Below, piece after piece: positions 1 to 64,000 of a stretch of DNA of 64,000 nucleotides. Position numbers and translations under genes: made by a program. Each line of letters starts with the position of its first letter. Position 1 is the first letter of the stretch. The stretch is taken from assembly GCA_034687125.1 (NCBI GenBank), contig JAQGBZ010000230.1:35396-99395 (forward strand), given 5' to 3'. The stretch is from Neelides folsomi (taxonomy: Eukaryota > Arthropoda > Collembola > Neelipleona > Neelidae). A model generated the notes under the pieces. The model was given only the letters and a program-made list of their open reading frames with translations. It was not told the origin of the DNA and made no database searches.

Positions 1-881
1 ATATCAATTTATCTTGACCAATCTGAACATCTGAGCTTTAACGTGTCACTTGGTCGTTCCATAAAAGAAAAATCAATCGAGTTATCACACGAGAACAAAA
101 ACTATCTGGATTTATATAAAAGCAAAAGTACAGATAAATTCAATCCAAATTGTTATACAGATATTTATTAAAAACTATAAGTTATAACACTTGGTTAATA
201 TTTAATGCACTATAATAAACAACGTTAAATTAATAGGATATTTCGATTTAGTATAAAATAATAAAGAGTTGAAACCATATATTACATTATACATATATTA
301 CCATATACTTATTACTTTCTGCATATATCATATAGAAAATATTGATTACTTATATTTAAGTATCGTATTATCATATATCAAATATCTTAAATGAATTTAA
401 CTCCCAAAGTTTAATAGTTAATTATTAAGAGTAATTTGTTATAGGAATTCTTGGATTTGAAATTGACAAATTGTAAGTTGGAAGTTTGTTTGAGATTGAA
501 TTAAGTTTGGTAACCTTAAAGGTGTTATTGGATCGATTGGTTGATCCGCACGGACGACCTACAAAAGGTGAACAGAAGCAATCAGCTAGGAACACCAAAT
601 ATTGGAATTCCATCACATTAACATTAATTCATCTTTCCGACCATCGGCGACAGCCAAAAGTCAAAAAATATGATTTTCATTTCTCATTCGCCCTTCTTTC
701 ATACAACTCCTTTTGCCATTCTCATTCCATCCAATTTAAAGCTTGTAATAATAATACAATATAAACTTGCAAAAATACAATATTATAAACATAATATAAA
801 CTTGCAAAAATACAATATTATAAACATAATATAAACATAAATTTAATTATAATTAAAAAGTCTTTCTATTTTGTGCGTAAA
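1..881. other. AT-rich intergenic sequence, left edge
   Basis: No gene recognised. A less AT-rich patch at about 490–660 is open on both strands (a 92-codon frame on + from 486 and a 63-codon frame on − at 425–616), but neither shows a known domain, a signal peptide or splice sites that extend it, so neither is called. The start of the gene at 882 follows directly. Confidence 0.5.
761..840. repeat. 35-bp tandem repeat, two copies plus a partial third
   Basis: The unit starting ATAAACTTGCAAAAATACAA at 761 recurs at 796 with no visible mismatch, and a partial third copy begins at 831. It lies 40–120 bp upstream of the start codon at 882, so it may sit in the promoter or 5' UTR of that gene. 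Confidence 0.85.
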
Positions 882-1748
882 ATGGCATTTAAATTAGATG
901 ACTTAATCAACAAGAAAAAAGAACCCAATCAGATTCTGGACCTTTCCAAAGTGAAGATCAGAAACAAAGAAGAATTTGAGAAATATTTTGATAAAATACC
1001 AGAGTACAAAATAAGACCAGAAAAAGTAATTTGAATAATTAAAAATTAATATTTAAAAATCAATTTTAAAAAATTAGTTTTTAATAAAAAATAAAAAAAA
1101 ATTTGTTTTTAATAAAAAATCAGTTTTTAGTAATAATTTAAAAAATTAATTATTTAAATGTTAATAATAATGTTACTTTAATTGCATGAGATTCGCGAGG
1201 AAGACGTTCGAGTGCGAGACAGTGAATTTACATTTATGAAAAAAGATTCCAGTGTTCGACGGAGCGAATATTCATATGGCGACCCAGTCCCTCCCATTAT
1301 GAGATCTGTAAGATTGGAAGATCTCTCGGCTGTTGACATCAGTTGGAGGATGCTCACAATGCTAAGACCAGATGACAAGACGGACGAAGAGCTTTTTAAC
1401 AGAATTGTCGAATTGGGGAAGTTCAAACGTCACACTTTGAAATTAGAGGGAAAACTCGCAGCATTCAATTCTGGAGTCATCGTGAGCAAAAACAAACACG
1501 GGGTTTCTGAGACAAGACTTAAAACATGCAAAGAATGCGGAGTTGAACTTTGCACTGGAAATTGGTGCAAAGATTTCCCTTATGAATCTTATACGAGAAT
1601 GCTCATCGACAAGGATGAAATTGAAGAAGAAGAAGGAGAATCAAAGAGGAAAAATTCTAAAGGGAAAGTTAAAAACAAAGGAATTAAATTGAGAAGAAAA
1701 AAAAGGAAAAAGAAATTAAAACCGAAGAATAAATCTGATAGCGATTGA
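882..1748 (+). CDS. Unrecognised CxxC/lysine-rich protein, two exons
   Basis: Two exons are predicted: 882–1025 (48 codons, ending at GT of GTAATT) and 1191–1748 (after ATGAG), both phase 0, giving about 233 residues. The first exon encodes a charged leader rich in Lys and Glu. The second has a central region with the motif CKECGVELCTGNWCKDFPYE, four cysteines in a CxxC-x4-C-x4-C layout that could bind zinc, followed by an acidic run (EEEEGE) and then a strongly basic Lys/Arg tail that looks like a nuclear or nucleolar targeting signal. The codon use and absence of stops over 558 bases support a real exon. I do not recognise the family. The start ATG is the first in an open frame after an AT-rich leader. 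The acceptor is not certain: AG at 1189–1190 fits phase 0, but its pyrimidine tract is weak. Confidence 0.7.
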
Positions 1749-1789
1749 CCAAATAAATAAATTAATATTATTTTGATGCATTAAATGTA

Positions 1790-1943
1790 TCGGGAGATCC
1801 AAAAGGATACAATAGTTATAAAATGAGGATTTCATAATTAGTGCGTAAATTATAAAGCATATATTTAAAAAGTACAAAAATGTTTTCAACTCCCCAAATC
1901 CTAACACACAGTAAATGGGTTGCGTTCCTTTTGGATCTCCCGA
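1790..1943. mobile_element. TA-flanked miniature inverted-repeat element
   Basis: The left end TCGGGAGATCCAAAAGGA (from 1790) and the reverse complement of the right end (to 1943) match over about 19 bp, and both ends are flanked by TA (1788–1789 and 1944–1945). A TA duplication with short terminal inverted repeats is typical of Tc1/mariner-derived MITEs. The 154-bp interior has no coding content. It lies 40 bp after the stop codon of the upstream gene, so it may be part of that gene's 3' UTR. Confidence 0.7.
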
Positions 1944-2128
1944 TATTATTTAAGCTTTTAACAAACTTAATTAATTTATGAATGAATCAATAAAAGTGTA
2001 TTTATTGACCAATGATTGGTTTTCACCCTTACAGACATTTACTTAAATTATTAAGATAAACTAAAAATTAGAATTTACTAAAATTAACTTCTACAAATTA
2101 GAACATTTTTACTAACTTAAAGCTTAAA

Positions 2129-3525
2129 CTATTCATTTTCTTCTAGATAAATTTTTCTCACTTTGCATATATTTTGTATTAAAAAATAAGTTTTCTTTGT
2201 GTTTTCAAAGGATAAATTATTAAACATTTTGAGGTAGTTTGATATGTTATAATTTAAACTTATAATGAGGACATCTGAAAATTATATGAAAAATTTTTTC
2301 TTCTTCTTTTAAATTGCATAGAGAACACAGGTTTCTTTTTTACCATATCTGAATTGTAAGCTGTTTAATTTAACATTTTTGTACTTATATATAACAAAAG
2401 CTATACCAAGTTTCAATTGTAGTATTACTTTTTTAATTTCCCAATGTAAGTTATATTCGAGGTACGGTTCAATTTTATATTTAATTTTATTTGTACAGTA
2501 ATTGGTATATGTAGGAGATTCACGCATTTTTATAATACATTCGCTAAGAAAATCACCTTTAATTTTTGACATAAAAATATTCACTTTTATCACATTGTCT
2601 TTATAAAAATGCTTATTTTCTCACACTCTTAAAGGTAATTCCCATCCCATTTGTCTAATATTTTTAGGAAATTAGTATACCAGTTATTTTTATAATTGCA
2701 TTTTTTAAAATTAAGATAGCTATTGTGAAGCAATGAATTATCAAGTTGTGATATGACTTTTAACCAGTACTTAAATGTTAACTTTAAAATAGTATGTTCA
2801 ATTGGTATAATACCTAGCTCAAGATATATGAACCAGCCATGTGCAATTTTGGGGAGGTGAAAAACTGATTTGTAGTGGTTTACTTGGATCCTATCTAAAT
2901 CTTCAGTGTGTTTAAAAGCCCAAATTGGGGCTGAATATGTTAGTATGCTTCTAACCATTGATTCAAAGAGTTTTTTATGTGAGTTGAAAGATCTCATTTT
3001 ACTTTTAAAATAAAACGCTTTAATTCTGCTTATTGCTAAATTGGCTTTTGTTTGGAAGTGTTTTAAGGCCTCATCCGTTTTTAAATTATAGGAAAGTGGA
3101 ACCCCAAGGTACGTAAATGTATCTACTCTTTCTAAAATCTCTTCATTCCACTTAAGTGAAGCAATACTTTTTAATTTGTCAGGCCCAAAGATAACATATT
3201 TTGCCTTTAAATTGTTTTCAATAAAATATTCATTTAGGGCATTTATTTTATTTTGTGCATCGAATTTATTTAAAGCTAGAACAGTTGTGTCATCTGCATA
3301 CACAAATAAATCAGACCTTCTTTTGTTAATTAAGAGGGGTGCAGTATTTGTTTTAGAAATAACATTGTGGATGTCGTCTACAAATATATTGAAAAGATTA
3401 GGGGAAATTGTTTCTCTTTGGAGAACTGACTTTTCTATTGGAAAACTTTCACTTTCTCCTTCCTTTGTCCTAATTATCGCTTTTGCTGCTTTATAGATCT
3501 TCTTTTTTAAAAATATTCTTACAAA
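2129..3525 (-). pseudogene. Decayed non-LTR retrotransposon reverse transcriptase
   Basis: Read on the minus strand, a frame from about 3525 to 2629 encodes the palm of a LINE-type reverse transcriptase: a QRETISPNLFNIFVDDI segment (block 4), then FVYADDTTVLA with the catalytic YADD, then a TFTYLGVPL thumb segment and a region leading to SILTYSAPIW. Two stops and frameshifts follow. A second piece (2593–2309) continues into KLNSLQFRYGKKETCVL, and after another frameshift a CCHC-like tail CNLKEEEKIFHIIFRC is readable. A final open piece stops at 2129. The upstream endonuclease and the first half of the polymerase are missing, so it is a 5'-truncated dead copy. The clade resembles Jockey/CR1-type elements, but I cannot assign it firmly. 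No target-site duplication was found. Confidence 0.88.
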
Positions 3526-3845
3526 GCTTTAAATTTATATATTTGATGTGCCCTTTCATGTTAAGTTGTGGAGGAAAATTTTCTCTATATGATAGAAGTT
3601 AAAGTGAGGTCTAATATAACTTAAATGAGTCTCAAAATAATTAATTTTATCAGAAGACCTGAGCTTAGTAGTTTGTATTGCGAGTTTCACGCCCGCCTCA
3701 AAACTTAATTAATTTATGCGATTGAATAGAAATTAAATAAAATGGAAATTACGAGAAATGAAAAATATATTCACATTTAATATTCGTCGTAAATTAAACA
3801 AGAAGTTATTTTACATAATTATTGTATTAAACATTTCATGACATT
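3526..3845. other. Intergenic spacer
   Basis: AT-rich spacer between the retrotransposon relic and the 3' end of the dehydrogenase gene. It may contain more 5' retrotransposon sequence in decayed form, but no frame could be followed. Confidence 0.4.
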
Positions 3846-5532
3846 TTAAAAGAACATTTCATTGGGTTGGATTTTGCAAAATTGTTCGCTCTTTTCCCAT
3901 AGCTTTTTGGCCAAGTCCATATTTTGACCAAGTTTGGTCGTCGCTTTAATCTAAAAAATAAAAAAATTAAAATAGGAATTATCAATGTTGGCAACTATAT
4001 TTTTTATTTAACTATAATGTTAATTAATGAACTTTTTTAAAAAATGATAAATGGATTTGAGCTTACTTTGCAGTCAGAATAATATTCTCCACTTTTTCCT
4101 TCAACCTCTTCAGAAGCACATAAATGCATGTGAGTTTGAGCTCCTTCCCAAGGTGTCTTCACAAATAAAAATAAATCAAATATCAATAAAGATAAAATGA
4201 AAACTTAATTTGTTAATGAACTAAAATATTTAATTACAATTCAATTAATTACTTTTATTAAATTACTTTTAATAATTTTTTACTAAAATACCTTCATGGA
4301 TGGTTTTGCAAGATGGAAAAGAATCCAATAAAGCCATCCAGTTTTAACATCATCAAAAACTTTCGTTTTCACTCCGCCCGGATTAAGTGCGTTGATTGCA
4401 ACTCGGATATTTTTCTCTTTCAATCTCCTGTGCATTTCTCTCATAAACAAAATATTGGAGAGTTTCGTCTTGGCGTAGATTTCCTTTGGCTCCCATTTTA
4501 ACTCAGAATTTAAATTGTTCGTGTCAAGAGACAAAGTCCAATTATGGGCAATTGAAGCAACAACGACAATTCGGCTACCAACAGTTTTTTTCAAAGTCTC
4601 TACAATTAAATAAAATGGAAATTAAAATTTACTTTATTAAATTCTATTATATTATAATAAAAATTATTAGATACATATAGAATATATCATATAAAGAGAA
4701 TAATGACCTATTCATATTAATAAATAAAAAGTATTCAATAATATATTATTAAATTTTTGATTGGCAAAATTGTGGAAAAAACGTTAAAAACATACCGAGT
4801 AAAATATTCGTAAGCAAAAAGTGTCCAAGATGATTTGTAGCAAAATGCATTTCGAATCCTTCAGCATTGACCATTTTGTTTAATTTGGCAATTCCTGCAT
4901 TGTTGACAAGAATATCAAGACGCGTTTCTTCAGATTTAAACTCCTTGCAGAATTTCCTCACTGAAGACATCAAACTCACGTCCAAATATTTAACAATTAC
5001 AAGTTTGCTATTCGTTTCACTTCTAATTGTATCTTAAACACATAAAATTAAACCAAATTAAAAAATATCAAAATTTTCAATAATCACAAAAATTATCACA
5101 AAAATTAATTATTATTTTTCTGACAATTTTTATTAAATTAAATTAAAATTACTTGCTGCTTCTTCCGCTTCCGGCATATCAAAACATGCCATTATGACTT
5201 TGGCTCCCCGTCTGGCTAAATCTTTAGCAGTTTCATATCCCAAACCTACAATATACAAAAAATTAATAATTCTAAATTAAATAAAATAATTATAATAAAT
5301 AATTAAAACAACAATTAAATTAAAATTTTAGAGAATTAAAGTATTAATTAATTAATTTAAAAAAGTTCTTACCGCTACTTGCTCCAGTAACAATTGCAAC
5401 TTTTCCATCCAACCTCCTTTGACTTTTACAAAACCCAGTTGTGAATTTAAGAAACAATTTGCTCGCCGCATAATACACGGCAAAAACAATAGCAAAAGTG
5501 TACAAGTACCACGTGGAATTACAACAACTCAT
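3846..5532 (-). CDS. Short-chain dehydrogenase/reductase, retinol dehydrogenase type
   Basis: Six exons on the minus strand: 5532–5373, 5245–5153, 5032–4796, 4599–4292, 4156–4067 and 3950–3846. All use GT–AG junctions with matching phases, giving 330 residues, the usual length of RDH11–14-like enzymes. The product starts with a hydrophobic membrane anchor (residues about 8–30). The Rossmann cofactor motif TGASSGLG is at 49–56, NNAG at 128–131, and the catalytic Ser179, Tyr205 and Lys209 (YAKTK) are present. NPGGVKT follows, as in the family. Such enzymes reduce or oxidise retinal or other lipid aldehydes and steroids at the ER membrane with NADP(H). The stretch ACFDMPE at 73–79 has Phe where relatives normally have Arg contacting the NADP phosphate, so cofactor preference could differ. 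All catalytic residues are intact, so it is likely functional. Substrate cannot be told from sequence. Confidence 0.93.
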
Positions 5533-6617
5533 TTTGACCCCAAATGAGATTTTAATAAATTAGTTAAATTAAAAATGTTAAACTTTGACTTCCTCCCAAC
5601 CAACAGTTTTCAACTGTTGAGAGCTTCAATTGAAAAGACGTGTAATGTGGAGAGGTCTGAAGAATCTTTACAAAATTATTAGTCGGATAGAGATAAGGAT
5701 AAATTCTACACCTCTTGATTCCAACAACACTCTCAACAGATAATGAACATAATGAGATAAAAAGAACAAAAAAGAATTCAAAACCATACACCTTACGAAA
5801 CATAGGTTTTATAACTTACAATATATAATAATATACATACAAATGGTGATATTTTAACTTCACATGAAACTTCACATTTCCAAAACGATAAAATATTTCA
5901 ATGTACAATACAGAATAGACCAACTATATAGACCAACTATATATATAAGTAATTACTATCCTAGTGTATTTTTTATATAAAGTTATATGTTAATATAATT
6001 GTAGCATACTTGGTACATAAATTAACAGTGAGTTGACGTGACCAAATAATTGTAGGTTTAAATTTTAAAATAATTAATATCATTATAATAATTAATACCT
6101 ATATAAATTATAATATTGTTAAATTAGGATAAAATATTATATAATCGCTTTATATAATATTTTACCTATATGGTATAAAATATTAAATTACTTTCAACTT
6201 TTGTTAAATTCTATTGTTGAGTTGTTCACTCCGGTGAATAACGGAGATGAATGAAATGATGAAAATAAATTCATCTTGCAAAATCAACTCAATCAGATGA
6301 TCTCTGTAGAGTTGTAAAAAAAGGATGGAACCGCTCGAGGGCTTTACGAGGTCAACTCAATTCATTAAACTTCATATGCATTGAGATAGACAAAGTTTAT
6401 CAAAATACAAAGATTGTATGCTTCCATATATCTTATCTTAATATTATTTAATATAAAATATTTTAATTCACTATTATTTTTGCATGCTTTAGTATGCAAT
6501 CTATGAAATATTTTCCCATTTTGTTCAAATTTTAAGTGTTAAATATTATTTCATAAGGTTAAATGAATTTTTATAAATAATATAAAGTCATTCATATAAT
6601 GTAAAATTTAAAATAAT
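5533..6617. other. Intergenic region upstream of the dehydrogenase
   Basis: Promoter side of the dehydrogenase gene. A 79-codon minus-strand frame at 5564–5803 begins with a signal-peptide-like hydrophobic stretch (FEFFFVLFISLCSLSVES), but it has no cysteine pattern or homology that I recognise, and it sits 32 bp from the dehydrogenase start, so it may be chance. The rest is AT-rich, with a less AT-rich patch at 6220–6360 containing repeated GTTGAGTTG/CAACTCAA words. Confidence 0.4.
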
Positions 6618-6682
6618 TTTAATATCATGGTCGTAATGGATTTAAATGAAGCAATGAAAATAATTTTAAGTAATTGGTGAAT

Positions 6683-6986
6683 TCAGCCAACACATTTAGG
6701 TTCGGGAGCACGTGCAGGATGGCAATCGGATTCAGTAGTATCAGCACACGGATTTACACAATTGACATAAACCAAATCACATTTGTATCCATTTTCACAC
6801 GTAACGTCTTTGCAACTTGGTTTAGATCCATCTTCTATAAAAATATAATTTTACAATTTAGTAAAACTTAATTAACAAATAAATAAAAATTGATAATTAT
6901 CACTTGGTTAGATTTATTAAAGAACCTGTTCCATATGCAGCAACAGCCAAAAGGAGAACAGCGACGAAAATCACGAGTTTGGTCAT
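6683..6986 (-). CDS. Small secreted cysteine-rich peptide, copy 1
   Basis: Two exons, 6986–6926 and 6834–6683, joined in phase 1, encode 70 residues. Residues 1–19 (MTKLVIFVAVLLLAVAAYG) are a clear signal peptide. The mature part has seven cysteines at residues 28, 33, 39, 46, 50, 58 and 68, spaced x4, x5, x6, x3, x7, x9. The short length, secretion signal and dense cysteines fit a disulphide-stabilised extracellular peptide such as a protease inhibitor or antimicrobial effector, but the spacing does not let me name a family. A TATATTAAAA box lies about 70 bp upstream (7059–7050). The seventh cysteine is displaced relative to the neighbour copy, and the C-terminal part is extended, so the two paralogues have diverged. 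Confidence 0.85.
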
Positions 6987-7049
6987 AGTTAAAATTGTGG
7001 AATGAAAGCTAGGTGAATGCTTTATTGAATAAATAATTAAACGACAGTC

Positions 7050-7059
7050 TTTTAATATA
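7050..7059 (-). promoter_or_regulatory. TATA box of peptide copy 1
   Basis: TATATTAAAA on the minus strand, about 70 bp before the start codon at 6986. It is followed by the segment TTTAATTATTTATTCA, which also follows the TATA box of copy 2. It overlaps the edge of the inverted repeat at 7057. Confidence 0.55.
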
Positions 7060-7314
7060 CAATCGATTTCAAATAGTAGTTGACATACAAATGACAAAAA
7101 AATACAAGTTGCTATACAAAAGACGATTTTAACAACTGAAAACTTTTTATTTCAATGAATTTTCAAAATTACCTCCGTTCTGTTCCAAACAAATAAATTA
7201 TTTTCATTCAAAATCAGTTCAAATTCTATCGATTCTATTGTTATTTTTTAAACAATTTTTTCATAGTTACTATTTTTAAGGGGTATGTCAACTACTTTTT
7301 GAAATCGATTGTAT
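7057..7314. mobile_element. Foldback element inserted at the copy 1 promoter
   Basis: The sequence at 7284–7314 (TATGTCAACTACTTTTTGAA…) is the reverse complement of 7057–7087 with one mismatch over 31 bp. The arms enclose about 196 bp of AT-rich, non-coding sequence. The paralogous unit at 8380–8755 lacks this segment, which supports insertion after the duplication. No open frame and no clear target-site duplication were seen. Confidence 0.65.
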
Positions 7315-7751
7315 TAATTAAACTTTTTTTATATTAGAAACTCTTTCCTTTGCTATAATATTAACGTCTTTAAAATAAATTACTTAAATAGGTATGAATA
7401 ATGCATGTAATGTGAATTGTGTTCTCATAATGTTTATTTGTCATATTAAATATTTTGAACACTTTAATGCTATAATAATTTAATCACTTTTAACGTCCAT
7501 AAGGATTATAATATTAAGAATTGCCATTAATAGTATTAAAGCCATAAAACAAAGTATTTTAACTAATAAGTTTAAATAGATGCTTGATTTTATTTAACCT
7601 CAATGAGACGAGAATTATTATTATTATTTTTAACTTTCAATTGCAATATTTTTTGCCATTATTATGTAACTTAATTGATGATGTAAAAAATGGGAAAAAA
7701 ATTTCTTCTACTTGCCCCAATTGTTTATTCGTTTCGTTCATTTGTGTTCGT

Positions 7752-7879
7752 TCATTGAGAAGAATCTGGAACGCATTGTGGCATTGGCGGACATGGCGCT
7801 ACGAAACATTGGACTTGGATCATTTTGCAAATGTGCCCAGTTGTGCATTTAACGTTCCTACAAGTATTCACCGAATTAT
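7752..7879 (-). CDS. Orphan second exon of a third cysteine-rich peptide
   Basis: On the minus strand a good acceptor (TTTTTTTGCAG) is followed by 128 bases ending in TGA at 7752–7754, exactly the length of the second exon of copy 2 (8217–8090) and in the same phase. It encodes a domain with six cysteines spaced x4, x5, x6, x4, x5 containing VKCTTGHICKMIQVQC and APCPPMPQC, clearly homologous to copy 2. No signal-peptide exon is found between 7880 and 8089. It could be an alternative terminal exon of copy 2, since the first exon at 8378–8309 has the matching phase 1 donor, or a copy that lost its first exon. The frame is intact, which favours use. Confidence 0.7.
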
Positions 7880-8089
7880 CTGCAAAAAAACATGAGAACT
7901 TTTAGTTTATCACTAAAAACACTAATTATATTTTTATGCTCATTTCTTTGATGGGAAAATTTCTAAATTGTTTTCACAGGTCATTTTAATACAGCATAAT
8001 AAGCAAAATAATAAATATACTGTAGATTTTAAAATAAACGTAATATCATGATCATAATGGATTTAAATGAAGCAATAAATTAATTTCAA

Positions 8090-8378
8090 TTAATTCCCAC
8101 CTGGAACACAAGTTGGTTGTGGATAACATGGAGCCCGAATGCATGTAACTTGAACCAACTCGCATTTGTCCCCGTATTCACATTCATAGCCATCGCACGT
8201 TGGTCCGCATCCGTCTTCTATAAAAAATAAATTTACACTTTAAACTTAATTAACAAATAATAAAATAGATAATTATCACTTGTTTGATTTATTTAATATT
8301 TAATAAACCTTTAAATTTCAATCCATATGCAGCAACAGCCAGGAGGAGAACAAAGGAGAAGATGACGAGTTTGGCCAT
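8090..8378 (-). CDS. Small secreted cysteine-rich peptide, copy 2
   Basis: Exons 8378–8309 and 8217–8090 join in phase 1 to give 65 residues. The signal peptide is residues 1–19 (MAKLVIFSFVLLLAVAAYG), nearly identical to that of copy 1. The mature domain has cysteines at 27, 31, 36, 42, 49, 54 and 60, with the core C-x5-C-x6-C-x4-C-x5-C shared with the orphan exon at 7752–7879. The final PGGN follows the last cysteine closely. The role is presumably extracellular. Protease inhibition or defence is a guess from size and cysteine content only. The promoter shows TATAAAAA about 70 bp upstream. Confidence 0.86.
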
Positions 8379-8446
8379 TGTTCATGTGGAATGAAAGTCA
8401 GGGTATGGTCCTAAAATGAATAAATAATTCAACGGCTGCCGACGGC

Positions 8447-8454
8447 TTTTTATA
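8447..8454 (-). promoter_or_regulatory. TATA box of peptide copy 2
   Basis: TATAAAAA on the minus strand, about 70 bp before the ATG at 8378 and followed by TTGAATTATTTATTCA. The same arrangement is found at copy 1, so spacing and downstream element have been conserved since duplication. Confidence 0.65.
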
Positions 8455-8755
8455 GAAACCTTTGTCATTTAAAATCAACGCTAATCAAACAGATCAGAAA
8501 ATGACTCAGGGAGAATTCCTAGTTTATTTATGACCGCTATTGGGAAAATCCTTAGTATGGAAGCAATCTGTGAATTATGTTCTCTTAATGTTAATTTGCC
8601 ATATAAAATCTGTTGAACACTTTAATGCATAATAATTTAATCATCACTTTCCACGTCCACAAGGATCATAATATTAAGAATTGCCATTAATGGCATTAAA
8701 GCCATAAAACATTTAAAGTATTTAGGGTAATATGTTTAAATGGGCACTTGAAGGT

Positions 8756-9813
8756 TTTTTTGAAATATTAAACCTCCAATGAACTTATGTAACAATAAGC
8801 AATTGATAAATTATTCCATTTTGTAAAGATTGTAAATTTGCAAATTCAACATTTTTTATCAAACTATTGGAACTATTATTAAAAAAAATAATTTTAAATA
8901 GAAATTATAATTATTATTAATAATAATAGCTGTATAAAAATTAGTTGCTTATTATGTTATTACATATCAGTATTATTGATACTGTAAATATATAATCAAC
9001 CTATTATACATTCTTTATGCATACTATTTATAATGCTTGAATGTTCTCTAATTAAAAAAAACTTGTATAAAAATAATGTATTAAATGTTAACCTTTTTAT
9101 TGTCCATAAATATGGTATAAAAAGTTCGTTCATGTTTTTAAGTGTTTTATGAATGGATATAAAAGATAAGATGGCTTTGATGCTCATCCTCAAAACATCT
9201 CCATATTTAATATTTATATTTGAAAAAGGTTCAACAATTAGATAACAACAAAGGAGAATTCCCATTCACTCTCATCTTTGTCAATACAAAATGCTCATGA
9301 TCAACACATGTCTTTAGTTCAACAGAGTTCAAGTAATAAAATCATAAAGTTGAATAAAGATAAAAATAATTTTAACAAATAGAAAGTAAAGAAATTGTCA
9401 GTAATAATAAAATCTTGTAAATTGTGCATAAGATGTAAAAACTACATTCTACATACAATACATTATAACTCACTTATTGTCAGTAATTGTAAATATCAAA
9501 AAGTACAGATACGATATAGTATATATTATAGCTTATGTGTATGAATTTGTTATCAGAATTTGAAAAAAAAAGATTTGTCTATTTAATTTGGATTTGGATA
9601 TAAATAAGGATAAGAAAAGTCCTTAAGTTAAAAATGTGTTTTTATCAAATAGCATACGTTTGAAGGAATTATCTCTAACTGATTCACGCGTCCTCGTTTC
9701 CTATTTATTTCTCTCTCCACGCTCAGTTACAATTACATGAGCAAAATCAATTCAGTCAAATGGATCTCAATAAATAAATTAAATAAATAAATACTCCAAG
9801 TTCCTTTAAGATA
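8756..9813. other. Intergenic region between divergent genes
   Basis: AT-rich spacer between the peptide cluster (−) and the SLC5 transporter (+). It should contain the promoters of both. A 89-codon minus-strand frame at 8996–9265 has no recognisable features. No clear TATA box for the transporter was identified. The leader just before its ATG contains AAATAAATAAATA. Confidence 0.5.
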
Positions 9814-12800
9814 ATGGGGATGATTAATTTTAGTAATTTTGGTGTGGTTGATTATTTGGTCATCGGTGGAACTCTTTTGTTTTCACTTTCAATCGGCATT
9901 TATTACGCGTTGAAGACCAAACAAACAAATGCGGATCTTTTGGTCGGCGGGAGGAAAATGGGAACTTTTCCCATTTCGGCCTCCATGATGGTTTCCTATT
10001 TCTCAGCTATTACCATTTTAGGTAAGTGAAAAAAGAATTTTAATTGCACAACACCGTTACTTAATTGCATGTCTAATTAATCTATTTTGTTATCTAATTA
10101 ATTATAGTTAGCTGGAAATTGGTAAATTCACAATGAAAAAACAGATGATGTTAAATTAGATTAATTAATTAAATTAATTTTACATTATAAAGGCTACCCA
10201 GCGGAAATTTACTCCCAAGGAACTCAAATCTACATGCAAATTCTAATAATGGGAATTGTCATTTCAATGTCAGCTTTTATATTCGTTCCGGTATTTTTCA
10301 AAATGAAACTCACAAGTGTTTATGAAGTAATTTCAATTAGTAAAATTACAATAATTTATTTTCTATAAAATAATTTGGAAATTGCTTGAATTTGGATTAC
10401 AATTTGCTTTAAGATAGAAAGAAGAAATGTTTTAATTTTGAACTTACCGCGTTAAATGATGATTTTTGTTTAATTTGGCAGTATTTAGAATTTCGCTTTG
10501 AAAGCTCGGAGGTTCGAAAACTTGCCGGTATCATTTTCTGCATTCAACAGTTGATTCTCACAGGGCTGGTTTTGTACGCTCCGTCGATCGCTTTGAAAAT
10601 CTTTTTTGGATTTCCCATTTGGAGTTCAATTCTTGGAATTGGGATTTGCGGAACAATCTATACATCAATTGTAATTAGAAATATAATTAATATTTAGTTA
10701 CATTAAACAATTTACTTGAATTGAGAAAAGATTCATTTTTGATTCATTCAATGCTAATTGTAATTTTGTAATTTGTTTTTAACTAACAATTAGGGAGGAT
10801 TGAAAGCTGTGGTTTGGACGGACGTTTTTCAATTTTTTATGATCATAATCGGAATGTTGGCAATTTTAATCAAAGGGTTCATGAAGGCTGGAGGAATTAA
10901 ACAAGCTTTTCAAACTTCATACGAATTTAATCGTTTGGAACTTTTTGAGTAAATGTCCATAATTTAATTATTTTATAAATATTCCTCTAATTGTAAATTA
11001 AAGTTAAAAGTCAAGTTGAACTGTATAAATATACATTGTATATTATACATTTTAAAATTATATTTTATTAATTATTTATTTAATCAAATAGTTTTACTTT
11101 TGATCCATTCACCAAACACAATTTCTTCAATTTCCTCATTGGCACGGGTTTTCATTCCCTCGTCCAATCCGGAACTCATCAAATGCAAGTCCAAAGATAT
11201 TCGAGTCTGCCAAATTCGAAAGAAGCCATTAAGTAAATTAAAAATAAATTAATAATTTCAATATTAACTTAATATAAATAGTTTTGTCGAAAATCTACTC
11301 CTCATAAATATACAGGTAATAATATTCTTACCTTTACTTTAGAGCCATTTTATTCAGCGTCCCTCTGAAGTTAATTGTAATGACGATTTCTCTTCTAACG
11401 GGAATCGCCATTTTCTCAATTTACGCCAATTGCGATCCGCGGCTTTTGGGCGGAATTAAAAAGACAGATGAAATCGTGGCTTATTTCGTTGTTACTGAAT
11501 TAATTGGAATTCCTGGAATGGTCGGTTTGTTCACTTCGTGTATCTTCAGTGCTGTTTTAAGGTAATTAACCAAATTAACTAAATAAATTAATTAAACTAA
11601 TTAAAGTTAAACCTTGGCCATTTTCAGTTCATTTTCCTCCTCTGTGAATTCAATGGTGGCAGTCACTTGGGAAGATTTCTTCTCAAAATGTAAATGCTTC
11701 CGTCAATCAAACGAAACCTGCAAAGCAAACGTTTCCCGTTTAATTGGTAAAATAGTCTTCCTTATTTTTTATCAAACCAGTTTTAAATTTTGAACTATAC
11801 TCTATTCCATTTGAGAAGATTATTGAGAATTGAATCATGTTACTTGACAAGTCATTAGAAATTATTTCCTGTAGAAATTATTTGCAGGTGACATGACATT
11901 CGATTGCCCGGTCAAGTAACATGATTCAATTCTCAATAATCTTCTCAAATGGAATAGAGTATAATTAATAACTAAACTAAATTAATAGAGATATTTAAAT
12001 AGATAATTATAATGGCTTTAAACATTTTATTTACCTTAGGAGTTTTCTACGGAATAATTGGAATTGTCTTGGCTTTTTCTTGTGAGTTCATGGGATCGGT
12101 TTACACCGCTGGGTGGAAAGCCGTTGGGCCGACGAGCGGAGCTTTGGCTGGAACTTTTATTATGGCGCTCTTCATGCCCTGTGTCAATAAACATGTAAAT
12201 TCGTCAAATTTAATGTTACATTGAAAATTAACGTTAAATTAATATAAAAAATCAATATTAAATTATTAAATTAATGTTAACAATCGATTACAACTAATTT
12301 AAAATTTACTCACAGGGTGCGTTTTTCGGCATGGTTGGCGGAATGTGCGGAATGTTGTTCATCATGATCCAATCGTTCTTTTTTAATGTCCATCAAAATC
12401 CCTTGCCCACGACGATCGACAATTGTCCGAACGGGACAATTTTTCCTTTCAATAATACAATTTTCTACAAGGAAGAAGTTAAATAGTATTTACAAAACAT
12501 TTTAAATATTAATTAATTTATAATGATGTATGATAAATTGATAAATATATGGATATGGGATATGTCATTATTGATTAATAATGCAATTTATTAACTAAAT
12601 AGAATTATTACAATTACAATTAAATTAATTTAATTGTAATTTTATGATAGTGATTGGCCCGATAAGATTTATACTCTTTCGTATACAATGTATCCACCTG
12701 TTGGTGCCTTCATTACCATCACTGTAGGACTCATCGTTAGTTTAATTACTTCAGGTAATTATAATTATAATTATAAGGTATTAAAACATAAATTGTTAAG

Positions 12801-13105
12801 AAGGAAAAAACTGTCATATATTAAATATTATAAATAAATTAATAATAAATTAAAATATTAAAGGGTGTACTAAAAACGTTCGCCGGGATGAATATCTCCA
12901 TCCTTGGATTAGAAAACGATTGTCGAGAAAATTCACAGCTCAATTGAGAAGTTCAAAATACGCCGATCGGATTTCATCCCTTCATAATTTAGCACCTGAG
13001 AATAAACCGACTTCACCAGGTGTGGCAAAAGTTCGACCGATGAGTGGAAACTATCCAAACTATCGTTATGAAAATGTTAAAGTTTACAATAAAGATTCTC
13101 TTTAA
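9814..13105 (+). CDS. SLC5-family sodium-coupled monocarboxylate/vitamin transporter
   Basis: Eleven exons with consistent phases: 9814–10021, 10193–10326, 10482–10670, 10794–10948, 11092–11232, 11343–11561, 11628–11746, 12040–12194, 12316–12485, 12651–12754 and 12864–13105, giving 611 residues, the usual size of SMCT/SMVT proteins (SLC5A8, A12, A6). Family hallmarks seen are the first helix with SIGIYYALKTKQTNADLLVG, GGRKMGTFP, SASMMVSYFSAITILGYPAE, the segment IGGLKAVVWTDVFQ, HQMQVQRYSS, and SSFSSSVNSMVAVTWEDF in the sodium-site helix. It is a 13-helix LeuT-fold plasma-membrane protein that uses the sodium gradient to import small carboxylates, biotin/pantothenate or similar solutes; the substrate cannot be fixed from sequence. 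The exon 9 donor (ATA|GTATTT) is weaker than the others. The intron at 11747–12039 holds a MITE. An AATAAA lies about 100 bp after the stop. Confidence 0.95.
11796..11963. mobile_element. MITE with perfect 53-bp inverted arms, copy 1
   Basis: The first 53 bases (TATACTCTATTCCATTTGAG…GTTACTTGAC) are repeated as an exact reverse complement at the right end, around a 62-bp centre. TA at both ends suggests a Tc1/mariner-type target site. It fills most of intron 7 of the SLC5 gene (293 bp in all). A second, slightly longer copy is at 15344–15526 in the opposite orientation. Confidence 0.93.
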
Positions 13106-13502
13106 TTACTAAACTAATTACGATTATAATTTTATAAAAAAGAATTCAATTTTGTAACACTTGTAATAATTTTGTTATTAATAGTATATATTTAATACAA
13201 ATTTTTATTATGAATAAACTTTGGAAATAATTAAAAATTGAAAACTTACAAAATTAATGGACTAAAATTCCTCGTTTAAAAATTTCCAAATCTAATCGAA
13301 AATATTAAAACATTTATGACTTGCACGCAACTTTATGAAAATGATAAATACAGTTAATGACATTTAAATATTTAATTCGGGTAATCAAACTATGGTCATA
13401 ATAATTAATTATAATAAACACTTTGTAGAAACAATTGATAAAATACAGTATTTAATAAAGATAGATGAGACCATGAGTTGATTAATTAGAGTGAGTTGTA
13501 AA
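13106..13502. other. Spacer between convergent genes
   Basis: 3' ends of the SLC5 gene (+) and the Thr/Pro-repeat gene (−) face each other here. An AATAAA at about 13211 could be the transporter's polyadenylation signal. Nothing else was recognised. Confidence 0.5.
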
Positions 13503-13925
13503 TTAAGACTCATCGCTCCTCGGATTCACGATCGAATTGTCCAAGACCAAGTCCATAAGTTCAATTCCTCCATCTTTGCCAATGTGATATTTAAACATGT
13601 CCTCGACAGGGATGAGACGAATGGCTGGTCGCCTCATTCCGGGCAAATCGAGGATTCGAATGTCGAATGGAAATCTTTCTATACCATCTCGATATTTATA
13701 GGGCGAAAGCGTAGATTTGGCCTTTGTTATCGGTCCTTGTTTTTCGAGCCGTTTGAGAGACGTCTTCGAGGTCGTCGGCGTATTTGGAATCGTCGGTGTC
13801 TTCTGAGTCGTCGGCGTATTCGGAATCGTCGGTGTCTTCCGAGTCGTCGGCGTATTCGGAGTCGTCGGCGTATTCGGAGTCGTCGGCGTCTCCTCTCTCT
13901 CCTTGCTGCCTTTTCCGATGTCCAT
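13503..13925 (-). CDS. Protein with TPTTPN-type repeats, unknown function
   Basis: One minus-strand coding exon encodes 140 residues: MDIGKGSKEREE, then about seven six-residue repeats of the kind TPTTPN / TPTTRK / TPTIPN (residues about 13–56), then a non-repetitive region rich in charged and aliphatic residues ending VNPRSDES. There is no signal peptide or membrane segment. An acceptor (ATATTTAG) lies four bases before the ATG, and a matching donor (CAG|GTAAAC) ends a probable non-coding first exon at 14114, so the gene is likely spliced in its 5' UTR. The repeat is also a DNA minisatellite of about 18 bp, and the opposite strand is open across it (an Arg-rich frame), which I take as a shadow. 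The function is unknown. Such Thr/Pro stretches are often O-glycosylated or disordered linkers. Confidence 0.65.
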   Translation of the reverse strand: MDIGKGSKEREETPTTPNTPTTPNTPTTRKTPTIPNTPTTQKTPTIPNTPTTSKTSLKRLEKQGPITKAKSTLSPYKYRDGIERFPFDIRILDLPGMRRPAIRLIPVEDMFKYHIGKDGGIELMDLVLDNSIVNPRSDES

Positions 13926-14113
13926 TATTCTAAATATGATAAAAAGTTATTTGTACAACTCTAATAACAATATTTAACAAAGCCATTTGTTAATCAGGAT
14001 TTTATAATGGCTTCCTTACATTTACAATATTGTTCTCATGCAGCGAATTTATCAAATTAATCAAATTAAACTCTTTGGATTTTTATATTACAAGTAGATT
14101 CAATGATGTTTAC

Positions 14114-14190
14114 CTGATCAAGCAGAAGAGACGAGAAGAAAATTTGAAAAAATGGATCTTAAATTAGCGTTAAAAGTTTTAACTTAAAAC
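14114..14190 (-). other. Probable non-coding first exon of the Thr/Pro-repeat gene
   Basis: On the minus strand the sequence TCTTCTGCTTGATCAG is followed by GTAAAC at 14113, a good donor for the acceptor at 13930–13931. No ATG was seen in this stretch. The upstream boundary is a guess. Confidence 0.4.
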
Positions 14191-15343
14191 ACAAGAGTTT
14201 AATTTTTAATGAGGATTTGCGGTCTTCTCCAACCGGCGTCTTTCTGACAACAAAAGCAGAGTCAATACGTTTTCATTCACAAATGCGCACATGATGAGTG
14301 AAAGAAGGAAACGTAAATAAATATAGTATAGTGAATGTTTAGTATCCAATTGCTCCTCTCAGTCCCTAATCTAAATGTATGTACGAACATATTAAATTTA
14401 AAATGAGAATTATGAGAATAGATTCGATTAGGCTTAAATACATGTAGTAAATCAACATTCGTGGAAAATCCCCTTTAATTACAATAGATGATATTATTAA
14501 CATTAACTAGCTTAAGAGTTCGACACTTAAATTATTTTATTATGCAGACAAAATCCTATTCAACACCAATACTATTAAAAGACACCAAACGTTCTTGTTT
14601 ATATTTCTTATGACCTCTTGGCTCACGTTTTGTTGCAGCAGGAATAATAAAAGTTTGACTTTATGATGATTAACATAATTAAGGCTCATTTTAGTTTTAA
14701 TTTAATAGTAAATAAAGAAAACAAAGATGGAAATGATGGAATAAGATATTTACAAAAGTGATTTCAATTTTCCTTGTTTCATTTCCACGTCCATAATATG
14801 AGAAAAAGAAAATAAAAGGACATTGAAAATTCCCAGCAAATCAATTGTTCCCAATTTCCTCCCAATTGTCTCCCCCAGAGGAAGCTTGAAAAACTTAAAG
14901 GACCTCCTTTACTTCACCATTTACCACTTCATCCATCGACGACTGAATTGACTGAACAGTTTGACTTTTTAGTACAAGTTCAACGTGAAATCTACAATGG
15001 GGAGAAGAAAACGAGAAAATTGTTTTTTGGCTCCCATCATGGGTTCCAAAAACTCAAACAAAATGAAGTGACAATTTTGACAAATGGATCTAATCAAAAA
15101 CCTCCTTCATATTACAGAGATTTCGTAGGTACCTAAGTACATTATATATCCAATATACTGTTAACTGCATACATAATGCTAACTACACTTTTTGACATCA
15201 TTTTGTGTATTTTGGAATATTTGGAATATTTTGTCATTTGACATTTTACATTAAACTAAAATCATTAAAAGCCCTTTGGGTGAATTTTCCAATATTAATT
15301 AATTAACTCCCATTGCCGATTGAGCTGCCATGTTTTAATTTAC
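14191..15343. other. Intergenic, no gene recognised
   Basis: A 62-codon plus-strand frame at 14948–15136 ends close to a possible donor (TTTC|GTAGGT) but has no domain that I recognise and no partner exon could be found, so it is not called as a gene. Confidence 0.4.
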
Positions 15344-15526
15344 TATACTCTATTCCATTTGAGAAGATTATTGAGAAATGAATCATGTTACTTGACCGGG
15401 CAATCGAATGTCATGTCACCCGCAAATAATTTCTACAGGAAATAATATCGGTTTATTTGAATTTCTAATGACTTGTCAAGTAACATGATTCAATTCTCAA
15501 TAATCTTCTCAAATGGAATAGATATA
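15344..15526. mobile_element. MITE copy 2, inverted relative to copy 1
   Basis: Same element as at 11796–11963, in reverse orientation. The arms match with a few differences (GAGAAATGAATC for GAGAATTGAATC, and a shortened right tip GGAATAGATATA). The centre has about 14 extra bases absent from copy 1. Two copies 3.4 kb apart show that the family has been mobile in this genome. Confidence 0.9.
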
Positions 15527-18500
15527 ATGAATTTCTTTCATCCTTCACATCAAAGAATAATTCATTTCAGTTTTGTTAAATTCTTTAGTTCTAGCTGTTT
15601 TCCAAACTTATCAGAATTCCTTATATTATCGTTAACTTGATAGGTATGCCAAACATTTAATTAAAAGTTTTAACAAGTCTAATATTAAAATGAAAATCAT
15701 AACATAATCAATTATTTAATCTTTATGGGAAGTATTTAATAGAACTAGTTTCCAAAAGTTTAATTATTTCTTAATTAAACCCTCTGACATGAAAATTAAT
15801 TTATTTCTGTCCCAATTTTATCATTAATTTAAATTGCTAAAATTCGAAAATATTTAATTAAACTATAAAAACACTTACCTGTATTTTAATAAAATAAAAC
15901 AAAAATAATATTTTATAGGATCATTAGTATAATTCACATATTAAATGAATTTGGGAATATTTTGGAACAAAGTTGGAAATTCTAAATTAGCAAAACATGC
16001 CAAATAACCATTGCCATTTAACTTTAACTAAACCAATTAGTTAACCAATTTGAATTTTCAACTGAAAATTGTCAATTTGAAATAATAAATTGAAGAGTCG
16101 GGCCATTAAACTCCACTTTGCCATTTATGTTGGATGTTTGAGCTGTGTAAAAATAAAGGAGGAAGGAAGTGAGTTGATAAGAGAGCCATACGGCCATAAG
16201 TTGTTCATTTAAGAAGATTTAAGGAAAGCATAAGGAAGGAGTATTTTAATGGTAGAAGATGAAATGGTCAATGAATCAATTCCTTTTATCTCCCCATCTT
16301 TCTTTTATGACATATGGGGATCATTATCTTTGACTATAAACGAGGGCTATAGAAGACATTAAACTCTCCAAACCCCCCTTACTTAAAGGTAATCGGGAGA
16401 GGAAGAAGAAAAGTCTCCAAGAGGTCTTTTGGAAAGAATGGAGGTAAATAAATCCAAAGGCTCCTTTTACCCGTCAACACCTTCAATTCTCTTAACGACT
16501 CACTCAAATTACATTAAATATATAGGGTCAACATAAACAATACTATGGAAAACTTCTATGTATAGTAAGAATCTTCTTACGACCTCAATTAACTCTCCAA
16601 TGTAATCTTATATAAACTCCAATTCAGGTCTGCTTGTCCATTTGCCTGCCTCACTACCTTTTATAAACCCATATAACAGTTTTAAACACATATCTTTACT
16701 TGCATATGCGTATACCATCCCAATACGCATTGAAAAGGGTCAAGGAAGAGCAGTATGGTATTTACACAGCCAGAAATATCGAATGTGTCGTTGTATACGG
16801 GTATAAATGCAGCATAAATAACCAAATTATGATGAATGCTAGTTTCAGTACCATTTAGGTAGTTAAACTATTTGAGTATATAAGACGTTTCATTATAAAA
16901 TCATGACTGGTTAATTCGCTCGTTCTCTCTTGTACGAATAAAACAATATGAGATTAATACTCTAGCAATGTGCAGTGTATCCCCGGAATCACAGCATCTT
17001 ACTGAATTACACCACAGCTGAATGTTGGAAGTGAACATTCTACTTGCCCTTATATACTATCTCACACCGATTAATATCGTTATGACCTGTTCCACAAAAA
17101 AACCGATCCTAACCAACAAGCTGAGCCAGTGTACTACAGGTATATTGATAGCTGCTAAGATAAATAATATACTATTTACAGTTATTCTTCATAGCATAGG
17201 AAAAAATCGTCAAAATTTTGCAAAAAATTGTTATAAAAATAATAAATAATAATTTTTAAATGTCAAATGCTGTTCTAAAATTTATTTATATTTATATATA
17301 TTTATTCTGCTTTATAAAAATATTTAAATTAAAAAAACTGATTCGAAAGTCATAAATATAATAAGAATCCTAGAAATATTTTTATTTATTATAAACTTAT
17401 CAATTAAGAACAGGAAATATTTCCAACATAATAAAATAATGATGAGAGATTTTAAATATAGATAGGAGGAAGGGAATCAACACGTGAAATTGTGTGACAA
17501 TATGTATGGTAAAGAGGGGAGCCCAAATGAAATTCTGTTTATGGAAATCGGCTTGGGAATTGAAATTGGATTTGAGGAGATAAAGAAAAGGAGCTTTTAA
17601 TATTCCTTCATGAAATATGGAAGAGCGATTATGATAAGTAGAACCAAATTCCCTATCCACTCACAAACAAATTTTTATAGAGATTTGACGCCGTCAGAGG
17701 CCTCAAATAAACAAAATTCACATTTTTCCATCATATCATTCTAATTCCAGGAATATTTATTTTCAATATTATTTGAATTATTTCTAAATAAAATATTCAG
17801 TTAGATTCGATTTTATTTTAAAAATTTTAAAAATGATTAAATAAATAAAAATTATTTAAATAAATAAAAATACAAATATAAATATAAATTATTAATAATA
17901 TTATAAAAATACGAATATAAATATAAATTATTAATAATATTATAAAAATACGAATATAAATATAAATTATTAATAATATTATAAAAACTTTCACAAAAAA
18001 TTTATATCTAATCAGTCAAATTTTAATTTCGGAAAATATTTAATTGAATTATTAAATATAAGATTTAGCACTTAATAGCAAAAATAAGCAAAAATAATAA
18101 ATGTCGGGTAAATAAACCTGATCAAATGAAATATGTGTGTAAATAAACAATATTTAATAAATGGAGCTTCGAGCTTATTGATTCTTTCATATTAAGAATC
18201 AGCGAGTTTAAGAGAATAAATCTGTCAAGTGAGAGAAATTCATTTATCATTTTCTTCCCTTGACAAGAGATATAGTGAAATATAGTCAGACTATTCCTTA
18301 TGAACCTTTTGTTCATTTAATATAACTATTAAAAGGGTTCGAGTTCCAGTTGTTTCAACTCGGAGGATCTTCCGTAGAAGGTGAATTAAATATTGACATT
18401 TCTGTTCAAACGAACACGTTTAGATGCCCAGGGGATGTGTGCACTCAAAATACAATATAAATATACTTACGAATTCACTATTCCACTTTCACCCAAACCT

Positions 18501-21500
18501 TCTTTTATAAATAAATTGTAAATTCATCATTATGAATATTTTCTTTTCATTTCGAAACAATATTTATAAAATATCTTCAATGGGCATTTAAATCATAGTC
18601 ATTATTTATTTAAAATTCATCCGGTTTTATTTTGGCGAATTTAGATTTTAATTATTTCCAATTAAGAAGCTTTTTACAATATAACAATAAATTCATTTAA
18701 AAAATCTAAATTTTATTTCGATTATATAAAATTTGGTTATATAATTATATAAAAATAATTAATATTTTAGAATTTTAAAATTTATAAAAATTACAATTAT
18801 AGTTAACTATTGTTTTAATTATTGTTTAAATGCATTTTTCTATTGCATAATTTTCCTCTAAATCAAAAAAACCCGATTAATTAAAAGATAAAATACAAAC
18901 ATCCCTTAAGGAATCTTTCAATTTATTTTTCTTCATTTCATTTGTTTTTCATTATTCCCCTAACCCAATTTTCAAGATCTTAAGAAGAAATCACATGAAA
19001 AAATCTGGAGAAAAAGTCAGAAAAACTCTTTTCCTTATTCTGCTCTACTTCTTTTTCCTCGAATAGATATATCTCTCTGACACTAACCTTTCTTAATAAA
19101 AACCACATGGTTTATTTATTTTACCAGAAAAGCAAAGTTACTAAATTCCGAATGTCCGAATCTCAAAATCTTTCATTAAAATTACAATGCTTTTATAAGA
19201 ATATTATATTTACTTTTCAAAGAATAATATTGATACTATAATACCAAATACCATCAAATTATATTAATAATAATATATAATATAAAATGGCAAAAGAATC
19301 AAGAACGAGAAATTCAATAAACCCTGCCAAAAAGCCTACAAAGAACTAAAAGTCAATTGGGTAAATAAATGCATTTGTGCATCAATTCTCAATAAACTCA
19401 AAGAATCCACCCAAGGGGAAATTGACTGACTTGGAGGCAATTGAATACAAGAGACAATAAAACACAAAAAACAATAAAACCCATTGTTTACTTTTAGTAA
19501 AAAATGTTGCAAATAATATATTTATTATAAATACAGCTATACATTATATATATTGAGATTGATAATATAATACGAATAATATATTGGTAATATTGTTTGT
19601 AATATACAAATAATGTTGTTATTAATATATATCAAGTATTTATTACATTTGTACTTTGGTGCATTGAGTGGAAATGAAAAAAAGGTTAAAAGAACGGGGG
19701 AATTGTTGGAGCATGAAAGAGGAAACTTTTTTGATAACCTCATGGAAGTGACGGGAGTTTGTTTTGTGAAATAAAGTCAACATAGACCGAGATGAGCGAG
19801 ATTTCCCAATTAATTACTCAGCCCATTCAGGATCGGAAAGTGGACCAGCGGAAATGAAGTTTTTCTCTTCGGAGTGACAGAAGACCCAAAACACTTTTTC
19901 TCTCTCCGCTCATTAACATTAATTTGAATGGGGAAATGGACAAAGACAGCGAAAATCAATTTCCCATGTGCGAAAACTTAACTTTTCTCATCCTAAGAAT
20001 TCAAATTCCTCTTTCAAACTCAGTTCAACAACTTACTTAACAAAGTTAGACTTAACTTGATATAATAACTAATATGTAGATAAGGTATACAGTAGGTATG
20101 TAAGTGTATATTGTATAATATTATATAAGGTATATAAGGCATATAAAGTAGAGATATACATATTAATGTATATTAATACTAGTTGGGTAACCATTTTATT
20201 ATATTCCATATTATTATAAATTAATGAAAAAGTATATGTAAATATAAGGAGAAAGTGATTTTGATAACCTTAAAAAAACGTAATCAACTTGACGTTTCTC
20301 ATCATCTCTTTTACAATTCCAACACTGAAAAGTTTCCTAACAAACTTTTTTAAAAATTTCCATAAAATATCTTTTGTTCTCCACAGACACTTTTCAAGAC
20401 TTTTGACTTTCAAGAATCTGTCGAGATCTCGAGATATCAAAATGTCCATTACAATTCCTTCCAATTTCGTGGAAAATGCCCACAGAATACTTAACAAAAT
20501 TCTCTTAAATTTTCCTCAATTTTGGATAAATCCCAAATTCTAACTATAAGAGTAAATACCATATATAATGAAAATAATGATATAAATGCATATCAGTATA
20601 AGGAGTAAAAACAACTTATAATGTATAGGTACTTAACCGTATTTAAGTAATAGAGATTCAAAGTATGAGAGGTAAGTGAATAGTCTGGTAAAATACTGCG
20701 ACATGATTAAGTTTCTTAAATATAAAGAGAATAGTTAATGGGAGAATACACAGATTGTTAAATATTTACAAAGTTTGGAAAGTCCTTTAAGAGTTTAAGA
20801 GGAAAGTTTGAAAGTTGAATGGGAACTGTCCATTTGTTCATTTCTCCACTTCCAACACTTTTCAAGATTAATTTCATTACAGAATGAAAGATCACCATTA
20901 AAGTAATTTATTATTTACATTTTATGACTCTATTTGATTCTTGTGGAATAAATAAATAATTTCCTTTATACTACATAAATACTGATAAATGTTATATTAT
21001 AAATATTCATTTGTTTTATTTGATTGGTTTTGTGACATTTGCATTTGTGTAATATTGTAAATGGATAAAAATTTCATGATTGGAAATTCAATTGTCCATT
21101 ATTTCCAATTCGTACTTAAATGAAATTTGTTCATTTAAAAAGTCAAAGTGGACAAAAGTCGTAAAGTGGTGAGATTTTTCCCCCTTGAGCTACATTTTCA
21201 AAGGACAGGAATTGAACGGAAAGATCTCAATAATCATTCAGGACCGACGGAGCAATTTCATCACAAAATTCCTCTTTTAAGATGGACAAAATCCCCAAGA
21301 CTTAATATTCACATTCCCAATTCAAACATTCCCTCCATTTATACAGTTGGACAAATTTAACCGTTTATAGCTGAACATATATTTAAATATAAAGTATACG
21401 TTACATGGTCATTATTATACCTCTTTCCATTTTGTAGATACAAATACTGATATTATATCTACTGAACTTATTTAATATGGATGTTATACCAATGTTCTAA

Positions 21501-24500
21501 TAACAGTAAAGGCATACTACCTATGATCTTATACAAATCTTCCATATCAGGAAATGTTATATAAAAGTTCCAGTTGTAAAAGTTATGTATATAGGTAGTT
21601 ATATTGGATATTTGATACCATAATGAAAATAATGATTAAAGAGAATGTATAAATTTATTTGATGAATAATCATAGGTGATTATTTCTTGTCTAAAAAGTA
21701 CATTTTTGTATCAATCTTTCACATATCAATTTCCTTTATTGCCAATTCAACCCTCGGGTTCTTTCCTTTTGAGTGTCTCGTAGAAAGTAACAACTTGATC
21801 CTCAAATTACACATCAATAAACCTACACTACAAAATTCCCAGTTAAATCTCTTCACCAAATGTGACTTAGAGAATCTCAAATTCAGTTCCATAATATTTC
21901 ATGTAAAATGTCTTCTAATTCTTAATTAATAAATATTAAAAGTATATTTCATTTCTTTCTTATTCTATACAATTTAACAACAATTAGCAATACACAGTTA
22001 TTTTATCAAATAATCTTGAACTGTATATTGCCCACACTGTACTTGTGAATATTAACTAAACTTCAATGTTAAAGGTCCATAAGTAGCTCTAAAATTTATC
22101 CGTCAACCTAATTTGAATTTCTCATCATAATGTGTATGAACATAAAAGGGATAATTTTAATCCAAGAAGGATTTTCATGTTTGCCCAAAAGCTTTGAAAA
22201 CAAGAAAGTCCAACAAAGGTTTGAAATTAAAGAACACGAAACCGGGAAAATCCAACATATCAAACCTGTCATGAATAATTAACATGGAAAAGTAAATCCC
22301 CTCAAAAACCAATCCATCTCCACAAATCCAACAAATATTCAAATGCTCACAATTTATCAAAAGAAAAATTTCATTATTGAAAAGTGTTAGAAAAATTTAA
22401 TCAAAAAGAAACGACTAAAACCAAACAAAGGCAATAAAACATTCTCATGTTAAGTAAAACAAAATCCTGCCATATTAAATACATAAAAAGATCTTACATT
22501 ACATCAATATTATTCATGTTAATTTTAATATCCATATAAATTTTACATTCAAATGCTCCGAATCCAAATTTTATATCCGAACTTCGGATATAAAAAGCGG
22601 CACAGGTGAATAAATAATAAAGTACAATTAATAAAATTCACTTTCATTCCGAATATTAATTTCCTATTCAAATGTTCGTTGACTATTTTAGAAGAATGGA
22701 TATGAAATAAATAAATAGATATATTTATATGAATATATATTGTATGGTATATGGAAAATATGGATTTAGCATGGCATGAGGTAAAGATAAGAATCACTCA
22801 CGACCATCAGTTCAATTACCCACTTTGACGGGATTCCATTAAAATGAGAAAATAGCGGGGAAGTCGATTAATTTGGCTTTTACAATAAATGCATATCATG
22901 TCATGTATTTCAATATCTCATCATATTTCATACTCTTGGCAACTACCATATGTGGGATAATATTCATATGGGAATCAAGTCACCAAATTCTCCATTTTCG
23001 GTACAGGGAAAGTGAAGGGGAGAAATGTGCGAAATTCTGAGGGACTCAACAAAGATCAATAGAAAGCTCCCACACATAAATTATCAAATTTATTTTTTTG
23101 CTCTAATAATCATGTAAACAAAAAACAACCTGTATAACATAAAATAACTGTATGGTATAAAATATATATGAGCCATGTCATTTAAATGTAGTGAAAGTAA
23201 AAATATAGTTAAAGTATGTAGGAGAAAATAAATGTCGGTTAAAGGTATTTGATCCATTTAAGTTTATTGTGTTGGTTTTGTATGTAAAAGTTGTTTATTG
23301 ATTCTCATGGGATTTACAAGAGGTTTTTGTGTCAAGAGTCCTCAAGTGTTGACACGAAGGGAAAACTCCAAGTTTGCTGACCAAACCCAAAATGAATAAA
23401 TCATTTAACCCCAAACCCAACCACCAAATTCTTCGTGACATCCACTCTATTAATTTACAACCACTCGGATATTCAAAATTCATACAAAACAGTCAAATCC
23501 CGAGATTAAAACCATTTTACTATTAAAATATTAAAATTCAACACTTTTAAATACGATTTTCATTTTATGTACAAATCTACAAATAATTCATTTTTAATTG
23601 ATATTATTAATATTTATTATGATTATGAAACTTCTTTACCATTAATATTCTGATTGCTAATTAAAAGATAATTTAGTAAAGTAATAAGTAAGATAATCCT
23701 AAAATAATTAAAAGCTCTTAAAAAGAAAACAAAGAAAATAAAGTAATGGGAAAATATTGCCGTCATTCCATAAATTAAAGATTTCCTAAATTATAGCGTC
23801 ATAAATATGTAGCCAATTACCATTAATGAATAATAAAAGGTAATCTTTAATTATCTAATTGCAGTTTATCTACAAAAAAGACACATTTATGAACATTAAT
23901 GACTAAAAATGACCAAAAATGGAAAATGTAATGCAGAGATACAATATGGCAAATCTCATTAAATAAAAATGAAATCTCATAAAATAAACCAATGTGTTGT
24001 TTGATATTATTTTTAGCTAGAGAAATTAGACGGAAATGATTTATTGGATAATGTGCGAAATAATTAAGAGAAGTTCATGAAAGTGTGAAATGAAAAACCT
24101 CAAGCTAAACAAAATTATTATTTTATTAAATTATCATTTTGGGGGACATTTTACTTCATTTTCTCCTAGACATTTATTTTAGTAATAAAACTGATTTTTC
24201 GGATTTTTCTGCCTTTAAGGTGATAATGTCGGAAGATGACAATGATGGGAGAAAGGGAAACATGGGAAAAATATTCGTCAGGTTTCTCTTGGGGATTGAT
24301 AAAGATGATGAAAAATAGATGCGGTTTTTATGCATGGAACTGTTGAACCGTGAGATTTCCAGGGTCGACTTCCACTTTCATCCTCCCAGGAGAAAAGATG
24401 GAAACAAATGACGTGTCGCCCCCGACGACGACCAAACCATCACACAAATAAATCCACACTTAAAACCATTTATTCAAAAGATGAAAAATCTTATTAGGAC

Positions 24501-27500
24501 AAAATTGAACAATAACACTCGGCTAATTTGACAATGGAAATTCATCACCCAACACAATATATTTTTATATACAATGTGAAATATATAAAAAGAACAAATT
24601 AATCAAATTATATATGAAATAAGAACATCATATAAATAATATACATTATTGCACATTTTATATTATGTTAATTAATCAAACTATTCAAGTTAAATATCAC
24701 CACCATATGCACTGGAAATCTAATATAAAAATTTCTGAATTGTAATAATTTCTAATATTATTTTAATGTTATTCGGTTTAATATTTAGTTTAATGAATCT
24801 GATTTTTGTTCATGTTGTAAATGAAGCATTGTGGAATGAAAAAGTTGAATAAAAAGAGTTGAGAGGTTCATTGGAACATCCCCGGGGATTCGACATTATT
24901 TGGAGATTGAGAGTTACAAGAGGAATAAAAAAGAAATGGGAGAAATCAAATGGGAACAAAGGAGAAGTTCAAGAGTCAATTTGCCCTTAATTCCCTTCCA
25001 TTGTGTCTCAGAAATCTCAAAAATCCTCGTCAAAAATCACCTTCAAAATCTTATAGGAAATCTGTTCCTATAAAATCATTTTTATACCAAGATTTTATAT
25101 CAGATATAATTCTAAGTATACACTTGACATCAAAATTGGTGCTAATATATAATTTACACAAGAACCCCTATATTCATGATTATACATACCATATATGCAC
25201 TCATGATATATTTAATATATCTGTATACCTTGATTATATAGTAGATATTAAATTGGAGCGGCAATTTAAAAATCTATATTTTCCGAGCTTATATAATTAT
25301 AATATCCAAGATAATAATACAACATGTATTAAAGTGTAAACTTATGTAATACAATGTTTATATAATATTTTGGTGTTGGTTTTATTGTAAGTGTATAAAG
25401 AAGCATTTTGTCAATTAGAGCTTTTGATTTTGATTGTAAAGGTGATTGAAGTGCAAATCCCGACCTGGGTTTCTCTCCAATAATTCCCCGTTAGAATCCT
25501 CTGCTTATCCAGGGAGGCTCAAAGGGGTAATTTATGGTCTGAGTCAGTTTGGCATGTTTAAAGTAATGTTGCAAGACTCGCTTTGAACTTTGGTTCAATT
25601 CCCCAACATCTTTGATGTTTAATTAGCCCTCGATTTATTCTCTGGATGTGGAAGTGAATTATCCGGTCGGGAAGGAATAAAGGAATCAAATTCCCTCCTA
25701 ATGTCAAAACTTTCCTCCGACCGCCAAAGCCCGGCGTAATAAAAGGAGAAAGTTAAAATGTAAGTAGGGGCCTTAATTACTCTTTTCCGCTCTACGATCT
25801 CCAGGAATTGAAGAATAACGTCCGAGAACTCGACTACCCAAAACGAACAAGATTTACGCCCTAGCACAAAACCAACCATATGTATTCACACCCTTCCCAA
25901 CCTGATCAATACTGCAAAACTAAACGGACCAAAACGAATGGAAAAGAACAAAAGTCAAACAATAAAATCATCACCTTTGCACTTAACACCAAAAACAAGA
26001 AACAAGACATTGATTTATTAAATACTCTAATATAATTTAAACTCTAAATCTTGATATAAATAAAGTTCCAAAATTAAAAAAACATTTAAATTCTGCGAAA
26101 AAATGGTAAAATGATGAAATATTATTTAACTGTCTAAATATTGCGAAATAGTTAATAAATGATAAAAAATATTTAACTGTCTAAAAATTGCGAATTAATG
26201 GAAAGGTAAGTGCAGAAATATTATAAAAAGTTAATGGGATTAAATAATGCGATAATAAACTTTTAAAATGTACTAGGCTAAACCTCGCGATTAAAAACCG
26301 TTTTCTTCTCATTGTAGGATTTTTGAGTTTATTAAAAGTGTTTTGATCCCCTGAAGCTCTTCACTTAAAATTCAAGAGCCAGAGTTGAAGTTTTATTTTT
26401 GTAATGAAGGCGATCTCTCCTTAATGAACACGTAGAAGGGAATTTGTGAAAGTGTGAAAGATGTAATTTAGGTTTTGTATGAGACCGTGGGTTGTTCAAT
26501 AAAAATTCAAATGTGGAGGTATTAATATTTATGGTTGTGAAGATGCGATCCACCTCTTGGCAAAAAAACCTTTTCATCCTCTCAGGATAATCCCTCTGAA
26601 TATTTCCCAAGAATTGAACTCTCCCCGTTAATGAACTCACGTATTCCACGCAGAGCTCCATGCATCACAATCTTACAAGGAATTTCATATTTAGACCCAA
26701 TCCACGATCCCAAACGACCAAAACTCTCCATTTCACACGCACAAATATAAATCAACTCTCTTTTCAAAAAAATATTTTCATCACCTCCAAAAAAATCTCC
26801 ACCAGAAAGATCTCTTGAAGAAAATCCAATCAAAAAATTGTATTTAAACATGATATATCAAAGGATAAATCAAAAAATTAAAATTGATCAAAATGATCAA
26901 TAAAAAATAACCAGAATCCAAGTTAATTTAAAATTGGAAGTATATAAATAGATATGTTTATAATAAAAATGTATGTTAGGTAAATTGAAGTTTATTAAAG
27001 AATTTATTTAAACAAGACAATGAAAATAAAATTTTTGTCCAACAATATGAATCAAATGATTAAATCAATATCAAATGATTGAAATGTCGTGGGGTGGAAA
27101 AAGAGGCCAAGTGGAAGTGAAAGATAAAGTCAATTGACTCAGAAATTCAAATAAGGTAAATTGGAAATGATGGAAATTTTCTTTTTGGGTCAAACTGTCC
27201 AATTTTTCAATTTACCTCCCTCGTCCATTTTCAATTTGTCGTCCACTTCAAAAAAATTCATTTTCCCCCTTTTCTCTTTTCATTTTCATTATCCTTTCAG
27301 CATTCTCTTTGTTTGAGCTCCAAATATCCAAAATATATGCATTGGATAAAATAATGAATAACGTCATGAATCTATTGTTTATAACGCCGTTGGGTATGCT
27401 TATGAAATATGCAAGCCATTTAAATTTTTAATTTTTAAATGCAATTGTATGAGTAAGTAAAGGAATGATAATCTCTTTTATTCTTTATTATCTTAATTCT

Positions 27501-30500
27501 GTGTAATCCCAATCTTTTTATTCTTTCAATAATTATATATATTTAACCACGCTATTTTCATTTATTACTTTATTGTATGATATAATATTACACATAGATT
27601 TTTTTGTTTTATAGTTAACTTTAATACTATTTAAACATGTCCAGCGTGTCTTACAAGAAAATTGAGGTATTTTTAAATAGCACTTTTATTTTATTTTATT
27701 ATAATTTTATTAAATACATTTGTAATCTGTTGGCTAAATACATTTAAATACCAATTCCAATGTTTTGCACTCTTCCCATACAAAGTACAAAATATTTGAA
27801 TTATAAAGGAATATAATCTCTGGTTGTCATTTCCGATATGAAATATGCTATGGGGCTCAGAAGCATATTTCAACTCGGAAGTTTGGAAAAGAAGAGGAAT
27901 GTGAGGTGCATTTAGAACATTTGGAGATAAAAGTTGGGCCTGAAGTCAAACACATCCACGACATGAGGAGTTTACAAACTATCCAATTAAAACTTTATTA
28001 AAATTATTCCTTTTATACAATTCTTCATTTTAATTGTTTTTTTAATTATTCAATTACAAATGTTTCTGTCAGAGGTACTCATCCCATTTGCACAAATAAT
28101 GAATTTACACTTTAATTTTCAATATTTACATTAATTGCTAAATTATTTTTATTACTCGTATTAAGTATATAATTAAGATTATAGCACAATAACCACCAAT
28201 TATGTGTAAATGTTAAATAATTAATTAAGCTTAAAATATGTTTATTTAGCATTATTATTTCTTAATTAAAACTTCAGGTTGGATCAACATAATATATTCC
28301 CCTTGTAAGGTTTAAGTAGTTTTTTATAAAAGGATTTAATAGGAATTCAATTTCACAATTTGATTAATTTTTTCCATCCGGTTAATGAATATCTATGAAG
28401 AATAAAATATCTCAAACGTTCATTAAAAATGAATAAAGCCCAGATTTTAATCCTTCATTTTCAAAAAGGATCAAATGGAATAAAAAAGTTTTTCCTCAAG
28501 TAACTTTTTAATTAAAACAAGGGTTTAATTACCAATTAGCTTTATTTAATAAAAAGCATTATGTTCCATCAAGTTGCACCAAATTCACACTGCGCCTATT
28601 ATTTCAAATAGCACTATAATTCACATTCACATTAATAAATATATCAATGAGTATTTAATTAATTAAAAAACTTTAACTTCGTTTCAACTTACACATTTGA
28701 ACATTTTGAGTATAAAATTTAAAAATAATTTAAGTATGGTAATAATAACTTATCTACTTAATGCTGAAATACAATATGCTTTGTACATGTAACGTATCTG
28801 TAGGATAGGTATGGTATTACATAGATCATAAAGTTGTTAAAGTTTAGCCAACTTAAATTTGCACTTGGTACAATTTGAGTAATCGAGTTATTAAGAAATT
28901 GCAAATCTTCTCAACTCTGACCTTTTGAAGAAAGAAGTTGAAGAAAGGAGAAAGACGAATAAAAGACGAGGAAGAAAGAAGGAAGAGAAAAAGCTCTGAC
29001 CTGAAAAAAACATTTATTTCATATCTTTTCATCTTAATAATGGAAATGAAGGTTTTTAACTTTTTAATAAACTTAATGGACTTTTTTAAGCGGCTTTATA
29101 ACTAACATTAAGCAGATTTAACAACTAGCAATAAGCAAATGGCACTCAGAAGAAAATCTTTTAAAGTTAATTCAAATGATCACATTTTATCATGAATGAT
29201 GATAGTTATCTTCAGTATACAATTTCTCAAAATAAAAATTATTCTTATTCTCTTTGCAAAAAATTCGTAATTTTTGTATTATGTATTCTACATATATTTT
29301 TTCTATTTTGTCTAAATTGAAGAAGGGAACTTGTGTTGGTTGAAATAATAAAATGTTTAGAAATGCTTTTAAGTCATGGCCGTGGAAGCGTGGCGAGTAA
29401 TTGAATAAGGATTTGGACCAAATGGACCCATCCACTCCACTTGGAAAATCCAAATGTCCCATTAACAAATCAATGTGACAAGGAGATTAAGATCATTCCA
29501 AATCCATCAATCTGACCAACAACTGAACCAAATGGGCCTTAAGACTTCAACGATACAAAATAAACCGAACCATACAAAATAAATCCAACCATACAAAAGT
29601 GATAGTACAAAACTGGTAATTTCACAAAATACTGTGGGCAAACAATTATTTTGCAATTATTTGTTTAATATTTTGTATAAATTGATTAAATTCTTTAAAT
29701 GTCTAAATGTAAGTCTAAATAGTTTAAATAACATCTCGATTAGCAAATGTATTATTGAATTGTGATCGACACGTGCTCCCATCCTTCACGTTTTAACCTT
29801 TGGCCCTTCAAATACCCGTGGTGGAATTCACCACAAAGGAAATTCAAAGACTTCCCCAAAGTGAATCAAATTGTTGGAGCTATTCAACAACTAATACACG
29901 TAGTCTGTATCTATTATCTATACACCTAATTCCTATACAACATTATAGAAATTCCCATACAACTGTAATACATACAGATATATCTACCTAAATATAAGTA
30001 ATATACCTATTATTATATACTGAATAAAATACTTAAAAACTATACAATACCACCTATATTTATTTTGCAATATTCATTTAAAATATTTAGTAAAAGTATC
30101 GTGTGTGCAATATAAGTGAAATAAATCAGTATGATAGTATATATATAGATAATATAAGATATAGGGAGTTTTATATTAAAGGGGGGCATTGAATTGTTGG
30201 GTAAATGGCGGGAGAATAAAAATTCCCTTTTCAACTCCATTCCAATTACATTACACATCCACATTTGTGCATCTAAAGGGCTTCAATCGGCCTTTGGGTC
30301 TCTTGAGGGTTCTTCACCCAGCTCCGCAACATCTCAAACATCGAGGATGAAGGTTGGGAAATTTAAACCCGTACACAAAGTCTGGACCAACACGTAAAGG
30401 GAAAAAAAGTGGATCGATGAGGAAATTCCTAAGACGCCAATTTACTAAACATCTTAACTTGATCCTCAGTGTAAATATTATAAGCCTTTCTAAAACAATT

Positions 30501-31015
30501 CACTTCCCTCCACTCGCTCCAATTCACATCAATTTACTCTCCTAAATAGCCAACACAAAGGAAAGTCTGACATTGAATTTGAGAAGAAAATCTAAAATCC
30601 CTCAAGAAAACGTCTTAAACAGACAAAACACAATACCTTAGGTATTATATCAAAAATCTCAAAGATCATTCTTGTTAAATTCAATTTAACCTGTTTAATA
30701 AAAATTGAGATATTTTGGCAAAAAGAAAATTTAATCGGGGAAGATTTCCAAAAATAAATTTTGCTAAAAAATCCCTCAAGCGAATCCATTTTCAAATTAT
30801 TTAGTATTTCAATTTACTTTATGTTAAAAATGGAAATCGAATGTTTAATCTATAGACATATAACATTTGTAATGAGTCTGTTAACGTAATTAATATAATA
30901 TAATTTTTATATTAAATTCCAAGAATTTGTATATAAGAACAAGGAGTATAACAGACACATATAAGGCAAATAAGCACAAATAAATAAAAATTGTTTATAA
31001 TAAAATTAACCGGAA
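15527..31015. other. Long AT-rich region without recognised genes
   Basis: About 15.5 kb. Only short open frames occur (the longest is about 129 codons at 24950–25339, the next 98 codons at 26365–26661), none with a signal peptide, domain or coherent splice partners that I recognise. Less AT-rich patches at 25440–25880 and 26280–26850 are the most likely places for missed exons. The region could instead be an intron or regulatory desert of a gene whose exons lie outside it. Confidence 0.45.
17872..17986. repeat. 39-bp tandem repeat, three copies
   Basis: Copies begin at about 17872, 17911 and 17950. The unit reads ACGAATATAAATATAAATTA followed by TTAATAATATTATAAAAAT, and the first copy has ACAAATA at its start. 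It is AT-rich and non-coding. Confidence 0.85.
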
Positions 31016-31107
31016 ATGTTTTTTCATCCATTCGTTGCATTTAGCCATTTCATTGTTCAATTGGGTCAAAAGACTTTGAAAAATTTAACTGAGGAAAAAG
31101 CCACAAC
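31016..31107 (+). other. Probable 5' UTR exon of the Diedel-like gene
   Basis: The sequence up to AAAGCCACAAC at 31107 is followed by a strong donor (GTGAGT, 31108–31113), and an acceptor (TTTTTAG) lies directly before the ATG at 31212. A TATA-like TTTATAATAAA lies at about 30993, so the transcript may start near 31025. An ATG at 31016 opens a frame that would run through the junction and stop soon after, overlapping the main start. It only matters if transcription starts upstream of it. Confidence 0.6.
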
Positions 31108-31211
31108 GTGAGTATATAAATTAACTCTAATTAATTAAACATACTTGATCAATTTAATTAACATTTTTTAATTTTTAAAATTTTAAAATATTTTCAATAT
31201 TTAATTTTTAG

Positions 31212-31625
31212 ATGGGCAAATTCGTAATTTCTCTGGCCCTGGCTGCCGTCCTCAGCCTTCAAATTCTGAAAGTGTCAAGTGAATGTTGCGGATTGGCTTG
31301 CAAGAAGGACAAAGAAGATCTTTGTGCCGACGGATCAGTTCCTGTCGGACCAGCCAAATGTTGCGGCAAAGGAGCTTGCAACATTTTTTGTTGCAATTGT
31401 GACGAAGGTTGTTTGGCTGGCAAAGCTTGTGATGGTTTAACAAAGGAAAATCCCAACTACTTTGATAAAATGGATACAAATAAGGATGGGAAAATTAGCG
31501 AAGATGAATTAATCGAAACCACCAATCAGATTTATCACCCGGAAGATCTACAAGATCTAGATTTCGGATTTTTAGATAGAAACGGTGACGGAACAATCAA
31601 CAAAACTGAAATTGACCTACCATGA
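31212..31625 (+). CDS. Secreted Diedel-like protein fused to an EF-hand pair
   Basis: A 137-residue frame with a signal peptide (residues 1–23, MGKFVISLALAAVLSLQILK…SS). Residues 24–75 form a cysteine-rich domain with 12 cysteines: CC at 25–26, then 30, 38, CC at 50–51, 56, CC at 60–61, 63, 67 and 73. The segment CGKGACNIFCCNCDEGCLAG closely matches the signature end of the Diedel family, small circulating proteins that restrain immune signalling in Drosophila and have relatives in insect DNA viruses. Residues 84–137 hold two EF-hand loops with all calcium ligands present: DTNKDGKISEDE (88–99) and DRNGDGTINKTE (122–133). Known Diedel proteins, as I recall them, end after the cysteine domain, so the calcium-binding tail is unusual. 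The ATG directly follows a splice acceptor, so the upstream exon is non-coding. An AATAAA lies about 20 bp after the stop. A role as an extracellular, calcium-regulated immune or developmental signal is inference. Confidence 0.85.
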   Translation: MGKFVISLALAAVLSLQILKVSSECCGLACKKDKEDLCADGSVPVGPAKCCGKGACNIFCCNCDEGCLAGKACDGLTKENPNYFDKMDTNKDGKISEDELIETTNQIYHPEDLQDLDFGFLDRNGDGTINKTEIDLP

Positions 31626-31643
31626 TAAAAATAATGTAATTTC

Positions 31644-31649
31644 AATAAA
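31644..31649 (+). terminator. Polyadenylation signal of the Diedel-like gene
   Basis: AATAAA about 20 bp after the TGA at 31623–31625, inside TTTCAATAAAATTAAA. The 3' UTR is evidently very short. Confidence 0.55.
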
Positions 31650-34600
31650 ATTAAAAAATTAATTTGATTCAATGTCTTATTCAACATTTATCCAATCCCT
31701 TTGAATCTTAAATAATTTAAAATTAATCAATTGCCATGATTATTAACTGATAGTAACCAAGCAACGATTTTTTTTATTTTTTTCATTGAATCTTATTCTA
31801 ACTTACTAAAACACGCTATAAATTACTTTAATATTTTAGCATAGCATAAATAACATTGTATTTTAGTATAATTATAACAGATATTGTAAATTCCACGTAA
31901 TTATAAAAATTCTAACAAATGGACTTCAATAGTTCAACGTCGTATAAAGTTACAGGAAATAAAAATGTCATTTTATCTGAATGTAGCTTTAATGTATTCA
32001 TTAAAAACATGCCATATATAAATAGTTGAAGGGTATTAATTACATAAGGGACAAAAATTGCATTATAAAATCACTATAAAATCATAATTATAGGAAAATA
32101 AAGTTTTCTTAAAAAATGACAAAATTTTCAGTATATGAGTACATTACATTACGTACATTACATGGAGGTTGATGCTGACGTTAGTATAAAAAATAGATGA
32201 TCTAATGTGTGATCTAATGGATAAAAGTAAGATAATGATAATATAAGAAGAGAGGTTTTGAATACCCCTAGGAGTTTATAAATCTCCTTTACTTTTTCCA
32301 AAGATTTATTCCGTCCCTTGTACAAAGAGATACATGAAGGAAAAAGGAAGCTCAGCATGGAGTCAATGGAGAAATGAAAAGCTCACATGTTCCATCACAA
32401 AACTTCCTCAACTCCTTTATGCCAAAACATTGATAAATGGAAATTCCCATATAATCAAATTTTAATTTGCAAGGAAAGCTAAATTGGATGATAAATTGAT
32501 CCAAAATATCCAAATATATACATTATACATTACAACATTACTATACATAAAATATATTAAATTCCACTTATTCGCACAGTTCCAAATTCTCATACAATTC
32601 AAGTTTTATAATTTACAATCCGGGCTTTGTAATATTTAATATATACCTATTTAATATACGAATAGATCTGTTAATGAAATTTAAATATGTATGGAGGAAA
32701 TGAAAATATTTTTGTGGATTAAATGTAGAAAAAAGTGAAAAGAGGTTTGACAGAGGGAATGTAATCCGGGATTTGTTGAGGGAGTGAAATGTAAATGAAG
32801 GTGAAAGGGGAAGGAATGGGAAAGGTTCGGAGTTCGGATCTCATTTGAATAATGTGACTCGGAAAGAGAGGATCCTTTTAATAGGACAAAATATTGTTGG
32901 AATTCCCCCAACCATCCATTCAAATCTCCACCATTAACTTCACAAATTACACAAAATTCATCATAAATCAATCCTTTAAACCTCAATACATAATTTAAGT
33001 CTAAAATGTTTGGATCAATTCAACAAATAAAACATAAATTAAATCAATTTCATATAAAAGAGTAAATAAATCCTACACAATTCCAATTTTATAAAAAGAA
33101 CGATTAAATAAATATAATCGGTTCTTTTAACTGGGAAATCGTATAAAATAGAAATCTCGAATTTATATTATTTTTTATTACACTTCATCTTTCAAATATT
33201 TCAAACTTCACTCACAAAACTACTATGAAAAAAAGATGCCCAGGACGTGTTTATATTTACAATTTATGAAATCACAAGATTTGAAATAATAAAAGACGGG
33301 TAATAAAAAAGGAGTCGGATTGAAGAATGAAAAATTCCATCTCATGACCAGATGTTATGAAATCGTCCATTGGGAGTTTTGGGACTGAGTTGATGAAAGA
33401 GATAAAAAGGGCGAAGGAGGAGAAATCCTGTGGATTTATCTAAAACTTAAACTTTAATGATCTCTTTTGAAATGGCGAGTGATTTGAAGGAGGAGTTGAG
33501 TGATGATGGAAAGGACATTCAACTCCACACATTCAATTTCACGGATCAGTCCGCTAATAAAAGTTTATAGGGATCGGATCTCCTCCTCTTTGAAGTAAAC
33601 AGCTGGGATTGAATTGTAAAACAAGGCTATTTACTCCCACAGAAACTCATCTCCACCCTTTAATTCAAAACATCCAATTCCATCACGAACATCCTTTCAA
33701 AAATAATCAAAATAAAAATTTCGACTAATAACAATTCTTTCCCCAAATATAATACATAAAATAAAAATTTCTTAACATTAAACATCACAAATTACATTTT
33801 CAGATAAAATAACATTTTATTCTTATTTTTATTATTACAAATTACATTTTTCTAGTTCAATAAAATTTTTTTTCTAGTTTTTGAAATTGGTTCGCGAAAC
33901 TGAGTTAATAAAATTCGCAAAATTTAGACAGCAATTGAATTAGCAATAAAATGGCGTCCGTTCCCAAGCAACATCTTAATTTTCTTAATGATCTCTATAA
34001 TGCGTCATTGGTTATAGTCCATTTACTCTGAATAAAATGGCCCAACCAAAATTGGCACCTAATTAATCCCATTCATTTACATAGAAATATTTAGGCGCAA
34101 TTTTCGGTTTGGCGATTTTATTCAGAGTGAATGGACTTTTGTAAATCTTCATTTAAAGTGAACAATTATGCTAATAGCTTAATGGATGATCTTAACAAAT
34201 GTGGGAATAAGTTTGATAATTTATTTGATAATTTATTTAGGCTTTTCCTTAAGAATCCTTCGGAGGGTCAAAGTGTCCTGTTGGTGGTTGATTAATTATT
34301 TCCCTCAATTCTCTTCCCCTGGCAGTGAAAGGAGGAGAGTTGAAGATAAAAAGAGATGATGGGAGTTTAGTCATTGTGATTTGTGTGGTCGGAGAAGGCG
34401 TTTCTCCCAACTTTTCTCCTCTCCTTTTCTCCCCATTAAACTCCCCATTCATCTCACAAAGTCCCAAGGTTCTCCTCCTCCCTAATCCAAACACAAAATC
34501 CCCTCTTTGCTCTCACATTAAATAAACAGAAACAAAAACCACATTCGGCCATTAAAATCAACAAGGGAGACAATTTACGAATTTCACAAAATTTCTGGGA

Positions 34601-34983
34601 GTTTCCAACTTCCCAAAATCAAGGTTGATATTTTACAAATTTATTTACAAGGTCAAAGGCCAGAAAATCTATGATTAATTTAGGGTATATTATTTTAACG
34701 GATTTGGTATTTTAACAGATCAATTTCCCATTTTAAACTAAAATTAAATCCCAAGTTCAAATTAACCCTCGGCTTTAAATCAACCATTATTTACTTAGTG
34801 AACATAAATTGATGAATGATGATCGAAGATGATGAATAAGATTTATATCTTATTTATTTAGCATCAAGCTTTAAGAGCAATTTTGTGAGAACGTGGGTTT
34901 GTATTCATTTCAAGGCTTTGTCTTTTACTTATTGTTAATAGCTTTAAGCTTCGCTTAAAATGTCCAAGATAAGAAGTTCAAAT
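31650..34983. other. Intergenic region downstream of the receptor gene
   Basis: AT-rich sequence between the Diedel-like gene (+) and the 3' end of the receptor gene (−). Apart from the hairpin element at 34017–34136, nothing was recognised. Short open frames, such as 34249–34494 on − and 34325–34525 on +, overlap each other on opposite strands and show no domain. Confidence 0.5.
34017..34136. mobile_element. 120-bp near-palindromic hairpin element
   Basis: The left arm GTCCATTTACTCTGAATAAA…CACCTAA (34017–34062) and the reverse complement of the right arm (34091–34136) match over about 46 bp with roughly seven differences, leaving a 28-bp loop. This is the shape of a foldback MITE. No target-site duplication is obvious. 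Confidence 0.75.
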
Positions 34984-34992
34984 ATTTATTAA
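34984..34992 (-). terminator. Polyadenylation signal of the receptor gene
   Basis: On the minus strand AATAAA occurs within GTTAATAAATATT about 20 bases after the TAG at 35010–35012. Confidence 0.5.
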
Positions 34993-35009
34993 CTTACTTT
35001 GACAAAGTC

Positions 35010-38000
35010 CTACAAGTATCCTTCAGGCGTTGTAGTGAAATCATAGTCTTGTTCTCGACTGCTGTTGCTCAACGAACTGATCACTTGGTTCAAACTGACC
35101 TTCACTCGAGGCTCAGACACGTCTTTCAAATTCAAACTCAAATTGTTACGGTTCTTTGGACTGTTCTCATTGGCCGTTGAGGATAATTCCGTGAAATCCT
35201 CAGTTTGTGTACACACAGATGCACAAACTTTCTCTCGACCTTCAAATCAAACCAAATGGATTTTAATTAATTTCTCCTTAATCAAATCCAACCAATTTAT
35301 ATTAATTTCTTCTCAATCAAACCTAATTTTTAATTAATTTCTCTTCAATTAAATCTAATTAATTTTATTTAATTTCTACTCACATTCAATAAAAACCAAA
35401 TAAATTTTAAATACATAATTTGATAATTGATGATTTTGTATAGTAATTACCGTCACTTTGTGTCCCCGAATCAATTTTTGGTTTTGGAGCATCTACATGA
35501 TTCTCCTTTGAACTGAAACTTGTCATTTGGATGTTTGGCGGAGGGGCAAGGGTCGTTGAGCTCTGAAGTTGAGTAGGAGGATGGGCCGAAGAATGTTTAG
35601 CTGCTGTCATCATGCTCTGTCGCACGTTACGCTCAGGATGAACCAAAATGATATACAATTTGGGGAAAAAGAGGCAGACGATCATTACAGTAGCACTCAA
35701 ACTGATAGCCACCGTCATGCTTGTGATTCGAAGAGCAACCTTAATTAAGATTAAAATAATAATAGTCTTTTAATAACAACATTTAAAACCATATTTAAAA
35801 TCTTACATACAGTCTTATTTATTGTACATTGTCTGTATGTCTTATTGTCTGTATTAAAATAGTTAAAATTACAATTAATAAATTCTTAAATTCTTACTTG
35901 ATTAGCAGTTGAGAAATAAATAGGGACGAATGCGAGCCAAATGATGCAAGTGGTGTACATTGTAAACCCAATGTATTTTGACTCGTTGAAAGCCTCAGGT
36001 ATTTTCCTGGTCAGGACGGCGTAAACTGTGCAGACCACGATGAGGGTGAGGGGATAGGCGAAAGCGATCGTATACGATGCATTGATGTACGAATGACACA
36101 CGAGGAGATTGTCCTCACGGGTCGGATAATGATGGATTGCTTTGGGGGGTTGAAGAAGCATCCAAACAACTATCACAATAACCTTAAACACAAATAACAT
36201 AATTTATGTTAAATTAAATAAATTATAATTTAAAGTGAAAGCTACAAAAATCCTAATCCGTATAATTAATTTATAAATAATCAATAAATTAACATTTTTA
36301 ATGTAATTTAGTAGATGAGAAGAAACGCTTGTCGCTTTAGGTAATATCAATATTAAATCAGCATTATTAATACCATTATGGTATTATAATAGGAATTTGA
36401 ATTTTATGAATTAAGCAAAGAGAAATTAAGTTATGGATATGGAAAGATTTATGAAGGTTTGGATTCTTTCAACTCCTTCAATGGTCTGAATAGTGAAGTA
36501 ATAAATGGAGTTTGAAAGTTTCTCACAATTCACATTGGTGAATAAATCATCTCTCAAAGTCCATTAAACATTGAAGGACTCAAAACTTTACAGATCAAAA
36601 AAAGTGAATGATTTTAAAAATATCCTTCAAATCACACTTCATCATGACCCAATTAATCTCATACGAAAATTCTACATTTTAAATATACATTCTCATATTT
36701 GTTTCTCAATTGACTAAATATAAATTTCAATTTTTTGCCATTTTTGTCATTTGACTATTTATTATTGGATTTTTCTCGCTTAACTTTACTTTGAATGATT
36801 TTCATCAAAGAATGAATATTAAGAATTTAATTAAATGTCAATATGAATTGTAGTTCATTTCCGAGTATAATGTGAGTATTATTAAGGATTTGATCAGGGT
36901 TGGATGGAGCGTGAAGAAACTGATTTTTACCTGTACCAACACCAATGCAGCACAGATGAGGATTTGTGAGCGTGGGGAGATGAAGGAGGGACGTCGGGCA
37001 GATTTTCGACCAGCTTGGAAAATCCTCGCTATTCGATTCGTCTTGGTCAAAAGGGCAGCGTAAACGGTAGTGAAAGCAAATCCAGTACCGAATTGCTGAA
37101 TCCCACAGATAACGTCGTTTGGTCTAATTTTATAAATTAAATTAAAAAATTTAAATTTAACAATTACAACAGCTGTTCAACTCCTCAAGTTCCATAACAT
37201 ATTTATTTGATTATAAATTATAATAAAAATTAATTAAGTTATTAATAACGAGGAATGAATTCATTGATGAATAATAAAGGTTAATTTAATCTTACTTGAG
37301 TACGTAAATGAATGTGAGGGAATAGCATGAGAAAAGTGCAGCAAGGAGAACGAAAGACAATTCTCGTCCTGATGCTCTCACAACCGGTGTTCCGGAAAAT
37401 TGTATGAAAACCCCCGTCACGAACACCGTCAGGAGAATTCCAATCCCTGCAAATGCCATTGCACCGATCGCCCAACCGCTGAAATTCATAAAACATCACT
37501 TGATGAGAAACAAAATGACAAAAATCTCATTTCACCTTGTGCAAAAAGTCATTCCATTTTTTCCCCTTTTTTCCTTCTCTATCACAATTCACTCCTTTCC
37601 AAAACTCCAAAAGGTCAATGTTCAAAAAACCCGTCGCATATTCCCAATTACATTATTTTTTCCATTTTTCACAAAAGTACACAATATTGTTATTTGGAAT
37701 ATTTTATCAAATATTTACATAAATCTTAAATTAACATTTTTCAGATATAATATCAACTACATACATAATATGTAGTAATTGCACACTGTGTATATCAAAA
37801 AGTTCATATACTGTATATGTATTTATCATGTATAGTTATATTTATATTTAAATGGAAAATTGGACGTATCTATTAAATGGAATCCATAAGGAAAAATTGC
37901 GTGCCATAATTCACAATGCGTATGAGATGTTTTCCAAATAAAGATTCCTATATGTTTTGTTGAAAATGGAAAAAATAGAAAAAAGGTTTTTTGTTGTTGT

Positions 38001-41000
38001 TGAATCATTTTGTAAGGTCGTAGAATGACAAGTAACCTTTTTGGACCAGGCGGAAGAGCGGAGATGGAAAGAGTAAAAATTCATAGCTCCAATGTTTGAA
38101 CTTATTCCGTTGAGATTGGATTGATGAAACAAGTTTCGAGCCGAGATGGAACAAATGTCCAACCCATTTGTCAAGAAAAGAAGAAAAGGAATCGAATATG
38201 CAAATAAACAAATCAAATCTCCGCTCTTCTCCATCCCTCACAAATGTCAAGATTTCCATTTTCAAATCCCGAGAGATCTCCCCTTCTCGAAACCACTCTA
38301 CTTTTAACCCTTCTTCCCTCGCCAATTAAAATACTCATTTACTCCTTAATACCATTTAAATTTTTTTAACAAATATCCTCCTTATTTCAAACTTTACCAT
38401 TTTAACAACTTTAACCTTTTAATTTTTTATTTGCTACGTAGTAGTAAATAGTCATTTATATTATATGCAGTATTATCACGTTTACTCAATTACTGAGAAA
38501 TCACATTTGGTGAAAATAAGTGTAAAAATTCTGAGTAAATGAAGTTAGTTTGGGTTAATTAAAAAGTTTCAGGTTTGATGAATTAATTTGATTAAAAGCT
38601 GGTGGTACCTTGAGGGTTCGAGATATTCTTCCGGAATGTTATTGCATCTCGTGTGGGTCTCATCAGGAAGAGTTCCGAGCTTACAAGTGAAGCACGAACT
38701 TTCATCATCTGGGTGACGAATCTGAATAGGAAATGACCCAAATTCACATTCAAATACACACTTTACTAAATTATAAATAGTAATACCTAATACCTAATAA
38801 ATATGTATTGTATAATTCCAAAGATATTCATTACTACATCGTATTTCCTGTTGATATTACAAATACACTACAAATATTGTAAATCTACAACTGGATTAAA
38901 TATAACAGGTTACAGGTATAACAGGTTATCCAAGTTATCCAGGATTTATATTATATGACAAATCTACACAGAGATTCTTATGCAGTGTAACAGTGGAAAA
39001 TAATTTAGGGAGCCGGAGAAAGCATAATGTAGTGAAAGTAATTAAGGGCTAAAGTACAAGTTGTATTACATATATAAAAGGTAATATGGGATTAAATAGG
39101 GAAGTTTGTGTTTTCGAGTGATTAGAATTCAATTTCACGATTGAGTATTTCCATTTAATTAGTCCGGATGGCGGTGGTTTGTCATTTACCTGGTCGTTTG
39201 TACATTCAATGCAGGACCAGCAGCACGTGTCTCCTCCGACGAATCTCTTCGCTTCTCCTTCACCACACGAGTCGGAACAGACAGACACGGGAGCTTCGTC
39301 ACGCCCATCCGCAAATCTAACAACTAATTAACAAAAAAAATCAAATCAAATTCACATCTATCTAATTTCAATTCCATCTAATTCAAATTAAACAGAAAAC
39401 CACACAAACATTTACAAATCTTAATTATAAGTCAAACAAAAACCTCCAATTACAAATCTTAATTTAAATTAACAATTAAGTTTCAAATTTCCTTATTAAG
39501 TTTCTCAATTAAAAATTCTACCATCTTGACAATAATAAAACTCTACTGAAAATGTTTCATTATTAACCTAAATAAAGCGTATGTGGCAAAGGGAAAATTT
39601 GTAAATAAAAAAGGTGGAATAAAGTTGTTACTAAAAAAGCGGGAAATCGATTAAAGTTGTATTGTAAATAAAGCTAGCGGAAATGTAAAAAACGGTGTGA
39701 GAGATCCAGAGATCATACGTGACATGTTGAGAGAAAGTTCTCCCTCGTTGTATTCTCCAACTCTGACCCAAGCATAGTTGCCGGCCTCTGTCTTTCTAAA
39801 GTGAATAATGTTGTATCGGGCGGGGCCGTCGCCGGCAGAGTCAAAATGAAAGTCGTCACCCGAGAGGCCTAAAGAAACAAAAACTAAGGATTATACCCCG
39901 AGTTACCAGTTCTCGGTTCTTATACACGAGAGAGGAAACTGTTGCTTCCGACACATAACCCAATCCATATAAACTATACAACTCTTCCTTTATATTACTT
40001 TTATATAAACACACATTTCCCTATCAAATTCCAACCTATGTAAAATACCATACAAGTTTAACGTAGTTTACTATACATTTATGCCATATAGTAAACTACT
40101 TTAAATACAAATCTACTTAATCCTTTTATCATATCTCACACTGTGTTATTTAGAATATCTTCCAATATCTAATCCTGAATACTAGCAAGACATATACATA
40201 TGATTATACTGTATATTGTGGGCGTATATCAATACTTCTTCACTAATAGGTATAGTAGAGTTGTAGAGACTTACAAATATAATACCTTAGAGTGCTATGA
40301 AATAATAATAGTTATAGTTTATTATAATAGTAGTAGTGCGGCTTAACATGGGTTTAATACTCTAGGGCCTATAATGGGAAGTATAGGAGTTCCGCCATCC
40401 CAAGTTTTAATTCAAAGAGGAAGAGAAGGCGGGGAGTCAATTTGCAAACCGGATTACTCTCAACAGAATGCCCAGACTCCACAAGGAACGGCTAAAAAGA
40501 AACCGAATTTACGTCCCCTTCAAATCTCTCGCCAAACCCAGGGAAAACTCAAACCAAAATTACGTTCATCCTTTACTTTACAAATACAAAATTAAACCAC
40601 AAATGTATTTAACCCTCAAAACAATAATAAAATTATTATTTTTAATGCCTAATAATAATATACTAAAAATATTACATTTAATATATAGGTAATAACTATA
40701 ATAATATAATATTTAATAATATATTTTTCTATATATCCCATATTACCATATTTAAGATTAAGATTTATTTATTTTCTATAATTTTGTTTGAAAAAATTCT
40801 TACCAACAAATTTAACTTTTTGTAGGTATTTGAGTAGCTCAATTCCTTCAATTGGGTCCATGTTGTCACAGAGTCCTTGCGTGCCGTTGCAAAGGGTCTT
40901 TTGCATATCTTTGAGAGCGTAGGCAAATGCCATTACGGCGTCGGACACGTACTGGAGCTGAGCTTCGAACTGAGTGTTTTCTGGAGTGAGCTTTTCGTCC

Positions 41001-44000
41001 CCGCTGCACGTCCGATTGTACCCAATGTTATATGGAGTTCGTGAGGAATTCGGGTATTTGCACCCGAAATGATGTTCCCAGAATTCTTCAAAAACAAGGA
41101 CATTACTCACAATTTCGTTATTTACACTTTCATTATTTACATACTCAAAGGACTAAAAGTATATCCAAAGTTGTACACTTTGGTATGAAACAATATAACT
41201 AAATAATAATATATATTAATTCCTCTTCTCACTATATATACTTTATATGTTTAGTTATATGTATTTAGTTATATTACTACTAATATGAAAGTCGGTATTG
41301 TAATTATATGAAAATAATAAATATTATGTTTTTCATGAATTGAATGAAAGATTGGTTTGACAGAGTTATATAGTTTCAATATAAATTAATTCCTCTTCTC
41401 AAACTCCTAATTTATTGAGCTATCAATAATTAATTTCCTTCTAGGGTTCCCCTTAATCCTCTTTTGAACTCCTTAATGAATGGAAGTAAAAGAAGGATTT
41501 AATTGGAAAGGAAGATCCTCACATAGCTAATGAGCTCCTTTGGAATATGAGCAGGAAAGAGATTCTAATTAAATCAACAAGGGAGAAAATGGAGAAATCT
41601 TAATAATGGCCCAATAATTAGAACATCTCTTCGGCTCCGACTTTACAACCGCCATTATCTCCCTTTATTCCCTTTTACTTAACCTTAATAAAACAGAGCA
41701 AAATTCACTAAATTTCGCCAATAAATCTTACAACATGAACTAAATACGTTAAATGCTGAGAATTTAACAATATTTAGTACATCATATAAATATAGCAAAA
41801 TTCAAAATCAAATTATCTTATTTTAAATATCTAGCCATACAATAATATCTTAATACTTACATACTCATCTAATATACCATATATGGTACTTATATGAATG
41901 GTATTAGTAAACATTTAGACATTTAGATGTAAACCATATGTATTTATATGGCTTATATATTTATTTAAATGCGAAGGGAGTATTTAAATCTCCTCTTGAA
42001 TGTGATTTGGGTTGGTTGGATTAAACAAAGGAATTTGTGAGTGAAATGGAAGGATGCCAGTGACAGAGTTTCAATTACGGGTGGGTGGAGGGAAATGAAG
42101 GGTAATTGATTGAACTCCCTTCTTCTGCTTCTGTAATTGAGAAGATATAAGGGTCCTTAAACTCAGCTTTCCCGCCAATGATAAATGCAAAATCTTGTAA
42201 TTCAACAATCGACAAAATCATTCAACATCCACTAAGTTCGCAATTCGCAAATCGATAAGTAGGAAATTCACCATATAATATTAGTAAAGTAAGTATAATA
42301 ATACGTAAAATTTCACATTGATAAATGCAAACCATCGGCATTGCAAAATCTGACAGAAATTCACCACTGACATTCACCACCATGTGAATGAAAGCCTACA
42401 GATAATGTTAATGTTGAGTAAAAGTCCTATCCTTAATACATATACTTATACATATACTTATACAGATACATACAGATATAAAATTAAACGTTTGTGTTGG
42501 GGAATGTTCAAGCGATTCGTCTCTTTCGTTAAAGTTGATAACATGGGTATACTTTATATGTAAGTCTATTGAATAAAATACATTTTGAGCTTAAGCCTAT
42601 TTCCAGCTTTCTTCTCCCCAGTGACCAATTTTGGTGGCATTGAGCCGAAGTGGGGAGATTCCTCAGAGGAAAAGCATATGTAGTAATTAGCCAAGCAATT
42701 AAGCTCCACTTCACAACAACCCGCTCATAAAGAAAGGAAGGAAATCCGGCGGAGTCCTCAAGGTACAATTACAGAAATTTCACCATTTTACTCAACAGAA
42801 CCAATTTCTTAGCATATTCACTAATTAACCAATTTAATACCTACAAATACGAGTACTCGTATATAAAAATATAAGGAGACTTCGATTTAATTAAATGAAT
42901 CTATCCTTCCAAATATGGGTATATTGGGTATATTAAACGTCGCAAGATTTAAAGATTTACTCACAATATTTAAATAGTAAAGCGGCCAATTTAAACATTA
43001 ATTTAACAAGCTCTTGATTTATTAGATTTAAATTACCCATCTCAGCATTAACGCAAGATTAAATGACATTGTTAATATTAACGCAAGATTTAAACTACCC
43101 TTGGTAAATATTAACGGTAAATTTAAATTGGTCACAAAGTGTTTAAATTCTGTGATCGTCACAGAATTTAACCATTAAGGTGGGATATTTGAAATTTGAA
43201 GATAACGCGGTTTCAAAATTTCCCTATTGATTACACCAAGAATTATAATCCCATTTTGTCTAGTAAATTTCTCATCTTCTCCGCGCATCATTCATTTTAT
43301 TAGTTCTCCCGCCCAATTTGCATTGAGGTTCTTAAGAAGTCAGGAAAGAGCTCGAGAGATTGAACAAGAATTTTAAGCAGGAGTGACTTTGACTTACCAA
43401 TGAACCAAGGATTCCTCGCATTGTTCCGAATATTCAGGGAAAAGAAATAGTGATCGAAGCCTTTGACGGGATTTGCCCTCGGTTGAACCGACAGCGTCCC
43501 ATCGACTTCAGCTTCATTCCCATCAGAGACCAAAGTCCGAGCCGACCAACCGTCAGATCCAATCCAAGTAAAATACCCAGCTGCACGTTTCTTCTTTACT
43601 GCAACCATCAGTCCTTTTACTTCTTGGTCAGAACCAAAGATGATTACTCCTGCAAAGTAATAAATTAAAATTACTGAAAAATGTCACTATTTTATATAAA
43701 TATACAAAGCATGTGTAATGCACACTGTGTATGTAAATGTACATATTTTCTATGCATCGGCCATATTTTGAATTTACATGAAATAAATGTATTTATATTG
43801 ATTTCACATCGACTTCCCATCGACATGGAATAAGATGTAAATGAAGGGGGATTCCCAATAATGAGAATTTATCAAAGTAGAAAGCCCCCGATCAATAAAA
43901 CCCACCAAATCCTTTTACCCTTTTTAATACTATTAACTTGAGCTAAAGGTAAAGCAATGGAACTTTCCTTTGATACATCTCCCGGCGTGCATGCCGACAA

Positions 44001-47000
44001 AACACATTGTTAACACATTGAACAAAACTAAATGCATTAAATCATAACATTAAAGTATGCATGTAATTCTAATAAATATCGTTATTTCTCTTTACAACCT
44101 CATGCAAGCTCCAATACCTAAAGTCTAAACAAATAAAATTTCTAAGAATCACATTAACAGGAACATGATAAGCCCATTAGCTGAATTAAAATTTATTAAA
44201 ATATTCATTAAAAAGAAGTAAATTTATATAGGAATTGATCTATGGAATGAAAGGGAGTTTTGGGGATAAAACAAATTCAAGTTTTGGAATTGAGGAAGCA
44301 TTTGGCAAATAAATCATTTTTGGAGTGGAAAGGGAAAGGATGAAGGAAATGTCGCCGCATGTAAAAAGCCATGGAGTTGGAAGTTGAAAGAGCATTTGTT
44401 AATAATTTTTAAATCCCTTCCGAACCGTTTCATTTTATTCGAATGTGAATAATCAGGATTGATTATGGGAATCCCTTCCAAACCATTACATTCAATATCA
44501 TCAAATGTTACATAAACTCTCTATTATGATTTCCCATATTCCAATATATTCCAATACAAAAGGTCAAATGTTCCTTTCAGACATTATCATTAAAAACCAT
44601 GTAAATCAATAATATACAATAAATATAAAATACAGATAGTTTATGTTTATTTAAGTTTATAATAAAATTGAACATATTGAATTCCTCAATATATCAAACG
44701 TTGTGTAATCTTTTGAAACTCGCGGCTGAATGAACTTCAAATTCAATTTCCTAAAACCCTCCAACTTTTATTGTAGATTTGGTAAATGTTGACCTGATGC
44801 AATTGAGCACAATGCGACGGCAGAAATACAAAAAACGTGTCCAATGCAAAATGCAATGCATACGAAATAGCTTTATGATATTTTTTGCAAAAAGTAAGAT
44901 TATTCCTATCCATGTAAATGCACTTCTCTTTCCTTTTTTCTTCCTTACTTAAAATTCATTAATTCATTTTCAATTCATGAGAAGAGAATTTGAAATCATT
45001 AAATGCATTTTAGAATTTATATGAATTCATGCACTCATGAAATCTTAACATTTAATTGAAATCTTAAAATTTAATTTAAAATTCTTTTATGAATAACAAA
45101 GTTAAAATTAAGTTAATTAAAGCCAATTTTGAGAAAATCTTGTAAGTTTTTTACCTTTTGCCCGAGCGGCCAAAAGTCTCTCCACAATTCTGTCATAAGC
45201 TTCGTCTTGAGCTACGCCAGAGTCCTTTACCAATTTTTCTTTGGCCGCAATGCAAATGCTCGATTCGGCCAAACTGGTTTCCAATTCTTCAAAAGCCTAT
45301 AAACATTTACACCATTAAAATAGGTCAGTTAAAATTTAAAATAAAATTTAAATATAATTTTCCATACTTTGATCCCATAGTTGGACTCTTCATACACAAT
45401 TGAAACATAGCTCCATTTAAATTTCTTAATGATTGTCACCATCGCTTTGACCTGATATTTGTCGGATGGAATGGTTCGGGCGAAATACTCAAACCTTTGC
45501 TTGTTGCTCAGTTCGGGACTTGTAGAGAAGAAAGAAACCTGAAATGGGAAATTTCCCAATTAACTCTAAATGTAAGTAAGCTCTTTAAAATCAAGTCAAG
45601 TTAAATGATCTAATTGAGCAATAATAATAAATAAGCCATTAGAAGTAAATGAATAAAAGTGAAATAAATGATTTAAAGTGAAGGGAAGTGAAAGCGGGAT
45701 TTTGTTCTCCAACTTTTCCTCTCTTGAGGAATCTGAAGAAGGAAGTGAGTGATATATTTGGTATAAGGGAGAGAAAGATCCCTTTGTGATCCTCGTTTTA
45801 AAAAGGTAGGAAGAGAAAAATTCCTGTCCTTGTCTTCTTCCTTTTTGATTTATTGGCGTCTTCCATTCTTCAACTGATAAACTCAGAGTTCCTCAGCTTT
45901 CGCCGGGTTTCATATTAAAAGTTCCCTTTGTCTACCCAATCCTTCAAAATACTTTTCATTCCCATGCTCCATCTCAAATGCTTTCAATACATTTTCATCA
46001 AGTCATTAAATCCCTAGATATCAACTTACACAAGATCAAACTTCAAATATGAAATATCGTTACAATAAAACATTATAGTGACAGGGTCAAAGGTGAGGTC
46101 TACAGATTACTGATGGCGCAGCTCGGGTCCGGAAACCTTACCTAGCCTGACAAAATAGTATGAGCTCTCCTACTCAATGAATAAGATGAGAAGGAGAGAT
46201 ACAATAATAACTTGTATTTACTGTATCGGTAAATAATAAGCAATTAGTGATAATTGTGAATAAAGTTAATTATATTTGTAAGAGTTGTCCCATGGACAGG
46301 AGTGAAGGAAATGGTGGTTCGACTTCGACTGGTGAAGAGTTGGAGATAATTTAGGAGTCAGGACGGTGAGGTTGGTTCTGGCTTTATCCTGTAGGTGGCC
46401 GTAGGTGTTTTAAGGGGCAGGATCTATCCTCTAATGGATCTCTAATGGTTATTCTCCATTCCCCTCATACCCCCCTCGATCAGCTATGTAGGGTACTGCA
46501 ATATAAAGCTGATCTCTGTTCTGGCTGAAGGGTATGGTAAGAAGTCCAGAATGTTATTAAAGTTTAAAGATTCCTGAGTCCAGGAGATTTAATATCAAAG
46601 AGTACCAAAAGTTACTCCGCTTGGTGTATTCATTATTGAATCACAATTTTGAAAAAATATTTTCTTTTGGTCTTCCTTCAATCCATCTGCATTGTCTTTG
46701 TGTTCTTCATTAATAGAGATCATATCTGCAGATGGTCGAATCTAGTAATTGTCCTTTTTTCTAATACAGCATGAGTTGATGTGGTTGAAGATGTCTTGAA
46801 ATATTGATGGGCAGAGAATACGTCGCTTCCGTTGATCCTCTTTAATTTGCTTTCCCCTCATCATCTGCATCGGTTGAAATGTTTGTGTATCGGTATCGGT
46901 TGTAGTGGAGTTGAATATTGAGTTAGCTGGACCTTTATTCTCTCTTGACAAAATGAGGGTGTTATACGGCTGCACTGCATCAGATAATTCACAAAGATGT

Positions 47001-50000
47001 AGTTGTTTCTTTAGCTCATTGATGTTATTTTGAGTAATATCAGATTGGGTGGCACTTTGGTCTTCTGCGGTTGAAGCCTTATGGCTGTTGAGGTGGGTAA
47101 CGATCCCAAGATTAGCGGGGCTTTAACCCTTGTTGAGTGCCATGTATAGTGACAGGGTCAAAGGTGAGGTCTACAGATTACTGATGGCGCAGCTCGGGTC
47201 CGGAAACCTTACCTAGCCTGACAAAATAGTATGAGCTCTCCTACTCAATGAATAAGATGAGAAGGAGAGATACAATAATAACTTGTGGACAGGAGTGAAG
47301 GAAATGGTGGTTCGACTTCGACTGGTGAAGAGTTGGAGATAATTTAGGAGGTTGGTTCTGGCTTTATCCTGTAGGTGGCCGTAGGTGTTTTAAGGGGCAG
47401 GATCTATCTTCTAATGGAGTTATTCTCTATTCCCCTCAATATGAACATTATTAAAAAAGCTAAAATACACAAAATGTATAAATACAGAAAATAAATAAAA
47501 TACACAAAATGTTTAAATACAGAAAGTGTATAAATCTACATAAATAAAAGACAAGAAATATTGACTAGACATCAAAGTTAATTTAATGTTGAATTTTAAA
47601 TAAAAAAGAAAGTTTGTATGAGTTTTTGTGTTGAGTGAGATGAAAGGGATTGAAATGATACCTGAGGGATTTTGAAGAGTCGAAGAAGATTCGCCACTTG
47701 GATGGAAGTTACAGAGGAAGAAGCTCCAACGACACCCGAAATCACTTTGTTTCTCATCGCCCCTGGAGAACTCCCGTCTGGACACTTGGCTCCAAAATCA
47801 CCATCGTCGATGTTGCTGATCGAACCTGTGGGAACCCAAACCGTGATAAATCAATACCAGAAATAGCACAAAACTTCCTCCACTTGGGAGAGAAACAAAA
47901 ACATATGCCAGGGCTCGAAAAACTTTTTAATACTTAGATCATTTTATACAACTTCCGTTTTATCATCATTTTCATCATTCGCTTCATCTTTCACTTTTTG
48001 AGTTTTTGAGTTTCATAAAATTTATGATCCCAAAGTTTGGTCATTTACTCTCAAAAGTTTATTATTATTTTATATTTTACAAGACTTGTTATTATACAAA
48101 ACATTATTTTAGTAGACATTTTACTATTTTAGCCATTAGTTATTATTTAATAAGACATTTATTGTTATTTTACAAGACAGTTTTATTTAATAAAGAGAAA
48201 GTGCAATTCTTAAATTAATTTAAATTATAAATTGTGTGTTCCAGTGCAATTTATGAAATTGGTTCAGACCAACACGTTTGGGCGAGAATGGAAAAATGGA
48301 ATGAAATTGAATGGTTCAACTTGAAGGAATTTGGCAATGACTTTGGCTTTAAATTGAGTTTAAAGCCATTAGCATTAGGAAGTTTTGAAGGAAGAAGCGT
48401 CTTTAAATTTAATTACGCAAATTTCTAAAGATTCCTCCTCGTGTTAATGCGTAGACCCAAACCCGTTTTATCTCATAGGAATTATAATCATTCCAAACTG
48501 CCCGAACTTGGCATTTCACTACGCAGGATTATCCAAACTTCCCAAACTACCATTTATGGTTTAAATACCCAATTGGGGCAAGAATTATAATAATAATAAT
48601 AATTATAACAATTCCGACAAAATCATAATTGTAATTTAAAATTTAAATAAACCAAACAATAAATTTTAAATAACCTATATTATAAAATGATTTGTAATAT
48701 TGTAAGCAGAATTATCGTCGTTCTATGCGGTTATTGGATAATTATAATAAAATAATAAAAGAAGTGAAGATTGTGAGTTTAAGTCAATAGGTTTTGGATC
48801 TGCCCATTTTGGAAAGTATTTTCTTTTAATCTCGTTGGGTCCCTGATTGGAATTTTTGTTTGCCCACTTCACACCCTGAGAGAGAATCGACTGTAATTAA
48901 AATACGGACTTCCAAACTTTCCACGTTCCTTCCGGTTCCACAACACTTCAACTCTCAACAATCTCTTTCAAAATCTCCCTCCTTTCATTTAACCAAACTT
49001 TCCATAAACCCACGACCCTCCATTCAACAAATACTATTTCATTCACTTCCACTGTCACACATATGTATACAAACTTTACTAATTTAAACATTATTTTATC
49101 CATTACTTAATGAAAAACAATTTTAAACTCATTTTAAACTCTTGAATTAACTTTTATTCAAATAATTAAATTCGAATAATGTTACAAACTTCCTTATTAC
49201 TTTTTTTTGTCATTTTCTCATTATTTAATCATATTATAGTTATATACAACAGTTATACTTATAACAGCATTAAACAATCCCAAAACAAAGTAAATTGAAA
49301 CAATAGCTCCATTAAATGTATAACTTCGGTATTTAGTCTATTTAGTAATTTAGCTCAAAATGTAATCCTTAAATCACCAAAACCAAATCTGCTGAAAAGC
49401 TTCAATCCATAAATGATGAATTTCGAATCGACGATGTCAATGAAGGAGTTGAAGTTATTAGAAACCAATCATGCCTTTGTCAACTCCCACTCTCGAACAA
49501 CATGAAGTTTAAGTTACAGCCAGTTAAAAATGACAGATTTTAGTCGGTTAGAAAGCACACGGGGAATATTTCCTATATTGTAACATCGAGTGAAAAGACA
49601 AAGTTGATCGTTTGAAGAGTTGAGAAATTAATGTGAGGGAGGAGAAAGGGGTTGAATAATTGAGTGAATCTTTGTGCGAAGGAGATTTGAGCTCCAAACA
49701 CTCACACTTCCTTTCTTCTATACTATCCTATCCTATCCTAAATACATCCATAATATACTCAAAAACATAAAAAATGTATTCCCCTAAGGAGGTTCCCAAC
49801 TCCTCCTTCTACTTTGTCTAAAATCATCCTTGACTTTCACCCTCAAACGCCTTTTAATCGAAATTTAAATTTATTCCCTTCAAAATACACCTAAAAATCC
49901 TTTAAACTCTCCATACTTCCACACTCATATAAAAACTATGTAATATTACCTCTATACATTACATATATGCATTTTCTCTTTTCGTCAGATTTTACAACTT

Positions 50001-53000
50001 ACGCAAAAGGCCCTAAAATTTCAACGCCATAAAACCAAACAGCCAACTCAAAAGCTGCACAATAAATTTCAAAAATTTTAAAAACGGCACTTGTAATTTT
50101 ATTAGCTAAAATAGACAAAAACTTGTAATATATTCACAGCTCTATACTGCCAACACGTCAAGTTAAAATCTAATTTGCAATATATACTCATTTTAGTCAT
50201 ATCGCCGTTTTTGGCAATATAGCCATAATTTTTAATATCCAAGTAAATCTAACTTTAAGTAAAAGGCATTATTTAGTCAGGGCATGATATAGCGTTATGT
50301 TAGTATTTAGTATGGGTCTATGAAAATATTTTTGTAAAATGTTGTTTTTTGAATTGAAGTTTATTATTAAATGATAAGTCATAATTTCTCTCATTTCCAA
50401 TTGGTTTGGATTTCCTTATGTTTGTGCCATGTGACGCGTAAAGGGAATTAGGGAAAGTGGATGAAGATAAATCTCGGTAGTGAGATAAAATAAGTCAGTT
50501 ATTATCTTTATTCAAATAGAGTGAGTTGAAGAGAGAGATGAAATTGGATTCTCCGCATCTTCCCCCGTCTTCACATTTGATCTCATTAATCTCTCCCGGC
50601 TCTCCATTAACATTCCCTCCCAAGCTCCACAAGAACTCCATTATTGGAAAGTTCAAAAATCCCTTTCATCTCCTTTTTATTTTATTTTACTCAATAGCAC
50701 TGAAATTGGGAGGATAACTTCATTAATTCCTATACCCTTACAAAATTACAAACATACTCTACGCACAGTAATTAAATTACATAATATATTGGTAATGTAG
50801 GATTTTGATACACCCATAATAATATTTGTGTATACAATATTACTGTATATCCATGTGTGTAGTCAATTTACTTGTTATTTTAAGATTTATTATACTTATA
50901 AATAATATGTCAGTTATAAGCATTTTTTGTATTATTTACTAAAATTTATATAAGTAGATATATTATTAATATGCAGTATAGTATATAATAAATATTGATA
51001 AATAAATAAGTATATCTGGGCAGGTATTCCTTCGGGCAAAAACTTCGTGCATTTTTGAATGAAAATAACGGTTTTATAGAATTTCGAAGTTTATTCGCAA
51101 ATTATATAATCCCCATTGAGTCGAATACATTCTTCCCACCCCAAGTTCCCTGATACATTTTCTGTAAAAATTCCTGTCTAAAGAGTCAAAGTAAGCTATC
51201 ACTGCTTCTTTGACTTCTTCTTCACTTTTGAACACCTTTCCCCTAAGATGACATTTTAATGGACTAAATAAATAGCAATCATTGGGAGCCACATCAGGGC
51301 TATTAAGAGGATGAGCCAATTCGTGAAATTTAAAGCTAATAGTTTGTTTTTAACAGGAAGGGCCTTATGAGGAGTGGTATTATCGTGGAGGAAAAGGTGT
51401 TCCTTCAAAAGCCGAGCTCTTCTTTTCTGAAGCAGGACATTATTCAGAGATGCACGGAGTTTTTGACCGAAGGAATATATTCATTAATCTTATTAGGTAT
51501 ATAAACATTTATGATACGCAGTTGAGATCAAAGCTTATTATTAAATCATCTTCGTATAAGAATGTTAAGAAAGTTAATTTGAATTCTGTCGTATTATGAA
51601 ATGAATATGAAATAAAGGGATTGAAGAAGTTAAGCCGAATTTGAAAACAGATCAAAGAATTTTCCATAATAAATTAGAAATTTAGATCAACAAAGTGAAG
51701 AAAGTTTGCAATTAAAATCCCCTTTGTGGAAAACTCTCATGATTGAATCAACCCTACATTAATAGCTTGCATAAATAATAAATATTATTATAAATATTAA
51801 TCTTCTTTAAGTAAACTTAAAATACCAATAACATTACAAAATTGCAACTTAAAGGATAAATTAAAACGAATACTATAAGAATATACCTATCTATAATATA
51901 CATAAATATGTAACATAATATTAAATATTTCGATGGTATGTAAATATTAAAATGCAAATGTACCGAAGAACCAATGATACATGATGTAGAATAAATGTTA
52001 TATATTACATGGTATATTTGCATATCATATATCATATAAAAGATAAGTTTTAAGCATATGGTATTTAAATTGTGTAAATTGAACAAATGAGTTTAACTAT
52101 CTGTTTCGGGAGCATATCTCCATTTCCCTTGGTCCTCAACTTTTAATCCTCTCCCAAGGCCCCCCATGAAGGAGCGTGGAAATTAATTGCTTTCTAAAAT
52201 ATTGAATGAAACTTCCTTTTAAGAAAGAGCTCATTTGAGAAATGCAAATACCCAAAGCCTCATCTTTCCCTGTCTTTCACTCTTATTAAATACAAGATTC
52301 CATGAAATTCCGAAACTCAAACATTATGAGATAAAGAGAAGATCGAGGAGATTGAGACAAGGAATTGTGTGAGTTAAAAGGAAGAATAATTTCTCTCCAC
52401 AATCCTCATTTATTATTTCTTCTAAGTGCTCTTTTCAACTCCTTTTCATCACCAATGATATTTCTTATTCAAATGATGAATACAAGAAATACATTCATAA
52501 AATTCCACAAACATTTACATAGACTTATAATTACAATTGATTTTTCTTACCCACACAAAGGTCTTTTACCATTTGGTATATTATTTGTATCATACTCTTT
52601 TGCGTAAATTGTTTAGTAAATAATGTTGGATGGGGGCGGACACCTCGTGCTTTGCGTATACGGACAAAAGTTGTTTAAAAATGATAAATTGGATCTGTCA
52701 GTTCAATAAACTCCCCCAAATTCCGATTACTTTCATGCAAAATTCATTCTTAAATCTATCTTAGAAATTCTCCATACATAATTCTCTGTAAAATTTCTCC
52801 CTATACAAATACATACATACTATTTAGATATACAAATACATAAGTAATGGTACATGTACCTAAGTACCTACGAATATACTTATGTAACATATTTATAATA
52901 AATGAATTTTGTATAAATATTCTCTTTTTAGCTTTAGCATAAGTTCTATATTTAAGAGAATCATTCATAATGTGTATATGATATATTTATAATGTATTAT

Positions 53001-56000
53001 ATTTAAGGTTCATAATAAATAGCATGACACTTGAAATTGACAAGAAGGGAAAGGGGAAAACTGCATATTAAATATTTAATCTTTTTAAATTGATGGCTCG
53101 ATTGACTTCATGGGACCAAAATGGCACATTTGAATTCCTCACACCTTTCACCATCAAATTCAATAATTCATCTTTTTCAACACCAAAAACTTCAATCAAT
53201 AAATTTTATAAAAACATTAAAAGTCCCCTCTATTATAAAAAGGAGTAATAATTAAAATGTGGCCTCAATAACTATCCTGCCTTTATTGGCGATTTTTAAT
53301 TAAAAATACTCTTAATTTGGAATCATACTAAAATAGTGCCTTTTGGCATTACAATCAGAGACTCATTTCATCCCGTATGTCTTCAGGGGCTCTTACTGGA
53401 AAATTTCGTTCCGGATTCGATATTTTTTTCTCACTTTTGAAAAAATTATTCAAATTTCATTCTCTTTATTTTTTTAAATCTCCAAGAGCAATTTTATTCA
53501 ATTCATTGATAAAATTATTTAAAATGAATGGAATGCACTTGGAGATTTGAAAAATCAATGGCATTCACTTTAATTTAATTTTATGAAATTATGTTTCTAA
53601 AAAGTTAAATTAAATCTTCAGTGACTGTGTGTAGAACGGTAGTTAAAAAGGCGACATAAGTGGAACGCAGGGAGGTTTAGAGGGGGGCAGAAATGTAACA
53701 GAGTGTGGTTTAAAGGGGGATTGAAGTAAAACGGAGGGGGGATTAGAGCGGAATAGAAGTGGAACGGAGGGCGGTTTATAGTGGAATTGTATTGAAACGG
53801 ATGGTGGGTTAGAGGAGGACAGACGTGGAACGGATGAGAGATTAGGGCGGAAAAGAAGTGGAACGGAAGGTAGTTTAGAGGGCGACCGAAGTGAAACGGA
53901 GGGTGGTTAGAGGGGGACAGATGTAGAACGAAGGTGGGTGAAAGGGGAATAGAAATAGAACGGAGGTTAGTTAGAGGGTAACAGAAGTGGAGCGGAGGGG
54001 GTTTACAGGGAGACTTTAGAACATGTACGGACAAATTAATCGACAAAAGTGCTTGATACAATGTGATATCTTACACCGACGGTTTTGATGGTTATCACGT
54101 TTTTGTGGGATACCGTTACTCGATGGGATACCGGCAAAGGGTGGATCCGTCGGCTGAGTTATCGTTTTCTGGCTGGGATTTTCGGCAAATTCCGGTAGTT
54201 GCCGGAACGGCAACTACCCATGTACTTGGAAGATATAAATTACGGTAGTTACCGGGTCCCGTAACGGCACTAGGTAGTTACCTTAATGGCAACTACCTCG
54301 ATTCGATTTATTTCATTTATATTATGTTATGTTAGGTTAGGTAAAAAGAACTAAAGTCGTAATTCCCATCAATACTAACCTAACCTATCCTAAATTAATC
54401 ATAAACGAATAAAATTGAATAACTTTAATACTGAAGACAGATGCCGCCACGGCAACTACCTAAATTTGCCGGAAATCCCAGCCAGAAAACGATAACTCAG
54501 CCGATACGTCGGGACGACGGATCCGTTAGTCAATATATATAAAATGCGTCGAAAGTAGTTTGTCCGAGGCACATCCCTTTCTTCTGGTCCGATTTTAATG
54601 AGCTTTACACCATTCGATTCGGCATGAACCGAATATGTGCCCTCGACATAAGGGATACGATCAACCGTTTAAGAGTTATTTGCGACGTAGAGGCAACTTG
54701 GGTCTCTTGAAATTTGCAACGCATACCTTTCTCGCAAGGTGGCGGGGGTTTTAGAAGAGCTAATCCAATGGGGGATGAGGATTCATAATAATTTAAATGA
54801 GTTTTAAATGTATTTTGAAAAACTCAGAGTTTGTTTATTCGCGTAGCTAATGGACTCTATTGAATGATAATATTTTTAATCAAATTCTTTTTTTTAATAT
54901 TCTCAACGGAAGGAAGGGAGATGTTTGTTCCGACAACCACGATTACTACTTTAATTTTTTTACTCTTCAATTTATTGACGAGTTTAACTCCTTTACTGAT
55001 CCACGAATTCGTGGGATACCGCTAGTTAAATTTTAAACACTGGAAAATTTTTAAAATTTAAAATTTTGTAGAATTTTATAATATAATGTAGAATTTTTAT
55101 CATTTTCATTAAATAAACTGAAACACAATGTTCTTAATTTACATATCTTAATTTAACCAAAAAAATTGAACCCTAACCAAAATTGTGAGCAAAGTTTAAT
55201 TAAGAAGAAAATTTATTAAAAAATCAATGATAATGAATAATAAAATGAGTTTTAATGCAAGGTCGCAATAAGTGGTTTACTCTGAAAGACTCTTAGAGGC
55301 AAAGTATTTAAATAAAGGGTTAACTTGGCTTATTTATGAAGTGGAGGATTATTGGAGTTGTTAAGTCTGTTTCGTGAATTCCCCTTTAGCCCACGATGAA
55401 CCTTGTCGGTGTGTTTTTGGATCTATTCCAAAACCTTGGATTTTGAATAAATAGAGACTTCTCGACTCACTTGCCTTTCCGAGCAGGTTTCCATTTAAAA
55501 TTGTTAATGTTCGACATGAACACGAGAAAGGCCGACCACTGAACACATTTTTCCAACCAATTCACTCCTCGTTAGGAGGAAAAGCGGAGGAAAACTCCAA
55601 CCGACCACTTCCATCATCACCAGCAAACAAACTCATACTTTCGTTCCTCTCTATAGATTGGCCCTATCTTAATTTCAAATTCATCCTATGTTTTCCTCCT
55701 ATGACTTTCACCTTCCTTTTGTATTCAAAGAGGAAGCTCTTTCCACCCGCCTTTAATAAACTTCCACTTTCCGCCCCTTAAAACATTTATTTACTTTTTT
55801 ACTTTTCCGCCCCTTTATACGCCTTTTATTCCATTTATCCACCGGAAAGGTCAATGGAAAATCCATTGTTTTATTCAACGATGCAACAATTAACAATTCT
55901 AAATTCGATTTGACCCAAATTCGACCCTTTGACCCATATCCAAATTCAACCCTAAAACTAAAATATTTAGAATTAAATATGATAACTAAATAGTATACTA

Positions 56001-59000
56001 GTATTTGTATAACATAATGTAATTTACTAAATATTATGTAATTGGAATACATGAAAATTTTTAAATGTGCTACAGTGATTATTCTTAAACAATGATCCCT
56101 TTAGTTAATTACAGGTAATTAAATATTATATTTTAAATTTTAAATTCTCTAAGAGTTGTTTATTAAGGGAGGAAGTTAGAAGGGAATAAGTTAAAAGGTT
56201 TGGGTAAAGTCTTGAATGTTCAATGCAGGATTTCCTTTGAAAAGATAATCTTATTAGGGGCTGATTCCCTCTCCCAATCGGACTCCATTAAAGTGGAGAA
56301 AGAAAAATTCCGTTTCTTTGACCCGTGCGGGTCGAAGGAGGAAAAGGAACGAATGTCAATTTCCTTTTTCCTCTCATCTTTAATGAGACTTAAAGTCGTA
56401 GCGATTGGAAGTAAAAAGGAATTTCGCTCAACGACACTTCCAATACTACAAATGAACTCGCCAATTCTCTTAAACCCAACACTCAAAATGACTCAAAACT
56501 TTTCAAATTCTCAACAGATATACTCAAAATACTGTTTTGAGTACAAAATACTGTTTTGTACTTATATCAATATAAATATCTAATACACAAAAGTGAATCA
56601 TAATATACATCATATCAAAAAGAACGATATTAAATTGTATAACAATGTACAATATCGGTGAAGCTTAAAGAAATAAGGAAATGTAATAAAAATGTTTAAG
56701 GGAGAATTTAATCACAATTTGCGAGTTTCTAAATTGCAAAAATTGCAATAGCAGTCATGCGTTTTTTCTCATTGTAATTTCCGTAACTCAGTGAGAATGT
56801 GAGTGAGAATGTTGTAATAAATGTGCGTTGAAGTAAATCGTGTTTACCTTTAATGAAGTCAACGGCTTGTTCGAGCCCGTAAGTGTCTTTGTCGCAATCG
56901 TCGAGAATGTGAACGCCGAGCCGGATTCCAGGAAGGAATTCATTCCCATTGATGTGATCCACAGTGTACAGCATTGTCTCCAATGCTTGGATTCCTCCCT
57001 GAAAATATTAATAATTTATCGTTGAATAAACCCACTTTTATGAATTTCATAAATTATCCAAAGCCCAACACTCAATTTATTCGGAATTCGTTCAATAATA
57101 AGAATTTAAGTGCGTTACAAAGCAAACTCCAATGCGAATTATCAAAAGAATACAAAAACATCATTAATTTCATTTTGTATACACAAAATGTAGTATAAAA
57201 TAAGTACCGGTTTAAGTACTTAAATATTATGAGTATACTTAGGATATACATATATTCTGTATATATTGCATTTGTATATTTTTTAATATTAGATATGGAT
57301 ATGAGTATATGAGACTATCGTATATGTTTTGGATTGCCCAATATAATAAATGTATAAAATATGATGAAAATATCTTTATTATTTGACTAAACGACCAATG
57401 CGTATAATTTGGATTCCACAAAGGAGGTTTTGCGAGGAAATAATTGAAGGGGAAAAGATCCATTCTTTGAAAAAGCTGTTTTTGAAAGAATGGAAATCTC
57501 CAGCGGCGCCTTTTGTTTCCATTCAAAATATATGAATTGGGATATTTGTCTATATACTATTTATTGTCCATTATAATGGGTATAGACCGAGGTCGGGTTT
57601 GAATATGATATTATATATTAATCCACCGATCAGTTTGGATGATTGCCCCTCCTTGAGAACAATGGATGGGAAAAGGAGGGAAATTGGGAGAAAAGTTCCA
57701 TCCAATGGAATGAGAAATTCTTTTGGTGAAATAATCCAAATTTCCTTCGAGGCATTTCTTGGGGAAGAATCCATCAATGAATCTCCCTCTGCAGTGAGGG
57801 CGATGAAAAACGAGGAAATGGATTGTAATTTTTGATAACATTTCCCAAGGCCCCCAATTCAAATATGCTCAAATGAGCATCTTAAAAGAAAGGGAACATC
57901 AAAAATATAAATCCTCATTTCTCATTTTACCAATTTCATGCCAAAAAGTTATACGGACCTTAATACCCATATACTAAATATATTCCTATTATACTACGGT
58001 ACTCTTCCAATATACAGAATACAATATATGATATACTTTTAACATATAGCAAGATATGTCCAGTACATTCTTGGTATAGAGAAACTCTCTGAGAATTTTC
58101 AAAAGATCTTAATATAGGTGATAGTTATATAATGTACAAATAAAAATGTCCAAATTTACAGTATACTATACTTATATAAACCAATATACCCAGTATATTT
58201 CATTTAGTATTTTATACTCGTATTTAGTATAACGTTGAGTGTTGAGTATTAATATCGAAAGTCAATCTTGGAAGAATATGAAGCTGTACATGTAAAAGCA
58301 TGGGGATATTGTGGAGTTTAGGAATAAAACAAAGGAAGCTAAGGGTGTCGTTAAAAGAGATAAATTCTTAATCAATATGTGAAATACTTAGAAGACATTC
58401 TTTGGGAATCTTCAACTTGGAGAGATTTGATTTGGAGTGAATGAAGTGTGTGGGAGTGACTTATGCTCCCATCCATCCCTTTCCATTTTACATCCACTTG
58501 TTTATTCAATCTCCGGGCATCCCCGACAATCAGACAAACCACCCGGCAAATCAAAGAAACTCGCACCAAAACCAACACCCGAGAAATTCCTTACTATTTT
58601 AAAATATACGCATTTGATTCCTTCCCCCCATTTGATGTTTTTTGCGTATGTATTTGATGTTTTTTATTTTTACTCTAAATACAAATGTGTATAGAAAAGC
58701 TTTAGATGATTTTCCACTAAACATCTTGCATGAAATCATATGACTCTTTGTCTCATTTCCATCAAAGCAAATCAAAATTCTGGCCAGAATTTCAATAATC
58801 CAACACGTGCGTTGAGTAACATGGAAAGTAAATTCATTCAAAGTATTGTAAATTCACGTGGGAGGAAAATTGTGAAGTGAGAGGAATTGAACAAAGGGGA
58901 ATTCTTTTATTTGAATGAATCGTTAAAAAGAAAAATGAAGGTTGAATAACTTCACCTATTCAATTCCTATAATGTACAGTTCTCTACAATTCTCCACAAT

Positions 59001-62000
59001 GGACGTGTGGGATGTTATGAACTTATAAATCTCGTGTCATAAATCTCCCAAGATTCCTTCACTTTCTTTCCCATACATAAATAAATACACAAGAAACTTC
59101 CGCATGTGTGAAAGGTATTTTCAATTTTCAATTTAGAAAGAGATTCAACACACCGAATGTTATTTAAACTCTAAAAGCTAAAAAAATTTTATTCAAAAAA
59201 TTCAAAAATTTAGAATTCAAAAACTCAAACATTCAGAATCAAAAACCAAAATGTGTCCTTTGAAAGTTTCCAATGAAAAGTTTCATTTCAATAAGATTTC
59301 AATAAGAATTTTGAAATGTAGCGGAAATTAGTCGATTTAATAGAAAGAGCGGGAGATATGTATTTAATGTATTTATGAATAGTAAACTTTGTTTTGATAG
59401 CTGAGTGAACTAAAAGCTGAGTAAAGATAAGTCTTGGGGGTATTATGGTAAGTGTTGAGGGAATTGAAGGACCCGAAACTCTTGTCTCATTAACGATGTG
59501 GTTCCTTCATCTCGGCACAAATAACATTAAAAGGTAGGTTCCGGTGAAATGGGTCTTATTAATTTACGCCGAGTCGGAGGAAGCCAGAGGAATCTAATCA
59601 AAGAGCAATATCTTCACCCTTAATATAAATTGATGAGACGACCGCCAAGTTTCTCTCCCTTTACTTTTACACCAAACAAATTCTTCAACGACCATTAACA
59701 AGATACATTGATAAACATCTTACTAAATATTTCACTATCAAACATTGAGGCCAAAACTTTAACTATCTTCAGACACGGTTTAGCAAATACAAATAGTTTA
59801 AACTTCTTATAGATAAAATTCAATAAATAAATGCCAATAGATAATAAATAACCAAAAACTTTGAATTAAATACATAATTTATGAAGAATGCAATTTGTGT
59901 CCTCAATTTACAAATATATTGTATAACAAAAAACAGAAAAACTTTTGTACGAAAAATAAAAGTGTTTATAAGTTTGTATAAAAAAGGAGAAAAATTATAA
60001 AGTCAAATAAACCAAATTATTTAAATTAATTTACCACTGTTTTAAACATGTTTTATCACTATTTTTGCAAGTCGGACAAAAGAAAGTTGTGAGAAAGCGG
60101 GGAAAGTAAATTTGGCAATTTGGGTCTACAAAAAGTTTAAATTAGCAAGTGTCTTAAATAGAAGAAATTAATGTTTGGGAAGGGTAATTATGAGGCGAGA
60201 ATTACGAGCTTCCACAACTCTTAAAAGATGTAAAATAAATGGAGAGGAATCACTTCCTCAAAATTATGAAAAAAAATCCTTAAGTTTTTGGATGAATAAA
60301 TTTCACACATCTCTTCCTGCCCTCTCCATATTTCTGCACAAAGAACTTAAAAGAGGAAAGGTCTGGAATTTTTTAAGTTAAATAAATCTACCATATTTTA
60401 TATTTTCAACGTACCATATACCACTTATACAGATATATACGTAATTCCTGGATAAAATGTAAATCTTTATATCTAGAAAGCTGTTAGAAAGTTTGGTATA
60501 TAAAATACGATACATTTTAAAAAATAAGATAGAAAAAGATATCATTTGAATTCTTTGGGCAAACTTCGTTTCCAATTTCGTATTAAAACAATGTGAGATT
60601 AAGAAAAATCCATTTTTGGGGTTGAATTTAGAATTTAAGAAATTTAACTATAGGAGATATATTTCTATCTTTATAATTCATATTAAACTCTTTATAATAT
60701 GAATGAATATATTTTATATATTAAATTACAAGTATTATATTTTATATAACTTTGGATGAATAATATGATGTTTAATTTTGTAGAACGCCGTGTGGAATAA
60801 TTGGGGATTCAGATCCGAAGAATCCTCCCGAGGGCGAATGGAAGGAGAGTGAGAATAATAAAATGAAATTTCTCCCCAATTCGCCAAGACGTCTTTGGGG
60901 TTTCACATCTCTTCCCACCACGACCCAATTCCAAAATTCATCCCTTCTTTATCATTATTGTTTCCCCTCAACACCCCAAAATTCATTATTACTATTCATT
61001 CTCACACTAATTCATTTCAAATAATCCACCCAAGTTTCTCAATTACTCATTTCATTACTCAAATATAACTCAACGAACTAACTAAATTACAACTAGGATA
61101 ATAAATGTTATTTCAACAATTTCCAAAAACCTCAGATCTCCCAAGATAATTTAATATTTATATCCCACAAGATTTTATACAAATGGTTCAAGATTATTTT
61201 CTGGTTGAGATTATAAAATATGTATACATACTATACTTTGGTACTCGTATGCAATAGGTATGTAATATACCACATGCATAAATGTATTATGTATAGGGAC
61301 AGAATATGAATATACTAATATATTTATGAATATGTAAGAACATTTGTTATAATGTGTTTTTTTTACTAAATAAATTCCTTGTAATATTTGAAATTTCGGA
61401 TGTTGTGTGGTGTAAAATGTAAATTGGTTTTGAGTCTTAGAAATGTAATTTGGCAGAGCGGGGCGGTCAAGGGGCCAATTAAATGGAGATTGTATAAGTG
61501 AAGAAGGAAGTAGATTTGGAAGTTTTCCTCAAGGACTTTCCTCCTTAGTACAGAATTAATTTTGAGAATTTGAGAAATATAAAGTGAAGAATAAATATTT
61601 CCCTCTCGCTGCCTCTTCATTTGCGAAACATCCCAGCCGTAGATTTCCCAAAGGCACGCTCTTCTTCTACTAAATATGTTACGCTTCCTATCATAACCAG
61701 ATTTGAGAACTCTTCCCAATACCCTCACATACCTTTTAAAACACAATTTAACTGCCACTATCCAAATCCAATAAAAAAAATCCCAATTATCCAAATACGA
61801 TCCAAAAAATCTTATTAAATATAAAATAAAAAATCCCAAAATATAAAATATAAAATTTCCATTTTTAAAATAAAAAGTTAATATGAAAAATCGTTAACGA
61901 ATTCTATTTATGAAAAGTATTAAAAAAAGTCATTGATATATTTTGTATTGTTGATCCCCTCATTTTGATCATGGGCCATGTCGAGAAGTGGTTGAGGAAT

Positions 62001-63237
62001 AAAAAACGAGAAGAGCTTTTGAAGATCTCCTTTGAGCCTCTGTGGGTTGAGGCGTAAAAAAGATTTTGTGGGGAGTTGAAAAGGATTTGGTGCCATTGGG
62101 AGAAGATTCCTCTCCACACTCTCGAAGGTTGAAAGGATTGTTATGAGGAGTCGTGTGGGAGAAGTCCGATTCTTCCAAAGGGTCAAATGTGTAAATCCTC
62201 GTCCAGGGAGAAACGAAGGAAATGTTTCCTGTCCGAACCCCGGAGAAAGGAAGAGAAATGGAAATAATAAAAGAGGACGGAGAGGGTAATGAGATATACT
62301 TCTCAAATTTTACACAGAAAAATGTCGACACACATCTTCTGCCTTTCTTTTCCCTCCTTCCCTTTTCTTAATAGGGAAGGAGAAAAAGTTCCATATGGCT
62401 GGGCATAGGAGAGGAAGTCGTAGATTTTTACGTCCATTTTACTCACACTCCCACACATTACCTTCAACATTTTTATACCCAAGCTATAAAAACTCAGACG
62501 ATTTGGTTCACTCATCCCTTTCATCCTATTTATAAGAATTTACACACACTCTCCCTTTGAGATATCAAAAGACCCGCGTGTTAAAAATTCATAAAAACTC
62601 CACTTTCTTCACATCGCACTTTGCCACCTTGAAAAGGTCCAAATACAACAATATTTCAAAATATCGATTTAATATTGAAAAAAATAAAAGTTTACTCTTA
62701 TGCCAAAAATTACCCTTTTTCTAAATTTTAAAAATATTTTGTTTAAAAAATTTTTAGTTTTAAACCAACCTGGGGCATTATTGGTCCACATGTGATTGAA
62801 TCTTCTCTCTCATGGACCATCATGAGTCCTCCTAGGACGACGTTGCCTTCGATTTCCGCAAGTCTTCTTAATGGCCAGGTCCCATTGAATTTCTTGGAGT
62901 CGAGGGTTGAGGAAGATCGACGTCTTCGGGATCGAAGTCCTCGGAGGGACCAAATGAGTTCAGAGAGGCTTAGAGAGTCGCTCAAATTCACGCCCCGGTC
63001 ATCAAAGAACTTGTCGAGAACTTTGGTCGAGTGGCGAATGAGTTTCTCGGGACGACTCACACTCAAATGAGGAACCTTCCGATGAGAGGAGAAAGTATGG
63101 AAAGAGTAGTCGGGATGGTAAGGAACGAACATTCCAACATTGTCTTCGTGCTGTCCGTGCGGATCCACAAACTCAAAACTATCCCTGAGAAGACAACAGA
63201 TGAGGACGAGGAGAACAAACATCACAAAGTTGAACAT
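35010..63237 (-). CDS. Metabotropic glutamate receptor-like GPCR, mXR (DmGluRB) type
   Basis: Fifteen exons on the minus strand: 63237–62770, 56998–56848, 47825–47662, 45538–45368, 45296–45155, 43649–43398, 41085–40804, 39868–39719, 39323–39190, 38721–38609, 37478–37296, 37123–36931, 36182–35898, 35739–35451 and 35239–35010. Phases agree at every junction and give 1,068 residues. A signal peptide (about 1–20) is followed by a Venus-flytrap ligand domain (about 130–540), a cysteine-rich linker (SVCSDSC…CCWSC…CFTCKLGTLP), seven helices (about 678–930) and a Ser/Asn-rich cytoplasmic tail. In the ligand site Ser243, Thr267, Asp287, Tyr315 and Asp398 match the residues that bind the amino-acid backbone of glutamate. 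The positions equivalent to mGluR1 Arg78 and Lys409, which bind the side-chain carboxylate, are Ala161 and Gln492. That loss is characteristic of the arthropod mXR receptors, which do not respond to glutamate. It should couple to inhibitory G proteins in neurons. The exon 8/9 junction uses a less obvious acceptor (TTAATTAG) because it alone keeps the frame. Confidence 0.95.
43145..43174. repeat. Short perfect hairpin in receptor intron 6
   Basis: TTAAATTCTGTG ATC GTCACAGAATTTAA lies within intron 6, with arms of about 12 bp pairing around a short loop. It is flanked by repeated words AACGCAAGATT(T)AAA at 43050–43095. Confidence 0.55.
46074..47438 (-). mobile_element. Miniature LTR retrotransposon (TRIM-like) in receptor intron 3
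   Basis: Two direct repeats, 46074–46467 (394 bp) and 47145–47438 (294 bp), share long stretches such as GACAGGGTCAAAGGTGAGGT and GGTGGTTCGACTTCGACTGG. The shorter one lacks about 80 bp found at 46216–46293. On the minus strand each runs TGAGGGGAAT…TGTCACTATA. Two bases after the 5' LTR comes TGGCACTCAACAAGGG (47142–47127), placed and shaped like a tRNA primer-binding site, and directly before the 3' LTR is TCGAGGGGGGTA (46479–46468), a polypurine tract. The internal part is only about 680 bp, with one open frame on the minus strand (about 47122–46742, roughly 125 residues, Gln/Asn/Thr-rich, no protease or polymerase). It is therefore non-autonomous. No clear target-site duplication was found. 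Confidence 0.85.
51027..51475 (-). mobile_element. Internally deleted mariner element with transposase C-terminus
   Basis: Terminal inverted repeats of about 31 bp (TTCCTTCGGGCAAAAACTTC… at 51027 and its near-match at 51475) are flanked by TA at 51025–51026 and 51476–51477. Between them the minus strand encodes the end of a mariner transposase. FLHDNTTPHKAL carries one catalytic aspartate, then a frameshift, then HPLNSPDVAPNDCYLF with the last catalytic aspartate about 34 residues later, as in the D,D34D mariner group, then GKVFKSEEEVKEAV and SFDSLDRNFYRKC-like sequence. The first two-thirds of the transposase is missing, so it is a deletion derivative that could only be moved by another copy. 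Confidence 0.88.
53640..54010. repeat. 33-bp minisatellite, about 11 diverged copies
   Basis: A G-rich unit of the type AACGGAGGGTGGTTAGAGGG + ACAGAAGTGG repeats through this stretch with many substitutions and one-base length changes. Because the period is a multiple of three, the minus strand stays open for 147 codons with an 11-residue pattern (P-F-H-F…PPL). I take that as a by-product of the repeat rather than a gene. Confidence 0.8.
54143..54524. mobile_element. Foldback element with about 60-bp inverted arms
   Basis: The left arm GGATCCGTCGGCTGAGTTAT…GGTAGTTGCCG begins at 54143, and its reverse complement ends at 54524. The right arm has about 14 extra bases (CGTCCCGACGTAT). The interior holds further short inverted words (GGTAGTTGCCG/CGGCAACTACC) and a pair of TTAGGTTAGG/CCTAACCTAACC stretches. 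There is no coding potential. It ends five bases from the Helitron start at 54530. Confidence 0.8.
54530..55025 (+). mobile_element. Non-autonomous Helitron
   Basis: The element starts TCAATATATATAAAATGCGT, a typical Helitron 5' end (TC followed by ATATATAAAA), and ends with a short palindrome ATCCACGAATTCGTGGGAT, a few bases, and CTAG at 55022–55025, the canonical Helitron 3' hairpin and CTRR terminus. The base after it is T as expected; the base before is G rather than the usual A. The 496-bp interior is GC-richer than its surroundings and encodes no Rep/helicase, so it depends on an autonomous relative. Confidence 0.82.
56999..62769. other. Receptor intron 1 (5.8 kb)
   Basis: AT-rich intron between the signal-peptide exon and exon 2 of the receptor. 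Many short open frames occur on both strands, the longest 157 codons at 61366–61839 on the minus strand. None has a recognisable domain or splice partner. Confidence 0.7.
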
Positions 63238-64000
63238 TCTTTGTTTTAATTAATTAATGTTTAAAGTCTCATTAAATTATTAATAATGATGTAACCCGTG
63301 ATGTAATTATTTAAAACCAGGGACTAATTAATCAACTTCAAGCCCCGCGCTAGTTCAAAAACTCGCAAATTAATTTTTCATTTTCGAGGAGGAGTGATGG
63401 AGGAAATCGAAAAGGAATTTTAAACGTCTGAGATGTTTACAAGGTCATATAGAAGGAAAGAACAGCTCAGTGGGCCTTTGATTAATCGCCCTTCCCCTTC
63501 GCGTATCTCATTCCAGACCATCCAAGTTTTCTCCCAGCAACGGTGAGATAATGGGCGGAGGAGGAATGTTCGTCATTTAACTTAATTGGTTCATCTTCAT
63601 CTGGTGAGACGCGGAGGGGTGAGGAGAATAATTAACCACTTTATCACTCCCCCCATTTGAATTCACCGCCCATTACCACCAGTTTACAACTCTTTCACAT
63701 TTCCCGCCATTCAAAAATTTACTAAAAATTTTATTCAAATTTCCCTCACAAAATTTCTCTTTATTTTCGCTTCCTTTATGTTTTTTAATTAGTTAATAAA
63801 GAATCTTAAAAGTCTTTCATAACTTAATTAAAACTCATATGACTTTTAAAAATGATTCTAAATAATGCGATTTTGAAAAAAATGGCTTTTAACAAAATGG
63901 TATTCAACGTGAGTTTAAAATACGCGATTTTGAAAAAAATGGCTTTTAACAAAATGGTATTCAACGTGAGTTTAAAATACGCGATTTTGAAAAAAATGGC
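63238..64000. other. Upstream region of the receptor gene
   Basis: Contains the presumed 5' UTR and perhaps promoter of the receptor. No TATA box stands out. GC-richer patches at 63300–63360 and 63480–63680 could be regulatory or UTR exons. The last 134 bases are the tandem repeat listed next. Confidence 0.45.
63867..64000. repeat. 57-bp tandem repeat running off the window
   Basis: The unit begins GCGATTTTGAAAAAAATGGC at 63867 and recurs at 63924 and 63981 with no visible mismatch. The third copy is cut by the window end, so the array may be much longer. Within the unit, ATGGC-TTTTAAC-AAAATGG resembles a shorter internal repeat. Confidence 0.93.

What the first reader, a model, noticed from the sequence alone, without database searches (positions are those of the whole stretch)
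31212..31625. Diedel-like cytokine domain joined to two intact EF-hands
The sequence directly shows a signal peptide, a 12-cysteine domain ending in the Diedel-type signature CGKGACNIFCCNCDEGCLAG, and two EF-hand loops with every calcium ligand. In the Diedel family as I know it (Drosophila immune regulator with relatives in insect DNA viruses) the protein ends after the cysteine domain. A secreted, calcium-binding Diedel would be a new architecture and suggests calcium-dependent activity or matrix attachment.
Basis: partly seen in the sequence, partly recalled or inferred. Interest (0 to 1): 0.78.

Follow-up and report, generated by a model that had tools for sequence, protein, structure and literature searches.

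The report
Secreted Diedel-knot protein with EF-hands
A small secreted protein joins the cysteine-knotted half of the fly immune cytokine Diedel to two calcium-binding EF-hands, and the same pairing turns up in unlabelled proteins of springtails, fungi, nematodes, amphioxus and a few bacteria, which suggests that the insect cytokine is an offshoot of an older and wider family.

Summary
The 137-aa frame is intact and passes Pfam's cut-offs for Diedel (28.5 vs 21.3 bits) and EF-hands; both calcium loops are complete. The host genome has a second gene with the same layout (41% identical) and a third with the cysteine part alone.

The interpretation needs two corrections. First, only Diedel's SD2 subdomain is present; ferredoxin-like SD1 is missing: 11 residues separate the N-terminal CC from the next SD2 cysteine, against 32 in the fly. 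It is not a Diedel proper. Second, the pairing with EF-hands is not new. Profile searches found 181 (E<=10) and 502 (E<=0.001) proteins, 120 listed each time. Of the 177 listed proteins with the motif, 129 have two or more EF-like loops; one fungal EF-hand record is even named "Protein Diedel" (P0138). My paper searches found no description of the combination.

Most likely it is a calcium-loaded, disulfide-locked extracellular binding protein whose conserved CN-I-F tip is the contact site, with EF-hands and SD1 as exchangeable partners of one SD2 knot. Identity is well supported; function is inferred.

The parts
31212..31625 (+). Complete coding frame, 137 aa plus stop, one exon
   Evidence: Translation; Pfam Diedel and EF-hand over cut-off
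31108..31211 (+). Probable 5' UTR intron: GTGAGT donor, AG acceptor directly before the ATG
   Evidence: Read from the sequence; no transcript seen
31212..31280 (+). Hydrophobic leader, residues 1-23, probable signal peptide
   Evidence: Sequence; helix 3-17 in the model; no signal-peptide program run
31281..31421 (+). SD2-type cysteine module, residues 24-70
   Evidence: Residues 24-75 alone pass the Pfam Diedel cut-off, 23.6 vs 21.3 bits; 3zzo E 4.3e-8
31377..31388 (+). C56-N57-I58-F59, counterpart of the exposed tip of fly Diedel (C76-F79)
   Evidence: Alignment with 3zzo; CNIF in 174 of 177 relatives, CNFF in 2, CNVF in 1
31473..31508 (+). EF-hand loop 1, residues 88-99
   Evidence: Pfam EF-hand_5, two stretches
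31575..31610 (+). EF-hand loop 2, residues 122-133
   Evidence: Pfam EF-hand_5, two stretches
31644..31649 (+). AATAAA, possible polyadenylation signal 19 bases after the stop
   Evidence: Read from the sequence

Best explanation
The gene encodes a small secreted protein of a widespread family that I found described nowhere: a signal peptide, a compact disulfide knot equivalent to Diedel subdomain SD2, a short linker and a pair of canonical EF-hands. Shown: the parts, their conservation and their distribution. Inferred: the protein is oxidised in the secretory pathway, the EF pair is calcium-loaded outside the cell, and the rigid knot presents the conserved CN-I-F loop as a hydrophobic contact tip for an extracellular partner. 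The EF-hands serve as a calcium-dependent stabilising or docking body, in the place that SD1 takes in insect Diedel. The partner is unknown. I put the identity (SD2 knot plus EF-hands, secreted) at about 0.93 and the tip-as-contact-site mechanism at about 0.5.
Against: No expression, binding or calcium data. The fold of the cysteine module was not confirmed by structure comparison, and its model confidence is moderate (blocks of 55-80). Pfam's Diedel model reaches E<=0.01 in only 29 of 94 family members and misses the cut-off in both host paralogues (14.4 and 10.5 bits). The paralogue on C66 has CNAF, not CNIF, and no EF-hands. 27 of 177 relatives show no EF-like loop, so EF-hands are not essential to the module. 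The covariation of C61 rests on about two groups, eight related bacterial-like proteins and two fungal ones.
Confidence: 0.5

Rival explanations
1. It is a Diedel-type immune cytokine: induced by infection, secreted, and damping IMD or JAK/STAT signalling, with EF-hands added for matrix attachment.
For: Best PDB hit is fly Diedel; the half of Diedel that is conserved is the half present here (PMC3307722); the host has STAT_bind matches over cut-off, best E 6.4e-31.
Against: SD1 and the RGD motif are absent; the family reaches fungi and bacteria, which makes an insect-type signalling role unlikely as the shared function. IMD was not looked for.
Confidence: 0.2
2. It is an abundant structural or matrix protein (cuticle, egg or secretion), in which calcium and disulfides give stability and the tip mediates self-assembly.
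For: In the mushroom Tricholoma matsutake a 158-aa secreted protein with a Diedel domain is the most expressed fruiting-body gene (PMC6980582, passages), with homologues in Sistotremastrum, whose listed members carry EF-hands (P0057, P0098). Many copies in Orchesella dallaii.
Against: No expression data for this species; one mushroom is weak ground; the Tricholoma paper does not mention EF-hands.
Confidence: 0.17
3. It is a cysteine-rich defence or venom-type peptide carried on an EF-hand body.
For: Diedel-like proteins are reported in caterpillar and wasp venoms (PMC11335235, PMC11944595, PMC6945029, passages). Small, cysteine-dense, secreted, multigene.
Against: The tip and the calcium ligands are strongly conserved, unlike fast-evolving toxin surfaces (inference); no activity data.
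Confidence: 0.1
4. The two parts are a chance or assembly join of unrelated sequences, or the gene is dead.
For: No transcript was seen.
Against: One uninterrupted frame, the same join in a 41%-identical paralogue on another contig and in 129 of 177 relatives.
Confidence: 0.02

Closest known systems
Diedel (CG11501, PDB 3zzo; Pfam PF13164), Drosophila, with relatives in aphids, insect DNA viruses and insect venoms
   Same: SD2: all eight SD2 cysteines, the CN-I-F tip with its conserved Asn, signal peptide, small size
   Different: No SD1 (spacer 11 vs 32 residues), no RGD, extra cysteines C50 and C60 (and C30, C73), EF-hand pair at the C-terminus
Unnamed SD2-plus-EF-hand proteins in public databases (for example Orchesella dallaii P0022, Branchiostoma P0052, Usnea P0069, Apiospora 'Protein Diedel' P0138, Tahibacter P0076)
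   Same: Signal-like leader, CC, short spacer, TPCCG-x-G-x-CNIF-C-x-NC, two EF loops
   Different: Only 25-42% identical where compared (searches give 25-42% for full-length rows); P0001 has an extra C30/C73 pair
SPARC/BM-40 extracellular calcium-binding domain (PF10591)
   Same: Extracellular EF-hand pair beside a cysteine-rich module (recalled)
   Different: 14.2 bits, under the cut-off of 22
Dockerin type I (PF00404)
   Same: Two EF-like calcium loops
   Different: 18.4 bits, under the cut-off of 22.9

Membership tests
Diedel (PF13164) | Curated Pfam score | tested here: met
   28.5 vs 21.3 bits, but over profile 31-74 of 76 only
Diedel (PF13164) | SD2 cysteine pattern: two N-terminal cysteines plus six in the loop | tested here: met
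   C25, C26, C38, C51, C56, C61, C63, C67
Diedel (PF13164) | Exposed Asn-Ile-Phe tip (N77-I78-F79 of the fly) | tested here: met
   N57-I58-F59 align with it; exposure itself was not tested
Diedel (PF13164) | SD1, a ferredoxin-like subdomain from residues 29-59 and 90-117 | tested here: not met
   Spacer of 11 residues vs 32 in 3zzo; EF-hands follow the module. Hence not filed as a Diedel proper
Diedel (PF13164) | SD2 fold | tested here: inconclusive
   3zzo not among the 50 rows shown of 990 Foldseek matches nor among the VIA-align rows shown; EF-hands fill the lists
Diedel (PF13164) | RGD integrin motif reported for fly Diedel | tested here: not met
   No RGD in P0001; 9 of 178 sequences have one
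Diedel (PF13164) | Immune or apoptosis-suppressing activity | not testable with these tools
   Needs an experiment
EF-hand superfamily | Canonical 12-residue loops with all ligands | tested here: met
   DTNKDGKISEDE and DRNGDGTINKTE; EF-hand_5 40.3 bits, two stretches
EF-hand superfamily | Paired helix-loop-helix fold | tested here: met
EF-hand superfamily | Calcium binding | not testable with these tools
   Needs titration
SD2-plus-EF-hand family (named here for convenience) | Cysteine module with CNIF followed by an EF-hand pair | tested here: met
   Profile searches and reading of 177 relatives
SPARC_Ca_bdg (PF10591) | Curated score | tested here: not met
   14.2 vs 22 bits
Dockerin type I (PF00404) | Curated score | tested here: not met
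   18.4 vs 22.9 bits

The most novel reading that the evidence does not exclude
The insect cytokine and virokine Diedel is a derived member of an old family of secreted calcium-binding proteins. The family's common working part is the SD2 knot with its CNIF tip. Insects inserted SD1 into the knot's spacer and dropped the EF-hands, and viruses then captured that derived form. The family predates animals or moved between kingdoms, and its conserved partner should be something that fungi and animals share.
Probability: 0.55. Interest if true: 0.75.

Novelty: new variant of a known kind. Interest (0 to 1): 0.6.

Why it matters
The 2012 structure paper reported Diedel outside Drosophila only in the pea aphid and a few insect DNA viruses (PMC3307722); later papers add insect venoms and one mushroom gene. 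Linking its SD2 half to several hundred secreted EF-hand-type proteins in fungi, springtails, nematodes, amphioxus and bacteria gives the cytokine a likely ancestry and a reason why SD2, not SD1, is the conserved half. It makes the CNIF tip the residue set to test in Drosophila, where null mutants and rescue assays exist (PMC9116668, passages). It also shows that labels such as 'EF-hand domain-containing protein', 'Protein Diedel' and even 'Calcium-dependent protein kinase 2' hide one family in public records.

Tried and rejected
Viral origin: two profile scans of the viral contigs gave no confirmed relative. A pattern scan gave 10 loci; in all 10 the motif lies in a short stretch between stops with no other family feature, so I take them as chance. 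This does not test insect DNA viruses that the collection may lack.

Host: a mite or a strepsipteran was my first thought and was dropped. The mitochondrial contig has trnL(taa) between cox1 and cox2 and, as far as I could assign genes by recall, the ancestral pancrustacean order (trnN was not found). The one strepsipteran mitogenome paper that I opened (PMC7889101, part 1 of 2) reports moved tRNAs. A springtail is my best guess, from recalled COX1 motifs, three modest 7tm_6 matches over cut-off (36.3, 29.4, 25 bits) that look to me like gustatory receptors, none Orco-like (recall), and the weak grouping of the C173 paralogue with an Allacma protein (support 0.61). Neutral or against: two weak PBP_GOBP matches just over cut-off; P0001 itself does not group with springtails. 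The 18S rRNA test did not complete.

Structure: a single-sequence fold was useless (pLDDT 40.7). Foldseek against PDB showed EF-hand proteins in the 50 rows shown of 990; against BFVD 9 rows, six of them named as EF-hand or calcium-binding proteins, one 'Ca2+ BP', two without a name (counting the 'Ca2+ BP' among the six or apart does not change the point). The A4 profile against PDB gave 616 hits at E<=0.01, EF-hand proteins in the rows I saw; 3zzo is not among the 60 shown. None of this supports or excludes an SD2 fold.

Tree: 175 tips, 115 columns, 6 of the 178 relatives left out (P0117 without the motif; tandem P0123 and P0124; truncated P0096, P0104, P0111). It recovers amphioxus (6 of 6, 0.999) and nearly Orchesella (10 in a clade of 12, 0.978), but not fungi, nematodes or drosophilids, and P0001's sister placement has support 0.06. 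It cannot decide between vertical descent and transfer.

Bacteria: the scan of 84,980 species gave 67 pattern stretches and 2 relatives. Tahibacter soli is clear; the betaproteobacterial MAG matched over query residues 71-138 only, the EF part. Several of the 17 proteins in A3 that I treated as bacterial are unnamed; only Rudaea and Tahibacter are named.

Row choice: A4 holds 94 of 121 sequences (120 listed plus P0001). I left out 27, mostly those without EF-hands or of odd length, so the high conservation of EF ligands in A4 is partly by selection; the unselected count is the 129/21/27.

Full report
WHAT IS THERE. The frame at window 31212-31625 (+) gives a 137-residue protein without a break. 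Directly before the ATG stands AG, and GTGAGT stands 104 bases upstream, so the gene probably has a short 5' UTR intron; AATAAA follows the stop (sequence reading only). Pfam finds Diedel (28.5 bits, cut-off 21.3, residues 34-79, profile 31-74 of 76) and EF-hands (EF-hand_5 40.3 bits, cut-off 25.9, two stretches). Cut in two, residues 24-75 still pass for Diedel (23.6 bits) and the tail for EF-hands (42.5 bits). Against the PDB, fly Diedel 3zzo is the best hit (E 4.3e-8), ahead of EF-hand proteins.

IN THE SAME GENOME. The host assembly (75.1 Mb, 840 contigs) has two more genes: on C173 a 135-aa protein, 41% identical, with the module and two EF loops; on C66 a 69-aa protein, the module alone, with CNAF at the tip. 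A search with the C173 protein found the same three and no more; such counts are lower bounds by the tool's own note. The Pfam Diedel profile found only the window gene, and the two paralogues score under its cut-off (14.4 and 10.5 bits), so Pfam's model sees only part of this family. In the tree the C66 protein sits with two 99-residue proteins, one with a single EF loop (P0016) and one with none by my pattern (P0039) (clade support 0.86), so its EF-hands may have been lost secondarily.

ONLY HALF OF DIEDEL. The crystal paper (PMC3307722; parts 1 and 2 of 4 read) divides Diedel into SD1 (residues 29-59 and 90-117, ferredoxin-like) and SD2 (25-28 and 60-89, four disulfides), notes that SD2 is the conserved half, and points to the exposed Ile78-Phe79 held by a strictly conserved Asn77. 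The fly chain printed begins ECC, and 32 residues separate that CC from the next SD2 cysteine. Here 11 do, and EF-hands follow where the SD1 helix and last strand should be. All eight SD2 cysteines are present (C25, C26, C38, C51, C56, C61, C63, C67). C50 and C60 are shared by all three host proteins and align with fly Tyr and Gly; C30 and C73 are in P0001 only. The extra cysteines come in pairs, as expected of disulfides (inference).

A WIDE FAMILY. P0001 alone found one weak hit. The profile of the three host proteins found 181 proteins at E<=10, the best 120 listed; a second round with 94 rows found 502 at E<=0.001, 120 listed. The two lists hold 178 distinct proteins, all of which I fetched. 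177 carry the motif (174 CNIF, 2 CNFF, 1 CNVF); the exception, P0117, is a calmodulin-like plant protein. Of the 177, 129 have two or more EF-like loops after the module by a lenient pattern, 21 have one and 27 none. The unlisted hits were not seen. Named sources with EF-hands: springtails Orchesella dallaii, O. cincta and Allacma fusca; the ostracod Darwinula stevensoni; nematodes Panagrolaimus and Acrobeloides; amphioxus; fungi Lasiodiplodia, Apiospora, Phaeosphaeria and a Phaeosphaeriaceae, Paraphaeosphaeria, Exophiala, Usnea and Sistotremastrum; bacteria Rudaea and Tahibacter (both as MAG records). Named and without EF loops by my pattern: Drosophila palustris, D. subpalustris, D. albomicans, the fungus Paraphoma and the foraminifer Reticulomyxa, and two of the Allacma records. 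Most entries are unnamed. Pfam's Diedel model reaches E<=0.01 in 29 of the 94 members of A4, EF-hand_5 in 90; the Apiospora record named 'Protein Diedel' (P0138) gives no Diedel match at E<=1. One member has a precomputed PAN/Apple domain (P0074) and another a PAN match under the cut-off (P0091). One Orchesella record has two copies in tandem (P0123).

THE LINK TO DIEDEL IS NOT CIRCULAR. A module profile from nine non-arthropod sequences (Rudaea, Lasiodiplodia, Usnea, Apiospora, Sistotremastrum, two amphioxus, Reticulomyxa and the unnamed P0012) picks 3zzo at E 7.7e-7; the only other hit has E 9.6. Four relatives with a Diedel-like long spacer (P0108 of Drosophila palustris and the unnamed P0113, P0116, P0121) were aligned. 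The three scanned match the Pfam profile from position 1 (P0121 was not scanned). Their profile hits 3zzo over its first 74 residues, the module profile at 99.2% probability over 33 columns and the host profile at 98.95% over 39. Of 178 sequences (177 relatives and P0001), the spacer could be measured in 163: 157 short (median 10) and 6 long, four of them the group above; 15 could not be measured. Some EF-hand members, for example amphioxus P0052 and P0153, carry extra cysteines in a longer spacer and may be intermediates; I did not test that.

DISULFIDES AND TIP. All 10 of 180 aligned sequences without C61 also lack one of the two N-terminal cysteines, against 5 of 170 with C61 (lists). Eight of the ten are related, bacterial-like proteins and two are fungal, so this is about two events. 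It fits the crystal, where two bridges tie the SD2 loop to the N-terminus. In the 94-row alignment N57, I58 and F59 are invariant, and the first and last calcium ligands of both EF loops are at least 90% conserved; those rows were chosen largely for having EF-hands, so the second statement is partly by selection.

HOW IT MOST LIKELY WORKS. The calcium sites and the leader are read from sequence; the rest is inference. The knot is a rigid holder for an Ile-Phe tip kept from bacteria to animals; the most economical reading is that this tip binds something. EF-hands, SD1 and perhaps PAN are exchangeable bodies attached to it. Extracellular calcium is usually millimolar (recalled), so the EF pair is more likely always loaded and stabilising than a switch. 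A Diedel-domain protein is the most expressed gene of the Tricholoma matsutake fruiting body (PMC6980582, passages), which keeps a structural role open. The host has STAT_bind matches, so a Diedel-like immune role is not excluded; it has no RGD motif, unlike fly Diedel (PMC9116668, passages).

WHAT IS IN PRINT. 66 papers in the held library contain 'Diedel', 40 listed, several of them unrelated words or names. Three hold both 'Diedel' and 'EF-hand'; the passages use the two words for different proteins. The motif strings are in no held paper. 'Diedel domain', 'Diedel-like', 'diedel protein' or 'PF13164' are in 7; the one on a fungus is PMC6980582, whose main text does not contain 'EF-hand'. 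Two looser searches are weak tests: of 124 papers with three of four Diedel/fungal/EF-hand/cysteine-rich terms 8 were listed, and of 1,941 with two of six Diedel/springtail/mite terms 15 were listed, none with 'Diedel'. The key function paper (Lamiable 2016) is not held, and most subscription papers are not searched. So the architecture exists in databases, but I found it in no paper.

Noticed in passing
window 35889-57007 (-): Exons of a metabotropic-glutamate-receptor-like gene: 7tm_3 at 35889-36200 (94.7 bits) and ANF_receptor at 40772-41110 and 56732-57007 (30.5 and 36.7 bits).
   Followed up: partly
window 4286-4591 (-): Short-chain dehydrogenase exon, weak (adh_short 23.5 bits, cut-off 26.6).
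   Followed up: partly
window 9787-12483 (+): Exons that look to me like a sodium-coupled solute transporter (recall); the two pieces scanned gave no Pfam match at E<=0.01.
   Followed up: partly
window 51077-51349 (-); L002 220-675 (-): Frames that resemble mariner-type transposase pieces (recall); the window piece gave no Pfam match at E<=0.01, the L002 frame was not scanned.
   Followed up: partly
window 13700-13930 and 53620-54070: Frames with internally repeated amino-acid runs, probably tandem DNA repeats; no repeat program was run.
   Followed up: no
L032 4995-5516 (Tahibacter soli): A 173-aa secreted-looking bacterial member with CNVF in place of CNIF and one N-terminal cysteine; rarity in bacteria suggests acquisition from a eukaryote.
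   Followed up: partly
P0094 (Orchesella cincta): A 140-aa family member carried in public records as 'Calcium-dependent protein kinase 2', apparently a misnaming from its EF-hands.
   Followed up: no
P0123 (Orchesella dallaii): One 294-aa record with two module-plus-EF-hand units in tandem, on a contig of the same length (856196) as several single-unit records: a possible gene cluster.
   Followed up: no
P0090, P0118, P0108 (Drosophila palustris): Short SD2 forms with basic tails and a long-spacer Diedel with neighbouring locus tags: a place to look for how SD1 was gained.
   Followed up: partly
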